Below are positions 1 through 64,000 of a DNA stretch of 64,000 bases, piece after piece. A program made the translations under genes and the position numbers. Source of the DNA: Parvicella tangerina (GTDB lineage: Bacteria > Bacteroidota > Bacteroidia > Flavobacteriales_D > Parvicellaceae); the NCBI RefSeq assembly GCF_907165195.1, contig NZ_OU015584.1, positions 3,296,978 through 3,360,977 on the forward strand. Direction: 5' to 3'. Under the pieces are notes generated by a model. That model did not search any database, had not been told where the DNA came from, and worked only from the letters and a program-made list of their open reading frames with translations. Within the stretch, counting starts at the first letter, position 1, and each line of letters opens with the position of its first letter.

Positions 1-32
1 TAGAAGATTTAGAACTTAAAGGATCAGAGATT

Positions 33-857
33 ATGCAAGACTTCATTACGGCAACCAAATCATTATGCGAACAGCTGGAGTTGCTACACATGGAGGAAGC
101 TAATGTGAGTACGCGAAGTACTAAAGCTGCAAAACTGATCCGAAAGGTGCTAACTACTTTTAGGAAGAAAATAAGCGATAGCGGCTTTGTCAATGAAGAA
201 GATGAGATTCACTTTTTTAAGTATGTAAAACCTAGGGTTAATTCCTACCTCATCTTCTTCTCTGTCTTAGATGAAATTGAAACAGAACGATTGCTGGCTA
301 ATGACAAAGAGTACAATGATTGCATCGACAAGAAACAACGGATGTTCCGATATATCATGCGAGAAAACCGAGAGTTTGTGACCTACTATAAAAATGGTTT
401 GACTCACTTGGATCGGATCTATTTCTTGAGAGGTGCCAATCCCCTATCGTTATCTAAGCACTCCACTAAGCAATTAGATGATCCAGACTTCAACACTTCT
501 CATGATACAATTGCTGCCAACATCATGGCTTTTGACCTGTTTCAAAAGCATCTGTTCCCTAAATCTAAATTGAGTCCTAACTCACCTCCTCCACCTAAAC
601 TCAAGTGGACGGCCAACAAGTTGGACCTGGTGGAATTGATCTACGCGCTTCAATCTTCTGGTGCTCTCAATTATGGTGAGGCGGATCTTAAAGATATTTG
701 CGAAGCTTTTGAACAGATCTTTCAGTTCAAAGTAGGCGACTTATATCGATCATTTCATGATATCTCCAACCGAAAGAAACAACAGGTAAAATTTGTAAAT
801 CGATTTGAGGAATTGATTACTAAAAAGATTGAGGAGTTGGCCATGCCCTCAACATGA
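33..857 (+). CDS. RteC-family regulatory protein
   Basis: The 274-residue protein resembles the RteC family, first known as a regulator of excision and transfer of Bacteroides tetracycline-resistance conjugative elements. Family-like parts are the helical N-terminal half and the C-terminal block (about residues 195-270, 'LKWTANKLDLVELIYALQ' then 'GEADLKDICEAFE'). The start ATG at 33 is preceded by an AAAGGAT stretch. It reads towards the minus-strand metal-resistance operon. RteC relatives are common on mobile elements and as orphan chromosomal genes, so it hints at an integrative element but does not prove one. No integrase is visible in the window. Confidence 0.75.
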   Translation: MQDFITATKSLCEQLELLHMEEANVSTRSTKAAKLIRKVLTTFRKKISDSGFVNEEDEIHFFKYVKPRVNSYLIFFSVLDEIETERLLANDKEYNDCIDKKQRMFRYIMRENREFVTYYKNGLTHLDRIYFLRGANPLSLSKHSTKQLDDPDFNTSHDTIAANIMAFDLFQKHLFPKSKLSPNSPPPPKLKWTANKLDLVELIYALQSSGALNYGEADLKDICEAFEQIFQFKVGDLYRSFHDISNRKKQQVKFVNRFEELITKKIEELAMPST

Positions 858-953
858 GTACAAAAACACTTCCTGTTACAACAGTGTAATTTGACTTGTA
901 TCGTCAGCATATTATAAAGCAATCATCTTTTAATATTAGGACGTCATATTTCG

Positions 954-1379
954 CTATTCACCATTCCCCCTTGTAAAAAAGAAAGCAGAGTACTTTTTAT
1001 TTTTCACAAAAAAGATAACTTCAACTTTAAGGGGATCGTTAGAATCCAAGTGAACTCTGTAAGATTCATCGTCAATTTTATTCGTAATAACTTCAACTTT
1101 CTTTTCATTGTTTATTATTGAAACTTTACATGACACTTTTTTTTTAGTTACTATTTTTCCTGCATAATTCATTAAGTAAATAGTTGTATTATTGCTTTTT
1201 TGCATCCAATTGGTAACTACTTCGATATAATATTTTCCTGCTTTTTCCACTACACCATTATGAGGTGGATGATTTACTAGATTATATAAATCATTATCAT
1301 GGTTATGTCCGGAGTGATCATGTTGTGAAAATGATGAAATAGAGATTAATACATAAATTGTAAGTATTAGAAGTTTCAT
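954..1379 (-). CDS. small exported His-rich protein of the metal operon
   Basis: This 141-residue protein has a signal peptide (about residues 1-18, ending near SFSQ) and then a His-rich stretch (HDHSGHNHDND) followed by HPPHNG, which suggests periplasmic binding of a transition metal. The rest reads as beta-rich (KYYIEVV, VEVIFFV). It is the last gene of the minus-strand metal-resistance run, 18 bases after the P-type ATPase stop. I know no named family for it. A periplasmic metal buffer or sensor role is inferred from composition and context. Confidence 0.7.
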   Translation of the reverse strand: MKLLILTIYVLISISSFSQHDHSGHNHDNDLYNLVNHPPHNGVVEKAGKYYIEVVTNWMQKSNNTTIYLMNYAGKIVTKKKVSCKVSIINNEKKVEVITNKIDDESYRVHLDSNDPLKVEVIFFVKNKKYSAFFFTRGNGE

Positions 1380-1397
1380 TTTATTAATTTTTAGTTA

Positions 1398-3392
1398 TTA
1401 CCATTTCATTCGTTGTATTCTAATGGCATTCAATATTGCCAATAAGGCAACACCTACATCCGCAAAAACAGCTTCCCACATAGTGGCAATTCCGCCTGCA
1501 CCTAAAGCAAGTACAATTAACTTTACACCAAAAGCCAAGATGATATTTTGAATAACGATTTTCTTGGTCGCATGACTAATGGAAATAGCAGTATTGATCT
1601 TTGATGGATGGTCTGTTTGAATGACAACATCTGCAGTTTCTATGGCTGCATCACTACCCATTGCACCCATGGCGACACCAACATCACTAATGGCCAAAAC
1701 CGGTGCATCATTGATTCCATCACCAATAAAGGCAACAACTTTACTAGTATCAGCTTTAATGTCTTGAACCTTGCTCACTTTGTCTTCAGGTAGTAAACCT
1801 CCAAAAGCTTGTTGAATATTCAGGGTATTAGCCACTTTGGAAACAATACTTTTCTTATCACCTGACAGCATAACAGGAGTAATGTTCTGTTCGTGCAAGC
1901 TAGCTATAGTTTCTTTTGCATCTGCCTTAATTTGATCAGAAACAGTGATATACCCTTCATACTTTCCGTTCAAAGACACAACCACGATACTTTCAATAAT
2001 GGTGTTGATTTCATCTGGATAAGTGATTTCATTTTTTTGGAGCAATCTCGCATTACCCACCAATATCTGTTGGCCATTATGTTTGGCTTGAAGCCCATGG
2101 CCTGGTATTTCATGTACTTCACTAATTGCAACATTAGAATTTTGATCTGAAGCCTCAACTATAGCTTTGGCTATCGGATGTGTTGAGTTCTTTTCTACTG
2201 CGGCCACCAAGTTTAGAAATTCTGATTCATTCATAGTTTTAGAATGAATTTTTTCTACTTGAAAGATTCCCTGGGTTAGGGTTCCGGTTTTATCCATTAC
2301 CACGGTATTTACTTTAGTGAAAGCGTCCAGGTAATTAGAACCTTTAAAGAGTATCCCGTTTTTTGATGCTGCACCAATTCCACCAAAATACCCCAGTGGT
2401 ATAGAAATGACCAAAGCACATGGACATGAAATCACCAAGAAGATTAGAGCTCTGTAAAGCCAATCATTGAAAATATATTCGTCTACAAATAAGTATGGTA
2501 AAAAGGTTAGTGCTGCTGCTAATCCAACAACTATTGGGGTATAAATTCTAGCAAATTTTCGGATGAACAGTTCAGTGGGTGCTTTTTGAGAGGATGCATT
2601 TTCTACTAGCTCAAGAATTCTTGATAGCGAACTATCTGCATATTCTTTTGTAACATACACTTCTATGACTGGTCCTTCATTAATCATACCTGCCAGCACT
2701 TCTGCTTCTTTTTGGAGCTCCACCGGAACACTTTCACCAGTCAAGGCAGCCGTATTTAGAATTCCATGATCTGACAGTAGTACACCATCAAGCGGTACCT
2801 TTTCACCTGACCGTACTTGCAGTTTTTCACCAATATGCACATTCTCTGGTGTCACTTCAACAACTTTATCATCTTTGATCACATTGGCAGAATCAGGTCG
2901 TAGATCTAAAAGAGCCTTGATATTACCTTTGGCTTTTCTGACTGCAGCTGATTGGAAGAGTTCACCAATAGAATAGAAGAGCATCACGGCAACCGCTTCA
3001 GGGTATTCTCCTATATAAAATGCACCAACCGTTGCAATAATCATTAAGGTAAATTCTGAAAATAGGTCCTTTTTTACGGTAGCTTTCCAGGCATCTTTTA
3101 TCACGGGCAAAGCAACTGGTGCATAAGCAAGAATGTAAAGCCCTAAACGCACATAATTGTCATACCATTCAGGTTTGATGAGGTTGTCAAAAACAATGGC
3201 GATCATCAATAAAACAAATGTGATGATAGAAGGTATATATGGCTTTAATGCACTTGCTGATTTGCTTGTCTTCTCTTTAGGTTGATCGGCAATTAAGTTA
3301 ATCTTTTCCTCAACATGACAGCACTGAATTTCACCATCACCGTTATACGTGTGAAAATGCCTTTCGTTTGGTTTGATTTGATCTATATCCAT
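1398..3392 (-). CDS. zntA: P1B-2-type heavy-metal ATPase (Zn/Cd/Pb export)
   Basis: A 664-residue metal-translocating P-type ATPase. Visible motifs are the TGES actuator loop, the intramembrane Cys-Pro-Cys at about 323-325, the phosphorylation motif DKTGTLT with Asp367, the HP motif in NSTHPIAKA, and GDGINDAP. The last membrane region has a Lys followed by DVG (KLIVLALG...FADVG), the pattern of the P1B-2 subgroup that exports Zn2+, Cd2+ and Pb2+. There is no full N-terminal HMA domain, only a short His/Cys-containing tail (HFHTYNG, then CCH). It acts in the inner membrane and would move cytosolic metal to the periplasm, where the neighbouring RND pump could take it out of the cell. It overlaps the upstream ICMT-like gene by 10 bases. 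Confidence 0.92.
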   Translation of the reverse strand: MDIDQIKPNERHFHTYNGDGEIQCCHVEEKINLIADQPKEKTSKSASALKPYIPSIITFVLLMIAIVFDNLIKPEWYDNYVRLGLYILAYAPVALPVIKDAWKATVKKDLFSEFTLMIIATVGAFYIGEYPEAVAVMLFYSIGELFQSAAVRKAKGNIKALLDLRPDSANVIKDDKVVEVTPENVHIGEKLQVRSGEKVPLDGVLLSDHGILNTAALTGESVPVELQKEAEVLAGMINEGPVIEVYVTKEYADSSLSRILELVENASSQKAPTELFIRKFARIYTPIVVGLAAALTFLPYLFVDEYIFNDWLYRALIFLVISCPCALVISIPLGYFGGIGAASKNGILFKGSNYLDAFTKVNTVVMDKTGTLTQGIFQVEKIHSKTMNESEFLNLVAAVEKNSTHPIAKAIVEASDQNSNVAISEVHEIPGHGLQAKHNGQQILVGNARLLQKNEITYPDEINTIIESIVVVSLNGKYEGYITVSDQIKADAKETIASLHEQNITPVMLSGDKKSIVSKVANTLNIQQAFGGLLPEDKVSKVQDIKADTSKVVAFIGDGINDAPVLAISDVGVAMGAMGSDAAIETADVVIQTDHPSKINTAISISHATKKIVIQNIILAFGVKLIVLALGAGGIATMWEAVFADVGVALLAILNAIRIQRMKW

Positions 3393-3985
3393 CTTCGAAC
3401 TTTTTTCTTGTAATCAATATAATCTTGTCCGTGAGTGCTTTCTAGATATTCTTCTTCTAATCTTATTTGAATTTGAAGAATAAAATAACAAAGCACAAAA
3501 AGTGTTAATGTAATTGCATTTGGGGCGATAAGAAAGGTTCCTAAATAAATGAGCAACACTCCAAGAAAAACTGGATTTCTTGACAGTTTGAAAATTCCTA
3601 CTCTAACTAGTGTAGTCTTTTCTTCATAATCTATTCCAATTCGCCAAGAATTTGACATCTGATATTGAGCAACAATTGTCCAGATCAATGAGGCTATTAA
3701 TATACCAGTACCAGTCCATTTTAACACTTCTAAATGCATATAAGTGAGTGGACCTAAAAATGCTGAATAAATGTCTTCAAAAAATGAGAATAGTACGATT
3801 ACAGACAGACTTATAACTGTCATGATTTTGAATACAAATCCAATGTAATCATGAGCGTTTTCAGATTTACTGAAAACAAACGGATTTTGTCCTGTTTTTT
3901 TCCACTGCGCATAACTTCTGATCACGAAAACTTGAAAAAAGTAAACGATCATAAAAGCAGGCAAAAATATTTGAAACAATGTCAT
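3383..3985 (-). CDS. ICMT/PEMT-like integral membrane protein
   Basis: The 200-residue protein has about five hydrophobic segments and the C-terminal pattern of the isoprenylcysteine carboxyl methyltransferase / phospholipid methyltransferase superfamily: GIFKLSRNPVFLGVLLIYLG, then the charged tail RLEEEYLESTHGQDYIDYKKKVRRW. Relatives are often found inside heavy-metal resistance operons, and it lies between the RND genes and the ATPase here. The substrate is unknown. The shared operon makes an accessory role in metal efflux likely, but this is inference. Confidence 0.75.
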   Translation of the reverse strand: MTLFQIFLPAFMIVYFFQVFVIRSYAQWKKTGQNPFVFSKSENAHDYIGFVFKIMTVISLSVIVLFSFFEDIYSAFLGPLTYMHLEVLKWTGTGILIASLIWTIVAQYQMSNSWRIGIDYEEKTTLVRVGIFKLSRNPVFLGVLLIYLGTFLIAPNAITLTLFVLCYFILQIQIRLEEEYLESTHGQDYIDYKKKVRRWI

Positions 3986-4036
3986 AATCTAAATCTAAAA
4001 CAAGGTCAAAGGATAATCCCCTGACCTTTTGTGTAA

Positions 4037-4195
4037 TTAATGATCATGCCCGTCATGGTCACTATGGTCATGGTCATGATCCTCATGACTTTCTTCAGTG
4101 TTCGTACCTTCTTCACCTCCACCAAATGATGGTAAAGTTGTTAGACCAAAAGTTAAAAGCGCCATAAGCGTAATTGTTTGAAATTTAAGTTTCAT
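4037..4195 (-). CDS. very small exported His/Asp-rich protein
   Basis: A roughly 52-residue product: a hydrophobic signal peptide (MKLKFQTITLMALLTF), a GGGEEG linker, and a C-terminal tail of alternating His and Asp (ESHEDHDHDHSDHDGHDH). I chose the Met at 4195; a start at 4228 would add 11 residues of no clear use before the signal peptide. The tail is an obvious metal ligand, so a periplasmic Zn/Co/Cd buffer is a fair guess. It lies between the adaptor and the ICMT-like gene in the same operon. Confidence 0.6.
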   Translation of the reverse strand: MKLKFQTITLMALLTFGLTTLPSFGGGEEGTNTEESHEDHDHDHSDHDGHDH

Positions 4196-4229
4196 ACCGT
4201 TGTTATTTATTGATTTCAGATTAAACATA

Positions 4230-5410
4230 TTAATGGCTGTGTTCAGCCTCTCCTTTTTTCAATTCAGCCATTAGGTTGTAAGCATTATTCCATGCAATTA
4301 AAGTTCCCTCTAATAAAGGCTCGAAAAGCTTGATTTCGAGCCATCCTCCATCTTTGACACCGACAGCAACTTCAATAGGTTCAAAAGCCCATTTATCAGC
4401 CTCTTTCTTAGCTTTGAATATGTAGTATTTCTCTTCTTCTCTCACCACGGCTTCTTCAGGCAAGGCTTTACTCATATAATCTTCTACAATAATTCTTCCT
4501 TTCACATACATACCTGGAATCAAATGTCCTTCTTTATTATCAATTTTCGCATGAATGAGAACCGCTTTAGGATTTTGTTCAAAGCTTTGACCTACGGAAT
4601 ATATCGTAGCGGTCAATGTTTTATCAGGTACTGATTCAACTGAGAACAATAAATTTTGGCCTTCTTTGACTTTGTGAACATCGGATTCAAACACGAAAAG
4701 ATCCACATGTACATGCTCATTATCAATAATTTCAAACATACTCGTTTCTGGATTGACATATTGACCAATTTTTACTTCTACAAGCCTTATATAACCATTA
4801 ATAGGGCTTCGAAGGGCCACAGTTTGTGACACTTTATTTTCTTGCAGATTAGAAACACTAATTCCAATCAATTGTAGTTGTGCTTCCAATCCGTTTACAA
4901 CTCCAATTTTTGAATTATAGTCTGATTTAAGTTGTTGAAAATCCTTCCCACTCGTAATCTTGTCTTCATAGAGTTTGGACTGTCGTTCATATTCCTGTTC
5001 CAAAAACTGTAGATCATTCCAATTAGTTATGTATTCTGTCTGTAGTTGAATAAGATCTGGGTGAGCTAGAAAAGCCAATATCTGGCCTTTCTTTACCATT
5101 TCACCTTCCGTTACTTCTATGCTTTTGACATTGGCGCCAATTACTGCAGTAACCTCAGCTTGATTTTGTGGAGACACTTTTAATTCACCATTAGCCTCAA
5201 CATAAGTCCCGAGATTTCTTTTTGGCAGAGTGTCAACCTTGATTCCAAGAGCATTGAATTGATCTTCTGAAAAGTGAATTTCGTCTCCATGCTCTTCTTC
5301 ACTGTGTCCATGACCATGATCATGTTCATCATGTCCTTCGCTTTCATTGCTAGCACATGATACCAGCAATAGAAAGAAAAATGCTATATATATATATTGT
5401 TCTTTTTCAT
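4230..5410 (-). CDS. czcB: CzcB-type RND adaptor lipoprotein, signal peptide out of frame
   Basis: A membrane-fusion adaptor of the HlyD/CusB type: His-rich N-terminus (HDEHDHGHGHSEEEHGDE), a lipoyl-like half, an alpha-hairpin (ITNWNDLQFLEQEYERQ...), a second lipoyl-like half (VALRSPINGYIRLVEVKIG) and a beta-barrel. It would link the inner-membrane pump to the outer-membrane channel. The open frame begins only at a TTG (5369), inside what should be a lipoprotein signal. The ATG at 5408-5410, 11 bases after the CzcA stop, reads into a stop within a TA tract (5385-5396). Removing one TA unit gives MKKNNIYIAFFFLLLVSC joined to the frame, a complete lipoprotein signal with lipobox L-V-S-C. The gene is therefore either switched off, damaged or misread. 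Confidence 0.85.
5385..5396. repeat. (TA)6 tract in the adaptor signal-peptide codons
   Basis: Six TA units (followed by one more T) lie five codons after the expected ATG of the adaptor gene. In the present length the reading frame from that ATG stops within the tract; with five units (or eight) it is open through the whole lipoprotein. Slippage of such a tract would switch the gene on or off. Confidence 0.8.
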
Positions 5411-5421
5411 TTATTAAATTT

Positions 5422-8400
5422 TTATTGTCCTAACAAATAAGCCATATTAATGGCAGCTTCATTGTGTTTTTTTATTGAATATATGTAGTCTTTTTTTACT
5501 TGGATTCCTCTTTCAAGAATTTGTAAATAACTCATGAAATCAATGCTTCCACTTTCAAAACTTTGTTGCGCATTTTTAATCATCAAATCTGATTGTGGTA
5601 GGCCTGTTATTTCATAATATGAAAGATTCTGCATTTCTTTATACAATTGCTGTAATTGAATTTCGAACTGGTTATTTATAGAAATGAAATAGCTATCTGA
5701 ATTAATTTGAGCATTCTCTATTTCAATTTTAGCCGAAATTATTTTTGATTTGTATGAACCAAAAAACAACGGAATGTTAATACCAAACTGCACTCCTGTA
5801 AAGCGATCACTCATAGTTGCTTCGGAGCCTGACTGAGTAGGTGTACCAATCAATGACTGATTAAAATATCCAACCGATAAATCTGGCATAAATTGAGCTT
5901 TACTAGCTTTGATTTTTGCACTTGCAATTTCTACTTGTTGATTTGTAAAAGCTAAAAAAGGGTTATTGGCTAATAACGAACTATCTTGCAAATAAGCCAT
6001 TTCCATTTTAATCAATTCATTTGGCATGAAATTCAAACCGATTGAATCATTGAGAAGAATACTAATTTCTTTTTGCTGAATTAAATTATCGGCATTCAAG
6101 ATACTTAGCATATTTTTTATCTCTAATAGTTTCGATTCAGCCGTCACTTTCTCAAGTAGATTCGTTTCTTCTACTTCATATCTAATCTGAGCTGCCTCAA
6201 CAAATTTTGACATTAACGAATCTTCATAAACTAATAGTTTATTATACTCATTCAGGTATGCTAATTGATTCCATCCTTTTCTGATTAACCATCGTAGTTT
6301 GTTTCTGACCACCTCCAATTCTAGTTCTGAGCCCACAACTTGCTCCTTTGCTAAGTTCCATTGAGAGGTATAAACAGTGGGGAATTCAAAATCCTGCGAA
6401 ATACTAAACCCAAAGTCGTTTTCAGTACTATTGTATTGTCCGTACTGACCATTGAAATTGGTTTTACTGGGATTAAAGGTTCCCTTTTTGTTCTGTTGAC
6501 TCAGTAGTATTTGGTTTTCAGCCAACTTTACTTCATTGTTGTTTTGAAACCCAATTGTTATTGCTTGGTCAACATCAGTTATGACACTATCGGTTTGACT
6601 TTTTCCACTGAACGGTAGCGTCATTAAACCTACAACAATTAGAATTGAAGCTAAACTGCCATTTGGTTTAAGGTTTTTGCGGTTACTCATTTGTTCTGTC
6701 CATTTATAAAGTATCGGTAATACAAATAGCGTTAAGAATGTTGCTGTGATCATTCCTCCAATTACAACTGTAGCCAATGGTTGTTGAACCTCAGCTCCGG
6801 CTGATGTAGATATTGCCATGGGTAAAAATCCAAGAATATCGGTCAAGGCAGTTAAGAGAATTGGTCTAATTCTTCGTTTTGCACCCAATTTGATTCGTTC
6901 ATTCAAGTCGTTAACTCCCTCATCCTTAAGCTCATTCCAACCACTAATAAGCACCAATCCGTTCAGCACGGCTACTCCAAACAACACTATAAATCCCACC
7001 CCAGCTGATATGCTGAAAGGCATTCCACGCATCCACAAAAAGAATACACCTCCAATTGCAGCTAATGGAATTGCCATGTAGATCATTAATGATTGTTTGA
7101 ATGATTTTAAAGCAAAAAGGATTAAAATGAAGATCAGTCCTAAAGCAATTGGCACCACAATTTGAAGCCTCGCACTTGCCCGTTCTAAATTCTCAAATGC
7201 TCCTCCATACCGGATGTAATATCCTGGTGGAAGGGTTAATTCTGCATCTAGTTTTTGCTTAATCTCTTCAACCAGAGATTTAACATCTCTTCCTCTCACA
7301 TTGATTCCAACATATGATCTTCTGTTTGTATTATCTCTACTGATTTGCATAGGTCCTGATTGATAGCTTATATCTGCTATCTCTTTCATTGGAATTTGAG
7401 ATCCATTAGAAGCGGTCACATAAAGGTTATTGATGTCATCGATGCTTTGTTTGTGTTCCTCATCTAATCTCACTACAAGATCAAAACGTTTTTCCCCTTC
7501 AAAGATCACTCCTGCTATTCCTCCTGCAAAGGCTGTTTGGATGAGACTATTCAATTCATTGATTTGTAACCCGTATTGAGCCACTTTTGCTCTATTGTAA
7601 TGAACTGTGATCTGAGGCAGGCCACTCGTTGCCTCTGCTTTCATATCTCCAATTCCATCAATACCAGCTATGATCTTACTTATTTCTTCTACTTTTTCTG
7701 AAAGAATATCAAGATCATCACCGTACAACTTTATGGCAACATCTTCTCGAACTCCAGTGATCAATTCATTAAAACGCATTTCAATAGGTTGTGTAAATTC
7801 ATAATTCACTCCTGGCACTTTTTCTAATCGTTCTTTCATCATGTCAATCAACTCTGACTTTGATCTGCCCGTTCCCCATTCGTCTTCTGGATGCAGGATT
7901 ACAAAAACGTCAGCAATATCCATTGGCATTGGATCCGTAGGAACATCTGCCACTCCAATTCTACTGTATATATGTTTTACTTCAGGGAATTCTTCCATTA
8001 CGATCTGTTCAATTTCGGTAGTGGTTTCAATGGTTTCAGATAATGAAGAACCTGGTTTTAAGATGGCATGAAAAGCAATGTCACCCTCATCTAATTGAGG
8101 GATAAACTCACCGCCCATTTTACTAAAAGTAAATACGGCAAATGCCAGTAATGTCAAGGCTCCTAAGACAACCCATTTTCCGACTTTAAGCACACCTCCC
8201 AGAGTTTTATCATAAATGCGTTCAAAAAACTCAACTAATTTGTCTCCCCATGATTTTTTCTTAGCCCCAGGTCTTAAAAACCAAGCTGACATCATTGGTA
8301 CATAGGTTAAGCACAGAATCATTACACCAATCATGGCAAACATGAATGTTAGTGCCATGGGTTTGAACATCTTTCCTTCTACACCTTGTAAGGCTAGAAT

Positions 8401-9786
8401 AGGAATAAACACAATTAAAATGATCAACTGCCCAAAAAAAGCAGAATTCATCATTTTACTGGCAGATTTTTTAGCTATTTCATCACGATCTTCTGCGTTT
8501 ATCTTTTGACCTTTTAGGAGCTTGTCATGCATTAAGAAAACAGTACCCTCTACTATAATTACGGCTCCATCCACTATGATTCCGAAATCAATTGCACCTA
8601 AGCTCATAAGGTTCGCCCATACCCCAAAAACATGCATTAGAATAAAAGCAAACAATAATGACAATGGAATGGTCGAAGCAACTATCAATCCTCCTCTCCA
8701 GTTTCCTAAGAGAAATACCAGCACGAAGATTACGATTAGTGCCCCTTCAATTAAGTTTTGACTTACAGTGCCTGTTGTTTTGGCGATTAAGTCGCTCCTA
8801 TCTAAAAAGGGTTCTATCCTTACACCATTCGGGAGTGATTTTTGGATTTCATCTATTCGCTCTTTTACGGCATTAATAACATCATTTGAATTAGCTCCTT
8901 TAAGCATTAAAATCATACCACCAACGGCTTCTCCTTTGCCATCTTTCGTAAACGAACCGTACTTAATCGCTTTACCAAATTGAACTGTAGCTACATCTTT
9001 TACTGTGATCGGAATACTGTTAACATTTTTTATAACGATATGTTCAATATCTTCAAGTGTTCTGGCTAGTCCTTCTCCTCTTATAAAGTTAGCGTAATGG
9101 TCTTTTTCAATATATGCTCCGCCAGTATTTTGGTTGTTTCCTTCCAAAGCACTAAAAACTTCAAGCATCGTAACATTCATGTTCTTTAGTTTGTCAGGAT
9201 CAACAGTAACTTCATATTGCTTGACATCACCACCAAACGCATTTACTTCAACAACCCCAGAGACCATTGACATTTGTCTTTTAACAATCCAGTCTTGAAT
9301 GGTTCTTAGATCAACTGGAGAGTATTCATCTTTGTGTGCCTCATCAACTTCAAGGGTGTATTGATAGATTTCTCCGAGTCCTGTTGAGATTGGTCCCATC
9401 TCAGGTTCCCCAAATTCTGATGGAATGTCATTTTTTACTTGATTTAGCTTTTCAGACACCAATTGCCTCGGCAAATAGGTACCCATATCATCCTCAAATA
9501 CTATGGTAACTACTGAAAGGCCAAACCTTGAAACAGATCGTATTTCAACTACACCTGGCAAATTTGACATGGCAATTTCTACGGGATATGTAACAAACTG
9601 CTCAATGTCTTCAGTTCCCAAATTTGGAGCTTGGGTGATAACTTGAACCTGATTATTAGTGATGTCAGGTACAGCATCAAGTGGTACTTTGGTCATACTC
9701 CAAAAACCACCTGCTATTAATGCAACCGTCATAAGGCCAATCAATAGCTTATTCTTTATTGAAAAATTTATTATTTGATTAATCAT
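5422..9786 (-). CDS. czcA: CzcA-type RND heavy-metal pump fused to a TolC-like channel
   Basis: A 1454-residue protein. Residues 1 to about 1035 form a heavy-metal RND transporter with the TM4 pattern DFGIIVDGAVIIVE, which fits the HME1/HME2 (Co, Zn, Cd, Ni) groups rather than the Cu/Ag pumps. From about residue 1070 it is an outer-membrane efflux protein of the CzcC/TolC type. Fusions like this are known in Bacteroidota. The junction keeps a signal-peptide-like stretch (MSNRKNLKPNGSLAS, a hydrophobic run, then FSGKSQ), which could thread the channel part through the inner membrane or be cleaved. It works with the adaptor downstream to expel metal across both membranes. Confidence 0.9.
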   Translation of the reverse strand: MINQIINFSIKNKLLIGLMTVALIAGGFWSMTKVPLDAVPDITNNQVQVITQAPNLGTEDIEQFVTYPVEIAMSNLPGVVEIRSVSRFGLSVVTIVFEDDMGTYLPRQLVSEKLNQVKNDIPSEFGEPEMGPISTGLGEIYQYTLEVDEAHKDEYSPVDLRTIQDWIVKRQMSMVSGVVEVNAFGGDVKQYEVTVDPDKLKNMNVTMLEVFSALEGNNQNTGGAYIEKDHYANFIRGEGLARTLEDIEHIVIKNVNSIPITVKDVATVQFGKAIKYGSFTKDGKGEAVGGMILMLKGANSNDVINAVKERIDEIQKSLPNGVRIEPFLDRSDLIAKTTGTVSQNLIEGALIVIFVLVFLLGNWRGGLIVASTIPLSLLFAFILMHVFGVWANLMSLGAIDFGIIVDGAVIIVEGTVFLMHDKLLKGQKINAEDRDEIAKKSASKMMNSAFFGQLIILIVFIPILALQGVEGKMFKPMALTFMFAMIGVMILCLTYVPMMSAWFLRPGAKKKSWGDKLVEFFERIYDKTLGGVLKVGKWVVLGALTLLAFAVFTFSKMGGEFIPQLDEGDIAFHAILKPGSSLSETIETTTEIEQIVMEEFPEVKHIYSRIGVADVPTDPMPMDIADVFVILHPEDEWGTGRSKSELIDMMKERLEKVPGVNYEFTQPIEMRFNELITGVREDVAIKLYGDDLDILSEKVEEISKIIAGIDGIGDMKAEATSGLPQITVHYNRAKVAQYGLQINELNSLIQTAFAGGIAGVIFEGEKRFDLVVRLDEEHKQSIDDINNLYVTASNGSQIPMKEIADISYQSGPMQISRDNTNRRSYVGINVRGRDVKSLVEEIKQKLDAELTLPPGYYIRYGGAFENLERASARLQIVVPIALGLIFILILFALKSFKQSLMIYMAIPLAAIGGVFFLWMRGMPFSISAGVGFIVLFGVAVLNGLVLISGWNELKDEGVNDLNERIKLGAKRRIRPILLTALTDILGFLPMAISTSAGAEVQQPLATVVIGGMITATFLTLFVLPILYKWTEQMSNRKNLKPNGSLASILIVVGLMTLPFSGKSQTDSVITDVDQAITIGFQNNNEVKLAENQILLSQQNKKGTFNPSKTNFNGQYGQYNSTENDFGFSISQDFEFPTVYTSQWNLAKEQVVGSELELEVVRNKLRWLIRKGWNQLAYLNEYNKLLVYEDSLMSKFVEAAQIRYEVEETNLLEKVTAESKLLEIKNMLSILNADNLIQQKEISILLNDSIGLNFMPNELIKMEMAYLQDSSLLANNPFLAFTNQQVEIASAKIKASKAQFMPDLSVGYFNQSLIGTPTQSGSEATMSDRFTGVQFGINIPLFFGSYKSKIISAKIEIENAQINSDSYFISINNQFEIQLQQLYKEMQNLSYYEITGLPQSDLMIKNAQQSFESGSIDFMSYLQILERGIQVKKDYIYSIKKHNEAAINMAYLLGQ

Positions 9787-9889
9787 AACAATTTTATTCT
9801 TGTAAACATGACCCTGTTATATACAAGGAACGACTTAAACGCACGTGCTAATAAACACCAAACGTTCATGTAGAATTCAATTAGAACTC

Positions 9890-10372
9890 TTAGCAAGAAT
9901 AAAAAGGAGGCCCTCTTTGAGCGAAATCAAATTTATAGGCTTGACTTTCAAAACCAACAGGTGGTCCAGTGATACGAATCAAAGAAGTCAATATTTTTTG
10001 AATAATAAGCTCAGAATTACGAAAGACAGCGAAATCAGATGCTTGGTCATTATCTTGTTGAAATGATTTTTTAAACTGAACATTTTCGTGATTTACAAAA
10101 TATTCAGCATTAAATCCTGAACACTGATGATGAAAATCGCTCAACAAACACACTAAGTAATCCACCCATCCTTCATCATAATGATCTCCGTGTGCAATAT
10201 GATTGTCAAGATCAAGATCAGTGCTCCCAATAGCATGATCATGTTGATAGTGATGATTACTCTCGGCAAGGCCTTCACAGTGAATTTCACAATGAGGGGT
10301 TAACGAATGACTAAAGCCTAACAAATAAGCAAATAGTAAAGTGATTGATATGCCAGATTTAAGTGCCTTCAC
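9890..10372 (-). CDS. exported His/Cys-containing protein heading the metal operon
   Basis: A 160-residue protein with a signal peptide (about 1-23) followed by potential metal ligands: PHCEIHCEG, SNHHYQHDH, HIAHGDHYDEG, and LVCLLSDFHHQC. The C-terminus ends in RGPPFYSC. Similar small proteins precede czc-type pump genes in Bacteroidota, to my recollection. It is the first gene of the minus-strand run, about 100 bases upstream of the pump. A periplasmic metal-binding or sensing role is inferred, not shown. Confidence 0.65.
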   Translation of the reverse strand: MKALKSGISITLLFAYLLGFSHSLTPHCEIHCEGLAESNHHYQHDHAIGSTDLDLDNHIAHGDHYDEGWVDYLVCLLSDFHHQCSGFNAEYFVNHENVQFKKSFQQDNDQASDFAVFRNSELIIQKILTSLIRITGPPVGFESQAYKFDFAQRGPPFYSC

Positions 10373-10551
10373 TGAATCAAAGATATGATTTTTTTATTGA
10401 ACAGAGATTGAAATATTGAATGACACAGTACTAGTTTAAACAATTAATTTCAAGGATGTTAGAACTTTATTTCACCCAACATCATCCCAACTTGGCAAAA
10501 AACCAAAACAAACTGCCACAATTTTGCCCTGAACATTAAAAACAAAATGAT

Positions 10552-10857
10552 ATGGCAACAAGCATTATTACACCAGATGATCTCGAGCAGTTTAAATACG
10601 ATCTCTTGGAAGACATCAAACAACTCCTCGACAAAAAACAAGACAAAACGCTAGCGGTTAAAGAATCGGAATGGATCAAATCGCATCAAGTGCAAAGACT
10701 CTTAGGGATCTCTCCAGGCACTTTACAAAACCTCAGACTGAATGGCACCATTCCTTACTCAAAAGTAGGTGGCGTCCTCTTTTATAAAAAGACCGATATC
10801 CAGCACATTCTGGAGCAAAACATGAGAAACAGAGAAAATTCAATTACAAACCTTTAA
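10552..10857 (+). CDS. excisionase-like HTH DNA-binding protein
   Basis: A 101-residue protein with a helical N-terminal arm (about 1-40) and a MerR/excisionase-type helix-turn-helix (about 45-93: IKSHQVQRLLGISPGTLQNLRLNGTIPYSKVGGVLFYKKTDIQHIL). The family binds short DNA sites on mobile elements and acts in excision or gene control. The next gene is a paralogue with the same layout, so the pair may act together or come from a duplication. It is the first plus-strand gene after the metal operon. Confidence 0.8.
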   Translation: MATSIITPDDLEQFKYDLLEDIKQLLDKKQDKTLAVKESEWIKSHQVQRLLGISPGTLQNLRLNGTIPYSKVGGVLFYKKTDIQHILEQNMRNRENSITNL

Positions 10858-10868
10858 TACTTATAGCA

Positions 10869-11159
10869 ATGACAAATTCACAACAAATCAGAAAAATAGC
10901 AACAGAGATCAATCAATTGAAACTAGGTCTAAATACCCTAGCTGATAATTCTACCCACCTTAAACACCAATGGATGACTGGACTAGAAGTTGGCCATGCA
11001 CTTAACATGAGCGCAAAAACACTTCAGCGGTTAAGAAAGAGCGGTTCACTTCCCTTCAGTAGAGTAAATGGTAAAATCTATTACAAACGATCGGATGTAG
11101 ACCAAATGCTAGAAGACAATTACCAATTAAGAATGTGTTCATGCGGTTGTAAAAAGTAA
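10869..11159 (+). CDS. excisionase-like HTH DNA-binding protein (paralogue of the previous gene)
   Basis: A 96-residue protein with the same plan as its upstream neighbour: a helical arm, then WMTGLEVGHALNMSAKTLQRLRKSGSLPFSRVNGKIYYKRSDVDQML (HTH, about 38-84). It ends with a Cys motif (MCSCGCKK) that the neighbour lacks. Its stop overlaps the next start (TAATG), so it is translationally coupled to the replication-type gene downstream. Confidence 0.8.
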   Translation: MTNSQQIRKIATEINQLKLGLNTLADNSTHLKHQWMTGLEVGHALNMSAKTLQRLRKSGSLPFSRVNGKIYYKRSDVDQMLEDNYQLRMCSCGCKK

Positions 11160-11833
11160 TGAAGCAAAGCGTAAACTATATCAAGCACCTTGAAGGTTGG
11201 TCGGATAGGATCTGTCATGATGATCGGTTAACACCTCATCATGTCAGCTTGTATTACGCCTTGTTTCATCAATGGAATTTAGCCAAATTTCAAAACCCGA
11301 TTTCTATCTGTAGATCTGAGCTCATGCTGGGTAGTAAGATCGGATCTGCTAACACCTACACCAAATGCCTCAAGCAGCTAGACGAATGGGGGTATATTCA
11401 TTACCTTCCTTCGTTTAACCCCACTCGGGGATCTTTGGTCAACTTGTACAGTTTTGATAAAAGCAATAGTAAAGGTGCTGATAAGGGTAGTAATAAAGCT
11501 AGTGAAATAGCCGTGCGACCTTCATTAAACAATACAAACAATTTAAACCTTCAAACAACTAAAACGAATAAGACAAAAACTTCGTTTTCTCCCCCTTCTT
11601 TAGAAATGGTAAAAGCTTTTTTTATTGAAGTGGAATCTACTCAGGCTGAAGGTGAGAATTTCTACAATTACTTTGAGTCCAATGGTTGGCTGGTGGGAGG
11701 AAAAGCGAAAATGAAGAATTGGCAAGCTGCCGCAAAAAATTGGATCAAGCGCTCCGCAAAGTTTAACCCTTCCAGCACAACTCGAAAAAACGCATCTGTG
11801 AACGAAGATAAAGACTACTCAACACCGCTATAA
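11159..11833 (+). CDS. replication-type winged-helix protein (DnaD/phage replication organiser-like)
   Basis: A 224-residue protein. The N-terminal part (about 1-100) looks like a winged helix of phage or plasmid replication organisers (LTPHHVSLYYALFHQWN...SRSELMLGSKIGSANTYTKCLKQLDEWGYI). A polar linker rich in Asn, Thr and Lys follows, then a C-terminal motif (FYNYFESNGWLVGGKAKMKNW...AAKNWIKR) seen in DnaT/DnaD-like proteins that pair with helicase loaders. The next gene is a DnaC-like ATPase, which supports this reading. In the cell it would help load the replicative helicase on a mobile element. Confidence 0.65.
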   Translation: MKQSVNYIKHLEGWSDRICHDDRLTPHHVSLYYALFHQWNLAKFQNPISICRSELMLGSKIGSANTYTKCLKQLDEWGYIHYLPSFNPTRGSLVNLYSFDKSNSKGADKGSNKASEIAVRPSLNNTNNLNLQTTKTNKTKTSFSPPSLEMVKAFFIEVESTQAEGENFYNYFESNGWLVGGKAKMKNWQAAAKNWIKRSAKFNPSSTTRKNASVNEDKDYSTPL

Positions 11834-11886
11834 TTACTTCACCCTTCCTAAGGGGATTGGGGGGGGAGGACCAAACAAACAACACC

Positions 11887-12522
11887 ATGAACAACCCAAC
11901 ACTTTGTCCATACGAGCTAAAAAACAACTACCGCATATATGACTTCAAGAAGTCATGGAGGTTTCTCGAGCAGCTGGGCAAAAATCAGTTTGGTCCTAAA
12001 TTCAAATTAGATCCAGCTGATCGCAAGATCATTTACCAGCTCTTGATCTATTTTATTAGAGATGAAGAAAACTGTAAAAAACACCACCTCGATTTGGACA
12101 AAGGAATTCTCCTCAACGGTCCGGTAGGATGTGGCAAAACTTCTTTGATGCAACTCATGCGTCACTTTGCTTTACCTAAACATTACGTGGTCAAATCAAC
12201 TCGTGAAATTGCCGCTCAGTTCAATATTGAGGGGTACTCGGTTATTCAACGCTTCGGACGTTCACACCAAGCCATTTTCTGTTTTGATGATCTCGGAGTT
12301 GAAAGTAACATGAAATACTATGGTACCGAGTGCAACACCATCTCTGAAATTCTGCTCCAGCGTTATGATCTTTTTATTGCACATGGCACGGTTACGCATG
12401 CTACTACAAATCTGAATGCACAGGAATTGGAAAAGCTTTATGGTAATCGGGTAAGGTCTAGGATGAGGGAGATGTTTAATTTGATATCGTTTGATAAAGG
12501 AGTTATTGACAAGCGGAGATAA
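11887..12522 (+). CDS. DnaC/IstB-like AAA+ ATPase (helicase loader)
   Basis: A 211-residue ATPase with Walker A GPVGCGKTS, Walker B IFCFDDLG and a sensor region (THATTNLNAQELEKLYGNRVRSRMREM) typical of DnaC/IstB loaders. I chose ATG 11887; starting 30 bases earlier would read through a G-rich, repeat-like leader (including eight consecutive G at 11859-11866), which is unlikely to be coding. Together with the winged-helix gene upstream it forms a two-gene replication module of a plasmid or integrative element, although no transposase, relaxase or integrase is present. Confidence 0.8.
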   Translation: MNNPTLCPYELKNNYRIYDFKKSWRFLEQLGKNQFGPKFKLDPADRKIIYQLLIYFIRDEENCKKHHLDLDKGILLNGPVGCGKTSLMQLMRHFALPKHYVVKSTREIAAQFNIEGYSVIQRFGRSHQAIFCFDDLGVESNMKYYGTECNTISEILLQRYDLFIAHGTVTHATTNLNAQELEKLYGNRVRSRMREMFNLISFDKGVIDKRR

Positions 12523-12590
12523 ACTACACTAAAATTCAGGGTGTTTTCTAAATGAAATACATATATTCATGGCTTTCAACTCATTTTACA

Positions 12591-12785
12591 ATGAATAGAA
12601 TCAAAGAAGTACTTGAAGAGAAAGGAATCAAACAAGTTTGGTTAGCTGAGAAGCTTGGCAAAAGTTACAACATTGTCAATGGCTATGCTCAAAACAGAAG
12701 CCAACCAAGCCTGGAAGATTTAACCAAAATTGCAGATATCTTGGATGAAGATGTCAGGGATCTAATAAAAAGTAATAAATCATGA
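12591..12785 (+). CDS. XRE-family regulator of the restriction operon
   Basis: A 64-residue helix-turn-helix protein (MNRIKEVLEEKGIKQVWLAE, then KLGKSYNIVNGYAQNRSQPS). A start at 12552 would add 13 residues before the domain; I prefer the Met at 12591. Its stop overlaps the hsdR start (ATGA), so it is the first gene of the restriction-modification operon. It is probably a controller that delays or balances expression, as C proteins do in other restriction systems. Confidence 0.75.
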   Translation: MNRIKEVLEEKGIKQVWLAEKLGKSYNIVNGYAQNRSQPSLEDLTKIADILDEDVRDLIKSNKS

Positions 12786-15232
12786 ATAAAAAAGATTTAT
12801 CAGAAGCTGACATTAAGGCCAAATACATTACGCCAAGTATACTCAAATCAGGTTGGGATGAGTACACGCAAATCGGGAGAGAGATTTACTTTACGGATGG
12901 GCGTATTTATGTGAAAGGTAAAATGACTAGAAGGGGCAAGCGTAAATTTGCCGACTACATCCTGTTTTATAAACCTAACGTTCCAATAGCTATAATTGAA
13001 GCGAAAACAAATTCTCATACTTTAAGAAGCGGAATTCAGCAGGCACTAGGTTATGCAAATACCTTGGATATTCCTTTTGTTTTTAGTAGTAATGGTGATG
13101 GTTTTCATTTCCATGATAAAACGGCTACAGATGGTCAAATTGAAAAAGAACTTAGTTTAGAAGAATTCCCTAGCCCAGCAGAATTATGGACAAAATATAA
13201 AAAGTACAAGGGAATAGAAACTGAAGAGCAAGAAGAGATTGTTACTCAAGAATATTTCTCCGATAATTCAGGTAGAACTCCACGTTATTATCAGCAAATA
13301 GCGATTAACCGAACAGTTGAAGCGGTTGCAAAAGGTCAAGAAAGAATATTGTTAGTCATGGCCACAGGAACAGGAAAGACCTACACAGCTTTTCAAATCG
13401 CTCACAGGTTGTTCAAATCAAAAGCCAAACGAAAAATATTATTCCTGGCAGATAGAACTGCTCTAGTTGATCAAACATTGAGAGGTGATTTCAGACACTT
13501 CAAGGATGCAATGACAGTGATCAAAAAGAAGGTTGTTCAGCAAGATGGTAAGGATGTTTTGGTTTCTAACAAAAAAAGGGGAATTGATACAGCAGATAAG
13601 GCGTTCGATATATTCTTGGGTTTGTACCAAGGCTTGAGTAATTCGGATCCAGAAGTTCCAGATGCATTTAAAGATTTTAGTCCTGACTTTTTCGATTTAA
13701 TAATTGTTGATGAATGTCATAGGGGTAGCGCAAAAGAAGATAGTAAATGGCGTGAAATTTTGAATTACTTCCAATCTGCGACACACATTGGTTTAACTGC
13801 TACTCCTAAAGAAACGAAAGAGGTATCCAACATAGAATATTTTGGGGACCCAATTTATACTTACTCCCTAAAGCAAGGTATTGATGATGGTTTCTTAGCT
13901 CCTTATAAAGTGGTGAAGGTCACTTTAGATATAGACGCAGAGGGCTGGCGTCCTCCAAAAGGGTTTCTTGATAAAAAAGGAAATCCGGTAGAAGATAGAA
14001 TCTATAATAGAACTGATTTTGATAAAAACATAGTTGTTGAAGAACGTAGAAAAATAGTGGCCGCCAAGATTACTGAGTTCTTGAAAGGATATGATCGTTA
14101 TGCTAAATCGATTGTATTCTGTATTGATATAGAGCATGCTGAAGGAATGCGCACAGCCTTGGTAAATGCAAATCCAGACTTGTACCAGGAGAATAATAAA
14201 TACATCATGCAAATTACTGGTGATAATGAAGAGGGAAAAAGGCAGCTAGATAACTTCATTTCGCCAAGTGAAAGATATCCAGTAATCGCAACTACATCAA
14301 AATTAATGACAACTGGTGTTGATGCGCAAACCTGTAAGCTCATTATCCTAGATAGTAATATTGGTTCAAAAACTGAATTCAAGCAAATTATTGGTAGAGG
14401 TACAAGGTTAAATGAGGAGCATGGTAAAACCTATTTTACAATCATGGATTTCCGCAATGCAACTGATCATTTTGCCGACCCTGAATTTGATGGTGATCCT
14501 GAAATGATAAAGGAAACAGTTGAGGATGAAGATTTATCAGAGGTTGATGATATCGCACCAGAAGATCCAATTATTGATGAAATTGATGGTGATGAAATTG
14601 ATTTTCCAGATGAACCAGAGGATTATCCAGAAATTAAGGGAGGTGGTATCATTATAGAAGATGGTCCAATTGAAAAAATTAGAGTTGACGGAGTGAGTGT
14701 ATCTGTCATGGGAGAAAGTGTACAATATCTGGATAATGATGGTAAATTGATAATTGAATCCTTCAGTGATTACACTAAGAAAAGCGTGAATAACCAATAC
14801 CGCACGTTAGACGAGTTCCTCAACAGATGGAATAATGAAAATAAGAAAGCAGTGATAGTTCAAGAGTTGGAAGAACAGGGAGTGTTTTTTGATGAGCTAA
14901 AAGAAAAAGTTGGAAAGGAATACGACCCATTCGATTTGATATGTCACATTGTATATGATGCTAAACCATTAACACGAAAAGAGAGAGCTGAAAATGTGAA
15001 GAAGCGTAATTATTTCACAAAATATGGAGAGCAAGCGCAAAAGGTATTAGAAAGTTTATTGGATAAATATGCAAATGATGGCCTAGTGACCATTGAAAGC
15101 ACTGAGGTTTTAAAGCTGGATCCATTGAATAAACTCGGCACTCCACTTGAACTAGTTAAAGCTTTTGGAGGCAAACCACAATACTTGAGTGCATTGAAAG
15201 AACTAGAACAAGAATTATATAAGATAGCTTGA
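12782..15232 (+). CDS. hsdR: type I restriction enzyme R subunit
   Basis: An 816-residue motor-nuclease. The N-terminal PD-(D/E)XK nuclease shows Asp58 (KFADYILF) and Glu73-x-Lys75 (IIEAK). The helicase follows with Walker A MATGTGKT (193-200), DECH (310-313), TATPK (about 339) and the QIIGRGTR motif VI. An acidic linker (EDEDLSEVDDIAPEDP) precedes the C-terminal part, which would contact the methylase. It cuts unmodified DNA after translocation together with HsdM and HsdS. It overlaps both neighbours. Confidence 0.93.
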   Translation: MNKKDLSEADIKAKYITPSILKSGWDEYTQIGREIYFTDGRIYVKGKMTRRGKRKFADYILFYKPNVPIAIIEAKTNSHTLRSGIQQALGYANTLDIPFVFSSNGDGFHFHDKTATDGQIEKELSLEEFPSPAELWTKYKKYKGIETEEQEEIVTQEYFSDNSGRTPRYYQQIAINRTVEAVAKGQERILLVMATGTGKTYTAFQIAHRLFKSKAKRKILFLADRTALVDQTLRGDFRHFKDAMTVIKKKVVQQDGKDVLVSNKKRGIDTADKAFDIFLGLYQGLSNSDPEVPDAFKDFSPDFFDLIIVDECHRGSAKEDSKWREILNYFQSATHIGLTATPKETKEVSNIEYFGDPIYTYSLKQGIDDGFLAPYKVVKVTLDIDAEGWRPPKGFLDKKGNPVEDRIYNRTDFDKNIVVEERRKIVAAKITEFLKGYDRYAKSIVFCIDIEHAEGMRTALVNANPDLYQENNKYIMQITGDNEEGKRQLDNFISPSERYPVIATTSKLMTTGVDAQTCKLIILDSNIGSKTEFKQIIGRGTRLNEEHGKTYFTIMDFRNATDHFADPEFDGDPEMIKETVEDEDLSEVDDIAPEDPIIDEIDGDEIDFPDEPEDYPEIKGGGIIIEDGPIEKIRVDGVSVSVMGESVQYLDNDGKLIIESFSDYTKKSVNNQYRTLDEFLNRWNNENKKAVIVQELEEQGVFFDELKEKVGKEYDPFDLICHIVYDAKPLTRKERAENVKKRNYFTKYGEQAQKVLESLLDKYANDGLVTIESTEVLKLDPLNKLGTPLELVKAFGGKPQYLSALKELEQELYKIA

Positions 15233-16167
15233 TGGATTTAGGACAGATAGAAAAAGTAGACCTGAGAAAGGCATGGAAACATGAGGCATTGAATTTTACA
15301 AAATGGCTCGCAAAAGAAGAGAATATTGTTATTCTCGCAGACGAGTTAGACATTGAAATTGAAAATGTAAAACCAGAGGAATCCGCAGGAAGGTATTCTG
15401 TAGATATACTAGCTGATGATCTCAATACCAGACGAAAAATAATAATTGAGAATCAACTAGAAGCGACTGATCACAAGCATTTAGGTCAGCTTCTAACTTA
15501 CGCTTCAGCACATGATGCAAGTATAATAATATGGGTTGTCAAGGATTACACGGAAGAGCACAAACAAGCAATTGACTGGTTTAACAAGCACATGCCAGAA
15601 GAAATTAGTTTTTTCTTAGTTCAAATTGAACTTTGGAAAATTGGCAACTCTCTTCCAGCCCCGAAATTCAATATCATATCTCAACCCAACAATTGGGCGA
15701 AAACCATCAAAAAGGCAGCTTCTCAGGAAAAAGGAAATCCATCTGAACTTAAACTGCTACAACAAAGGTTTTGGGGCGAAATGAAAGACTATTTGAATAA
15801 TAGTGAGAATTCATATAACATTTCCTTTGGTCGAACTCCTCGTCCACAGCATTGGTATGATGTCTCTATAGGAACAGCAAAGGCAAATATCTCTTTTTCT
15901 TTTAACTCTAAACAATCTTTGATTAGTTGCGAACTATACATCAAAAATGATGCTCAAATATTTGATAGAATTATTAAAGATGAAGCTAAAATAAAATCTG
16001 TTTTAGGAGATGACTTACAATTCCTTGAACTACCAGACAAAGCTGCATTTAGAATCATTAGATCCCTTGCTTGTGATCCATTTGATGAAAACAAATGGCC
16101 TCAATATTTTGAATGGCTAATTACAAACGGAGAAAAATTTCAAAAAACATTTAAAAAATATTTTTAA
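15232..16167 (+). CDS. DUF4268 protein inserted in the type I R-M operon
   Basis: A 311-residue protein. The N-terminal half has a nuclease-like core (SVDILADDLNTRRKIIIEN, then QLEATDHKHLGQLLTY) with Asp58 and Glu73-Asn-Gln75, an ENQ variant of the PD-(D/E)XK active site; the C-terminal half matches DUF4268 (about 170-305, beginning near KLLQQRFWGEMKDYL). It overlaps the hsdR stop (TGATG) and the hsdM start (TAATG), so it is made with them. I use ATG 15232; the TTG at 15229 is unlikely. Such genes recur next to restriction systems. The function is unknown: a DNA-end binding or extra nuclease subunit is possible. Confidence 0.8.
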   Translation: MDLGQIEKVDLRKAWKHEALNFTKWLAKEENIVILADELDIEIENVKPEESAGRYSVDILADDLNTRRKIIIENQLEATDHKHLGQLLTYASAHDASIIIWVVKDYTEEHKQAIDWFNKHMPEEISFFLVQIELWKIGNSLPAPKFNIISQPNNWAKTIKKAASQEKGNPSELKLLQQRFWGEMKDYLNNSENSYNISFGRTPRPQHWYDVSIGTAKANISFSFNSKQSLISCELYIKNDAQIFDRIIKDEAKIKSVLGDDLQFLELPDKAAFRIIRSLACDPFDENKWPQYFEWLITNGEKFQKTFKKYF

Positions 16168-17603
16168 TGGCAAACGTAGGAGCTGTAATAAGTAGTATTA
16201 GAAACATCATGAGACAAGACAGAGGTATCTCTGGAGACGCTCAAAGATTAGAGCAATTAGGATGGATGCTCTTTTTGAAAATCATTGATGATAAAGACCA
16301 AGAATTAGAAATTACCAAGGATGATTATGAGTCTGTTATTCCAGAGAAATTTCAATGGCGAAATTGGGCAGCAGATACAGAGGGAATTACTGGTGATGAA
16401 TTACTAGAGTTTATTGACAGCAATGCAGAAGGTAATAGAGGATTGTTTGCTACACTCAGAAACTTATCAAGCAACACCAACCCGAAAAGGGCAGCCATTG
16501 TAAAAGAGGTTTTTGAAGGGTCAAATAACTTCATGAAGTCAGGATACGAAATGCGTAAGGTCATCAACAAGCTGAATGAGATTGACTTTAATAGCTCAAA
16601 GGATAAACAAGTATTTGGAGATATCTATGAAAGTATTTTAGTTGAATTAAGAGATGCTGGAAATAAAGGAGAATACTACACACCAAGAGCGGTCACACAA
16701 TTGATGACTAAAATGACCAATCCTAAATTAGGTGAAAAGGTATTGGATCCTGCTGCAGGTACAGGTGGTTTCTTAACAGAAGCTATAGATCACATTCGTT
16801 CTGAGTATGTCCATACGGTTGATGATGAACATATCTTACAGAATAGCATTACTGGCTGGGAGTTAAAACCAGTAGCTTACGTCTTGGGACTGACAAACCT
16901 GATTCTTCATGAAATTGATATACCAGAATACATCTATCGTGATAGTCTGAAAGTTGAGTACAATGGGATTAAAGCAAAAGATAAAGTAGATGTTATTCTG
17001 GCAAATCCGCCATTTGGAGCAAGTATTGCTGATGGTGTAGAAACTAACTTTCCTTCAAGTTATAGATGTAAAGAATCTGCCGATTTATTTGTAATTCTAA
17101 TGCTTCAATTATTAAAGCCTAATGGTAGGTGTGCTATAGTTTTACCAGATGGATCAATTACAGGTGATGGTGTTAAAGCTAGAATACGTGAAAAACTATT
17201 AACAGATTGTAATCTTCATACCATTATCAGATTACCTCAAAGCACCTTTTTTCCTGCAACAGTTAGCACTAACCTTTTGTTTTTTGAAAAGGGTAGCCCA
17301 ACTAAAGAAATTTGGTATTATGAGCACAAATTACCTGAAGGTCAAAAGTCCTATTCAAAAACTAAGCCTATTCAGTTTAACGAATTTCAACCAATAGTAG
17401 ATTGGTGGGATAATCGGGTTGAAAATGATCAAGCATGGAAAGTAAAGGTTGAAGACTTAAAAGATTGGGATTTAGATATTAAAAACCCTGTTCAAGAGGA
17501 AGAAGAAAAAATGCCTTCATCAAATGAGCTTTTGGAAAAATTAAATAAATCATTCGAAAAAAGCCAAGGTATTATTAAAGAGATAAAGCAATTAGTGGGG
17601 TAA
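16167..17603 (+). CDS. hsdM: type I R-M system DNA methyltransferase M subunit
   Basis: A 478-residue N6-adenine methyltransferase. Residues 1-135 are the helical HsdM N-terminal domain; then FGDIYESILVE...GEYYTPRAVTQLM leads to the SAM-binding motif DPAAGTGGF (194-202) and the catalytic NPPFG (280-284). The C-terminal coiled tail (EEEEKMPSSNELLEKLNKSFEKS) would contact HsdS. With HsdS it marks host DNA and, with HsdR, restricts foreign DNA. Start and stop overlap the flanking genes by one base each. Confidence 0.95.
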   Translation: MANVGAVISSIRNIMRQDRGISGDAQRLEQLGWMLFLKIIDDKDQELEITKDDYESVIPEKFQWRNWAADTEGITGDELLEFIDSNAEGNRGLFATLRNLSSNTNPKRAAIVKEVFEGSNNFMKSGYEMRKVINKLNEIDFNSSKDKQVFGDIYESILVELRDAGNKGEYYTPRAVTQLMTKMTNPKLGEKVLDPAAGTGGFLTEAIDHIRSEYVHTVDDEHILQNSITGWELKPVAYVLGLTNLILHEIDIPEYIYRDSLKVEYNGIKAKDKVDVILANPPFGASIADGVETNFPSSYRCKESADLFVILMLQLLKPNGRCAIVLPDGSITGDGVKARIREKLLTDCNLHTIIRLPQSTFFPATVSTNLLFFEKGSPTKEIWYYEHKLPEGQKSYSKTKPIQFNEFQPIVDWWDNRVENDQAWKVKVEDLKDWDLDIKNPVQEEEEKMPSSNELLEKLNKSFEKSQGIIKEIKQLVG

Positions 17604-18969
17604 TGAAGTACAAAAATCTTGAGGAATACATAGAAAAATGGCATGTCTCAAAAGTTGATTGGGACGGTCAAGAGGAATTACAAGTGTTAGGCGTATCTAA
17701 TGTTGAAGGAATAACAACTACCACGCATAAAAAGTCAAAAGATTTATCAAAATATTTGGTTATTGAGCCTGGTTGTTTTGCTTATAATCCATATCGTATT
17801 AATGTGGGTTCTATAGGCTTAACTCCTGCCAATGTTTATGGTTTAGTCAGTCCTGCGTATACAGTTTTTAAGGTTAAAAAGAATAAGGTTTTACCTGAAT
17901 TGTTGCTAGATTTTTTGAAATCCTTTGATGGTCTTCAACAAATAAACAAGTATGCAAGAGGAACAGTAAGAAAAGCGCTGAGGTATGAAGATCTTTGCAA
18001 AATAAATGTGTCTTTTCCATCTTTTAAAGAGCAACTAAGAATTCTTGATCATAAAAAGGAAGTAGAAGAAAAAAGCATACAATTAAATAATGAAATTGAA
18101 CAGCAATGGAATGATATTGGCCAGTTAAAACAATCAATCCTCCAAGAAGCCATACAAGGTAAACTCACCCAAGAATGGCGAGAGCAAAACCCAAATGCAG
18201 AACCTGCAAGCGAATTATTAAAAAGAATCAAAGCAGAAAAAGCGCGACTAATAAAAGACAAGAAAATCAAAAAAGAAAAGCCTCTTCCTCCAATTATTGA
18301 TGAAGAGATTCCTTTTGATTTACCAAGAAATTGGGAGTGGTGTAAGTTGGGAGAGATGTATGAAATTGTTCGTGGTTCCTCTCCTCGTCCAAAAGGCGAT
18401 CCCAGATATTGGTCAAACGGAAGAACTTCGTTTCACTGGATAACAATCGCTGACTTCAAACCCTTCACTGAGAATGGTTGTTTAATCGATACTAAAGGAT
18501 TTTTAACTGAAGAAGGTAGTAAACATAGCCGAAAGGTGGGTCCTTCAGATATTATCATAGCCTGCAGTGGTGTTGGAAGTGTCGGTAAATCTGTAAAATT
18601 AGGAATAGAAGGATATATATATATGATGGTTTGCTTGGGATTAGAAATATAAGTTCCGAAACCTTGAAAGAGTATTTATCCTTATTTATCAAAAACAAAG
18701 AAATTGAAATCTATTCTGTAGCAACTGGTGCAAACTGGTTGAACATAAATACGGATTTACTTAAAAACTATATAGTTCCGGTTCCGCCTATTGATGAGCA
18801 AAAAATAATGGTAAAAAAAGTTTATCAGTTAATGAATAAATGCCAACTTATAGAGCAAGAAGTTGAAAAGAATGAGCAATATACAAATCAGCTCATACAA
18901 GCAGTTTTAAAAGAGGCTTTTTCCTCAGAAAAAGAGGAGGTTAATGACTCTAAAAATGTTGAAGTATGA
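17603..18969 (+). CDS. hsdS: type I R-M specificity subunit, frame broken at a TA tract
   Basis: The specificity subunit chooses the DNA site through two target-recognition domains (TRD1 about 1-150, TRD2 about 240-400) joined by conserved helices (WNDIGQLKQSILQEAIQGKLTQEW). The frame from 17603 stops at 18652 after 349 residues, and the rest of TRD2 and the C-terminal helix are in another frame up to 18969. The shift falls in an (AT)6 tract at 18613-18624. With five units the sequence reads EGYIYDGLLGIRNISSETL, a normal HsdS, 454 residues in all. As read, the protein lacks half of TRD2 and its last helix, so it would have altered specificity or none. Confidence 0.88.
18613..18624. repeat. 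(AT)6 tract inside hsdS
   Basis: Six AT units within the second target-recognition domain. Six units send translation to a stop at 18652; five (or eight) restore the full-length specificity subunit. The tract length and the size of the frame error match those in the metal-efflux adaptor gene at 5385. Confidence 0.85.
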
Positions 18970-19691
18970 GTAAAGAATTATTTGCGGTCATAATATCCTT
19001 AGTAGGTATTGCTTTTGGATGGTTTTTAAACTCAATGGGTAAATGGTTTAATAGACGCAAAGAAAGTCAACAGATTAAGAACCATGCACTCTTCACACTA
19101 TTAGAGATCAATTATAATTTCATGTTGCTGAATGATGATAGCCGCATTGAGCTTGCCCTAACTAAAATGGAAAAATTTGTTCCAGAAGCAGAAAGAGAAG
19201 AGATGCGTGAATTTATGAAACCATTTTATTCTCAAATCCTAAATAAATCAATATCGGAGCAAGTAAAGGCAGACCTGGAGAAGGTAGAAGAAACATACTC
19301 AAACGCAGTCCAAGAGCTTTCAAAAATAGATCCTGTTCGCGCATATCGTTTACATGGTAAATCAAACATTTTTAGAGCCTTTGACGCTATAGATTCCTAT
19401 TTTGAAAGTATAGAAGTTGAATTTCCTATGAATGAGGAAGATCTAGAAGAATTGGATAATGTTCAAGATTCTGTGACAGAATTAGTTGAACCTGAAATTT
19501 TAAAAGCGGCAATTGATGATTTACAAGATGAGATCAAAGGACTTTCAAAATCTATTGGCTACCGTACTTGGTTAAAATGCAAAAAAGCAATTGACAATAT
19601 TGATTTTAGTATCTCACCAACAGAAATGAAAACTATTGATACACTTTTAGAAACACTTATTCCACAGGTACGAGACTCGTTGGATTCATAG
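18966..19691 (+). CDS. membrane-anchored coiled-coil protein at the end of the R-M operon
   Basis: A 241-residue protein with one N-terminal membrane segment (about 4-22, LFAVIISLVGIAFGWFL) and then a long helical, acidic cytoplasmic part. It overlaps the end of hsdS (ATGA), so it is expressed with the restriction system. I recognise no family. It could be a membrane-tethered accessory, such as an effector that acts when restriction fails, or an unrelated passenger. Only the topology and the operon position are well supported. Confidence 0.7.
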   Translation: MSKELFAVIISLVGIAFGWFLNSMGKWFNRRKESQQIKNHALFTLLEINYNFMLLNDDSRIELALTKMEKFVPEAEREEMREFMKPFYSQILNKSISEQVKADLEKVEETYSNAVQELSKIDPVRAYRLHGKSNIFRAFDAIDSYFESIEVEFPMNEEDLEELDNVQDSVTELVEPEILKAAIDDLQDEIKGLSKSIGYRTWLKCKKAIDNIDFSISPTEMKTIDTLLETLIPQVRDSLDS

Positions 19692-19765
19692 ATTTTTTTT
19701 ACTTCATGCACAATAACCTGTTTAATTTCAGTATTAAGACCTATATATGTCCTACTAATTCTTTG

Positions 19766-19773
19766 TACTTTTG
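19766..19773 (+). promoter_or_regulatory. possible -7 box before the sce7726 gene
   Basis: TACTTTTG fits the Bacteroidota -7 consensus TAnnTTTG and ends only four bases before the ATG at 19778. No good -33 box is visible at the right distance. If real, the transcript would start at or within the start codon, giving a leaderless message. Confidence 0.3.
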
Positions 19774-19777
19774 AATT

Positions 19778-20644
19778 ATGAATTCGTCTTTAATTTCTAT
19801 TAATAATTTGAGAAGCTTGTCGCAGATATTTACTACGACTAACTTGAGACGTATTCTCAACAAGAACTATAGTTTTACAGATTACCGAATAAAAAAGAAT
19901 TCAGATGTTTTTACTGGAGCTGTTACTAAACGAGATGTTTTCGAACAGGTGTATCAAATTCTTCAAGAACAGTATTATGGGGAATATCTCTATAAAAATG
20001 CTCTTCTGAACAAAATATTAATAGAAAGGCACGATATTACGAAAACTTGCGCTCTAAATGAGTTTAAAGTCTCCAATTCAATAGCCGATTATGTATTGTT
20101 AAATGGTAATGCAACTATATATGAAATCAAGACGGATTTAGATACTCTAGCTAAATTGGATAAACAGTTGCATGATTATTCAAAATTTGCGGAGAAAGTA
20201 TATATCGTATCACACTCGAAATTTATTAAAACTCTATTATCCAGATATGAAAATTCGCATGTCGGTATTATTGAAATGTATAATAGGGATTCACTAAATG
20301 TTGTAAAAGAATCCGTTGCTAATTATGATAATCTTTCACATGATACATTGTTTCGTGTTTTAAGAAAAAGAGAATATTTATCTATTGTAGAAGATATTTA
20401 TGGATTTGTTCCGGATGTGCCTAATACAAAAATTTTCAGGTCCTGTTATGAGTTAATAAAGGATTTAGATGTGGAGTTATTTCAGTCTCATGTAATCGAA
20501 ACTCTAAAAGAAAGGAACATAAGCTCTCCTGAGTTACTTACTTCAAGGGCTACACCTTATGAATGGCGTCAATTGTGCTATTCACTAGATCTGAAGCATG
20601 GAGAATATGAGACATTTTACCAATATTTAAACCGTCAAGCGTAA
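19778..20644 (+). CDS. sce7726-family protein (PD-(D/E)XK-like)
   Basis: A 288-residue protein that I place in the sce7726 family. The central part looks like a PD-(D/E)XK nuclease core: Glu95 (NEFKVSN), Asp104 (SIADYVLLNG) and Glu116-Ile-Lys118 (IYEIKTDLD), followed by a Gln/Lys-rich helix (LDKQLHDYSKFAEK) and VYIVSHSKF. The C-terminal third is helical and of unknown role. Its stop overlaps the start of the sce7725 gene. Related pairs are found together in scattered genomes, in line with a mobile defence or conflict system; the substrate is unknown. Confidence 0.75.
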   Translation: MNSSLISINNLRSLSQIFTTTNLRRILNKNYSFTDYRIKKNSDVFTGAVTKRDVFEQVYQILQEQYYGEYLYKNALLNKILIERHDITKTCALNEFKVSNSIADYVLLNGNATIYEIKTDLDTLAKLDKQLHDYSKFAEKVYIVSHSKFIKTLLSRYENSHVGIIEMYNRDSLNVVKESVANYDNLSHDTLFRVLRKREYLSIVEDIYGFVPDVPNTKIFRSCYELIKDLDVELFQSHVIETLKERNISSPELLTSRATPYEWRQLCYSLDLKHGEYETFYQYLNRQA

Positions 20645-21582
20645 TGTATTTTCCATTTTTAAGAGGTAAGCAATTTGAGTTAATTGCTCTTAGGGAACTA
20701 AAGGATCTAATGTCGGAAAAGTCCGATAAGGTTTCTCCAATAATTGAGCCTGTAAAGCTATCTTCTACCCTCAAATCAACTATTAAAACTTTATCTGAAT
20801 CTAACATAAACTATAATGTAATAGTAAACCCATCCGTTGGTAGGTTTGGAAAAAAAGTGTCAGAAATAATTAGTTTATCAGAGGAAGCATCAGGTGGGTA
20901 TACAAATAAGCAATATGCATTAATAATTGAGGATAGTACAGATTATAAAGCCATAATTGATACACTGGCAGAAACTGTAGGTGGAGACTTAAATGTTTCC
21001 CTTGTTCACTACTCTGTAAGACAGGATATACAGTCTATTCTAAGTTATACTAGTGCCAAGTCAAATGTCGTAAACAATATTATTCACACGGGTCAGGCTA
21101 GCACTCGTTATAGACGCGAATTCACTCAAGACACTTTGGTTAGTTTAGATGATTTTTTTCAGATGCAAAGTAAAAATGCTGATTATTTGCCAGTTATAGA
21201 CAGTAGGTTCAGCGAAGAGCATTTATACTTTCAAGAAGAAGGCTTTAAAGGGTTTTCAGATTATTTGACAGTTGGTGAACCTTATTCGGAGTCTGGCTTT
21301 TTACCATGGGCAGTAGCTATACACATTTCGTATAAAGACATAGACGATAAAATTAGAGTTAAACACTTTGTTTCTGATTCAAATGGTGACAATGATGATG
21401 TGGCAGGAAAGTATCTTGAGGCTCTCGATAAGTTAATAGAGTGGTATGATCAAACAGATATCGACAGCATTGGTTTGCAGGAGTTTAAAAGTTTACATGA
21501 ACGCCAGCATTTCCCAGGTTTAGGTGTATTGAAAAAGTTATCCGTAATGCATCATATTGAGTTAGTTCTTAATGCCATATAA
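20644..21582 (+). CDS. sce7725-family protein (beta-protein-like)
   Basis: A 312-residue protein with the typical opening MYFPFLRGKQFELIALREL and then VSPIIEPVKL, as in sce7725 proteins and the related phage T4-type 'beta' family. Alternating strands and helices through the body would fit a TIM-barrel-like fold; this is my inference. The fixed pairing with the sce7726 gene (one-base overlap) suggests one complex, and the third gene starts three bases after this stop. Activity is unknown. Confidence 0.75.
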   Translation: MYFPFLRGKQFELIALRELKDLMSEKSDKVSPIIEPVKLSSTLKSTIKTLSESNINYNVIVNPSVGRFGKKVSEIISLSEEASGGYTNKQYALIIEDSTDYKAIIDTLAETVGGDLNVSLVHYSVRQDIQSILSYTSAKSNVVNNIIHTGQASTRYRREFTQDTLVSLDDFFQMQSKNADYLPVIDSRFSEEHLYFQEEGFKGFSDYLTVGEPYSESGFLPWAVAIHISYKDIDDKIRVKHFVSDSNGDNDDVAGKYLEALDKLIEWYDQTDIDSIGLQEFKSLHERQHFPGLGVLKKLSVMHHIELVLNAI

Positions 21583-21584
21583 TT

Positions 21585-22634
21585 ATGTATTGCTGTGTTT
21601 CATGTTTTAATAGTAAATATCTAAGAGATATTATTCAGTCTGATCCACGTATTGGGAATTGTGATTATTGTGCCTCAGTAGATGTTTCAGTCTACGAACC
21701 TAGAGAATTAATTCACTTTTTTAGTTCCATTTTAAATTTGTATGAAGTATCTGAGAATTCAGAAAAGGGGATAGCAGACCTTATTAAAGAGGACTTTGAA
21801 GATAATATTTTCAGTAATTCGGTAATGGATGTTAGCAGTTTGCTTTTTGAAATTTCAAAAGGTGAACCAGAGGATTATATTGCATTATTTGAAAATAACG
21901 TAGCTTCCATTAATCAGCGAGAAGAAACTGCAAACCAGGTAGAAGAGATCCATAATATTTGGGATAAATTTAAGGATGAAATAAAGAATGTAAACCGTTT
22001 CCACATCAACAATGCCATTGACTTACAAAGCCTTGAAACTCTATTTAAGGATGAAGCATTTCATTCTAAGATCATGACAGGTAAGATTTTTTATCGAAGC
22101 AGAATTGCCCCAAGTCCTGAAGGTCATCCAGATGATAAAATGGGAAATCCACCAGCACATTTAGCAACTTCAGGTCGGGCAAATCCTAAAGGGATATCTT
22201 ATTTATATGTTGCTGATGAAGCCATTACATCTATTTATGAAGCACGTGCATCATTATTTGACTATGTGTGCGTTGCAGAATTTAAACTTTTAGAAAATCT
22301 TAAGGTTTTAAACTTAAGACAACCAATTTACGATCCAATCAGTTGGGCAGAAAAGGAGGCCATTGAAGATTATTTAGTTTATGTACCATTCATTAAGACC
22401 TTACAAAAAGAACTATCTCTTCCGATAAGATCAAAAGACAAGGAAATTGATTATTTACCAACGCAATATTTGTCAGAATTTATTAAGTCCTTGGGGTTTG
22501 ATGGCGTAGAGTTTCAGAGTTCCCTCAGAAAAGAAGGATACAACCTTGCTATATTTAATCCAGAGAAATTAATATTTAATCAATCGTGTGTTTATGAGAT
22601 ATCGAATATTGATTTAACCCATGATCAATTATAA
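21585..22634 (+). CDS. RES-domain protein with HEPN/RES N-terminal domain
   Basis: A 349-residue protein. The N-terminus has two Cys pairs that could bind zinc (Cys4/Cys7 and Cys26/Cys29) and then EPRELIHFFSSILNLYE, as in the HEPN/RES N-terminal domain 1. From about 165 to 345 it is a RES domain: Arg171 (FYRSR), GRANPKG (197-203), YLYVA and Glu219 (IYEAR). RES domains are ADP-ribosyltransferase-like; the well-studied ones are toxins that break down NAD+. No small Xre partner of the usual Res-Xre pair is present, so the two upstream proteins may restrain or trigger it. The gene ends at a strong terminator. Confidence 0.85.
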   Translation: MYCCVSCFNSKYLRDIIQSDPRIGNCDYCASVDVSVYEPRELIHFFSSILNLYEVSENSEKGIADLIKEDFEDNIFSNSVMDVSSLLFEISKGEPEDYIALFENNVASINQREETANQVEEIHNIWDKFKDEIKNVNRFHINNAIDLQSLETLFKDEAFHSKIMTGKIFYRSRIAPSPEGHPDDKMGNPPAHLATSGRANPKGISYLYVADEAITSIYEARASLFDYVCVAEFKLLENLKVLNLRQPIYDPISWAEKEAIEDYLVYVPFIKTLQKELSLPIRSKDKEIDYLPTQYLSEFIKSLGFDGVEFQSSLRKEGYNLAIFNPEKLIFNQSCVYEISNIDLTHDQL

Positions 22635-22640
22635 CTAAAA

Positions 22641-22665
22641 AAAAGCCCCAGAACGGAGCTTTTTA
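22641..22665. terminator. bidirectional intrinsic terminator
   Basis: A hairpin with arms AGCCCC and GGAGCT around AGAAC (one G-U pair), flanked by an A-run on one side and a T-rich run on the other. It can end the RES gene on the plus strand and the tRNA-like transcript on the minus strand. Confidence 0.75.
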
Positions 22666-22671
22666 TTTTTG

Positions 22672-22760
22672 CGGTGGTAGAGGGATTCGAACCCCCGGTA
22701 CTGTAGCCAGTACTATCGAGTTTCAATCGACTGCATTCAACCGGACTCTGCCATACCGTT
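22672..22760 (-). tRNA. class II tRNA-like gene, Ser-type body with GAA at the anticodon, defective acceptor stem
   Basis: Read on the minus strand this folds as a tRNA: T-arm GGGGG/TTCGAAT/CCCTC, long variable arm GTACTG-GCTA-CAGTAC, anticodon stem GTCGA/TCGAT with loop TTGAAAC, and a D-arm (GCA...TGC) like that of tRNA-Ser. Discriminator G fits Ser. The anticodon in this fold is GAA, which normally reads Phe codons. The 3' acceptor strand TACCACC should pair with GGTGGTA, but the 5' side reads AACGGTA, so only four pairs form; it looks like loss of one GGT. CCA is not encoded. I call it a pseudo-tRNA or a tRNA-like domain of a larger RNA rather than a working tRNA. Confidence 0.6.
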
Positions 22761-22762
22761 TA

Positions 22763-23440
22763 ACAAACGAATGAAATAGCACAAGGTTGCCAATGTATCC
22801 AAACTAAATTTCAGCAGGAGAGAAATCACAGGTTATAAGGTATTCACTTCACGCCCACTATGCTTGTGCCATAAATGAATATGGCATCTGCGCTCCTACC
22901 CTTCTGTTCTCGTTCATTCGCAGCTACTCTGCCTAAGCTACCGCATAGTCACCGCTGCTTGCTGGTTAGTGCTCGCCTGCGGGTCGCTACGGGCTATTTG
23001 GGCTGACACAGTTTTCAATCCCAGTTTGTCAGTGCGCATCGCATAGCTGCTCCGCACACTTCTCAAACCCCACGCAAGCATTACTCATTCATACGCCTCC
23101 ATTTCATTGCGCCTCATTCAATCGTAAACCTTGCTTTAGCCAACACACACCAAAAACTCCGCCAGCCCAGCCGATAAACGGTAGGTAGCTATCATGCTCG
23201 AAACTCACACCACATAGCTACCACCCTTGCTCCGCTCGCAGACGGCTCGCAATTGGGCTTCGCCAGATAACCTGTTGGAATTCTAATTAGCTAGAAAAGA
23301 GTAAAAATAAATCCAAAGGTAAGGGTCCGCACATCCCTCCCCACTTCAGGCAGTAAAGGTCAAGCCAAAGGTTTGCTCCTCAAAACCTTGACAGCCTTGC
23401 CCTACCCTTCTCTAATGGCTTTCTTTTTTCTCTTTTTCTT
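22763..23440 (-). ncRNA. ORF-free, GC-richer, hairpin-rich stretch; candidate structured RNA
   Basis: No credible reading frame, and visibly richer in G and C than its surroundings. It contains several perfect hairpins: TGCCATA/TATGGCA (22867-22886), CTGACA/TGTCAG (23003-23032), GGTAGCTAT/ATAGCTACC (23184-23222), and competing GTCAAG/CTTGAC and AAGGTTT/AAACCTT (about 23356-23392). On the minus strand it would lead into the tRNA-like gene and its terminator, forming one RNA unit of about 0.8 kb. Large structured RNAs such as GOLLD and ROOL are known to lie beside tRNAs. Strand and identity are inference; a decayed mobile-element end is the main alternative. Confidence 0.35.
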
Positions 23441-23457
23441 TTAAATAAAATGAAGTT

Positions 23458-23643
23458 ATGGAAGTTTTTTTTAATCACTTAAATCCTGCAGTTATTAAGT
23501 GCATTATGCTAAAGATGAGTAAGCGTGAACTGGATGAGGTTGCTGAATTTATTAAACAACAATTAATCGAATTGGATCCAGGTAATAAACGAAATATGTA
23601 TTTGAAGTTGTATCAATGGTACCTGAATCGGTTTGTGGGGTAG
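23458..23643 (+). CDS. small hypothetical protein
   Basis: A 61-residue helical protein (MEVFFNHLNPAVIKCIMLKM, then SKRELDEVAEFIKQQLIEL and a KLYQWYLNRFVG tail). The ATG is preceded by AATGAAGTT, and a start at the internal Met (23506) is also possible. It is followed within ten bases by a strong hairpin terminator, which supports it being expressed. No family recognised. Confidence 0.5.
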   Translation: MEVFFNHLNPAVIKCIMLKMSKRELDEVAEFIKQQLIELDPGNKRNMYLKLYQWYLNRFVG

Positions 23644-23650
23644 AAAAAAC

Positions 23651-23679
23651 GAAAGCCCTCCATATTTGGAAGGCTTTCT
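23651..23679. terminator. hairpin between convergent genes
   Basis: Near-perfect stem GAAAGCC...TCC / GGA...GGCTTTC around a short AT loop, lying between the small plus-strand gene and the end of the minus-strand operon at 23699. Likely ends both transcripts. Confidence 0.65.
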
Positions 23680-23698
23680 AAACACAATCTGAACGTTA

Positions 23699-23923
23699 TC
23701 AATGTTCTTGCTCTTCATTGGAGCTCATTTGGAATTTAGCTTTGATTCGTTTCCAAATCCATTTGCTGAACTGTGTGAAAACGAAACTTACTACCGCTCC
23801 CAATGCGCCTAATACAACTGTCCGAGTAATATCGGAAGTGGCAAGGTGTGGGATAATAGAAAGAATCGTTCCACCGATCGTAGCGGCCACTGTATCATTT
23901 TCTATGTGATGCATGAATGCCAT
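23699..23923 (-). CDS. small membrane protein (holin-like topology)
   Basis: About 74 residues from the Met at 23923 (MAFMHHIENDTVAATIGGTI), seven bases after the stop of the upstream gene; a start at 23977 would overlap that gene by 47 bases and is less likely. Two hydrophobic segments are separated by a polar SDITRT turn, and the basic, charged tail (KWIWKRIKAKF...NEEQEH) should be cytoplasmic. Size and layout recall holins or small membrane toxins, but nothing more specific can be said. It is the last gene of a three-gene minus-strand unit. Confidence 0.55.
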   Translation of the reverse strand: MAFMHHIENDTVAATIGGTILSIIPHLATSDITRTVVLGALGAVVSFVFTQFSKWIWKRIKAKFQMSSNEEQEH

Positions 23924-23930
23924 ACGGTCT

Positions 23931-24206
23931 TTAGTCCGCTTCAGGATCTGGAGAATCAAAGCAATCGGACTCTGCATCTTCTACCACCGCTTGACTCATT
24001 GCTGAAACTACTGTTCCTCCTACAATTAAATAACCACCAATGGTCGTTACTATTGCAGGCAACACAACAGGAGCTGCTACGATGGAAGTTCCTGCAGCAG
24101 CGATCACCAATCCCACCAATCTCATCTTCTTAAAGAACGGGGGAGTTTCCTCCCCGCATCTTTTGAAGTACGACTTCAGTTTATCATTAAATTTCTCTTT
24201 ATCCAT
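23931..24206 (-). CDS. small membrane protein with Gly/Ala/Val-rich hydrophobic hairpin
   Basis: A 91-residue protein: a basic N-terminus (MDKEKFNDKLKSYFKRCGEE), two adjoining hydrophobic segments rich in Gly, Ala and Val (about 29-71), and an acidic tail (EDAESDCFDSPDPEAD). It follows the 249-residue gene by nine bases and precedes the next small membrane gene by seven, so the three form one operon. No family recognised. A pore-forming or lipid-interacting peptide is possible from composition. Confidence 0.6.
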   Translation of the reverse strand: MDKEKFNDKLKSYFKRCGEETPPFFKKMRLVGLVIAAAGTSIVAAPVVLPAIVTTIGGYLIVGGTVVSAMSQAVVEDAESDCFDSPDPEAD

Positions 24207-24215
24207 AATAATAGA

Positions 24216-24965
24216 TTATTGAACTTCAACGATACTGAGTGCATTGTACGCTCCATTCTTTAGCGTGTATTGATCTCCATTCACCTCTTGGAAGAACTCA
24301 ACCATTAACAAGTAAAGGTCTGTTCCTGATCCAGCTGGTGCCGCATTTGGAGTTAACACAACATTCGAAGTCACCCCGTCAATCGGTAGATTGACTGCAT
24401 TGGATTCTTGAACATCGTAATCTCCTGTTGCGAAATCAACTTTCGCCCATGCTCCTCTCAATGTGATGTGTGTTGCTCCTGGTGCATTATTCAGATCATT
24501 AATCGGAATCAAGTCAACTAAATTGATCACACCGGTATTCACATCCACATCATAAGGATTGAACAGAATTGAACCTAACACCGCATTCTCATTGAAATTG
24601 AAATCTTTCAATAGTAGTTTGGCATTAGCATTCGCAATACCTACTCCTACATTTCTCTTTCCACGAACGCTGGTTGTATCTAGATTCTTGATCTGTGTCA
24701 TGAGCTTTGTCAATCTTGAAGTCACACGATTGTCTGAAGCATTCTGCATCATGGTTCGAATTGCATCTCTAAGCAATTTGCCTGATTTAGCAGATCCACC
24801 AAATTCAGATCCATTCTCTCGCGTTCTTTCAAACGCTGGATCCTTTTTGATTCGGTCGGCATCAACCCCTCCCTTCTCTCTTGCTAAATAGCCATCCTTG
24901 CTTTTGTAAAAGGAAAGATCTCCGATTTTTCCTTCTAGCTTGATTATGCCTTTCTGTCTTGCCAT
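24216..24965 (-). CDS. conserved Bacteroidota protein of unknown function (MARQKG type)
   Basis: A 249-residue protein whose N-terminus (MARQKGIIKLEGKIGDLSFY, then KSKDGYLAREKGG) I have the impression of seeing in many Bacteroidota genomes as an unnamed hypothetical. The first 110 residues are basic (RTRENGSEFGGSAKSGKLLRDAI); the second half is beta-rich and ends near YNALSIVEVQ. There is no signal peptide. The basic-then-beta layout with two small membrane proteins in the same operon would suit a structural or particle-like protein, but no homology evidence is available here. Confidence 0.65.
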   Translation of the reverse strand: MARQKGIIKLEGKIGDLSFYKSKDGYLAREKGGVDADRIKKDPAFERTRENGSEFGGSAKSGKLLRDAIRTMMQNASDNRVTSRLTKLMTQIKNLDTTSVRGKRNVGVGIANANAKLLLKDFNFNENAVLGSILFNPYDVDVNTGVINLVDLIPINDLNNAPGATHITLRGAWAKVDFATGDYDVQESNAVNLPIDGVTSNVVLTPNAAPAGSGTDLYLLMVEFFQEVNGDQYTLKNGAYNALSIVEVQ

Positions 24966-25110
24966 AATTCATTTCGTTGTTAATTATAGGTCCTTCTTCT
25001 GGTCGACCATTTCACCAGCGCGCAAGACAAATGAATCTAATTGATAGCAGGAAAACAAAAATTCACTTCCGCTTCATAAACTATCTGCCGTTTTGTATCA
25101 AATTGACCTA

Positions 25111-25140
25111 TTGTGATACCTCGATGAGGTAGTAAATTTG
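25111..25140 (+). promoter_or_regulatory. promoter with a palindromic operator in its spacer
   Basis: TTG (25111-25113), 19 bases, then TAAATTTG (25133-25140), a match to the Bacteroidota TTG / TAnnTTTG promoter. A perfect inverted repeat TACCTC-GAT-GAGGTA (25117-25131) fills the spacer, so a bound repressor would block RNA polymerase. It drives the small gene at 25175. Confidence 0.6.
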
Positions 25141-25174
25141 TATAGATGAGCCCTAGAACAAGTATAGATACAGT

Positions 25175-25363
25175 ATGAAGCGAGTTGTGATATATCCGAA
25201 AGACATTATGATCATCACCGGCAAGAGTGAACGGTATTCTCGTTACCTCATCCAGCGCATCAAGAAACACCTCAATAAAGAGGATCATCAAGTGGTTTCC
25301 ATCTCAGAGTTTTGCACCTATATGGGATTGGATGAGGAGGATGTGGAGGGGTGTATTTTGTAG
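25175..25363 (+). CDS. small conserved Bacteroidota protein, probably DNA-binding
   Basis: A 62-residue protein (MKRVVIYPKDIMIITGKSER, YSRYLIQRIKKHL, then SISEFCTYMGLDEEDV). The helix pattern with ITGKSERYSRYLIQRI suggests a helix-turn-helix, and similar tiny proteins occur widely in flavobacteria, to my recollection. An operator-like palindrome in its own promoter fits autoregulation. It lies divergent to the three-gene operon that starts at 24965, so it may control that operon too. Confidence 0.6.
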   Translation: MKRVVIYPKDIMIITGKSERYSRYLIQRIKKHLNKEDHQVVSISEFCTYMGLDEEDVEGCIL

Positions 25364-25366
25364 GTG

Positions 25367-25416
25367 TTTTTACCGTCAGAATTTGAGCAAACGGTAAAAT
25401 CTTCAATTTTTACCGT
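25367..25416. terminator. hairpin with three copies of TTTTTACCGT
   Basis: TTTTTACCGT occurs directly at 25367 and 25407, with an inverted copy (ACGGTAAAA) at 25391. Two alternative hairpins can form using the middle copy. It lies between convergent genes and probably terminates both. Confidence 0.5.
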
Positions 25417-25419
25417 CTG

Positions 25420-26361
25420 CTATAGACCTAGTTGTAAGTACTTTTCTTCCAAAACTTCTAAATAAGCTTGTTGCATATCTTCAGAAAGAAAAGACTGTTG
25501 AACCCACTTAATCGCCTTAATTCTATTTTTCTTCATTCGCCTGAATGCTCCGTCAATTTGTTTTCTGGTAAGCCCTAATCCTTCTCCTAAACCAACAAAG
25601 TGTTCTTCCTTCAACTTTCTCTTTTTACCCGACAATGTCAACGCAAGTTCTTCTTCATCCTCAGGATTTGCAATGACTACATTCAGCAAATCATACGCAG
25701 GAGAAAGCACCCATCCATGAGCAGATTCAATCATCGAGAAGTTCTTTAAGTGCATATCACTATTTCCGGTTAGAAAAGAGAAAAGCGCTAATTCAAAGAA
25801 GAAGATCTTATCTAATACCGTATTCTCCGAATACTTGTCCAAGGCCTTTCCAACTTTCTCCATGGAGCTTCTATATTTATCGAAAGCTTCTGTTATCTGA
25901 AACATGTCTATCATATGGATCTTCTCTCCTTCAGGAGAGCGATCTACTCGTTTAGTGATGTAAGACAATTCTCCTGACGCTAATCGAATTAAAGAAGAAG
26001 GGACCACGTTGATTCCGTATGCTTCTGCAATCCGCATGGTCACATGTTCATTCGCAGGCATTTCTGGAAATCGATCAGATGGCGGTTTAAAAATGTAATT
26101 ACCTCCCAAAGCTCCAACTACCGTTAATCGTTTATCTGACTTCTCCTTTGTTTCTTTAACTAATGACATCGATAGTTTTGGTTGTACACCCGGTACGGCT
26201 ACACTACGTTCCACCACATTTTTCGCCAAATCGTCCATATCCTTCAGAGAATACGGAATTTCTGGAGGAGTTACAGTACCAAAAAATGACTTGGAACATT
26301 TCTCATGATACTCCAGTTCCCCATCTATTTCCTCATAACAATACAGACACTTATTCGCCAT
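25420..26361 (-). CDS. HipT-like serine/threonine kinase toxin (module 1)
   Basis: A 313-residue HipA-family kinase core. A start at 26406 would read back through a repeat insertion; I prefer the Met at 26361 (MANKCLYCYEEIDGELEYHE), which overlaps the upstream gene by 11 bases. The N-terminus has a CxxC...C motif that could hold zinc (KCLYCYEE...HEKC). The kinase shows the Gly-rich loop (VPGVQPKLS), the lysine strand (NYIFKPPS), the catalytic loop NSDMHLKNF and the DFG-like AYDLL. HipA kinases phosphorylate aminoacyl-tRNA synthetases and stop translation. It lacks the N-terminal subdomain, which is encoded separately just upstream: the HipBST layout. Confidence 0.85.
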   Translation of the reverse strand: MANKCLYCYEEIDGELEYHEKCSKSFFGTVTPPEIPYSLKDMDDLAKNVVERSVAVPGVQPKLSMSLVKETKEKSDKRLTVVGALGGNYIFKPPSDRFPEMPANEHVTMRIAEAYGINVVPSSLIRLASGELSYITKRVDRSPEGEKIHMIDMFQITEAFDKYRSSMEKVGKALDKYSENTVLDKIFFFELALFSFLTGNSDMHLKNFSMIESAHGWVLSPAYDLLNVVIANPEDEEELALTLSGKKRKLKEEHFVGLGEGLGLTRKQIDGAFRRMKKNRIKAIKWVQQSFLSEDMQQAYLEVLEEKYLQLGL

Positions 26362-26707
26362 CTTTTTCAGGTATTGCCTGCCTGTCCGGTAGGCAGGGTT
26401 TAACACTAACTGCTCCTATACAATTTTGGCAACATGCCAAAAGTAGCCCCATTCTATCATTAGGATTTATCTTCCAATTCTTAGACGCAATATCCAGCAA
26501 CCAGCCTTCAGGGATCAATCCTTCAAAGAATGGAAACAGTCTTTTCTCAGTATATGGCTTATTGGTCACTGGCATTGTAAATGTGATGAACTCCTTTGGA
26601 TGTTTTTTTACATACTCCTCCTTGTATTGAAAAACAAATGTTCCTTCATCTGTTTCTGTAATGGTACCAGCTAGTTGATCTTTATAGAATACTTCTCCCT
26701 GTCTCAT
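26351..26707 (-). CDS. HipS-like protein (HipA N-terminal subdomain 1, module 1)
   Basis: A 118-residue protein equal to the first subdomain of HipA: FYKDQLAGTITETDEGTFVF, then the family signature TMPVTNKPY and LFPFFEGLIPEGW, and RMGLLLACCQNCIGAVSV. In HipBST systems this small protein is the antitoxin that holds the kinase. Its last residues (CLPDRQA before IPEKDGE) are encoded by a short palindromic repeat inserted in frame. The stop lies within the kinase start region, so the two are translationally coupled. Confidence 0.8.
   Translation of the reverse strand: MRQGEVFYKDQLAGTITETDEGTFVFQYKEEYVKKHPKEFITFTMPVTNKPYTEKRLFPFFEGLIPEGWLLDIASKNWKINPNDRMGLLLACCQNCIGAVSVKPCLPDRQAIPEKDGE
26377..26397. 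repeat. short palindromic element inserted in frame in the hipS-like gene
   Basis: Arms CCTGCCT and AGGCAGG flank GTCCGGT, 21 bases in all. Repeats of this type are, to my knowledge, dispersed in Bacteroidota genomes. Its length, a multiple of three, adds seven codons (CLPDRQA) to the tail of the HipS-like protein without breaking the frame. Confidence 0.7.
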
Positions 26708-26913
26708 GATTCAAGATCTTTACTGTTAACTGGTGCCAATTCATGTCCAAACATGCTTAATACCAGATTTACCTTATCCATATTCAAATTGGTTTTGCCT
26801 TGTTCTATTTTTCGAACAACGGTAAGCGCAACACCGGCTCTCTCAGCGAACTCTTCTTGTGTTAGGTTGACCTCTTTTCTGCGCTCTTTGACAAACTCTG
26901 CTAACTGTTTCAT
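26704..26913 (-). CDS. HipB-like XRE regulator (module 1)
   Basis: A 69-residue helix-turn-helix protein (VKERRKEVNLTQEEFAERAG, VALTVVRKIEQGKTNLNMDKV) followed by a short tail ending in KDLES. It is the first gene of module 1 and overlaps the HipS-like start. It should bind the three operators just upstream and repress the operon, as HipB does. Confidence 0.85.
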   Translation of the reverse strand: MKQLAEFVKERRKEVNLTQEEFAERAGVALTVVRKIEQGKTNLNMDKVNLVLSMFGHELAPVNSKDLES

Positions 26914-27014
26914 TATATGCTTTTAAATATAATACTCACCAAATATAATAAATTATATGCAATTAGATATAATTTAATGTAAATAACAAATATTATATGC
27001 TTTTAGATATAATT
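26912..27014 (-). promoter_or_regulatory. three palindromic operators and -7 box of module 1
   Basis: Three copies of an imperfect palindrome, ATTATATGC-N2-TTAGATATAAT or close to it, at about 26912-26935, 26951-26974 and 26992-27014. The first covers the hipB-like start codon. A TATATTTG box (26940-26947 on the minus strand) lies between the first two. Binding of the HipB-like dimer at these sites would shut the operon. Confidence 0.65.
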
Positions 27015-27069
27015 ATAATACGATACTGTATTACTCTTGTTTCGAATAGGTCTGTTTAACACACAAAAA

Positions 27070-27206
27070 AAACATCAAGATGTTTATTTAACCTATTAAC
27101 AACGTGTTGAGCATTACTTTTTATACCATATACACATTTTAATGTTTATTTAGCGTTATTTATCAAAACAAATCAATATATTTACACAAAAAATACATTA
27201 TAGTGT
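27070..27206 (+). promoter_or_regulatory. three palindromic operators and -7 box of module 2
   Basis: Inverted repeats of a different sequence from module 1: AAACATC-AA-GATGTTT (27070-27085), ACATT-TT-AATGT (27134-27145) and ACATTATAGTGT (27195-27206, one mismatch). The last covers the GTG start. A near-consensus -7 box TATATTTA (27177-27184) lies just upstream of the third site. Confidence 0.6.
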
Positions 27207-27415
27207 TTATTCAAGAACTAGGAAAGGAAATAAAAGCGAGAAGAAAGACCCTTGGAATTACCCAACAAGATCTTGCTGATCTTGCTGGTGTAAACATCAA
27301 CACGGTCATTCGTATTGAGGGAGCTAAGATAAACCCTACCGTAGAAGTTGTGAGTGCAATTGCAGACGTACTTGGAATGGAACTAAGGCTAGAAATTAAA
27401 CAAATAGCTGAATGA
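27203..27415 (+). CDS. HipB-like XRE regulator (module 2)
   Basis: A 70-residue helix-turn-helix protein (IKARRKTLGITQQDLADLAG, VNINTVIRIEGAKINPTVEVV). It starts with GTG at 27203; no ATG fits. The operator covering the start codon should allow the protein to repress its own operon. It overlaps the next gene by four bases. Confidence 0.85.
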   Translation: MFIQELGKEIKARRKTLGITQQDLADLAGVNINTVIRIEGAKINPTVEVVSAIADVLGMELRLEIKQIAE

Positions 27416-27738
27416 GGATAGCAGAAGTGTATCGAAACAAAAGGTTGGCAGGTCGCCTGACTGAGGATGATCAGCGTAATTACACATTCGTTTATGACGA
27501 TGAGTATTTTGCAGATACAAATGCTCCTGCAATCAGTCTCACTCTTCCTAAAACAAGCAAAACGTATACTTCTGACATTCTGTTCCCTTTCTTTTTTAAT
27601 ATGCTCAGCGAAGGAGTAAATAAGAAACTTCAGAGTCGCACATTAAGAATTGATGAGAAAGATCACTTTGGTTTATTGATGGCCACAGCTGGTACAGACA
27701 CGATAGGTGCAATTACCATTAAAAAAGTCGCTGAATGA
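27412..27738 (+). CDS. HipS-like protein (HipA N-terminal subdomain 1, module 2)
   Basis: A 108-residue protein: VYRNKRLAGRLTEDDQRNYT, ISLTLPKTSKTY, ILFPFFFNMLSEG and HFGLLMATAGTDTIGAITI, the signature of HipA subdomain 1. As in HipBST operons it lies between the XRE gene and the kinase gene, overlapping both by four bases. It is the likely antitoxin of the module. Its tail (KKVAE) shows what the module 1 copy would look like without the inserted repeat. Confidence 0.85.
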   Translation: MRIAEVYRNKRLAGRLTEDDQRNYTFVYDDEYFADTNAPAISLTLPKTSKTYTSDILFPFFFNMLSEGVNKKLQSRTLRIDEKDHFGLLMATAGTDTIGAITIKKVAE

Positions 27739-28736
27739 GTTTACCTGAATTCAAATATGACCCTGGAACACTAAAAGAAGGATTTGATACTTACAGTCCA
27801 TCCACATTACGAAATGTATTCGATGGAAAGAAAGTGAGTCATATCTTACCTTATGATGCTCCTAAACAGAATGAAGAAACGAACGAGGAGTTCTTAGAGA
27901 ATAGAAACAGATTTTCCATTTCTGGCGTTCAAGAAAAATTATCTATCATTCTGGACAAAAACAAACTTCGATTAACAGAAGAAGGTGAACAAGGAACTCA
28001 TATTCTTAAGCCTATTCCAATCGATCTTAAAAAAGTTGAGGACGTTCCGGCAAACGAGCATTTAACCATGCAAATCGCAGAACAAATATTCAATATTAAT
28101 ACAGCTCCAAATGCACTGATCTTCTTTAAAACGGGAGAACCAGCCTACATCACCAAGCGTTTTGATGTTAAACCTGAAGGTGGAAAATGGAGTAAAGAGG
28201 ATTTTGCTTCGCTTGCTGGTAAGACTGCAGAAAACGCAGGAGAAAATTTTAAGTACGATTACGATTATGTTCGACTAGGAAAGCTTATTCAAAAATACGT
28301 TCCTGCATGGCGCATTGAAATTGAGAAATTCTTTGAAGTAGTACTCTTTAATTATTTGTTTTCAAATGGAGATGCGCATTTGAAAAACTTTGCGCTATTG
28401 GAAACCGTAAATGGTGATCATCTTCTTAGTCCAATGTATGATCTATTAAATACACGTATTCATGTCAATGACCCTAATTTTGGCTTGTCTGGAGGATTAC
28501 TACCAGATGAACTGAGATCTGTTGCTTACAAACGTTCCGGAACTCCAACACTTGCCGATTTCATTACCTTCGGAAAAGAAATCGGCATACCAGAGAGAAG
28601 GATCAAAAAGATAATAGAGCCCTTCGCTAAAAACTACGAAGCAGTCTTAGAAATGATCGATCGCTCTTTTATGAGTGCGGCTTCTAAAAAAGGTTATACC
28701 ATATATTACAATACTAGAAGAAAGCTATTTTCATAG
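27735..28736 (+). CDS. HipT-like serine/threonine kinase toxin (module 2)
   Basis: A 333-residue HipA-family kinase lacking subdomain 1. It has the Gly-rich loop SISGVQEKLS, the lysine strand GTHILKPIP, ANEHLTMQIAEQIF, the catalytic loop NGDAHLKNF and the DFG-like MYDLL. The S-I-S serines in the loop match the site described as autophosphorylated in HipT; module 1 has A-V-P there instead. A long N-terminal extension (about 1-60, with NVFDGKKVSHILPYD) precedes the kinase. Target unknown; HipT and HipA act on aminoacyl-tRNA synthetases. Confidence 0.88.
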   Translation: MSLPEFKYDPGTLKEGFDTYSPSTLRNVFDGKKVSHILPYDAPKQNEETNEEFLENRNRFSISGVQEKLSIILDKNKLRLTEEGEQGTHILKPIPIDLKKVEDVPANEHLTMQIAEQIFNINTAPNALIFFKTGEPAYITKRFDVKPEGGKWSKEDFASLAGKTAENAGENFKYDYDYVRLGKLIQKYVPAWRIEIEKFFEVVLFNYLFSNGDAHLKNFALLETVNGDHLLSPMYDLLNTRIHVNDPNFGLSGGLLPDELRSVAYKRSGTPTLADFITFGKEIGIPERRIKKIIEPFAKNYEAVLEMIDRSFMSAASKKGYTIYYNTRRKLFS

Positions 28737-29207
28737 TTCATTTTCTTTGTTGTCAATTGATAGTTTCAAATAGAAAGTATATCTTTAAAGAACAAAACGT
28801 TCATTCAAATCACGACAATTGCCGCTTGATTTTCAGACAACAAATCAGCCAACAGAAAAGCTTCATCGATCGATGATTTTTTTAGGGAATACAGGGGCTA
28901 AAAGGACAAGTCAACAATAACTGCGGTGCTATCGGAAATGGGACCTCTTATTAAGAACCGTAGACGGCCAGTACGGTCATCACAAAGCGGTTAATGACAC
29001 AATTACTTCCATAAAACAAAGGCTTACAATGGACTGTAAAGCCCATTATGATTCAAACCTTCTAGCCAATGTTTCTTTATAGACCACTTAAAAATTCATT
29101 AAATGATTTGACCACCTTTTTATCTTTCAACATTGATTTCGTAGATAAAAAACACCAATTAATAGAGGAATTATATTTTTTAACCTAATTTTGGTCAACC
29201 AAACTAA
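28737..29207. other. intergenic stretch between the accessory and core-like halves
   Basis: About 470 bases without a credible gene. There is a TATCTTTA near-promoter motif around 28782, but no clear terminator, repeat or att-like site. It marks the change from toxin-antitoxin genes to type IX secretion genes. Confidence 0.5.
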
Positions 29208-32200
29208 ATGAGATCTACATTCACTAAACTGCTTTTGCCCGTGTTGGCATCGTTTCTTTTGACATCTACATTTATTAACGTAAATGCTCAAAGAGACACG
29301 CTATTCTGGTTTGCTGCTCCTGAAGTATCTTCAGGACAAGGAGACTCTCCAGTTTATTTAAGGTTTACTACTTATTCTGATCCAGCTACAGTAACTATTT
29401 CTCAGCCTGCGAATGGTGGTTTTTCACCAATTACATTGAGTATCTCAGCAAATGATGCTGATAGTGTAGACTTGACCCCTTTTCTAAGTGACATTGAAAG
29501 TTCGGCACCTGATATAATAGATGATAATGGTCTCAAAATCAGCTCAACTTCCGAGATTACGGCTGTATATGAGCTAAACTCACCGGGAAATAAAGAAACT
29601 TTTTCACTTAAAGGATCTAAAGGTTTAGGCACCAATTTCTACACTCCTTTTCAAAAATCCTGGGATCAAAGTGCTACCATACCTGCATCGGCATCGTCCA
29701 TTGATATTGTCGCCTCAGAAGATGGAACTACTGTGCTTATAACTCCGAGAGCTGATGTAGTTGGACACACGAGATCAATCACCTATAGCGTCACCTTAAA
29801 CGAAGGCGAAACCTACAGTGCCAGAGATCTTAACCCTGCTGCAGACACAAGTCTCGCAGGATCTATCGTTGCCTCGAATAAACCCATTTCTGTTACATGT
29901 TTCAGTGGAGCACTTTCGCATGCAGGTTGTAATTCATCAGTAGGCGATCAAATTACCTCTTCAGACTATGCTGGCAAAGACTTTATTGTACATAAGGGAA
30001 ATAGCTCTGATGAAAAAATTTACATTCTGGCAACGCAAAACGCTACCTCAATTAGTATTCATAACGCTTCTGGAACAACTTCAACTTTAATTAACTGGAG
30101 TGAAACTTATGTTCATGAACTATCGGATACCATCAATTATATTGAAACGAGTAAGCCTGTTTACCTTCTGCACGTTGCTGGATCGGGATGTAACTTAGGG
30201 GGTGCACAAGTACCTAACCTGTTTTGTGCAGGTAGATACAACTCAGCTTTTACTCGATCTTCATCTGACTCACTTTATTTGATACTATACGTCCGACAGG
30301 GATTTGAAAATGACTTCACTCTCAATGGAAATGCTTCACTGATCCCCGGATCAGCATTTTCTGTTGTTCCAGGAACAGGAGGGGAATTTGTAGTGGCCAG
30401 TATTCTTCTTGACATATCAGATGTTGCTGTAAATAGTTACAACGAAGTATCCAATTCAAGTGATGTTTTCGGAATGGCGGTGTTAAATGGTGAGCATACA
30501 AAGGGTAGTAAATATGCTTATTTATCCGAGTTTAACTCTTATCCTTTTGTATCAGCAGGGACGGATGCCGTAATTTGTGGAAATTCCTCTTTATCCTTAA
30601 ATGGTATCGTTGGAGGAGGTTCTGTTACGGGCTATTGGAGTGGAACGGGGTTTGGAACTTTTGAGTTCGATCAGGATAGTTTGATCAACACCTATTTTCC
30701 AAGTCCGTTAGACACGATCATCAGTCCAATAGAATTAATCTTGACTTCAACAGGTCCTTGTCCTGTTAAGAAAGATACTATTGAGCTAACAGTTACACCT
30801 GCCCCTATAGTTAATGCTTCTGCTGATCAAACCGTTTGTGCAAACAATGCTCAGGTAATACTCGATGGAAGTGTTACAGGAGGTTCGACCACAGGTGGTT
30901 GGACTTCCTTAGGAACTGGCACCTTTTTACCGGATACGACAACACTAAATGGTATTTACATACCTTCTTCTGCTGATACACTTGCGGGCTCTGTAACGCT
31001 AGTTCTTACTGCGACCAATGTAGGGACCTGTAACGTAGTGCAAGACACGATGATCGTAACGATCACTGGAGCTCCGACCGTTGATGCTGGAGCAGATACC
31101 GTCAGCGTTTGTTCTAATAACCCAGACGTTTCTTTATCAGGCAGTGTTTCAGGACCAACAACATCGGGTAAGTGGACAACCTCTGGAAGTGGACTATTTG
31201 TTCCCAACAATGTGCTGCTTAGCACCACCTATCAACCAAGTTCTAGTGATGTAAATGTTGGTCATATCACGTTATATCTGGAATCCACTAATAATGGAAC
31301 TTGTACAACAGCAAAAGACAGTATTGTTATCGAATTCACCCCATCTCCAGTGGTAGAAGCGGGAGCAAATATTATTTCCTGTGCAAACGAGTCTGAAGTT
31401 TCGCTCTCGGGTATGGTATCTGGTCCAACAAGTACGGGTGGATGGACTGGAGGTCTAGGTGTTTTTAGTTCAGATACAAATGACCTTAATGCCATTTATA
31501 CGCCTACTGCATCAGAGGTTTCATCAGGAAGTTTAATATTGACACTAGAATCCACTAACAATCTCACGTGTGCATCAGAGAGTGATTTTGTTCAAATTGA
31601 CTTCGTTTCCCCACCTTTTGCAAATTTCAACTTTACCGAAGTTTGTCAAGACGACATTACTGAGTTTATTGACTTTTCACTACCTGGCTACGGATCAATT
31701 ACCAATTGGCAATGGGACTATGATGATGGATCATCGTCTGTTAGTCCTGATGACACTCATACCTATGCCACTTCAGGATCCTATGATGTTGAATTGATTG
31801 TAACTACTAATGTTGGGTGTTCTGATACGATTATCAAAACCGTAAATGTTTGGGAGTTGCCAAGTGCTGGATTTAACTACGCTACTTCGTGTACGGGTAA
31901 TCAGGTTACCATCAATTTCACTGACAACTCCACTTCTGCAAATGACGTTATTAATTATTGGTTCTACGATTTCGGAGGTCAGGGGTCTTCGGCAACTCAA
32001 AACCCTTCTCAGTTGTTTATTGGCGATGGTAATTTTGAAATAACTCAAATTGTCAGCACCGTAAATGGTTGTGTAGACAGTATAGAACAGTTCATTAATA
32101 TCCCGCCTCGTCCCGTTGCTGGATTCTTTTACAATACATCTAACGGCATGAATATAGGGGCTGAATTTAATTTTATTGACACTTCATCTTATGCAGTAGA

Positions 32201-32651
32201 CTATTTCTGGGATTTTGGAGATGGTGGTTTTTCTTCTTCTCAAGATTCGTACAACGTTTACTTCGAAAATGGAAGCTACACCGTTACTCAATATGTTACA
32301 GGTCCACTTGGCTGCGAAGATAGTACAAGCACGGTGATATTGATCAATACGGTCACCACAGAAATTAATACCTTAATTCCAAATGCTATTTCGCCAAATG
32401 GTGATGGTAAAAATGATGTTTGGAAACTAGAGTTCCTCAATCTATTATACCCCAATGCCACGGTAGAAATCTACAATCGATGGGGACAACAGATCTTTTA
32501 CTCAGAAGGGTACAGCACTCCTTGGGATGGAAGATATCAAGGCGAATTGGTTCCAGACGGAACCTATTATTATGTCATTAGTCTAAACGACCCCAATGAA
32601 CCTGAGCCTTTCAAAGGTTCAGTTCTGGTACTAAAATCTGTTAACAACTAA
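29208..32651 (+). CDS. large T9SS cargo: IgGFc-binding-like head, repeat modules, type B C-terminal domain
   Basis: An 1147-residue surface protein. Signal peptide 1-28 (ending NVNAQ), an IgGFc-binding-like domain (about 60-445), then four modules of about 90 residues each of the type VDAGAD...SLSGSVSGPTTSGKWTTSG, three PKD-like domains (YDDGSSS, YDFGGQG, WDFGDGG), and the gliding-motility-type C-terminal domain (ISPNGDGKNDVW, VEIYNRWGQQIF, WDGRYQGELVPDGTYYY). The latter is the type B signal for T9SS export. The product should be an adhesin held at the outer membrane by the PorP/SprF protein encoded one base after its stop. Confidence 0.88.
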   Translation: MRSTFTKLLLPVLASFLLTSTFINVNAQRDTLFWFAAPEVSSGQGDSPVYLRFTTYSDPATVTISQPANGGFSPITLSISANDADSVDLTPFLSDIESSAPDIIDDNGLKISSTSEITAVYELNSPGNKETFSLKGSKGLGTNFYTPFQKSWDQSATIPASASSIDIVASEDGTTVLITPRADVVGHTRSITYSVTLNEGETYSARDLNPAADTSLAGSIVASNKPISVTCFSGALSHAGCNSSVGDQITSSDYAGKDFIVHKGNSSDEKIYILATQNATSISIHNASGTTSTLINWSETYVHELSDTINYIETSKPVYLLHVAGSGCNLGGAQVPNLFCAGRYNSAFTRSSSDSLYLILYVRQGFENDFTLNGNASLIPGSAFSVVPGTGGEFVVASILLDISDVAVNSYNEVSNSSDVFGMAVLNGEHTKGSKYAYLSEFNSYPFVSAGTDAVICGNSSLSLNGIVGGGSVTGYWSGTGFGTFEFDQDSLINTYFPSPLDTIISPIELILTSTGPCPVKKDTIELTVTPAPIVNASADQTVCANNAQVILDGSVTGGSTTGGWTSLGTGTFLPDTTTLNGIYIPSSADTLAGSVTLVLTATNVGTCNVVQDTMIVTITGAPTVDAGADTVSVCSNNPDVSLSGSVSGPTTSGKWTTSGSGLFVPNNVLLSTTYQPSSSDVNVGHITLYLESTNNGTCTTAKDSIVIEFTPSPVVEAGANIISCANESEVSLSGMVSGPTSTGGWTGGLGVFSSDTNDLNAIYTPTASEVSSGSLILTLESTNNLTCASESDFVQIDFVSPPFANFNFTEVCQDDITEFIDFSLPGYGSITNWQWDYDDGSSSVSPDDTHTYATSGSYDVELIVTTNVGCSDTIIKTVNVWELPSAGFNYATSCTGNQVTINFTDNSTSANDVINYWFYDFGGQGSSATQNPSQLFIGDGNFEITQIVSTVNGCVDSIEQFINIPPRPVAGFFYNTSNGMNIGAEFNFIDTSSYAVDYFWDFGDGGFSSSQDSYNVYFENGSYTVTQYVTGPLGCEDSTSTVILINTVTTEINTLIPNAISPNGDGKNDVWKLEFLNLLYPNATVEIYNRWGQQIFYSEGYSTPWDGRYQGELVPDGTYYYVISLNDPNEPEPFKGSVLVLKSVNN

Positions 32652-32652
32652 C

Positions 32653-33609
32653 ATGAGGAGCGCATTAATCATATCATTCCTAATTTCTTGTCTCGTAGCA
32701 ATGAGTCAGCAACAGATGGTTACCACGAACTTCCTGATGAATGATTATTATTACAACCCTGCAATTGCGGGCAGCAAGGACAAACATATTGCTAATATAG
32801 CATACCGAAACCAATGGACAGGTTTTCAGGGAGCACCCGTAACGCTATTCGGAAACTTTTATGGTTCCTACAAAAATGAAGAAAAAATTGGGTATGGCGT
32901 TTCGTTAGTTTCTGACCGTAATGGACTTACTCAAAACACTGGTCTTTATTTGAATTACGCCTATCACTTTAAGCTCAGTGAAAAAGTGAAGCTTGGACTT
33001 GGCGTTAAACCTGGTTATATGCAGTATCGCGTTAAGCTCTACGATGCTCAATTGGCGGATGAAGGGGATGAAGTACTTACAGGAAATGTGTTATCAGCAA
33101 ATGCTCTTGATGTGCAGTCTGGATTTCATCTTTATGCTGAAAACTTCTTTATCATGGGGGCAGTAAAACACCTGTTTGGAAAGGCAGTGCAATTTACCTC
33201 ATACAATGCAAACTTAGCTAAACATTATACGCTAATTGGTGGTTACAACTTCCTTTTTGAGAAAAAGAAACTTGAACTTCAGCCTAGCATAATGCTCAAT
33301 TACGTGGAGCCCGTGCCTCTGCAATGGACTGGAATGTTGAAAGCTACTTATGATGATAAATGGTGGGTGGGGATTACTTACAGATCTCAGGATGCGGCTG
33401 GTATCAACTTTGGGTATTGTATTAAGGATAGAATCACCATAGGCTATGGTTTTGATTATTCCCTCACTGGTATCAGGCAATACCAATCTGGTTCACATGA
33501 GATCATGATCTCCTTCATCACGACTCCGAATAGACCTACCTTAGATGAGGAAGATGAAGAATTGAATAAGAGTATTATGGACGATTTGAAAAAAAAGACA
33601 AACGATTAA
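32653..33609 (+). CDS. PorP/SprF-family outer-membrane protein (pair 1)
   Basis: A 318-residue beta-barrel protein with a signal peptide (about 1-18) and the family opening TTNFLMNDYYYNPAIAGSKDK followed by YRNQWTGFQGAP. PorP/SprF proteins act in type IX secretion and in anchoring type B cargo, and are usually encoded beside their cargo, as here. The C-terminus ends in an acidic, lysine-rich tail (DEEDEELNKSIMDDLKKKTND). Confidence 0.9.
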   Translation: MRSALIISFLISCLVAMSQQQMVTTNFLMNDYYYNPAIAGSKDKHIANIAYRNQWTGFQGAPVTLFGNFYGSYKNEEKIGYGVSLVSDRNGLTQNTGLYLNYAYHFKLSEKVKLGLGVKPGYMQYRVKLYDAQLADEGDEVLTGNVLSANALDVQSGFHLYAENFFIMGAVKHLFGKAVQFTSYNANLAKHYTLIGGYNFLFEKKKLELQPSIMLNYVEPVPLQWTGMLKATYDDKWWVGITYRSQDAAGINFGYCIKDRITIGYGFDYSLTGIRQYQSGSHEIMISFITTPNRPTLDEEDEELNKSIMDDLKKKTND

Positions 33610-33627
33610 AACATTGAATATGACAAA

Positions 33628-36600
33628 ATGAAGTGGTTTAAATTTATCATATTGCTGATAGGAATGGCATTGGTCAGTTCTAAGAATGTAAAAGCTCAAG
33701 TAGACACTGTTTTTTGGTTTGCCGCTCCCTGGGTTACACCAGACCATGCGGGAAACATACCCATGGCATTTCATTTTTCTACCTTTGGAAATCCTACTAC
33801 GGTTCGACTCAGACAGCCGGCTGCATCGTATGATACCACTTTCACTATTGCCGCAAATACACTCTACTCCAAATTCGTTACCCATTTACTGGACTCATTA
33901 GAAAGTAAACCTGCCGATTCAGTTGTAAACTGGGGGTTTGAAATCACCTCTGACTTTCCAATTGTGGCAGTTTATGATTTCCAGTCGGCCAATAACAATC
34001 CTGAGACTTATTCCCTGAAAGGCCAAAATGGAATGGGGTATGAATTTGTAGCTCCTTTTCAAACGCTCTGGGACAACAAAGACCTTCCTAATGACAACAA
34101 CGGTGACGGGGTGATTACGCAGCCCAAGCAATATTTTTCTGTTGTCGCAACAGAAGATAACACAACGATATATATTACTCCTAAATGTGATGTTGAGGGA
34201 CATCCAGCCAACGTTACCTATTCAGTGTTTTTAGCTAATGCAGGTCAGGTTTACACCTGTCAGAACGTTACTCAACTTACCAGTGTTTTGGGCCAAAATC
34301 TGGCGGGATCTATTATTGTATCCAACAAGAAAGTGGCGGTAACTGTTAATGACGACAGTGTCAACCCTTCTGGTGGTGGTGGATGCTATGATTTAATGGG
34401 CGATCAAATTGTGCCTACAGATGTAATCGGGAAAGAATACATTGTAAATAAAGGATTTCTCAACGCAGGGTCAAATGAGTCCGTTTTCATTGTTGGAACC
34501 GAAAACTTTACATCCATATCGGTAGATAATGGTTTATCTGTTAGTACCACTACTATAAATCAGGGCGATATTTATCAGTATTCGATAACCGAACAATTAA
34601 CTTTTATTCAAGCAGATAAAGATGTCTATGTATTACACATGTCTGGTTATGGATGTGAGCTGGGGGAAGCTTTGTTACCTCCTCTTAACTGTGCTGGATC
34701 AGATCAGGTAAGTTTCTCAAGATCCAATGGGTTTAGTTTTCTTTTGGATATTCTTTGTCCTGCTGGAGCTGAGGGGAACTTTCTCATGGATGGAGATCCT
34801 ACCATGATTCAAGCATCAGACTTTAGCCCTGTACCTGGCACTGGTGGAGCTTGGATGGGAGCGCAAATACCATACAATACAACAGAAGTACCAGTTGGTT
34901 CTGCCCCATTGGTTGAAAACACTTCAGATCTATTCTCTCTGGGTATAATCAATGGATCTGTTGCAGGTGGCTGCTTGTATCATTACCTTTCTCAGTTTAA
35001 CAGAAAAGTAATTACCGATGCAGGAAAAGATACAACGCTGTGTAATGGGGAGACTCTGGTGAATCTAGTTGGAAGTGTATCTGGTGGTACAACTACTGGT
35101 GAATGGCAAGTTCTTAATGGTTCTGGAACGTTGAACTCTCCAACAAATTTGGTCACTACGTATCAACCAACAACAAGTGACTACTCTCAGGGAACCTTGA
35201 CATTTGTGCTAGGTTCAACTGGCAATTGCGAACCCGTTTATGATACGGTAATAGTTGATTTTATTCAGTCTCCTTTGGTTACTACTACCGGAGATGGTTC
35301 TTACTGCAAGAATAATATTGGTGCTATACCAATCTCAGGCACTGTTAGTTATGCTGCAGGAGCTTCATGGTCTGGTGGTTCTGGAGGTGCATTTGGAAAT
35401 ATCGGTGATCTATCAACTACCTATACACCATCACCAGCTGATCTAGCGGCTGATAGTGTTGCTCTTTTTCTAACATCGGCTGGAAGCTTTTTTGCATGCC
35501 CAAATGATCAAGATACCGTAATTGTGCATTTTACAGATCCTCCCAGTGTCATTGCAGGACCAGACCTTGTTGTTTGTTCATCTGAAAATAGTTTTGACCT
35601 TAACGGTGTTGTCTCTGGAGTAACATCAACAGGAGTTTGGACAACTTCAGGTTCAGGAGCTTTCTCTCCTTCAGACGCGGACCTATTGGGAGACTACCTG
35701 ATTAGTAGCGCTGACACTTCGGCTGGTTCCTTCACCGTATATCTTTCTTCTACGAACAATAGTAATTGTCAAGCTGTAATCGATAGTTTTGAGGTAGCTA
35801 TCATTGACAAGCCCGTCCTTAACATTGCTACGTCAGACTCACTTTGTTCTAACCTAAGTACAATTCCGTTGACAGGAAGTGTGACAGCAGGATTTTCAAC
35901 AACTTGGGATGTTTTAGGAGCAGGAACAATTGCTAATCCATCATCTTTGAATACGGTATATAGTCTAAGTCCTTTAGACACTACCAGTGGGTTCATCGAT
36001 GTTATTTTAGAGACCACCGGAAGCATCTGCCCTGTTGAAAGCGATACATTAACGATTACTTTTGTTAATCCACCTTCGGTATTTGCAGGAGCTGATCAGT
36101 CTTTTTGCGACAATGAACCCATTCAATTAAACGGGGCTATTTCAGGTGCGTCTCCTAATGGGAGTTGAGCTACCACAGGAACAGGAACTTTCAACCCTAG
36201 TAACAATCTACTTTCCACTATTTACTTCCCTTCGCCAAATGACGTTTCGTTGGGTGGAGTAAATTTAATTTTAACCTCCTCTGGTAACTTTGGCTGCATA
36301 CCTGATGATGACACACTAGAAGTGACCTTCATACCTCCACCAATTGCAGACTTTACATTTACAGATGCATGTGCTGGTCAGAACACCAATTTTACGGATA
36401 TGTCTACTACAACAGATGGTACCATCAATACGTGGACATGGGACTTTGGAGATATGACTTCGTCAATAGCAAGTAATCCCATTCACCCTTATCCAGCCCC
36501 AGGAACATACTCAGCTAATTTGATTGCAACCTCTACTAACGGATGTGCTGACACGGTTTTTTATGATGTAGTCGTAAACCCTGTGCCAGTGGCAATTCTT

Positions 36601-37344
36601 TCAAGTGAAGTAGCGTGTGTTGGTCAAGAAACAGTCTTCACCGATTTATCATTTATTTCATCGGGAACCATCGTAGATTGGGAATGGGACTTTGAAAATG
36701 GCCTTCATATTGATAACAATCAAAACCCTGTATATACGTTCGATCTCCAAGGGTCCTACCCTGTAACCCTTACGGTTACTTCAGACTTAGGTTGTGTTGG
36801 CACTACAGATACGAACATTACTGTTTTAGCAGGTCCAACGGCAGCATTTAGTATTGATCCAAACCCAGCATTAGCTTTGGAAGAGGTTAATTTTACGGAT
36901 GAATCTACTGGAAGTGTTCAACAATGGTACTGGGACTTTGGGGATGGCGTAGGCGGAAATAATCAGAATGAAGTTTACAACTACGCTGATGGAGGTGATT
37001 ATCTCGTAACCCTAACCGTGGCAGACCAAAATGGTTGTTTTGACTCAACTTCTCTCGAGATAAATATCGCATTATTACCCGTTTTGCCAACAGCTTTTTC
37101 TCCAAATGGAGATGGAGAAAATGACGTATTTCTGATTAAGGGAGGTCCATTTACTGCAGTAGATTTTAAAGTTTATAGTAACTGGGGGGAACTTATTTTT
37201 AGCAGTCAAGACGCAGCTATTGGCTGGGATGGAACCTGGAAAGGACAAGACGCTCCTCTTGGGGTTTACACCTGGACCTTTACCGTAGAAATTGCAGGAG
37301 AACGGGTGGTCATAAAATCTGGTGATGTAACGTTAATTAGGTGA
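33628..37344 (+). CDS. second large T9SS cargo protein, interrupted by an in-frame TGA
   Basis: A 1238-codon frame with one stop at 36166-36168. Before it lie the signal peptide (1-24, ending NVKAQ), an IgGFc-binding-like domain and five repeat modules; after it, the rest of a module, three PKD-like domains (WDFGDMTSS, WDFENGL, WDFGDGVGG) and the type B C-terminal domain (SPNGDGENDVF...GWDGTWKG). Alignment to the other modules (GxW-T) puts a Trp where the TGA is, so a TGG-to-TGA change explains it. Without readthrough the product lacks its export signal. The layout matches the 29208 gene, and a PorP/SprF gene follows. Confidence 0.85.
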
Positions 37345-38333
37345 TGAATAGATTTCTAATCATATTAATAGCTCTTATTTCACTTGGTAAAGTGAAGGCT
37401 CAGGATTTTCACTTATCAATGTATGATGCTGCTCCTCTATTCCTAAACCCTGCCATGACAGGTGTTTTTGAAGGAGACTGGAGAGTTCACACTCATTACA
37501 GGACTCAATGGAAGACTGTTAACTTTAAACCTTACACTACTGGTGCGGTTAGTTTTGATCTTCCAGTCAAAAAATGGGGATTTGGAGCACAGATCATGAA
37601 CTACAGGGCTGGTATTGGTAACTATAATGCATTTCAAGCCTTAATAAGTGGTGCTTATACTGTACCAATTGATGCAAATAAATTTCACAACCTCTCTATG
37701 GGAACACAATTTGGTTGGACCCAGAAATCTATCGAATATCAACTTCACACCTTCGACAATCAGTATACTACAGCAAATGGAGGTGGCTTTGACCAATCTA
37801 TCAACTCGCAAGAATACTTTACAGGACAAAGTGTTGGTGTGCCCGACTTGAATGCTGGACTACTTTACTATTACAGCAAGCAGGAGAGTAAAATAAACCC
37901 CTTTTTAGGCATCAGTGCATTTAACCTGCTCACCCCTACTGAAAGTTTCTTTGCTGGTCCAAATAAGCTGCCAATACGAATTTATGTTCATGCGGGAACC
38001 AGGGTTAACATCACCGAGCATTTCTTCGTTCTTCCGAAAGTTCTGATTATGCAGCAAGAAAGCTTCAGGGAACAAACACTTGCAATAGATGCAGGTCTGT
38101 ACTTAAAAGAAGTTGAAATGTATTTGCTGGCAGGCAGTATTTTCAGAAATAAAGACGCCCTGGTTCTTTCACTTGGAGCCAGACGAAAAAACTATATAGC
38201 TAAAATAGCCTATGATTTTAACGTGTCCACACTACAGCCATCAACTTCTGGAAGAGGTGGATTTGAGGTTTCATTTACATACATGAAACAAAAGTACAAA
38301 CCAAAAGGAGCTAAAATTTGTCCAAGATTGTAA
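37341..38333 (+). CDS. PorP/SprF-family outer-membrane protein (pair 2)
   Basis: A 330-residue protein with a signal peptide (about 1-20, ending KVKAQ), then FHLSMYDAAPLFLNPAMTGV and HYRTQWKTVNFKPY, the family pattern. It overlaps the cargo stop (ATGA) and the next start (TAATG). It is more distant from the first copy than a recent duplicate would be, suggesting each serves its own cargo. Confidence 0.9.
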   Translation: MMNRFLIILIALISLGKVKAQDFHLSMYDAAPLFLNPAMTGVFEGDWRVHTHYRTQWKTVNFKPYTTGAVSFDLPVKKWGFGAQIMNYRAGIGNYNAFQALISGAYTVPIDANKFHNLSMGTQFGWTQKSIEYQLHTFDNQYTTANGGGFDQSINSQEYFTGQSVGVPDLNAGLLYYYSKQESKINPFLGISAFNLLTPTESFFAGPNKLPIRIYVHAGTRVNITEHFFVLPKVLIMQQESFREQTLAIDAGLYLKEVEMYLLAGSIFRNKDALVLSLGARRKNYIAKIAYDFNVSTLQPSTSGRGGFEVSFTYMKQKYKPKGAKICPRL

Positions 38334-40438
38334 TGAAAAAGTGGGTTTTAATCATATTGACTTTAATTTGTTCCGGTCATATTTTCGGACAGTCTAAAAG
38401 TGAATGGTTGTACAATGCAGACAAGTACTACCTTAGTGAAGACTATGCGTCCGCACTAAAATACTACAGCAAGATTTTGAATGACTCCGTGATCATGAGT
38501 TTACCTGTACTACCTTATGAATCACAGGTTACGTCTCAAAAATTGAAAAACAAAAAGATTCAAATAGATTCAACGAAATCGGTCTCCGTTTTTGAGTGGG
38601 TGCATCACCAAATTGGAATGTGTTATTATTACACGAGAGATTATAGTCATGCAGAGGCACACTTTGTTGAAACAGCTGATAGCAGTGCTTTTTTATCTGA
38701 TCGTTACTACTATGCAGTTGCGCTAATGAACAATGATAAGCACGAACTTGCACTTCCAATTTTTGAATCGATTGCAAAATCGAAGGACTACAACCTCGCA
38801 TTGAGGTATCGCTGTAAGTCGCATATAAAGGGATGCTATTACAAGATTAATGACAAGTTTGAAACAAAGGCAATCGTTGAATTAGCTGATACTTCAGTTT
38901 TTAATAAAGGTTCCGCTTCCTTTGCTCCAATGTGGTGGGGCTCTGAGGAGAAAATCATCTTTACTTCAGCGCGAGAAGGAGGAGTCATTCTAGATCCACT
39001 CAAACAAAATTCTGAATTTCTTTGTGACCTTTATTGGAGTGAAAGAATTGACTCGACAACCTGGGGTGTAGCTCATAACTTCGGGAGACCATTGAACTCA
39101 GCCAGACATGATGCTTCAGGCAGCTCAAACGGAAACAATATTATCTTTTACACACGATGGAGCGATGAAGACAACCGCAATAAGCAAATACATCTAGCCA
39201 GAGGGATTGGTCTAAAGTTCTTTGAGTCTTATAAATTAGACTCTGCTGTAAACTTACCTGGGTACAAAAGTATCAACCCACATGTTTCAAGTGATGGTAA
39301 AACACTCTTTTATTCAAGTGATAGACCTGGCGGTTTGGGGGGAATGGATATCTGGATGGTTAGAATAGATGAGTCTGGTAATCCAACGAGTCGACCAAAA
39401 AACTTGGGAGCACCTATCAACTCAAAAAATGACGAGGTTACACCATTTTTTCATGAACCTTCTTCCACCTTATTTTTTGCTTCAGACGGACATGAGTCTA
39501 TTGGTGGGCTTGATATTTTTAAGTCACATTATGATCGTGCTATTGATTATTATGCTGAACCGCAAAATCTTGGTGAGCCCATTAACTCTTCTCAAGATGA
39601 TGCATACTTGATCTTTGATGCCTTGCTGAAGAAAGGCTTTTTTGCAAGTGATCGGGAACCTTGTGAAAATGGACATTGTTATAATATCTACGAGATAACA
39701 AATGAACCCATTAAAATCATGATAGAAGGAATTGTCTTTGATGCTATGACTGATGACGTTATTCCTAATACCACCATAACCTTTAAGGATGTTAGATACA
39801 GTAAAGAGCCTTTTGAAGTAATGACAGATGAAGAGGGCTATTATTCTACAGAACTGCAACAAAACGATGAATGGTTTATGAAAGCGACCAAGCCATCATA
39901 CTTCGCAGACGCTTCCAATGTAGACACAAGGAAAATCACTGAAACAACTTGGCTAATGCAGGATTTTTACCTTACGAATATCCCTACTGGAGAAATCGAA
40001 ATCCCTGGAATCGAGTATGATTTTGATTCAGACAAATTGAGAGACACTTCAATGGCTATTCTTGACGAACTTGTTGAATTCTTAGAATTAAACGACAACC
40101 TAGTTGTTGAGTTGAATTCTCATACTGATGCTCGTGGTAATGATAAATATAACCTTGACTTATCAGACAGAAGAGCGAAATCATGTGTAGATTATTTGAT
40201 CAGTAAAGGAATTTCAAAGAGTAGACTGATTCCTAAAGGATACGGAGAATCTCAACCAGCCTATTTAAAGGATGAAAACGGAGATCCTGTAATCGGTGCC
40301 GATGGAAAGAAAATTTTTCTTACCGAAGAATATATCAATAGCATTAATGGGAATAACAAGCAAAACTCACTTCATCAGAAGAATCGAAGAACAACGTTTA
40401 AAGTAGTAGGTGAGGACTTCAAACTAGAAAGCTTGTAG
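38333..40438 (+). CDS. OmpA-family protein with PD40 repeats (PorE-like)
   Basis: A 701-residue protein from the ATG overlapping the previous stop (signal peptide MKKWVLIILTLICSGHIFGQ). It has TPR-like helices (about 20-180), WD40-like/PD40 repeats (PHVSSDGKTLFYSSDRPGG, ASDGHESIGGLDIF), a carboxypeptidase-regulatory-like fold (about 450-540) and a C-terminal OmpA domain (LNSHTDARGNDKYNLDLSDR) that binds peptidoglycan. This is the domain set of PorE-type proteins, which tie secretion components to the cell wall. It completes the cargo/PorP operon. Confidence 0.88.
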   Translation: MKKWVLIILTLICSGHIFGQSKSEWLYNADKYYLSEDYASALKYYSKILNDSVIMSLPVLPYESQVTSQKLKNKKIQIDSTKSVSVFEWVHHQIGMCYYYTRDYSHAEAHFVETADSSAFLSDRYYYAVALMNNDKHELALPIFESIAKSKDYNLALRYRCKSHIKGCYYKINDKFETKAIVELADTSVFNKGSASFAPMWWGSEEKIIFTSAREGGVILDPLKQNSEFLCDLYWSERIDSTTWGVAHNFGRPLNSARHDASGSSNGNNIIFYTRWSDEDNRNKQIHLARGIGLKFFESYKLDSAVNLPGYKSINPHVSSDGKTLFYSSDRPGGLGGMDIWMVRIDESGNPTSRPKNLGAPINSKNDEVTPFFHEPSSTLFFASDGHESIGGLDIFKSHYDRAIDYYAEPQNLGEPINSSQDDAYLIFDALLKKGFFASDREPCENGHCYNIYEITNEPIKIMIEGIVFDAMTDDVIPNTTITFKDVRYSKEPFEVMTDEEGYYSTELQQNDEWFMKATKPSYFADASNVDTRKITETTWLMQDFYLTNIPTGEIEIPGIEYDFDSDKLRDTSMAILDELVEFLELNDNLVVELNSHTDARGNDKYNLDLSDRRAKSCVDYLISKGISKSRLIPKGYGESQPAYLKDENGDPVIGADGKKIFLTEEYINSINGNNKQNSLHQKNRRTTFKVVGEDFKLESL

Positions 40439-40552
40439 AACACCTAAAACCAGATCGTTGCTCGAAGCGGACTGGATTGGGTTTTGCAAAACATGAAAGC
40501 CTAGATTACTAGATGATTCTTGGTTATCCCGATTTTGAGCGCCTAGAGTACT

Positions 40553-41782
40553 TTATTGCATCTCATTCAGCTTTCTAAATGGAACTTCTATAATCAATGT
40601 AGTTCCTATGGTCTTCCCTGAATCAACCGTGAATTTTCCATCCATCCATTCCACCCTGGCAGCTATATTCTGTAAGCCCCTTCCTTCTCTTTTCAGAAGG
40701 TTATAGGCAAATCCTTTTCCGTCATCTTCAATAATGATCATTAATCGTTGTTCCACCTCAATCAATTGCAAACATACTTCATTAGCTTCAGCGTGTTTCA
40801 GCACATTGTTGAGTGCCTCCTGAACAATTCTATAAATGTTATATTGTAGGTCCTTTCCTATTTGATTACTTACAAAACCATGCGTGTGAAACGCTAAATC
40901 AAAACTGCTGAAACCATTAATGCGGTCAACTAATTCTTCGAGGGCTGGCAACAACCCATAGCTCTCTAATGTATTGGGCATTAAATGAAAGGCAACATTA
41001 CGCATCTCCTCAACAGACTGGTCGATTAAATTGATGCTATTTTGAATCGTTTCGTCATGCCGACCTGACAGTTGTTCAAGATTAACTTTTGCCGCTGAAA
41101 GAAGCTGTCCGATGCTATCATGTAGATCACGCGCAATTCGGTTTCTTTCCAACTCCTGGGAGCGAATAATTGCTTCCGTTTGTCCCTTCCGTTGACTTAT
41201 CAAGTTCTTAACTGCAATGTAATTCTGATCAGTTAAATACACCATTTCAAAGATTAACCATAGCCATGCCATAGCCGTTATTCCATGATAAATGAACGAT
41301 TCTGATCTAATGCTTAGCTGAATAATAGGTTGAAAAGGTATAAAGTCTATCATCAAGAATCCAGCACTTGAAATTAGTGAGCCCACAAACATCCACCAAC
41401 CGTCTCTTTTACTATATATTAAAAAAGGCACACAGAAAAACGGTATTAACATCATGTGTAAGCCAGCCCCTTTTCCGTACCAAATCGAATAATGAATTAC
41501 GGCTGCATTCAATAACAGTACCATAACAAAACGGGCCAACTTAAATCTATAACGTTTATTTAGCTCAATAACAGACCAAAATGACAGTATATAAAAAATC
41601 AATACGACACCTGAGAGTTTTGTAGCAAAATAAAAAAAGATCGCTGCGAAGGGTGTACCCGTAGTAAAAACAGTAAGTGCGATGAGATTTGATAACCGTA
41701 CACGCTTTATTTCCTCAGGATTTGTTAATCCTAAAGTTCCTGAATTGATAAGTCGTTGATTCCATGATTGGCTCGATGACAT
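40553..41782 (-). CDS. NarL-type sensor histidine kinase
   Basis: A 409-residue kinase with about six membrane segments (residues 25-195), a HisKA_3 dimerisation helix with the phospho-acceptor in RNRIARDLHDSIGQLL, and a HATPase domain (IYRIVQEALNNVLKHAEA, IIEDDGKGF, GRGLQNIAARVEWMDG). There is no large periplasmic sensor, so the membrane region itself may sense. It is divergent from the response regulator 59 bases away, clearly its partner. Confidence 0.9.
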   Translation of the reverse strand: MSSSQSWNQRLINSGTLGLTNPEEIKRVRLSNLIALTVFTTGTPFAAIFFYFATKLSGVVLIFYILSFWSVIELNKRYRFKLARFVMVLLLNAAVIHYSIWYGKGAGLHMMLIPFFCVPFLIYSKRDGWWMFVGSLISSAGFLMIDFIPFQPIIQLSIRSESFIYHGITAMAWLWLIFEMVYLTDQNYIAVKNLISQRKGQTEAIIRSQELERNRIARDLHDSIGQLLSAAKVNLEQLSGRHDETIQNSINLIDQSVEEMRNVAFHLMPNTLESYGLLPALEELVDRINGFSSFDLAFHTHGFVSNQIGKDLQYNIYRIVQEALNNVLKHAEANEVCLQLIEVEQRLMIIIEDDGKGFAYNLLKREGRGLQNIAARVEWMDGKFTVDSGKTIGTTLIIEVPFRKLNEMQ

Positions 41783-41841
41783 AGGAGCAGTTTAGTATTC
41801 GAATGTAATCAATTATCTTTAGAGTACTAAACTCCAGACAC

Positions 41842-42483
41842 ATGGCTAGAATTTTACTCGTTGACGACCACATCATTTTTCGTGATGGACTCAAATCTCT
41901 CATTAATAATCTAGACGGGTATGAGGTTGTGGCAGAAGCAGGTGATGGTCAAGAAGCGCTTAAAATCCTCAATGCGCTGAATATAGATCTGGTGATTACT
42001 GATCTGCACATGCCAGTTATGAATGGTATTGAACTAACTCAGAGAATAAAAACGGATTACCCCACCATTAAAGTGACTTTGCTGACTATGGATGCCGATC
42101 GTTCGTACATTGATACGATCAATGAATTAGGAGCGAACGGGTATATTACGAAAGCGACAGGAATTGAAGATCTCAAAGATTCTTTAGAAAACATTCTAAA
42201 TGGAGGCGATAATTTTCAGGTAGTACTTAGTAGCCGTGAGCAATTTACTGCTAAAGCAAAGGATAGAAGAGTTCAGAAACTCGATTGCCTCACCAAAAGG
42301 GAAAAAGAGACGTTATCTTTAATCGCGGAGGGACTGACTGACAAAGAGATCGCCAAGAAGCTTTTTTTAAGTCCTTATACGGTGATTACGCATAGAAAAA
42401 GTTTATTGAGCAAACTAGGGATGAGCAATAAAGTAGAGCTAACCAGATTTGCCTTAGAAACTGGGATTACAAACCTAAAGTAA
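41842..42483 (+). CDS. LuxR/NarL-type response regulator
   Basis: A 213-residue protein: receiver domain (about 1-120) with DDH (8-10), phospho-acceptor Asp54 and Lys104-region TKAT, followed by a LuxR-type helix-turn-helix (LTKREKETLSLIAEGLTDKE, then IAKKLFLSPYTVITHRKSLL). It should be phosphorylated by the divergent kinase. Target genes unknown. Confidence 0.93.
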   Translation: MARILLVDDHIIFRDGLKSLINNLDGYEVVAEAGDGQEALKILNALNIDLVITDLHMPVMNGIELTQRIKTDYPTIKVTLLTMDADRSYIDTINELGANGYITKATGIEDLKDSLENILNGGDNFQVVLSSREQFTAKAKDRRVQKLDCLTKREKETLSLIAEGLTDKEIAKKLFLSPYTVITHRKSLLSKLGMSNKVELTRFALETGITNLK

Positions 42484-42581
42484 ATGAATAGTCCTTCGAT
42501 GCAACTTTCTTATGAATATCCCCCCAATGGGTGATTCTTTATCAGTGCGATGGTTCTAATTTTGGTTTCAAACCATAAGCA

Positions 42582-42788
42582 ATGAAATATTTAATAACGC
42601 TAATCTGCTCAGTCTTTCTGTTCACCATTTCATCTTGCCGAAAAGACTGGGGTTGTACATGTACAAATAACAAAACACAAGAGCAGGACACCTATATTCT
42701 AACAAAAAAATCAAAGGCTGTTGCAGAGGATTTATGCGAAAGCTACGAGTATGAATATTCAGATGGCACTTGTTCTCTTGACAACTAA
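42582..42788 (+). CDS. small Cys-rich lipoprotein
   Basis: A 68-residue product with a lipoprotein signal (FLFTISSC, Cys about 19) and four further Cys in the mature part (CTCTNN, DLCESY, GTCSLD). A 'CxCT-TE' type small secreted protein; the Cys suggest disulfides. Not assignable to a pathway. It is followed by a strong terminator. Confidence 0.65.
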   Translation: MKYLITLICSVFLFTISSCRKDWGCTCTNNKTQEQDTYILTKKSKAVAEDLCESYEYEYSDGTCSLDN

Positions 42789-42834
42789 TTGAAGTATTGC
42801 CTTTGACTACCCCATGGTCAATTTTGTAGGTAGA

Positions 42835-42868
42835 AGTGAATCCAGTTAGCTGGATTCACTTTTTTTTA
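42835..42868. terminator. strong intrinsic terminator
   Basis: Perfect 11-base-pair stem AGTGAATCCAG / CTGGATTCACT with loop TTAG and a T-run, between the small lipoprotein gene and the end of the convergent kinase gene. Confidence 0.85.
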
Positions 42869-44116
42869 CTGTTCTTCATCAAACCGTTCATTAAGGTTAC
42901 GTAGCTTAAACCGGTAGCGCGTTCCTTCAATACCCTTTGACAGTTCTACCTCACCGTCCAATTGCTCCGTCATCGCTGTTATCAACTCCTGACCAAATGA
43001 TGTGGAGACACTTTCCTTCCATTTCCCATTGTCAGAATAGTTCAACTCAAAATAACCTCCTGAGAGCTCAAATAACAGGATGGATATTCTAGGCTCCGAA
43101 GTTGTTAAGAAAGCATGCTTGAGCGAGTTGGTGATTAACTCATTAAACAAGAGTGCCAAGGGGACAATGGTTCGTGAGCCTATTTGCTCTATACTAGATT
43201 CTATCTTAAAAGCCACTTTCGTTTCAATTCCATAGGTACTGAGTAAATCATCAGCCAGTGACCTGATATAGTTCTCCAGATCAAAGTTTTCAAGCATCTC
43301 TTTCTGGTACATCTTTTCATGGATCAAAGCCATTGCTTTCACTCTTGATATCGCTTCATTGAACTTACTCGTATTTTCTTCATCTTCAATCTCATACGAT
43401 TGCAGCCTCAACAAACTGGTAATCACCTGAAGGTTGTTCTTTACACGATGGTGAATCTCCTTTAACATTAATTCCTTTTCTTCATTTTGCCTTGAGATCA
43501 GCTTGTTTTGATTGTTCAGCCTATTGTTGGTTAGCTTAAACTTTCTCTCCGTATGATAATTGGTTGTTACAAACATGTGTAAAAAATAAGCTAAAAATGC
43601 CCCCGCAAACACAAACTCCAGAACAAAAAAGTGGACATCCATATCATCGTATGAGGGAAGTGCAGCCAGGTTAGATTGGAACTTCGTGTAGAAAAAAGTA
43701 CTTATCACTAAAAACTGTGCAATCAGAATCAACAAGCCCCAAGTTCTACCCAACGTGAAATACGTGAATATGATATTCAGCATCACCCACATGGGAGTAG
43801 TATATTGAATAACTCCACTATGAGCCAGAAAGGTATAGCTTGTGATACTAAAACTTCCTACCGCAATGATCTTACTAATGAGCTCATATCTTCTGGTGTA
43901 CCATAACACTAAAATCGATCCCACCGTCATTATAAAAGCTGCGAGATAAGGTGTGGGCTCGTAATTCTGACTAGAAAAGTTAACAGCGGTAAGAATTAGA
44001 ATAAAGCCAGCAAAAGCGATCGAAATAAACCAAACCAGATTAAATCTCGCTTGATCGTAATAGTCAGTATAATTCGTCTGTGGCGGGGAGAGGAAACGCA
44101 TGGATATAGAACTCAA
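42866..44116 (-). CDS. HisKA_2-type sensor histidine kinase
   Basis: A 416-residue kinase with about six membrane segments in the first 180 residues, a coiled coil, the HisKA_2 motif (LMLKEIHHRVKNNLQVITSL, phospho-acceptor in EIHHRVKNN) and a HATPase domain (PLALLFNELITNSLKHAFL, NYSDNGKW). No partner regulator is adjacent, so it is an orphan. The stop lies inside the T-run of the terminator at 42835. Confidence 0.88.
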   Translation of the reverse strand: MSSISMRFLSPPQTNYTDYYDQARFNLVWFISIAFAGFILILTAVNFSSQNYEPTPYLAAFIMTVGSILVLWYTRRYELISKIIAVGSFSITSYTFLAHSGVIQYTTPMWVMLNIIFTYFTLGRTWGLLILIAQFLVISTFFYTKFQSNLAALPSYDDMDVHFFVLEFVFAGAFLAYFLHMFVTTNYHTERKFKLTNNRLNNQNKLISRQNEEKELMLKEIHHRVKNNLQVITSLLRLQSYEIEDEENTSKFNEAISRVKAMALIHEKMYQKEMLENFDLENYIRSLADDLLSTYGIETKVAFKIESSIEQIGSRTIVPLALLFNELITNSLKHAFLTTSEPRISILLFELSGGYFELNYSDNGKWKESVSTSFGQELITAMTEQLDGEVELSKGIEGTRYRFKLRNLNERFDEEQ

Positions 44117-44194
44117 TATCTTTGAGCTAAAGGTCTCTTTTTTTACTCTCCCTGCAATGAAATGTTGAAAACAATTCGATTACCCATTGCGCTA

Positions 44195-44602
44195 CTAGGC
44201 CTCCAGAATCGACTTAATATCTGGCTTAAAGTACTGATCGGACTTCAGCACCTTGCCATCCTCTCGGAAGATTGGCTTACCGTCTTTATCTAACTTAGAC
44301 ATATTACTACGCTGAATCTCTTCGAACACCTCTTCAATCTTGTGTTGTAATCCGTGCTTAAGTAAAGTTCCACAGAGGATATAAAGCATATCTCCACAGG
44401 CATCAGCTATCTCAGTCAAGTCTCCATTCTCTGCCGCTTCAAGATACTCCTCATTCTCTTCTCTCATCAATTTGTACCTTAACATATAGGTATCTGAACC
44501 AACATCTGCTTTGGGAGACTCTTCATTGCCAATCTGGAACGCTTCATGAAAATCCGCTACTGCATTAATACAGTCTTGCAAGTATAACTTTCCTTTACTC
44601 AT
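44195..44602 (-). CDS. MazG-like nucleotide pyrophosphohydrolase
   Basis: A 135-residue protein from the Met at 44602 (MSKGKLYLQDCINAVADFHE); the longer start at 44644 would add an unrelated leader. The catalytic pattern is Glu48/Glu49/Glu52 (REENEEYLEAA) and Glu64-x-x-Asp67 (TEIADACGDMLY), as in phosphoribosyl-ATP pyrophosphohydrolase/MazG-type enzymes that remove pyrophosphate from NTPs using Mg2+. It is probably a house-cleaning enzyme. Confidence 0.8.
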   Translation of the reverse strand: MSKGKLYLQDCINAVADFHEAFQIGNEESPKADVGSDTYMLRYKLMREENEEYLEAAENGDLTEIADACGDMLYILCGTLLKHGLQHKIEEVFEEIQRSNMSKLDKDGKPIFREDGKVLKSDQYFKPDIKSILEA

Positions 44603-44662
44603 ATCATCGAAAATAAAAAAGGTCAACCTTTCGATTGACCTCATTATTAAAAAAAATCTTAA

Positions 44663-45127
44663 TTATTCATCCATTACAGAATACTGTACTGTAAGTGCAT
44701 CCACTGCTGGATCTCTCAATTCTTCCTGAACATCTCTGATCAACCCCATCGGTGCATTCTTGTCCACCTGAAAATAGTTTACCAGATCGTACCAATCTTC
44801 TGCATATTCATCTTTACCTCTAAGGTCAAGCAGATACGGTCCAATTTGAGAAACATCATCCAATAGTTGATCATCTAATTGAACTCTGTAAGTGGATCCA
44901 AGTGCAGGATTTTTCGGTTTACCAATCCAATACAAGATTGATTTATCGTTCTTATCCAACACCTCTGTAGTAAAAGCGCTCGGAACTTTCACTTCAACAA
45001 GTGCTTCCGTAGACTTAAATTTTGCCGTTACCATAAAAAAGAACAAAAGCATGAATACAATATCAGGCAGCGATGCTGTAGATATCGCTGGTTCCGCTCT
45101 TTTCTTTCCTTTTGAAAACTTAGACAT
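44663..45127 (-). CDS. exbD: ExbD/TolR-family protein (second)
   Basis: A 154-residue protein with one N-terminal membrane helix (PDIVFMLLFFFMVTAKF) carrying the conserved Asp of proton-driven energisers, and a periplasmic domain (about 45-150). With the ExbB-type channel upstream it harvests the proton gradient to power TonB-like uptake or another envelope machine. It is 16 bases after the first ExbD gene. Confidence 0.9.
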   Translation of the reverse strand: MSKFSKGKKRAEPAISTASLPDIVFMLLFFFMVTAKFKSTEALVEVKVPSAFTTEVLDKNDKSILYWIGKPKNPALGSTYRVQLDDQLLDDVSQIGPYLLDLRGKDEYAEDWYDLVNYFQVDKNAPMGLIRDVQEELRDPAVDALTVQYSVMDE

Positions 45128-45143
45128 ATTCTTTCAAATGTTT

Positions 45144-45857
45144 TTATTCGTCAGAGGCAATTCCTTTTGCCTTAAATATTCTTTTTGGGTAAACCAATTG
45201 ACAAGCTTCAATCATATCCTTCTCTTCTGGAATATCCTTGTCTAACTCCGTGTAAGGCTTGTTGAAATACTTTTGACTCAACTCATTTCTCAAATCAGTA
45301 AGCCCAGTTAGAATACCATCCAAAACGCCTATATAGGTCTCATATTTTGTGGAGTTATCCAAGGTAATAGCTATCACCGCCTTGTCAGAAATCTCATTAT
45401 AAGAGCCTCCCAAAAGATCTGCAGCCATCAACTTCTTCTCAAAGATTTTAATTGAATCTTCGTACTTCTCTCCCAGCTCTGGGTCAGATAAATACGGTTT
45501 GTAACTTTCAATCTTTGATTTACAAAAAGTTGAAGTCACTTTTTTTACCTCAGGCCATTTCTTTTTATCCTCAGATGCAGGGTGAATATAGAAATCCTTC
45601 ACATAATCAGCAATCTCAGCAGGATCATCGATATCGTGTTCACCTTCTATCAAAATTCTGTCGTTCTTGTTAGCAAGAATTTCTAGAATGTTATACGGAT
45701 AAAACTTCACAGGAGGCTCCTCCGTCTTACGAGGCAGCTTCTCCTCTACCTGCGTCTCCTTACTAAAGGTTGTCGTCACAAGGAAGAACACCAGTAGCAA
45801 GAAGGCGATATCCGCCATCGAACTTGCATTTATTTCTTCTAACTCTCTCTTAGCCAT
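45144..45857 (-). CDS. exbD: ExbD/TolR-family protein (first)
   Basis: A 237-residue ExbD-type protein: membrane helix with the conserved Asp (SSMADIAFLLLVFFLVTT), then a periplasmic part longer than usual, with an inserted helical region (about 75-165). Two ExbD genes with one ExbB-type gene is a common arrangement in Bacteroidota. It follows the membrane protein gene by ten bases. Confidence 0.9.
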   Translation of the reverse strand: MAKRELEEINASSMADIAFLLLVFFLVTTTFSKETQVEEKLPRKTEEPPVKFYPYNILEILANKNDRILIEGEHDIDDPAEIADYVKDFYIHPASEDKKKWPEVKKVTSTFCKSKIESYKPYLSDPELGEKYEDSIKIFEKKLMAADLLGGSYNEISDKAVIAITLDNSTKYETYIGVLDGILTGLTDLRNELSQKYFNKPYTELDKDIPEEKDMIEACQLVYPKRIFKAKGIASDE

Positions 45858-45867
45858 CCTGGACAGT

Positions 45868-46476
45868 TTATGATTTCACAACCTTGTAGACTGCACTTCC
45901 AATCCACGCAGCAACTGCGATGAAGATTAACACGATTGCACTTGTGATTGCTCCTCCAGCTAACTTCATTCCTTCTGCATCATAAATAGGCTCCTTACCT
46001 TCAGCCAAAAGATCATTATTTTTAGCTACAAGCGTATCAGGAAGCACATCTGTTGAAGTCTGCCAAATAATGAAGATTAGTATTCCTAATCCAACCACAC
46101 CAGCCAATCCCTTGATGTACTTCTTAGGTTCACCGATAAGGCCGATAATCAATGCAACTGCAATTAAAACAACAGCAAGGATCAAAACGACTCTAGTAAA
46201 GATGATGGCAGTAAAAACATGACCATCTTGCTCTTCCATCATATCGTTCTTGATCTTCGTACCTGTTTCGGTGATAAAGTCATCTAATTTCTGCTGGTCG
46301 TACTCCTTATTCTTCCCTTCCTTGATCGCAACCTCTTTGCCCAGCGCATAGATATCCTTATCTGTATACCCTTTAGGGTTACCGTAGCTCATAATGATCC
46401 CTGATAAAATCACACCACCAACGATGATCAGAATCATTACGACCTTAGCCCCTATATTTATCACTTTATCATTCAT
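45868..46476 (-). CDS. membrane protein of the ExbB/ExbD cluster
   Basis: A 202-residue protein with about four hydrophobic segments: VVMILIIVGGVILSGIIM, VVLILAVVLIAVALIIGLI, GVVGLGILIFIIW and AIVLIFIAVAAWIGSA, with a charged loop (ALGKEVAIKEGKNKEYDQQK). It lies between the ExbB-type and ExbD genes in a single operon. I know no named role, but such proteins recur in this cluster and it may belong to the complex. Confidence 0.75.
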   Translation of the reverse strand: MNDKVINIGAKVVMILIIVGGVILSGIIMSYGNPKGYTDKDIYALGKEVAIKEGKNKEYDQQKLDDFITETGTKIKNDMMEEQDGHVFTAIIFTRVVLILAVVLIAVALIIGLIGEPKKYIKGLAGVVGLGILIFIIWQTSTDVLPDTLVAKNNDLLAEGKEPIYDAEGMKLAGGAITSAIVLIFIAVAAWIGSAVYKVVKS

Positions 46477-46508
46477 AAGCTGAATGTTTAAATTCGATTA
46501 ACTAACTA

Positions 46509-47387
46509 TTACTTATTGTTGTGCTTAACGATTAGATCAACCAAAGAGATTGACGCATCTTCCATTTCGTTTACCAAAGAATCAATTTTTGAAACGATGT
46601 AATTGTAGAAGATCTGAAGAATGATCGCAACGATCAAACCAGAAACTGTAGTAATCAAGGCTAACTTAATACCTACCGCCATATCTTTAGGATCTGCATC
46701 TCCTGTTTCACCGATCAAGTCAAACGTCTGGATCATACCAATTACCGTTCCCATGAACCCAAGCATTGGTGCTAAGGCAATCATCAATCCAATCCAAGGC
46801 AATCCTTTTTCAAGCAATCCCATTTGAACACCACCGTAGGAAATAACCGCTTTTTCTGCCATATCCACACCTTCTGAAGATCTATCCAAACCTTGGTAGA
46901 AGATAGAAGCAACAGGACCTCTTGTATTTCTACAAACTTCCTTTGCAGCTTCAACACCACCTGAATTCAACGCTTCTTCAATTTTAGCCAACAACTTCTT
47001 GTTGTTGGTAGTCGCCATGGTCAAGTAAATGATTCTTTCGATACTTAACGCCAAACCTAAAATCAACGTCAACAATACGAAGGTCATAAATACGGGAGAA
47101 CCATCGATGAAATATCTCTTCAACGTTTGAACAATGTTGAAGTCTTCTTTCTCCTCTGCACCATCTCCTTCTGCAGCTGTAACCTGAGTCTGTGACTCAT
47201 CAACTTCTTCAGGTTCAGGAGCTGGAGCCTCTTCTGCCAACCAAGTACTTAAAGTGTCTCCAGTTGCCGCATCGACAACGATAGCTGTCTTTGAACCATC
47301 TGCGTTATCAACGATAGTTGTATCCTGAGCAAAACTCCCTACAGACAAAAGTCCAGTAACTGCTAATAATGTGAATACCTTTTTCAT
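46509..47387 (-). CDS. exbB: MotA/TolQ/ExbB-family proton channel
   Basis: A 292-residue protein: signal peptide (about 1-20, ending SFAQ), an acidic periplasmic stretch (EEAPAPEPEEVDESQTQ) and the ExbB core with three membrane segments (about 95-120, 195-220, 235-265) including GLLEKGLPWIGLMIALAPML and LALITTVSGLIVAI. It forms the proton channel that drives the ExbD partners downstream. Confidence 0.9.
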   Translation of the reverse strand: MKKVFTLLAVTGLLSVGSFAQDTTIVDNADGSKTAIVVDAATGDTLSTWLAEEAPAPEPEEVDESQTQVTAAEGDGAEEKEDFNIVQTLKRYFIDGSPVFMTFVLLTLILGLALSIERIIYLTMATTNNKKLLAKIEEALNSGGVEAAKEVCRNTRGPVASIFYQGLDRSSEGVDMAEKAVISYGGVQMGLLEKGLPWIGLMIALAPMLGFMGTVIGMIQTFDLIGETGDADPKDMAVGIKLALITTVSGLIVAIILQIFYNYIVSKIDSLVNEMEDASISLVDLIVKHNNK

Positions 47388-47562
47388 AGTGTTTAATTAA
47401 TTTCTTCTTTAATCTCTATAATAATTTTGTGCGAATATAACGTTTCCGTTTCTTTTACAAGGTGCCAAATTAAAAAAAAATATCTTACCATGAACGATTC
47501 AATCGTTTAATGGTCGTTTTCAATGAGGCAAAGTTTATAATCGAATTTTTGCAGACATAAAA

Positions 47563-47592
47563 AAGGGCCTTCATCTTGCGATGAAAGCCCTT
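47563..47592 (-). terminator. intrinsic terminator of the OmpA/TPR gene
   Basis: On the minus strand: AAGGGCTTTCATC, loop GCAA, GATGAAGGCCCTT (one mismatch), then six T. It ends the transcript from 49319. Confidence 0.85.
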
Positions 47593-47612
47593 CTTTTAAT
47601 GATTTTATCTGT

Positions 47613-49319
47613 TTATTGAACTAACGATTTGAATGCGTCTACTTCCTTAAACTTAAGGAATTCAGCATCTTTTGCCGCTTTCGCTTTATAAGCAGCATCT
47701 TTAGAGATCGCAGTAGTCAGGTTACTGATCACCATTTCCTGGTTATCTGTTCTAGCACCGATCACTGCTTTAAGGTAATGTGCATAAGCAGCATCCGCAT
47801 CAGCAGCCTTGTCGATCATACCTAAACCTCCTTCATTATCTCCATTCAACACCATAGCAAGCGCTACGTTAAATGTTTCGTTATCTCCCATTTTCTCAAG
47901 AGCTTCGTCATAGTTACCACTAGTTGACTCCTGAATAGAAACTAACCCAAGGTTATAAGATGTTTCTACAGAACTTCCAGCCTGCATGAACAACTCTTTA
48001 GCTCTATCTCTGTCACCTCCCATGTGGATCACAGCACCCAGGTTATTAGTTACGATTTCATTTTGGTCGATCTCGTAAGCTTTTTCAAATTTCGCTTTCG
48101 CTCCATCAACATCATTTTGCATGTAAAGGATATATCCTACATTGTTAGAAGTTCGCCAGTCATCACCATACATTCTTTCTGACTCTTTGTAGATTCTCAA
48201 CTTTTCGTTAAGGTCATCCACCAACTCAGCAGTATACAACAATTCTTCTACAGTAAGCGTATCAGGATTTGTTTTAGAAAGTTGTTTTAACTCATCATCA
48301 CTCCATCCCACTTTATCGTAAGTACAAACGATTTGAGAACGTCTCAACTGAGGAAGTACTTCTTTCTCCAGGAAAGTGTATGTCTTAGCCATATTTCTGA
48401 TGTCTTCCTCTCTCTTGTTAAGATCTGATGTCATCTCAAGAACTCTTAAGATCAAATCTTTGTCCTCGTGATCTGTTTTCTCAACTTCTGTCTTGAATCC
48501 AGCCCAATCCTCACCCTTAGGTGACTTATTGATTGTAGGAACCGTTTCAATTTTCGACTTGCTATAAAAGTTAGTTAGGTATTCATTTGCTGAAGTAGCA
48601 CGATCACCCGCAAGGTTATCGTTCAAATCGATCTCACCTTCCGGAGAAGCATAAGAAACAATATTATAGCTCTTCACATCTCTACGCTCATTGGTTTGAG
48701 CCATCGTGATGAAACCTTCTAAACCTTTGATGTCATCTTGCTTCAATTCTGAAGACTTAACATTAAATCTTCCTTTATCATAATTGATAACAGCTACTGT
48801 GTCGTGAGTAGTAACTCTTACGAAGTTATCGTCAGCAGCCATTACTTGATCATCTAATTGGATCAAATAAGGAGTAATGATCGTTCCGTTAGCGATCCCT
48901 TCTGTAGTGATAGGATCTTTTTCTTTATCACCTTTTTTAGGCTCGATTCTTACAATCACTTTACCTTCTTCCATACAAGGTTGATAAGGACGAGAGCTTT
49001 CGTACGTTACCGTTTTTCCAGCTTTAGTGATTACCTCACCATTTCCAGCTGCTTTCTCACCCTGAAATTCTCTTGAATCAAAAGGAATCTCTGTTCCATC
49101 TGTACAAACAAATATTGGGGTAAGCTTTACACTCGCTTTCTTGTTAAGACCTTTCTCAACAAATGTAGCCTGCATTTTTAACTTCACTTCATCTCCGTGC
49201 ATTTCTAACGGATCCTCCAAAACCTTATAATCAAGGTCCTTTACAAGCGTACAACTGCTCATGATCATTCCACCAGTAACAGCAGAAGCCATTGCGATTG
49301 TTCTAAATCTTTTGTTCAT
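47613..49319 (-). CDS. lipoprotein with OmpA-like and TPR regions
   Basis: A 568-residue protein with a lipoprotein signal (MASAVTGGMIMSSC, Cys about 23). An early beta-rich part (about 35-185) is followed by an OmpA-like segment (VKSYNIVSYASPEGEIDLND, then NLAGDRATSANEYL, about 220-260) and TPR repeats in the C-terminal half (TSNNVGYILYMQNDVDGAKA, EIVTNNLGAVIHMGGDRDRA). It is probably tethered to the outer membrane and contacts the cell wall. It has its own promoter region and terminator. It looks well expressed from its codon use; no named function. Confidence 0.75.
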   Translation of the reverse strand: MNKRFRTIAMASAVTGGMIMSSCTLVKDLDYKVLEDPLEMHGDEVKLKMQATFVEKGLNKKASVKLTPIFVCTDGTEIPFDSREFQGEKAAGNGEVITKAGKTVTYESSRPYQPCMEEGKVIVRIEPKKGDKEKDPITTEGIANGTIITPYLIQLDDQVMAADDNFVRVTTHDTVAVINYDKGRFNVKSSELKQDDIKGLEGFITMAQTNERRDVKSYNIVSYASPEGEIDLNDNLAGDRATSANEYLTNFYSKSKIETVPTINKSPKGEDWAGFKTEVEKTDHEDKDLILRVLEMTSDLNKREEDIRNMAKTYTFLEKEVLPQLRRSQIVCTYDKVGWSDDELKQLSKTNPDTLTVEELLYTAELVDDLNEKLRIYKESERMYGDDWRTSNNVGYILYMQNDVDGAKAKFEKAYEIDQNEIVTNNLGAVIHMGGDRDRAKELFMQAGSSVETSYNLGLVSIQESTSGNYDEALEKMGDNETFNVALAMVLNGDNEGGLGMIDKAADADAAYAHYLKAVIGARTDNQEMVISNLTTAISKDAAYKAKAAKDAEFLKFKEVDAFKSLVQ

Positions 49320-49467
49320 TACTCGTTAATTTTTACATTATAAAATCCGTGCGAAGATACATATTGTTTTTAATATCCAAAAAAACTACAGAAAATTTCG
49401 AATGCGGAACTCAGGTCTAATGATTATTGCTAATTTTACCGTCCAATAAGAAAATAAAACGAAAATA

Positions 49468-50868
49468 ATGAGCAAATACGATGTTACTATTATCGGTTCA
49501 GGACCAGGAGGTTATGTTGCAGCGATTCGTTGCGCACAGCTAGGGTTGAAAACAGCAATCATTGAAAAATATAGCACACTCGGAGGAACTTGTCTAAATG
49601 TTGGATGCATCCCCTCTAAAGCACTGCTGGACTCCAGCGAACATTTTTTTAATGCTAAACATAACTTCGAAGAACACGGTATTGACACTGGTGATATCAA
49701 AGTAAACATGAAACAGCTGATCGAGCGTAAAAATGGTGTAGTTTCTCAAACATGTGATGGTATTAAATACCTTATGGACAAGAATAAAATTGATGTTCAC
49801 CATGGTATTGGATCTTTTGTGGATAAAAACACCATCAAGGTTACAGGAGAAGGCGAAGAGACAACTATCCAGACAGACAAAGTGATTATCGCAACAGGTT
49901 CAAAACCAAACTACTTCCCAGGAATGGAGCCTGACAAGAAAAGGATTATTACTTCTACTGAGGCACTTAACTTAAAGGAAGTACCCAAACACCTTATTGT
50001 AATCGGAGGGGGAGTTATCGGTTTAGAACTAGGTAGTGTATATGCTCGTTTAGGAGCTGAAGTTACCGTAGTTGAATATGCTAACACCATCATTCCAATG
50101 ATGGATGGGACATGCAGTAAAGAACTTCTTAGAATTCTAAAGAAAGAAGGGTTTAAGTTTAGCTTTAATCATTCTGTAAAGAAAGTTGAAAACACAGGAA
50201 AAGGTGTCGTTGTAACTGCAGACAACAAAAAAGGTGAAGAGGTGAAAATTGAAGGAGATTACTGCCTGGTTGCTGTGGGAAGAAAACCATACACTGAAGG
50301 TCTTGGTTTGGAAAACATTGGAATTGAAGTAGACAAGAGAGGAATGATTCCTACGAACGACCATTGCGAAACTTCCGTACCTGGAGTTTATGCCATTGGA
50401 GATGTGATTAAGGGTGCGATGTTAGCGCACAAAGCGGAAGAAGAAGGTGTTTATGTTGCGGAGTTAATGGCTGGACAGAAACCTCATATCAATTACGACC
50501 TCATACCAGGTGTTGTTTACACTTGGCCTGAAGTGGCTTCGGTTGGAAAAACAGAAGAAGAAGTAAAAGCTTCTGGAGCTGAATACAAAGTAGGTTCTTT
50601 CCCGATCAGGGCTTTAGGAAGAGCTAGGGCGAGTATGGATATTCAAGGGGTAGTAAAAGTGATCGCGGATAAAGCTACAGACGAAGTTTTAGGCGTGCAC
50701 ATGGTAGCACCTCGGGCAGCAGATCTGATCATGGAAGCAGTTGTTGCCATGGAGTATAGAGCTTCTGCAGAAGATATCGCTAGAATATGTCACCCACACC
50801 CTACGTATTCTGAGGCAGTCAAAGAGGCAGCATTAGGTGCTTGGGATGATAACGCTATTCACATTTAA
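49468..50868 (+). CDS. lpdA: dihydrolipoyl dehydrogenase
   Basis: The 466-residue E3 flavoprotein of 2-oxoacid dehydrogenase complexes: it reoxidises dihydrolipoamide and passes electrons to NAD+. It shows the FAD motif GSGPGG (10-15), the redox disulfide Cys42-Cys47 (GGTCLNVGCIPSK), the NAD motif (VIGGGVIGLELG) and the C-terminal HPHPTYSE with the catalytic His-Glu. Length is as expected. It is a single gene, not beside E1 or E2. Confidence 0.96.
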   Translation: MSKYDVTIIGSGPGGYVAAIRCAQLGLKTAIIEKYSTLGGTCLNVGCIPSKALLDSSEHFFNAKHNFEEHGIDTGDIKVNMKQLIERKNGVVSQTCDGIKYLMDKNKIDVHHGIGSFVDKNTIKVTGEGEETTIQTDKVIIATGSKPNYFPGMEPDKKRIITSTEALNLKEVPKHLIVIGGGVIGLELGSVYARLGAEVTVVEYANTIIPMMDGTCSKELLRILKKEGFKFSFNHSVKKVENTGKGVVVTADNKKGEEVKIEGDYCLVAVGRKPYTEGLGLENIGIEVDKRGMIPTNDHCETSVPGVYAIGDVIKGAMLAHKAEEEGVYVAELMAGQKPHINYDLIPGVVYTWPEVASVGKTEEEVKASGAEYKVGSFPIRALGRARASMDIQGVVKVIADKATDEVLGVHMVAPRAADLIMEAVVAMEYRASAEDIARICHPHPTYSEAVKEAALGAWDDNAIHI

Positions 50869-50896
50869 GTAAACTTTAATTTTTTTAGCTCCGAAA

Positions 50897-50926
50897 TTTG
50901 CAAAGTCAAAAAAAGAAGTATCTTTG
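50897..50926 (+). promoter_or_regulatory. tRNA-Leu promoter
   Basis: TTTG (50897-50900), an 18-base spacer, then TATCTTTG (50919-50926): both boxes match the Bacteroidota consensus exactly, and the tRNA starts 33 bases downstream. Confidence 0.85.
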
Positions 50927-50959
50927 CAATCCAATTTTTGGCAAAAGAGCTAAAAATAA

Positions 50960-51044
50960 GCGGATGTGGTGAAATTGGTAGACACGCTAGACTTAGGATC
51001 TAGTGCCGAGAGGTGTGTGGGTTCGACTCCCTCCATCCGCACCA
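50960..51044 (+). tRNA. tRNA-Leu (anticodon UAG)
   Basis: Complete cloverleaf: acceptor GCGGATG pairs with CATCCGC, discriminator A and encoded CCA; anticodon stem CTAGA/TCTAG with loop CTTAGGA, so the anticodon is UAG; T-loop TTCGACT. The variable arm is long, as expected for Leu. Confidence 0.97.
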
Positions 51045-51101
51045 AGTTTGAAGTGCTGTTGACTCAAAATTTTGATCAACGGTGACACACCAAAAAAACT
51101 T

Positions 51102-51136
51102 AATGGTGTCACGCCACCGCGTGATGCCATTTTTTA
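51102..51136 (+). terminator. terminator after tRNA-Leu
   Basis: Stem AATGG..TCACG / CGTGA..CCATT with a small internal loop, loop CCACCG, then a T-run. A second weaker hairpin (GTGACAC / GTGTCAC) lies just upstream. Confidence 0.7.
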
Positions 51137-51177
51137 TTTAAAATGGGTTTACCCCAAAATTAAAAAACCGTTTAGGA

Positions 51178-52533
51178 ATGGATGTTTTAGAAAACAAAAT
51201 TGATGATTTGAATGCTGTCCTTACCGTAAAGATCGCTAAGGAAGATTACATGGAAAATTACGAAGGTTCATTAAAGAAATACCGTAAGCAAATCCAGATG
51301 CCTGGTTTTAGACCTGGGCATGTGCCTACTGCTGTTGTAAAAAAGAAATATGGCCCATCAATTTTGGCTGAAGAAATTGACAAATTGCTCAACGAAGCAA
51401 TTCAAAATCATATTAAGGACAATGAATTGAATATCTTGGGAAATCCACTGCCGAAAACTGATGACAAACAAGATATCGACTGGAAAAACCCAGCAGACAT
51501 GGAGTTTTCTTTCGAAATTGGACTTGCGCCTCAGTTTGAATTGAAGCTTGATGGAAAAACAAAATACCCTTTTAACAAGGTAAAGGTTGACGACTCATTG
51601 GTGGACAAACAAATTGAAGACTTCGCTAGAAGATATGGCAAAATGGTGCCCGTAGATAAAAGTGAAGAGAAAGACATGATCTGGGCTACTTTCACCGAGT
51701 TAGATGAAAACGACAAACCAATGGAAGGTGGTTTTGAGCATAACTCAACTGTAGCTATTGAGTTTTTGGAAGACGATAAAATGAAGAAGAAACTAACTGG
51801 TGTTAAAGCTGGTGACACGCTAATTCTGGATCCAAAAGCCATCTCAAGAGGAGACGCTGACATGGGAGCGATGCTTGGTATTTCAAAGGAGGAGGCTTCT
51901 ACATACGGCAAAAATGTAGAGCTTAAAGTAACTGAAATCAAAAGAATGGAGCCTGCTGAGGTTAACCAGGAGTTAATTGACAAAGTTTACGGAGAAGGAA
52001 ATGTAGAGGGTGTGGATGCGATGCGTGAAAAAATCGCTGGGGAACTAAGCCAAATGTTTGCTCAAGATAGTGACAGACTTTTCAAAAGAGATTTCGCTGA
52101 CATTACATTGGAGAAGTTAAAATTAGACTTACCCCATGACTTCTTGAAAAAATGGATTCTATCGAGCAGCAAGGAAGATATTTCCATGGAAGATGTAGAA
52201 AAAGAGTACGAGCAATATGCTAACTCTTTAAAGTGGCAATTAGTAGAGAATAGAATCATCAAGGATAATGATATTAAGGTGGACTTTGAAGAGGTTCTCA
52301 ACCACACGAAAAATCTATTGGCTAACCAATATGCTCAGTATGGAATGATGGTTCCTGTTGATGAGGAACTAACAGCAAACGCAAGAAAAGTTCTTGAGAA
52401 CAGAGAAGAGGCTCAAAAATTATTTGAGCAACTCTACGACTTGAAAGTAATTGCTTTCCTTAAAGACACTGTTAAAATTCAGGAAAAAGAGCTTTCTTAT
52501 GACGACTTCGTAAAAGAAGCACAAAAGAATTAA
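51178..52533 (+). CDS. tig: trigger factor (ribosome-bound chaperone)
   Basis: A 451-residue protein with the ribosome-docking motif GFRPGHVP (43-50) in the N-terminal domain, a central FKBP-like region of the divergent Bacteroidota type (about 150-235) and a long helical C-terminal domain (about 250-445). It binds nascent chains at the ribosome exit. The length is normal. A terminator follows. Confidence 0.93.
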   Translation: MDVLENKIDDLNAVLTVKIAKEDYMENYEGSLKKYRKQIQMPGFRPGHVPTAVVKKKYGPSILAEEIDKLLNEAIQNHIKDNELNILGNPLPKTDDKQDIDWKNPADMEFSFEIGLAPQFELKLDGKTKYPFNKVKVDDSLVDKQIEDFARRYGKMVPVDKSEEKDMIWATFTELDENDKPMEGGFEHNSTVAIEFLEDDKMKKKLTGVKAGDTLILDPKAISRGDADMGAMLGISKEEASTYGKNVELKVTEIKRMEPAEVNQELIDKVYGEGNVEGVDAMREKIAGELSQMFAQDSDRLFKRDFADITLEKLKLDLPHDFLKKWILSSSKEDISMEDVEKEYEQYANSLKWQLVENRIIKDNDIKVDFEEVLNHTKNLLANQYAQYGMMVPVDEELTANARKVLENREEAQKLFEQLYDLKVIAFLKDTVKIQEKELSYDDFVKEAQKN

Positions 52534-52552
52534 CGAGAGAACACTTCTAATG

Positions 52553-52586
52553 AAAAGGTATCCTTCTAATGTCGGGTACCTTTTTT
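52553..52586 (+). terminator. terminator of tig
   Basis: AAAAGGTATCC pairs with GGGTACCTTTT (one G-U pair) around TTCTAATGTC, followed by T residues. Confidence 0.75.
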
Positions 52587-52602
52587 GTTAAAAACAATTA
52601 CT

Positions 52603-53649
52603 ATGTCTGAAAAATACAACGACCTTAAAGATCTTGGAGAATTCAAATTGATCGATTACTTAACGCAAAATGTGAAAATCCATCACGCAAGTACCATCAA
52701 AGGCATTGGTGATGACGCTGCCGTTTTAGATCATGAGAGCAGAAAGACAATTGTATCTACAGATATGCTCGTAGAAGGGGTGCATTTTGATATGGTCTTT
52801 ACTCCACTTAAGCATTTAGGTTATAAAGCAGTTGTGGTAAATTTGAGTGACATTTATGCCATGAACGCTCACCCAAGACAACTCACGGTATCCTTTGCTA
52901 TATCAAGCAAGTATAGTGTTGAAGCCATTTCAGAAATCTACGAAGGCATGATCCATGCGGCTAATTTTTACGGTGTAGATATCGTGGGAGGAGATACCAC
53001 CTCTTCGCTGAAAGGCTTAGTTATCAGTGTCACTGCAATTGGTGAAGCTAAAGAAGAGGATCTTACCTACAGAAATGGAGCGAAAGAAAATGACTTGCTT
53101 ATCGTCTCTGGAGATCTGGGCGGTGCGTATGCCGGACTTAACCTTCTTCAGCGAGAAAAAGAAGTTTGGAAGGTAAACCCGAACATGCAGCCAGAACTGG
53201 AAGGTTTTGATTACGTATTGGAGCGGCAACTTAAACCAGAAGCTAGAAAGGATGTGGTAAAATACTTGGCTGAACTTGGTGTTAAACCTACCAGTATGAT
53301 CGATGTTTCTGATGGGCTTGCTTCTGAGATCTACCATCTTTGTAAAAATAGTGAAGTTGGTTGTAGCCTTTATGAAGAAAAAATCCCAATCGACCCTATG
53401 ACCCATAAAGTGATTAGAGAGTTTGATTTGGACCCAACAGTAGCTGCCTTGAGCGGTGGTGAGGATTATGAATTACTGTTTACCATTTCACAGTCTGATT
53501 ATGACAAGGTTAAAGGCAACCCCCACTGGACAGTGATTGGTCACATGACGGACAAAAGTCAAGGGGTTAACCTAATCACCACTGGCGGAAGCGTAACTCC
53601 ATTAAAAGCACAAGGCTGGGATAGCTTTGGTAAAGAAAAAGAGGAATAG
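52603..53649 (+). CDS. thiL: thiamine-monophosphate kinase
   Basis: A 348-residue protein from ATG 52603 (MSEKYNDLKDLGEFKLIDYL). It makes thiamine diphosphate from thiamine monophosphate and ATP. Motifs are GIGDDAAVLD, STDMLVEGVHFD, VNLSDIYAMNA, VGGDTTSS and the C-terminal ALSGGEDYELLFT. No other thi genes and no TPP riboswitch are nearby. Confidence 0.94.
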   Translation: MSEKYNDLKDLGEFKLIDYLTQNVKIHHASTIKGIGDDAAVLDHESRKTIVSTDMLVEGVHFDMVFTPLKHLGYKAVVVNLSDIYAMNAHPRQLTVSFAISSKYSVEAISEIYEGMIHAANFYGVDIVGGDTTSSLKGLVISVTAIGEAKEEDLTYRNGAKENDLLIVSGDLGGAYAGLNLLQREKEVWKVNPNMQPELEGFDYVLERQLKPEARKDVVKYLAELGVKPTSMIDVSDGLASEIYHLCKNSEVGCSLYEEKIPIDPMTHKVIREFDLDPTVAALSGGEDYELLFTISQSDYDKVKGNPHWTVIGHMTDKSQGVNLITTGGSVTPLKAQGWDSFGKEKEE

Positions 53650-53650
53650 C

Positions 53651-54103
53651 CTACTCCTCGACTACAGTACCCGTATTCTTAACTTTCTTTACATCAGTAA
53701 TGTAATAGATGGTTTCTGCATCAATATTCTCATCAATGTGTAGTACACCTTTGATCTTTGCCGTTCTACCAAAGTAGATCTCCGGATCTTCCTCCATAAT
53801 TAATCGTACCACCTCATCACCTTGCATAGGTGTTTTAATAATCTCATCTCTGGAAAGTAAGTATGACTTGCTACCGAAGTTATTCAACACGTGGTAGTTA
53901 CCTGAAAGAATGACTTCTTTTCCGTCTAGTGCTGACTGCTCCTCAGTAAACTTTGGGATATGAGAATCAAATTCTGAAGGTTCATCACCTGTTGCTTCAA
54001 ATGACTCCACCCTCAAATCTTCCCAGGTAATTTCCTGAACTTCTGCCTGTCCGAAAAAAAGCATTGGTAAACCAATAAGTAATGTAATGTATAATGCTTT
54101 CAT
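53651..54103 (-). CDS. exported DUF3299-like protein, Cys-free copy
   Basis: A 150-residue exported protein (signal 1-20, ending FFGQA) sharing a layout with its upstream neighbour: EITWEDLRVESFEATG, the line ALDGKEVILSGNYHVLNN and the closing DAETIYYITDVKKVKN. It lacks the CxxCG block of the neighbour. The two may be old duplicates that diverged. Role unknown. Confidence 0.65.
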   Translation of the reverse strand: MKALYITLLIGLPMLFFGQAEVQEITWEDLRVESFEATGDEPSEFDSHIPKFTEEQSALDGKEVILSGNYHVLNNFGSKSYLLSRDEIIKTPMQGDEVVRLIMEEDPEIYFGRTAKIKGVLHIDENIDAETIYYITDVKKVKNTGTVVEE

Positions 54104-54204
54104 GGATTTTCTTTTAGTTGTTTGTATCGTTTACGACAAGGAAGACCGCTAAGTTTCGGTGTTCGTCATAGTTCTTATCCCCTTCATCACTTTTCACCTG
54201 AAGT

Positions 54205-54645
54205 TTACTCAATAACTTCTGCATCCTCCAGAATATAATTCAATTGAAGAATATCGTCAGCATTCAACCTTAGTGTTCCCTGAACAGTAATAATTTTATC
54301 CATTCGGAGACCGTCATACTGCTTTGCCAACTGGATCTCCATCACAGATTCGGGACCAGCTTGTCCGCAGAAGAAACAGCTTGAATAGGGATTTGCAGAC
54401 AACACATAGTAATCAGCCAAAACATCCACAGGAATTACATAACCTCGAATCTGGATTTTCTTACCATCCAAACTCTTCACTTTGCTTCCAAACTTAGGAA
54501 CCATATAAACGGCTTGAAACTCTTCTGACCAGACCTCTTGAAACTCCACATCTTTCAACAACTCCCAGGTGATCACCGTCTGTGACTTTAAAGTGTTTAG
54601 ACTTCCTAGTAACACCAACCCCAATAATAATAGAAACGTTCTCAT
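54205..54645 (-). CDS. exported DUF3299-like protein with CxxC motif
   Basis: A 146-residue exported protein (signal 1-21). It has the pattern SLDGKKIQIRGYVIPVDVLA, then SSCFFCGQAGPESVMEI, then a beta strand-rich end, as in DUF3299-type periplasmic proteins. The Cys pair could bind metal or be redox active. It lies about 100 bases upstream of its paralogue on the same strand. Confidence 0.7.
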   Translation of the reverse strand: MRTFLLLLGLVLLGSLNTLKSQTVITWELLKDVEFQEVWSEEFQAVYMVPKFGSKVKSLDGKKIQIRGYVIPVDVLADYYVLSANPYSSCFFCGQAGPESVMEIQLAKQYDGLRMDKIITVQGTLRLNADDILQLNYILEDAEVIE

Positions 54646-54795
54646 GCTTTTATTTTTTAAGTGAACTTACAAATCGTGTTCCAAAGTTAACCAACTTTAG
54701 CGTTCGATTCATAGAGCAGCAACTTATTCTATTTTTTTTCGTTATAACATGAACTTTCTTACACCTAACGTGAACAGTGTTAAAAGGCATGAACA

Positions 54796-54827
54796 TTGCG
54801 TATTACTGTTAGAATTTAGTAACTTTA
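54796..54827 (+). promoter_or_regulatory. possible promoter of the DUF4175 gene
   Basis: TTG (54796-54798), 21 bases, then TAACTTTA (54820-54827), one base from the -7 consensus; ATG follows at 54836. The leader would be very short. Confidence 0.4.
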
Positions 54828-54835
54828 GAAGCTGA

Positions 54836-57800
54836 ATGAAAGGAATTGATCATCTCATACACAAGCTGGAGCAGTTTATTCGAAAATACTATACGAATAA
54901 GCTGATCAGAGGAGTAATTTACACCCTTGGGTTACTGCTCTCCTTTTTTCTATTCATTCTATTGATTGACTATTTTGGTCAATTTAAAAGTTCAGGTAGG
55001 ACTATTCTTTTTTATGCTTTTACTCTAACTGGGGTTGGCGTTTTTGCCTTTAATATTGTGTGGCCGTTATTACAACTTGGCAAAATTGGCAAATCACTTT
55101 CTCATGAAGATGCAGCAAAGATGGTTGGAGATCATTTTGGCGATGTAAAGGATAAGATCTTGAACACCCTTCAACTTTACAAAGCGAATGAATCTATTCA
55201 GAGTGCGCAACTTGAACTCGTTACTGCCTCGATTAATCAACGAATTGAACAACTTAGGCCTCTTCCTTTCACAGCAGCGATTGATATTGGCGAAAACAAG
55301 AAGTACTTGAAATATCTGGCAATCCCAATTCTCCTATTTCTTGGCATCTATCTGGTTAACAGTAAAATAATTACTGATGGCACGGAACGTTTTGTAAACT
55401 ATAGTAACACGGCCATAGACGAAGAAGCAGTTCCGTTTTCTTTTGTAATCAACAATAATGAACTTAGTGTAATTGAACAAGAGGACTTTGAACTTATCGT
55501 AACGATTGATGACAAAAAGTATGCTCCAGAAACTGTTTACATCACTGTTGATGGCGTAGAGCATAAAATGAAGAAACTTGGTGCTAAAGAGTTCTCCTAT
55601 GAGTTTAGGAATGTACAGCAAAATCAAGACTTTGTAATTAGTGCACAATCCGTTACCTCTGATGAATACACCTTAAAAACCATACCTAAACCATCACTTC
55701 TAGGGTTTGATATTGAGCTCAATTATCCTGCTTACACACAACTAGCGAATGAAAAACTAAAAAATATTGGTGATCTAGTGTTACCTGAAGGAACACAAGC
55801 TATATGGAAGTTTAACACCAAAAACACTACGAATATCGCTTTTCACCTTGCCGACAGTCTGTTGATGCTAGAACCAAAAGGCTTGAACACGTTTGAAACT
55901 GGTAAGCAATTCTTCGAAAACACAAGCTATTCCATTTCTACCAGTAATGAGTTTGCCGCTGGCAAAGACTCCATACAATACTTCGTGACAGTCACAAAAG
56001 ATCAATATCCTTCGATCCAAGTTGGTGAAAAAATGGATTCAGCAAATAGTTTTGTTCACTATTTCAATGGCGATATTTCTGATGATTACGGTTTTAGCAA
56101 ATTGAATTTCCACTACCAGATCATTGATGAAAAGGGAAAAGTGAAAGAGTCACATGTTGACCCATTGAGTGTCAGTAAAGATTTTAACTCTGATCAGTTC
56201 TTTCATTTTATTGATCTTTCAACTTTGGGACTTGAACCGGGAGAAACGGTTACCTACTTCTTCCAGGTTTGGGACAATGATGGAATTAATGGATCTAAGT
56301 CGACAAAAAGCATCTCCAAACAGTATAAAGCCCCAACCCTAGAACAGTTGATGGACCAATCCGATCAAGCCAGCGAAGAAATCAAAGATGACCTTGAAAA
56401 AAGCATGGACGAAGCTGAAAAATTGAAGCAGGAACTCAATGATATCAAGAAGTCTTTGCTCGAAAAAGACAAACCAGACTGGCAGGACAAGAATAAGATA
56501 GAGCAATTTCTACAGAATCAACAAAGCTTGCAGCAAAACATCGAAAAGCTTCAGCAAAACAACTTAGAGAACCAAAAGCAAAACAACCAGTTCAATCAAC
56601 AAAGTCAGGAGATACTCGAAAAACAAGAGATGTTGAATAAGCTCTTCGATGAACTGATGAGTGATGAAATGAAAGAGCTCTACAAGGAACTTCAAAAGCT
56701 CATGGAGCAAATGAACAAGGATCAACTGCTGAATAAAATTGACGACATTGAGATGTCACAAGAGGAAATTAACAAAGAGTTGGATCGCGCTTTGGAACAA
56801 TTTAAGCAATTCGAGTTTGAGCAGAAGCATGAGGAAATCACTAAACAATTAGACGAACTGGCCAAAAAGCAAGAAGAGTTAGCGGAAGAAACGAAAAACA
56901 AAGAAAAATCAAATTTTGACCTCAACAAGGAGCAAGAAGAGATCGACAAACAATTCGAGAAGTTACAACAAGAGATTGATGAACTTGAAAAGTTAAATGA
57001 AGAACTCGAACAGCCCAATGACATGGCAGATACTGAGCAGGATGAGCAAGAGATCAATGAGGAAATGAAAAACAGTCAAGAGCAACTTGGAGACAAAAAG
57101 AATAAAAAAGCCAGCGAATCTCAACAGAATGCCTCTGACAAAATGAAAGAGATGTCTCAAAAAATGAAAGATTCTCAAGCTCAAAGCGAGGCACAATCAG
57201 CCCAGGAGGACCTAGACTCTTTACGTCAATTGCTTGAAAACCTTATTGATTTCTCTTTTGAACAAGAGCACGTTATGGACCAGTTCTTGGGGTTAAACAG
57301 TCGAGATCCGAAATATGTGAAATTAGGTCAGGATCAGCGCAAATTGAATGATGACGCTCAATTACTGGAAGATTCATTGTTTGCGTTAAGTAAACGAGTT
57401 CTGCAGTTGAGTCCTTTTATCAATAAGGAGGTTGCGGCCATGAATGCTAACCTTGAGCAAACGATGAAGTACATTACAGAACGTCAAACTGCGATGACGA
57501 TGGCAAAGCAACAGTATGTGATGACTGCGGTGAATAACCTAGCCTTGTTATTTGATGAGGCCATCAAGCAAATGCAGCAACAAATGGCGAACTCAAAACC
57601 TGGAAGCGGCCAATGCAATAAACCGGGTGGAAGTGGATCGCCTGGAGGCAAACCAAGTCCGATGAGTATGAAGCAAATGCAGAAGCAACTTGAAGAACAG
57701 ATGAAGAAAATGAAAGAGGCGATGGAGAAAGGGAAGAATCCAGGTGGTAAAAAAGATGGCGAGCAAGAAGGTGATGGCATGGGTTCTAAACCGGGAAGTG

Positions 57801-58258
57801 GGCAAAAACCAGGGGGGCCAGGAGGCCAACAAATGAGCAAAGAGCTAGCACAGATGGCTGCACAGCAGGAGGCTCTTCGCAAACAGATTCAGCAACTATC
57901 TCAAGAACTAAATCAGGATGGATCTGGTGCGGGCAATGGGTTAAAGGAAATTGCAAAAGAGATGGAAGAAGTTGAAGAGGATATTATTAATGGAAAAATT
58001 ACTGACCAGACACTGATGCGCCAAAAACAAATCATGACAAGGCTGCTGGAACATGAAAAAGCGACCAGAGAGCAAGACATGGATGAAAAGAGAAAATCGA
58101 ACGAGGCAATTAATCAAGAATTTAGTAACCCTACAGAGTATTTGAAGTATAAGGAGGAGAAAGCTAAAGAACTGGAATTGTTAAAAACTATTCCGCCTTC
58201 TTTGAAACCTTATTATAAAAACAAAGTAAACCAGTACTTTGAACAGATAGATCGTTAA
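54836..58258 (+). CDS. DUF4175-family protein with long coiled coil
   Basis: An 1140-residue protein. Three membrane segments (about 25-45, 55-77, 158-178) precede a beta-rich domain (about 190-500). Then comes a very long coiled coil rich in Gln, Glu, Lys and Met (about 510-790), and a Gly/Pro/Lys/Gln-rich stretch (about 915-1010: GSGQCNKPGG, GQKPGGPGGQQ). The DUF4175 family occurs across Bacteroidota, often beside a small ATPase as here. The function is unknown; the layout suggests an envelope-spanning scaffold. Confidence 0.85.
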   Translation: MKGIDHLIHKLEQFIRKYYTNKLIRGVIYTLGLLLSFFLFILLIDYFGQFKSSGRTILFYAFTLTGVGVFAFNIVWPLLQLGKIGKSLSHEDAAKMVGDHFGDVKDKILNTLQLYKANESIQSAQLELVTASINQRIEQLRPLPFTAAIDIGENKKYLKYLAIPILLFLGIYLVNSKIITDGTERFVNYSNTAIDEEAVPFSFVINNNELSVIEQEDFELIVTIDDKKYAPETVYITVDGVEHKMKKLGAKEFSYEFRNVQQNQDFVISAQSVTSDEYTLKTIPKPSLLGFDIELNYPAYTQLANEKLKNIGDLVLPEGTQAIWKFNTKNTTNIAFHLADSLLMLEPKGLNTFETGKQFFENTSYSISTSNEFAAGKDSIQYFVTVTKDQYPSIQVGEKMDSANSFVHYFNGDISDDYGFSKLNFHYQIIDEKGKVKESHVDPLSVSKDFNSDQFFHFIDLSTLGLEPGETVTYFFQVWDNDGINGSKSTKSISKQYKAPTLEQLMDQSDQASEEIKDDLEKSMDEAEKLKQELNDIKKSLLEKDKPDWQDKNKIEQFLQNQQSLQQNIEKLQQNNLENQKQNNQFNQQSQEILEKQEMLNKLFDELMSDEMKELYKELQKLMEQMNKDQLLNKIDDIEMSQEEINKELDRALEQFKQFEFEQKHEEITKQLDELAKKQEELAEETKNKEKSNFDLNKEQEEIDKQFEKLQQEIDELEKLNEELEQPNDMADTEQDEQEINEEMKNSQEQLGDKKNKKASESQQNASDKMKEMSQKMKDSQAQSEAQSAQEDLDSLRQLLENLIDFSFEQEHVMDQFLGLNSRDPKYVKLGQDQRKLNDDAQLLEDSLFALSKRVLQLSPFINKEVAAMNANLEQTMKYITERQTAMTMAKQQYVMTAVNNLALLFDEAIKQMQQQMANSKPGSGQCNKPGGSGSPGGKPSPMSMKQMQKQLEEQMKKMKEAMEKGKNPGGKKDGEQEGDGMGSKPGSGQKPGGPGGQQMSKELAQMAAQQEALRKQIQQLSQELNQDGSGAGNGLKEIAKEMEEVEEDIINGKITDQTLMRQKQIMTRLLEHEKATREQDMDEKRKSNEAINQEFSNPTEYLKYKEEKAKELELLKTIPPSLKPYYKNKVNQYFEQIDR

Positions 58259-58281
58259 TTCTTTGTTTTAAAGTTATTACT

Positions 58282-58701
58282 ATGGCAACAGATTTACTAC
58301 CAGCTATGCATTCCATTGACTTCCCTTCAAAAGCTGAGAACATTCACTTAGTAGAAAAATTGATCGATTCAGTTTGTGAAGAGCATAAAGTAGGTGAAGA
58401 CCACTACGGAAATATCCTTATTGCAATGACAGAAGCCGTAAACAACGCAATTCACCACGGAAACGGATTGAATCCAGATAAAAAAACTAAAGTTGAATTC
58501 GACAGAACTGAAAAACAGATTCGTTTCATTGTCGTGGATGAAGGGTCTGGATTTGACTTCAACAACCTCCCCGATCCAACGGCTCCAGAAAATTTAGAAA
58601 AGGCAAACGGCAGAGGTATTTTCCTGATGAAAAACTTAGCTGATGAAATCAATTTTGAAGATGACGGACGGAAGGTTGAATTGATTTTCAATCTAAATTA
58701 G
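58282..58701 (+). CDS. RsbW-like ATP-binding protein (anti-sigma kinase family)
   Basis: A 139-residue GHKL-fold ATPase: N box ITEAVNNAIHHGN, G1 VDEGSGFDF and G2 NGRGIFLMKNLADE. It resembles serine kinases that bind anti-sigma factors. No anti-anti-sigma factor gene is close. It is 23 bases downstream of the DUF4175 gene, so probably co-transcribed. Confidence 0.9.
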   Translation: MATDLLPAMHSIDFPSKAENIHLVEKLIDSVCEEHKVGEDHYGNILIAMTEAVNNAIHHGNGLNPDKKTKVEFDRTEKQIRFIVVDEGSGFDFNNLPDPTAPENLEKANGRGIFLMKNLADEINFEDDGRKVELIFNLN

Positions 58702-58718
58702 CAACGTTATTCTTTGAG

Positions 58719-59273
58719 ATGTTCGTCCCGATTAAACCTTTTTTGTTGGGCGCCCTATTTTTCCTCATTTCTTGCAGTAGTGGTAGTTCAACGGAACTCT
58801 ACCCTGAAGATTGTGCGTATTGTCAGTGTATTAAAGAGTCTTTGATCGATCATGGTGTAGATCCGCAGGAACTAAAAAAGTTCGAAGACTATCTCGTTAA
58901 AAATGGTCAATTAAATGATAACCCAGACGGTCGTTATGAGGAACTGATGAAGAAAATGACCGTATCCAGTGGTGGGGATTTTCCAGTAACAAGTGAATAT
59001 GAAATCCCTAATTTTAGATGGGGAGAAATGAAGTTTTATATTGGGTGTCATCATAAAACCTACCCCAAAACAAATCCGATCTCAAAGCTTCAAAAAGCAA
59101 CCAAATCAAAAACCTATTCGAATTTTAGTGACATTGCAACAATCTATTATGAATCGCTAGATAAACAAGACTTTTCTTCCCCAGAGATTAGAATTACGCT
59201 ATTGCTTCTCACCTACCAACTAGCTGAATTAAACTCGCCTTCAATACACGAAAATCTTCCTAGAAAGGATTAA
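58719..59273 (+). CDS. hypothetical lipoprotein
   Basis: A 184-residue protein with a lipoprotein signal (LFFLISCSS, Cys about 19), two nearby Cys in CAYCQC and one in IGCHHKTYP. Otherwise helical. It follows the ATPase gene by 17 bases. No family recognised. Confidence 0.6.
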   Translation: MFVPIKPFLLGALFFLISCSSGSSTELYPEDCAYCQCIKESLIDHGVDPQELKKFEDYLVKNGQLNDNPDGRYEELMKKMTVSSGGDFPVTSEYEIPNFRWGEMKFYIGCHHKTYPKTNPISKLQKATKSKTYSNFSDIATIYYESLDKQDFSSPEIRITLLLLTYQLAELNSPSIHENLPRKD

Positions 59274-59278
59274 CCAGG

Positions 59279-62200
59279 TCACCAAACTCTATAGTCGATA
59301 CTCAGGTTCTCTGCTCTTGCGGTAGGTCTCTGTTTTCCTCCTGACAGTTTTGTCACCTCATCGTAAACATACGATCTCAACTCAGACACATGGATCTGAC
59401 CATCGCGATTCTGATCTGCTGATCTGGATTTCAGTCCATTCAAAAGACAATACGTGAAGAGCCCGTTCTTCCACTCAGCACTTTCCATTGCAAATTCAGC
59501 ACCACCTGCGCTTGAGATCACGGTTGCTCCTGTTCCCTTTCTAACATCCACGAACATTGACTCCATTAATTCTCCAGCATTCTCAAATCCAAAGCCTTCT
59601 TTCTGTCTTACCCCCGCTCCTACAGCTCTAAATTCGACATCACCAAGTCGCACGTCTTCATTCTTGTTTTCCTCAACTTCTTCTTTATCCAACTCTCCAC
59701 TATGACAGGTATCCATAATCAATAGCTTTTGATAAGCTTTTACAGCGGCTATCAATTCCTCAAGCATGTCGTAAGAAACACCTTTTTCTGATGGATCATT
59801 GAAGTCTATATCGTGCGTTGCGTAAAAGTAATCCAGGTTCTCATCTAGCAATCCATGTCCTGCCACAAATATGATCACTGCATCATTTTCATTTGCTTTT
59901 GCCAAAAAGCTCTCCAGTTCCATTACGTTCTCTTTCGTAACTTCTTCGTTCAACAGCATTTTTGAATGTACCTGCTTGTAGAGATGATCTGACTTCGCAA
60001 TTTCATTTAGCACATCTTCGGCATCTTTGGCGGCATACTTTAAATCAAATTCATTATTCTGATAATTACTCACACCTATGGTCACTAAATATAAATCACT
60101 CTTTTCAACTTCCCCATTATAAACCAATTCATAAGTTTCTCGAAGCGACTCTACTCCACTTTCATTATGAACAGAAACCTGAATTTTATTTTTCCCTTCA
60201 ACCAGCTCAACCAAGACGTCTTTTCTAACTGAGTGCGCATTGAGGTCTTTAAGGTCAAAACCCTGCAAACCATAAATAGGCACATCATTAACATACACAT
60301 TCAGTCTATCGAGTAAATATTTTTCATCGTCACCAAAAACGGTCAGTTTGAAGTTACGCTCAGTTGTAGTGAACACATTTGATTCTGTCTCAATCTTTAC
60401 AGTGGGTAAATGAAAATCATCTCCCAATTGATCTTCACTGAACCCCATTTTTCTCAGCCTCTTCTTGTAGATGTATTCATAAGCATTGATCAGTCCTTGC
60501 GGAGTCTTTCCCAATCGTGCTGAGATAATATCTGGTCGATTCAACTTCAAATCAAACTGCTCAAAAGGATACAACTTCTTACCTATTCTAAAAGATACCG
60601 CATCAAGGGCGTCTTTAGACGACATGTAATAGTTATCTGGAGTAGCGATAACGTAATCATCGTTTCCTACAGAGGCCATCAGTGCAACCTCCTCACAATT
60701 GGTATAATCCCAGACTCTGATGGTTCCATCATCACCTGTACTATACACATGCGTAGAGAGTTTATCAAAAATCACTTTCTGAATCATACCTCTATGCCCT
60801 TTGTATTTACAATGCTCTTTTCCAGTAGTCATATCCCAAACTATGACAGAGTTATCAGCTTCTGCTACAGTGTTGTTTCCTGCACCGCTCGCCAAATATC
60901 TTCCATCAACGCTAAAATCAATGGTTGTAATCATGTTAGTATGACCTTCTAACGTGTACTGCAATGACCAGTCTTCTGTATTATAAACCCGTATCTTGTG
61001 ATCCCAGGCTGAGGCAGCCAAGTACTTTCCATCTGGGCTAAATTTCACATCGCTTACTATGATCGCATTTTCTTCCAAAATCTGATGAATTTCTTTGCCG
61101 TTCTCCACATCCCAGATTCGAACGGTATTATCCATTCCGCAAGAAGCCAGCAACTTACTGTCTGGACTAAAATCCAAACCGTATATTCCACCAGTATGAC
61201 CAATAAACTTTTTAGATAACTTATAATTATTCATATCCCAAAGCTTAATGACACCCATGAACCCAGCTCCTGCCAAGAGCTCTCCATTAGCATTATAGGT
61301 TATTTTTTGGATCAATTCGTTTTCCGTATCCAGCGTTCGTTTTTGTTCTCCAGTAGATGGATCCCAAACCGCTAAGGCTACTCCATTATACATCGCAACA
61401 AGATCTTTCGCATTTGGAGAGAAAGCCACAGGCCAAAACCCCATGATTGAACGTTTGATTTTGTTTTGTTCCAGATCCCACACCTTTAGAGATACGTTGG
61501 TACCCGCTGCAACTAAATAATTTCCAATCTGGTCATAAGCCATGTGAACGATGCTATTGCCCAGCGCTTTAAACGTTTTCACAACCTTTCCACTTCTTTC
61601 ATTTACGTAGTAAATGGTAGACATATCTGCTTGTAAAAAGTATTCTTCAAAAGGATGAACTTCGAGCGCCATAGAACCAAACGTACCCATTTTCATTGTG
61701 TTGATCAATTTCATTTTTTTGACATTCCAGGCTTTTGTCGTTTGATCATGAGAGGTTGTTAACAGATGTCCTGTTTGCTTACTGAAAATCATATCAAAGA
61801 TTCTCGTCTCATGACCTTCCAAACGTCCGATTAGTTCAAAGCTTTGATAGTCGTAGATGTACGGGGTTCCTTTCTGACCGTTCTTTCCAATATCATAAGC
61901 AATAGCCAAATATTTCTCATCGGGTGAAAGGGCAAACCTGCACGTTGCGAACTTTGTTTCCATATCTAATTCGAGGGTCGTTGACCTCAGTACGGTTCCT
62001 GTGTTAAGGTCTACTTCATAAATCTCAGACTGGTAGTTCAATACCACGGCTTTTCCATCATCAATTGTGCTTACCCTCATTCGTTGAGGTCCAACAATCT
62101 CACTAAGCACCGTAATTTCACCTGTCATAATATCTCCAATACATAAGTTGCTTTGCATATCCACAAAGACAATTTTTTTGTCATCGAGGCAAAAGTCAAA

Positions 62201-62548
62201 CTCATCAATACTTGAGGCAAATTCTGAAACTAAATCACCCGTTGCTATGTCAAATATTTTGACTGACTCCCCTTCTAAGTGAGCACCAATGTAGGTTGTG
62301 GTCTTATCAAACTTAACCACACTAATTCTTTGATTATTATTTGCAATTGTTCGAAGCTCTTTCCCTGTGGACGTTTCAATTATCTTAACGGTCTTGTCTA
62401 CGCCTCCTGTAGCGATAAACTTTCCATCATCCGAAATACTAATTGAGTTTACCTGACTTATATGCCCAGTTGACACAACTACTTCTGGCCTTTGACCGAA
62501 GACTGAACTAACTACAATTAGATATAGCGATAATAGGAATAGTCTCAT
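59279..62548 (-). CDS. WD40-repeat protein with C-terminal caspase domain
   Basis: A 1089-residue exported protein (signal 1-18, ending VFGQ). About 13 WD40 repeats (about 25-640, e.g. GHTGGIYGLDFSPDSKLLAS) form two propellers. A beta-rich linker (about 690-800) precedes a caspase/metacaspase domain (about 810-1085) with the catalytic pair His898 (FVAGHGLLD) and Cys948 (MDTCHSGE). The WD40 part would bind a partner and the caspase would cleave after a basic or acidic residue; the target is unknown. It would act in the periplasm or outside. Similar WD40-caspases recur in Bacteroidota and filamentous bacteria. Confidence 0.9.
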   Translation of the reverse strand: MRLFLLSLYLIVVSSVFGQRPEVVVSTGHISQVNSISISDDGKFIATGGVDKTVKIIETSTGKELRTIANNNQRISVVKFDKTTTYIGAHLEGESVKIFDIATGDLVSEFASSIDEFDFCLDDKKIVFVDMQSNLCIGDIMTGEITVLSEIVGPQRMRVSTIDDGKAVVLNYQSEIYEVDLNTGTVLRSTTLELDMETKFATCRFALSPDEKYLAIAYDIGKNGQKGTPYIYDYQSFELIGRLEGHETRIFDMIFSKQTGHLLTTSHDQTTKAWNVKKMKLINTMKMGTFGSMALEVHPFEEYFLQADMSTIYYVNERSGKVVKTFKALGNSIVHMAYDQIGNYLVAAGTNVSLKVWDLEQNKIKRSIMGFWPVAFSPNAKDLVAMYNGVALAVWDPSTGEQKRTLDTENELIQKITYNANGELLAGAGFMGVIKLWDMNNYKLSKKFIGHTGGIYGLDFSPDSKLLASCGMDNTVRIWDVENGKEIHQILEENAIIVSDVKFSPDGKYLAASAWDHKIRVYNTEDWSLQYTLEGHTNMITTIDFSVDGRYLASGAGNNTVAEADNSVIVWDMTTGKEHCKYKGHRGMIQKVIFDKLSTHVYSTGDDGTIRVWDYTNCEEVALMASVGNDDYVIATPDNYYMSSKDALDAVSFRIGKKLYPFEQFDLKLNRPDIISARLGKTPQGLINAYEYIYKKRLRKMGFSEDQLGDDFHLPTVKIETESNVFTTTERNFKLTVFGDDEKYLLDRLNVYVNDVPIYGLQGFDLKDLNAHSVRKDVLVELVEGKNKIQVSVHNESGVESLRETYELVYNGEVEKSDLYLVTIGVSNYQNNEFDLKYAAKDAEDVLNEIAKSDHLYKQVHSKMLLNEEVTKENVMELESFLAKANENDAVIIFVAGHGLLDENLDYFYATHDIDFNDPSEKGVSYDMLEELIAAVKAYQKLLIMDTCHSGELDKEEVEENKNEDVRLGDVEFRAVGAGVRQKEGFGFENAGELMESMFVDVRKGTGATVISSAGGAEFAMESAEWKNGLFTYCLLNGLKSRSADQNRDGQIHVSELRSYVYDEVTKLSGGKQRPTARAENLSIDYRVW

Positions 62549-62604
62549 TTTAATTGATTTTAACCAAAGATAGAATACTCAAATATCAAACCAAAAGAAA
62601 AGGG

Positions 62605-63828
62605 TTAGGAACGCTTGAACATCTGACTAAAGTGTCTTTTCACCAAATAATTTACTGGCAAATAAGAAGAAACCACACCAATTATCAAAACAGTAGAGAA
62701 GATCATAAGAACATCTTGCCATTTGACAATAACTGGCCAATAATCCGTTACGCTATTTTCCATTTTTACAAAATGAAACTTAATCTGTGCCCAGCAAACT
62801 GCAAATCCGACAAAACCTCCTAAAAAAGCACCAATAAAGTTGATCATCAGACCCTCCAGAATAAAAATCTGCTTAATCATCTTTTGTGAAGCCCCCAAGC
62901 TGATGAGGGTTTTGATGTCTTTTTGTTTATCTAGTATCAACATAGAGAGCGAGGCAATGATGTTAAAGGTTGAAATGATCATGATGAAACCCAAAATCAA
63001 AAAAACCATCCATTTTTCCGTTTCATTGGTCTTAAATATGATCTCATTAAGTTCGTAACGAGTTTTACCTGTAAAAGTATCGCCAGTAATGCCTAGAATT
63101 TTTTCTTTGACCACAAAGGGATCAAAACCTTTATTTACTTGAACCTCAAACTTGGTGTAGTCACCTTCATACTCCAATAAATCTCGTGCAAAATCGAGTG
63201 AGACTAAAATGAACTTATTGTCAAATTCAGGGTTAACACTAAACACACCTCTCACATAGGCGTCCTGCGATTTAAAAGCTTCCTGGTTATTTTTGGATGC
63301 CTTTTCGGTTCTCAACAAACCATAAACCTTCACCTTGTTGTCATACATATCACTTGCAGCGACCTGAAGTTTACCCTGTACTCCATACCCTACAATGGCG
63401 GTATTGTAATCAACAATACCGCCTTCTCCGTCAAAAATTGATTTTTCGAGCAAACCCGACTGAAAAAAAACATCACCAACGCCTTTCATCGTTGCAAAAA
63501 CATACTGTTCTTCATGTTTTACCATGGTAATTTCTTCTATTACTGGATACGCATAAGCCACCTCTTCTAAGGCCATCAATTGATCAAAATCAATTTCATC
63601 CTCATGGAATGACTTTCCTTTTGCTGGTGTAAAAGTGATATCTGGATCAAAATGACTGTATAGTTCCTTAACCAGCGATTCAATCCCATTAAACCCACTT
63701 AATACAATGATCATAGCAGCTGTTGAAACAAAAATTCCCAGTACGGAAATCGCTGAAGTGATGTTAATGACACTCTTTGATTTTCGAGAAAAAAAGTACC
63801 TACGTGCTATGTAAAAAGTGGTCTTCAC
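62605..63828 (-). CDS. LolC/LolE-type ABC permease (FtsX family)
   Basis: A 407-residue protein with an N-terminal membrane helix (about 20-45), a large periplasmic domain (about 50-265) and three more helices (about 275-300, 325-350, 370-395) of the FtsX/MacB fold. The pattern fits a lipoprotein-releasing permease that passes lipoproteins to LolA. No ATPase subunit is visible in the window. Confidence 0.85.
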   Translation of the reverse strand: MKTTFYIARRYFFSRKSKSVINITSAISVLGIFVSTAAMIIVLSGFNGIESLVKELYSHFDPDITFTPAKGKSFHEDEIDFDQLMALEEVAYAYPVIEEITMVKHEEQYVFATMKGVGDVFFQSGLLEKSIFDGEGGIVDYNTAIVGYGVQGKLQVAASDMYDNKVKVYGLLRTEKASKNNQEAFKSQDAYVRGVFSVNPEFDNKFILVSLDFARDLLEYEGDYTKFEVQVNKGFDPFVVKEKILGITGDTFTGKTRYELNEIIFKTNETEKWMVFLILGFIMIISTFNIIASLSMLILDKQKDIKTLISLGASQKMIKQIFILEGLMINFIGAFLGGFVGFAVCWAQIKFHFVKMENSVTDYWPVIVKWQDVLMIFSTVLIIGVVSSYLPVNYLVKRHFSQMFKRS

Positions 63829-63861
63829 TTGAGCCGTAAAGGTAAATTATTCTTTTGATTC

Positions 63862-64000
63862 TTAAGCCACTTTGAATTTCTTACCTGGCAACTGTTTCAC
63901 AACACCTCTGAGCTCAAGCATCAGGAGTTGTGTGGAAACTTCATTGACTTGTAAGCTACTTGCAACTGCAATTTCATCGATAGTCTTAGCGGCATTCCCG
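63862..64000 (-). CDS. dprA: DprA, C-terminal end (cut by the window edge)
   Basis: The last 45 residues or so of a protein, ending LLMLELRGVVKQLPGKKFKV-A. This matches the winged-helix C-terminus of DNA-processing protein DprA, which loads RecA on incoming single-stranded DNA in transformation. The rest lies beyond 64000. Confidence 0.8.
   Translation of the reverse strand, partial: GNAAKTIDEIAVASSLQVNEVSTQLLMLELRGVVKQLPGKKFKVA

Follow-up and report, generated by a model that had tools for sequence, protein, structure and literature searches.

An apparently undescribed large folded element scattered in Bacteroidota, with a copy in Parvicella tangerina

The locus in Parvicella tangerina

The window analysed here is the whole stretch of 64,000 nucleotides taken from the genome of P. 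tangerina (contig NZ_OU015584.1, positions 3,296,978 to 3,360,977). The features surrounding the stretch of interest, 22763–23440, are collected in Table 1. A possible left core of an island, a type I restriction cargo and a gene with a RES domain precede this stretch on the plus strand, and a MARQ-type gene follows it on the minus strand. By reading, a further piece of HsdS extends to 18969. A large metal-efflux gene cluster lies to the left of the island on the minus strand (954–10372) and resembled, by reading, the cargo of other loci that carry element A. Two small membrane-type proteins are encoded on the minus strand between the MARQ gene and element B (23699–24206), and similar ones were seen by reading at another locus of the same genome (L099).

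The base composition and coding content of the stretch were evaluated directly. No ORF of at least 50 aa occurred between the stop of the RES gene (22634) and a 61-aa ORF starting at 23458, and hence none lies in 22763–23440. The G+C content in 300-base windows over 22700–23449 was 0.46–0.51, versus 0.29–0.44 around it: 0.29–0.37 on the left (from 20000), 0.34–0.36 immediately to the right and 0.37–0.44 further right. C exceeded G on the plus strand of this region. Perfect inverted repeats were plentiful and included 9-bp ones, among others 23184–23192/23214–23222 and 22828–22836/23267–23275. The original prediction had described an ORF-free stretch with deviant base composition and perfect hairpins, and all of this was confirmed. 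The stretch is, however, made of two elements, A and B, and not of one. The segment 22761–22825 had no match in the loci used for local comparison. The ORF at 23458–23643 was considered as a DUF6943-like gene and was rejected by comparison.

Table 1. Coordinates of the features at the locus, numbered within the window
Feature	Position	Strand	Remarks
Possible left island core, two HTH_17 proteins and two conserved proteins	10552–12522	+	
Type I restriction cargo	12782–18969	+	HsdR 12782–15232, HsdM 16167–17603, HsdS 17603–18652
Upstream cargo gene, RES domain	21585–22634	+	Weak HEPN/RES N-terminal match
tRNA-like gene, anticodon GAA (Phe)	22671–22760	-	ARAGORN, 90-base body
Element A, window copy, 453 nt	22826–23278	+	Orientation as written is that of the upstream cargo gene
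P1 left arm (terminal helix), ACAGGTTAT	22828–22836	+	Inverted repeat; arms co-change between copies
Helix P2	22920–22958	+	GCAGC 22920–22924 with GCTGC 22954–22958, by direct reading
Most conserved core, CTCGCCTGCGGGTCGCTACGGGCT	22972–22995	+	By direct reading
Helix P3	22974–22981 facing 23237–23244	+	One mismatch in the window copy
Helix P4	23000–23168	+	Inverted repeat, GGGCTG 23000–23005 with CAGCCC 23163–23168
Helix P5	23184–23222	+	Inverted repeat, GGTAGCTAT 23184–23192 with ATAGCTACC 23214–23222
P1 right arm (terminal helix), ATAACCTGT	23267–23275	+	Inverted repeat; arms co-change between copies
TACCTTTG, TAnnTTTG (-7) type, left end of B	23314–23321	-	By direct reading
Element B, small folded	23316–23409	+	Outer arms 23316–23325 and 23400–23409
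MARQ-type protein	24216–24965	-	Relatives downstream of A in other loci

Copies, edges and neighbours of element A

Two further places with element A were found in the P. tangerina genome, at about 2.318 Mb and about 1.813 Mb. Matches occurred in five of the 60 genomes searched, namely its own genome and four genomes (G038, G049, G053 and G056) from two other families of the same order; the other 36 genomes of the same family gave no match to A. The homologous part by local comparison corresponded approximately to 22948–23278 of the window, and side-by-side reading of the copies widened the homology to the inverted terminal arms. The core pattern CTCRCCTGCGGGTCGCTRCGGGCT was present in 67 stretches among 84,980 species genomes. 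These stretches represented 61 assemblies, counted by accession prefix, and some were the same contigs as loci from the genome search. According to their titles, they belonged to Bacteroidota (Cytophagales, Flavobacteriales, Bacteroidales, Sphingobacterium and others) except for two contigs from a Rickettsiales-labelled bin, perhaps a binning error. A strict form of the core with one mismatch allowed was found in 1 of 395 genomes of the phylum, P. tangerina itself, and its distribution is sporadic.

An nhmmer profile of 27 copies and 600 positions matched most copies across nearly all of its positions, and L019 and others partially. The window copy, a short version within a family of 440–860 nt, was matched with an E-value of 1.3e-51 at model positions 167–527. 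The ends of A varied among the copies (CGCAGG/CCTGCG, AGCAGG/CCTGCT and AACAGG/CCTGTT). A search of 72,556 plasmid and 50,697 phage records with the window copy found nothing. One match of the core pattern in a viral contig (L104) was discarded because it was unrelated high-G+C coding sequence by reading. Rfam, which includes the GOLLD, ROOL, OLE and HEARO families, gave no match to A at the gathering level in the window or at E-values up to 5 in eight loci, and the five matches in those eight loci were a tRNA and weak ones outside A. No description of element A was found in the literature that was searched, most subscription papers being outside that search. Element A is apparently an undescribed large folded element, scattered in Bacteroidota. 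The original prediction had named further copies and an Rfam search as its checks: copies are present in the same genome, in relatives and in the 67 core-pattern stretches, and no Rfam family matches A.

The edges of A were explored by comparing loci with each other. In many cases, loci from different families had kilobases in common with identity above 90%, which makes recent horizontal transfer clear. Moreover, 48 pairs among 23 loci aligned only over A and its leader, at 88–98% identity, and the alignment stopped at both edges. Breakpoints were collected from 54 loci with both ends placed, leaving out breaks at contig ends. Of the 136 left breaks, measured from the left arm, 63 lay between -190 and -140 and 16 between -139 and 0; 52 were within A and 5 were more distant. 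The left boundary was about 165 nt outside the inverted repeat of A. Of the 168 right breaks, 40 coincided with the right arm and 28 preceded it by 30 nt; another 60 were at other places within A, and 40 lay past the arm. In many of the loci displayed, an unrelated gene ended with its stop codon at the left edge or shortly before it. The nearest upstream ORF was on the same strand as the orientation of A in 60 of 61 loci and 38 of 39 protein families, L078 being the exception, and the upstream genes comprised, by reading, tyrosine recombinases, a RelE-like toxin, HNH-, DUF262- and DUF1016-like proteins and metal-efflux proteins. Hence, A is a discrete, sharp-ended unit 3' of a co-oriented gene and is near-identical across families. 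Homologous recombination between copies of A could be an alternative source of the sharp breaks. Each locus of 3–8 kb carried one A, without tandem arrays within these stretches, except L051 (the same region as G053:C16). There, two parts of A were separated by an insertion sequence, with an ORF of about 464 aa that is a transposase by reading, and part of A was duplicated.

Recombinase genes accompanied some of the copies. Sixteen tyrosine-recombinase ORFs similar to those of locus L100 were found in 9 of the 67 loci, two each in seven of them, and all 16 were plus oriented and upstream of A. No such recombinase was found downstream of A in the stretches of the 67 loci, and none at all in the stretches of 58 of these loci or in the 64-kb window. 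In the P. tangerina genome, a recombinase pair lies 0.9 kb upstream of another copy of A, and L100, a locus of this genome, carries two pairs of Xer-like recombinases with Phage_integrase domains. The four L100 recombinases, to which this comparison was confined, scored at most 101 bits against the integron integrase model TIGR02249, whose cut-off is 265. Relatives of the module at 10552–12522, whole or partial, were located upstream of A in L025, L028, L050, L056 and L075, and the HTH_17 left module was also present at L099. L031 had one weak HTH match, reversed and downstream of A. In five recombinase loci (L019, L037, L044, L048 and L055), Rhs-like fragments were seen by reading after A, as if the unit were located in or near Rhs genes.

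By direct reading, the tRNA-like gene beside the window copy combines a long variable arm of the Ser/Leu kind with an acceptor stem whose three outer pairs do not match; it may be a pseudogene, or a tRNA that mis-decodes. No second copy of its 3' end occurred in the genome within 3 mismatches; hence, nothing pointed to duplication of a tRNA end. A tRNA beside A was absent from all 67 loci, the sole tRNA lying 4.4 kb downstream in L021, and no tRNA was found in 11 other loci (overlapping, six places). The tRNA-like gene was judged to be a neighbour and not a defining part of A. The suggestion of one RNA with a tRNA-like end and a terminator did not hold, and a single RNA including the tRNA was rejected as the general case because of this absence from the other loci.

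Element B contains an inner hairpin, AAGGTCAAG...CTTGAC, followed by a pyrimidine tract. An octamer of the type TAnnTTTG, the -7 promoter type of Bacteroidota, occurred also in other copies of B. B was located downstream of A in 31 of the 67 loci; among the 43 whose downstream sequence reached 2.5 kb or more, it was present in 29. It also occurred at L099 and in the window. In L014 and L043, a third folded-looking intergenic block with a B-like build, containing AAAGTTACAGG, was seen between A and B.

Of the 30 loci in which 3.9 kb or more of sequence followed A, 27 had a DUF6943, DUF6266 or MARQ-type gene, assigned through representatives, within 4.3 kb downstream (exceptions L019, L052 and L078). 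At the cut-offs applied, the MARQ protein had no match in Pfam, NCBIfam or PHROGs, and its predicted structure (mean pLDDT 73) gave no match at E ≤0.001. Kinship between MARQ and DUF6266 was considered and rejected, as no relation was detectable. There were eight MARQ matches in the P. tangerina genome, its own included (also L084–L090), and one of the matches was seen by reading near a Cas9-like gene in L103.

Divergent copies share one branched secondary structure

Folding of the single sequence was examined against dinucleotide shuffles. For 22761–23440, the RNA z value was 0.04 on the minus strand and -2.78 on the plus strand; folded as DNA, the window copy of A had a z value of -2.11 on its minus strand. 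Single-sequence folding of the stretch says little, and the comparative evidence is decisive.

The set for covariation comprised copies with an exact complementary match of the terminal arms of at least 7, that is 55 sequences including near repeats, which were reduced to sets of 27 and 39. This selection biases helix P1 alone. The A loci were not independent, recent ancestry being common to many. For the 27 copies, RNAalifold gave -116 on the plus strand and -124 on the minus strand, versus approximately -10 to -20 for column-shuffled alignments (eight each). Nested pairs stood near the top of the ranked covariation, including the terminal helix, P2 (among the most strongly covarying helices of A) and a hairpin near the right end. 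Unpaired columns likewise ranked high, as is expected among related sequences. For P5, a helix was also predicted at the corresponding place of the alignment. The 71 pairs predicted independently from both strands were Watson-Crick in 87.7% of cells, compared with 31–35% when the partners were slid by 1–3 columns and at most 72.2% in 100 shuffles. Double Watson-Crick changes occurred in 39 of the 71 pairs, versus 19–25 in the slid controls and at most 36 in 100 shuffles. Furthermore, the best-aligned subgroup of 23 copies had 159 common pairs in an extensive branched structure. Divergent copies of A thus share one branched secondary structure with compensatory changes, which bears on the covariation check that the original prediction had named. 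Its proposal of an unknown class stood in that A belongs to unlisted large structured elements of Bacteroidota with homologues, covariation and no Rfam match; the limits it had drawn were wrong. A decayed protein gene was rejected, since the ORFs within A are mechanical and the compensatory pairs speak against it.

Which strand folds, and whether as RNA or DNA, was explored with several measures, and the strand tests on A conflict. All 39 copies folded with lower energy on the minus strand. For L016, the z values against dinucleotide shuffles were -3.11 on the plus strand and -2.58 on the minus strand. The plus strand was thus better folded relative to shuffles in both copies tested (22761–23440 and L016), and hence the energy advantage of the minus strand is partly composition. 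Unpaired plus-strand columns had A 0.18, C 0.33, G 0.05 and T 0.45 in subgroup 1 and A 0.18, C 0.32, G 0.11 and T 0.39 in subgroup 2. Read on the minus strand, these are A 0.45, G 0.33, T 0.18 and C 0.05, and A 0.39, G 0.32, T 0.18 and C 0.11, respectively. The unpaired sense strand of RNase P RNA had A 0.40, G 0.23, T 0.23 and C 0.14, a weaker lean to purines than in A. The purine-rich unpaired minus strand favours one folded strand, the minus.

The mismatches pooled over the pairs of A were GT 2.8%, AC 3.5% and the eight other kinds together 11.6%; without P1, the same tally was 2.5%, 3.0% and 12.7%. As an RNA control, tRNAs were tried first and were too few, so RNase P RNA from the same order was taken through the same steps. 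From its 28 matches 22 were kept, after a partial one (L132) and then 5 without the motif GAGGAAAGTCC were dropped, and it had GT 8.3%, AC 1.9% and other 3.7%. The lack of a wobble excess in A counts against RNA only tentatively, the RNase P control being better aligned. Single-sided changes in subgroup 1 leaned to minus-strand wobble (14 AC versus 5 GT kinds), and those in subgroup 2 had no lean (17 versus 15). GNRA loops were few (2 and 4 on the two strands), and no UNCG loop occurred.

Promoter signals were sought in 33 non-redundant right flanks of A, the side on which a promoter for the minus strand would be expected. A -7-type octamer was present in 10 of them, compared with a mean of 5.2 and a maximum of 12 in shuffles; one flank had a -33/-7 pair. 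Six of the 10 octamers (L020, L032, L039, L044, L065 and L071) were the left end of element B. No conserved minus-strand promoter was found beside A in these flanks, and the shared unit ends at the right arm and hence has no promoter of its own there.

Folded DNA, RNA or remnant

The position of A behind defence, metal-resistance and recombinase genes and its spread between families suggest a mobile element that carries cargo and has a folded end. The reading ranked first, held tentatively and below an even chance, is that A is the folded right-hand end of cargo-carrying mobile islands and acts as folded single-stranded DNA in the manner of attC. The strand complementary to the cargo coding strand, once single-stranded, would fold into the branched structure, and a recombinase, most likely paired Xer-like tyrosine recombinases, would use the folded A as a landmark. 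The gene plus A would be excised or joined at A, as integron integrases use attC, and the recombinase would be supplied in trans where none lies upstream. The window copy would be a passive, shortened A behind a block of restriction and RES defence genes, with no recombinase nearby. From these comparisons, we infer that A acts as DNA, which strand is in use, that a recombinase acts and that gene and A are mobile. The sharp ends, co-orientation, upstream recombinases, covariation, absence of a wobble excess and absence of a conserved minus-strand promoter lend themselves to this possible role as folded DNA. The absence of arrays, the 58 of 67 loci without a recombinase, the lack of R boxes, the RNA-like unpaired composition, the greater length of A than attC, the minus-strand wobble of subgroup 1 and the many breaks within A tell against it.

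A bears some likeness to integron cassettes and their attC sites. In attC sites, the fold is conserved over the sequence, and the lower-energy strand is complementary to the coding strand. Likewise, A lies behind a co-oriented gene, its fold is kept more than its sequence, its lower-energy strand is the complement of the coding strand, and some copies have tyrosine recombinases upstream. However, attC is a short hairpin, several times shorter than A, whereas A has 440–860 nt and is branched. The integron end boxes are RYYYAAC and GTTRRRY; compared with this consensus, the ends of A have no R boxes. Unlike integron cassettes, A forms no arrays, and the L100 recombinases stay under the NCBIfam cut-off for integron integrases. 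Elements with paired or triple tyrosine recombinases, of the Tn554 and RIT types, have adjacent recombinase genes, as do some copies of A, but A is large and folded and has recombinases near it in 9 of 67 loci only. RIT elements carry adjacent recombinase genes on mobile units, and the part of the source consulted describes short inverted and palindromic repeats at their ends and mentions no large folded element there (PMC3414803).

The rival ranked second, and rather unlikely, is that A is a large structured minus-strand RNA, like GOLLD or ROOL, carried by mobile islands. GOLLD and ROOL are ornate RNAs of phages and prophages. The size of A, its multibranched fold, its mobile context and the tRNA neighbour of the window copy resemble these RNAs, for which the portion consulted of a published account gives large size, multibranched folds, mobile-element context and tRNA neighbours (PMC12286853). 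The lower minus-strand energy in every copy, an unpaired composition like that of the RNase P sense strand, the wobble lean of subgroup 1 and the minus-strand -7-like octamer of element B, on the right side of A, all agree with such an RNA, but pooled wobbles show no excess on either strand, unlike in RNase P, and subgroup 2 has no lean. Moreover, the plus strand does better than the minus against shuffles, and the shared unit stops at the right arm with no promoter of its own there. The hosts and cargo also differ from those of GOLLD and ROOL, and A has no Rfam match and no tRNA beside it in the 67 other loci. The original prediction of a long minus-strand RNA in the GOLLD or ROOL manner is partly supported by size, multibranched form, mobile context, minus-strand energy and purine-rich unpaired positions, and it is weakened by the missing Rfam match, the missing tRNAs, the missing G-U excess, the shuffle z values and the lack of a conserved promoter. 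Two further explanations are improbable to the same degree. If A served the cargo mRNA as a plus-strand 3' untranslated structure, with a part in processing, stability or Rho-type termination, its place close behind a co-oriented gene, the G-poor, C/T-rich unpaired plus-strand segments and the plus-strand z values of the two copies tested would fit. However, the energy of the plus strand is weaker in all 39 copies, a GT excess is absent, and the length of A and its conservation behind unrelated genes probably far exceed the needs of a terminator. A non-autonomous transposon or remnant, with the pairing kept merely through recency of the copies, would account for the terminal inverted repeats, the near-identical copies across families and the patchy distribution (4 of 59 relatives besides its own genome; with the stricter pattern, P. 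tangerina alone among 395 genomes of the phylum), but not for the compensatory changes at internal helices of divergent copies, the fixed orientation behind genes or a left boundary well beyond the inverted repeat.

Returning to folded DNA, a bolder and doubtful extension is that Bacteroidota possess a cargo-capture system of their own, independent of integrons, with a large multibranched DNA tail and paired Xer-like recombinases that act partly in trans; with similarly low probability, this tail, several times larger than attC, would be moved as single strands. If A is a recombination site, it would be a Bacteroidota counterpart of integron cassettes that spreads defence and metal-resistance genes. 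A is useful as a marker of the end of mobile cargo in Bacteroidota genomes, and it poses a testable question, whether the large folded elements of mobile islands function in the form of RNA or of folded DNA. The cargo of A resembles that of defence islands and hotspots in its restriction systems, RES and HipA genes and, by reading, its RelE-like and metal-efflux genes; these islands differ in that the right end here is marked by the folded A and by DUF6943, DUF6266 or MARQ genes. A ties these three gene types to one recurring locus. In L043, a DUF5675 protein adjoins MARQ.
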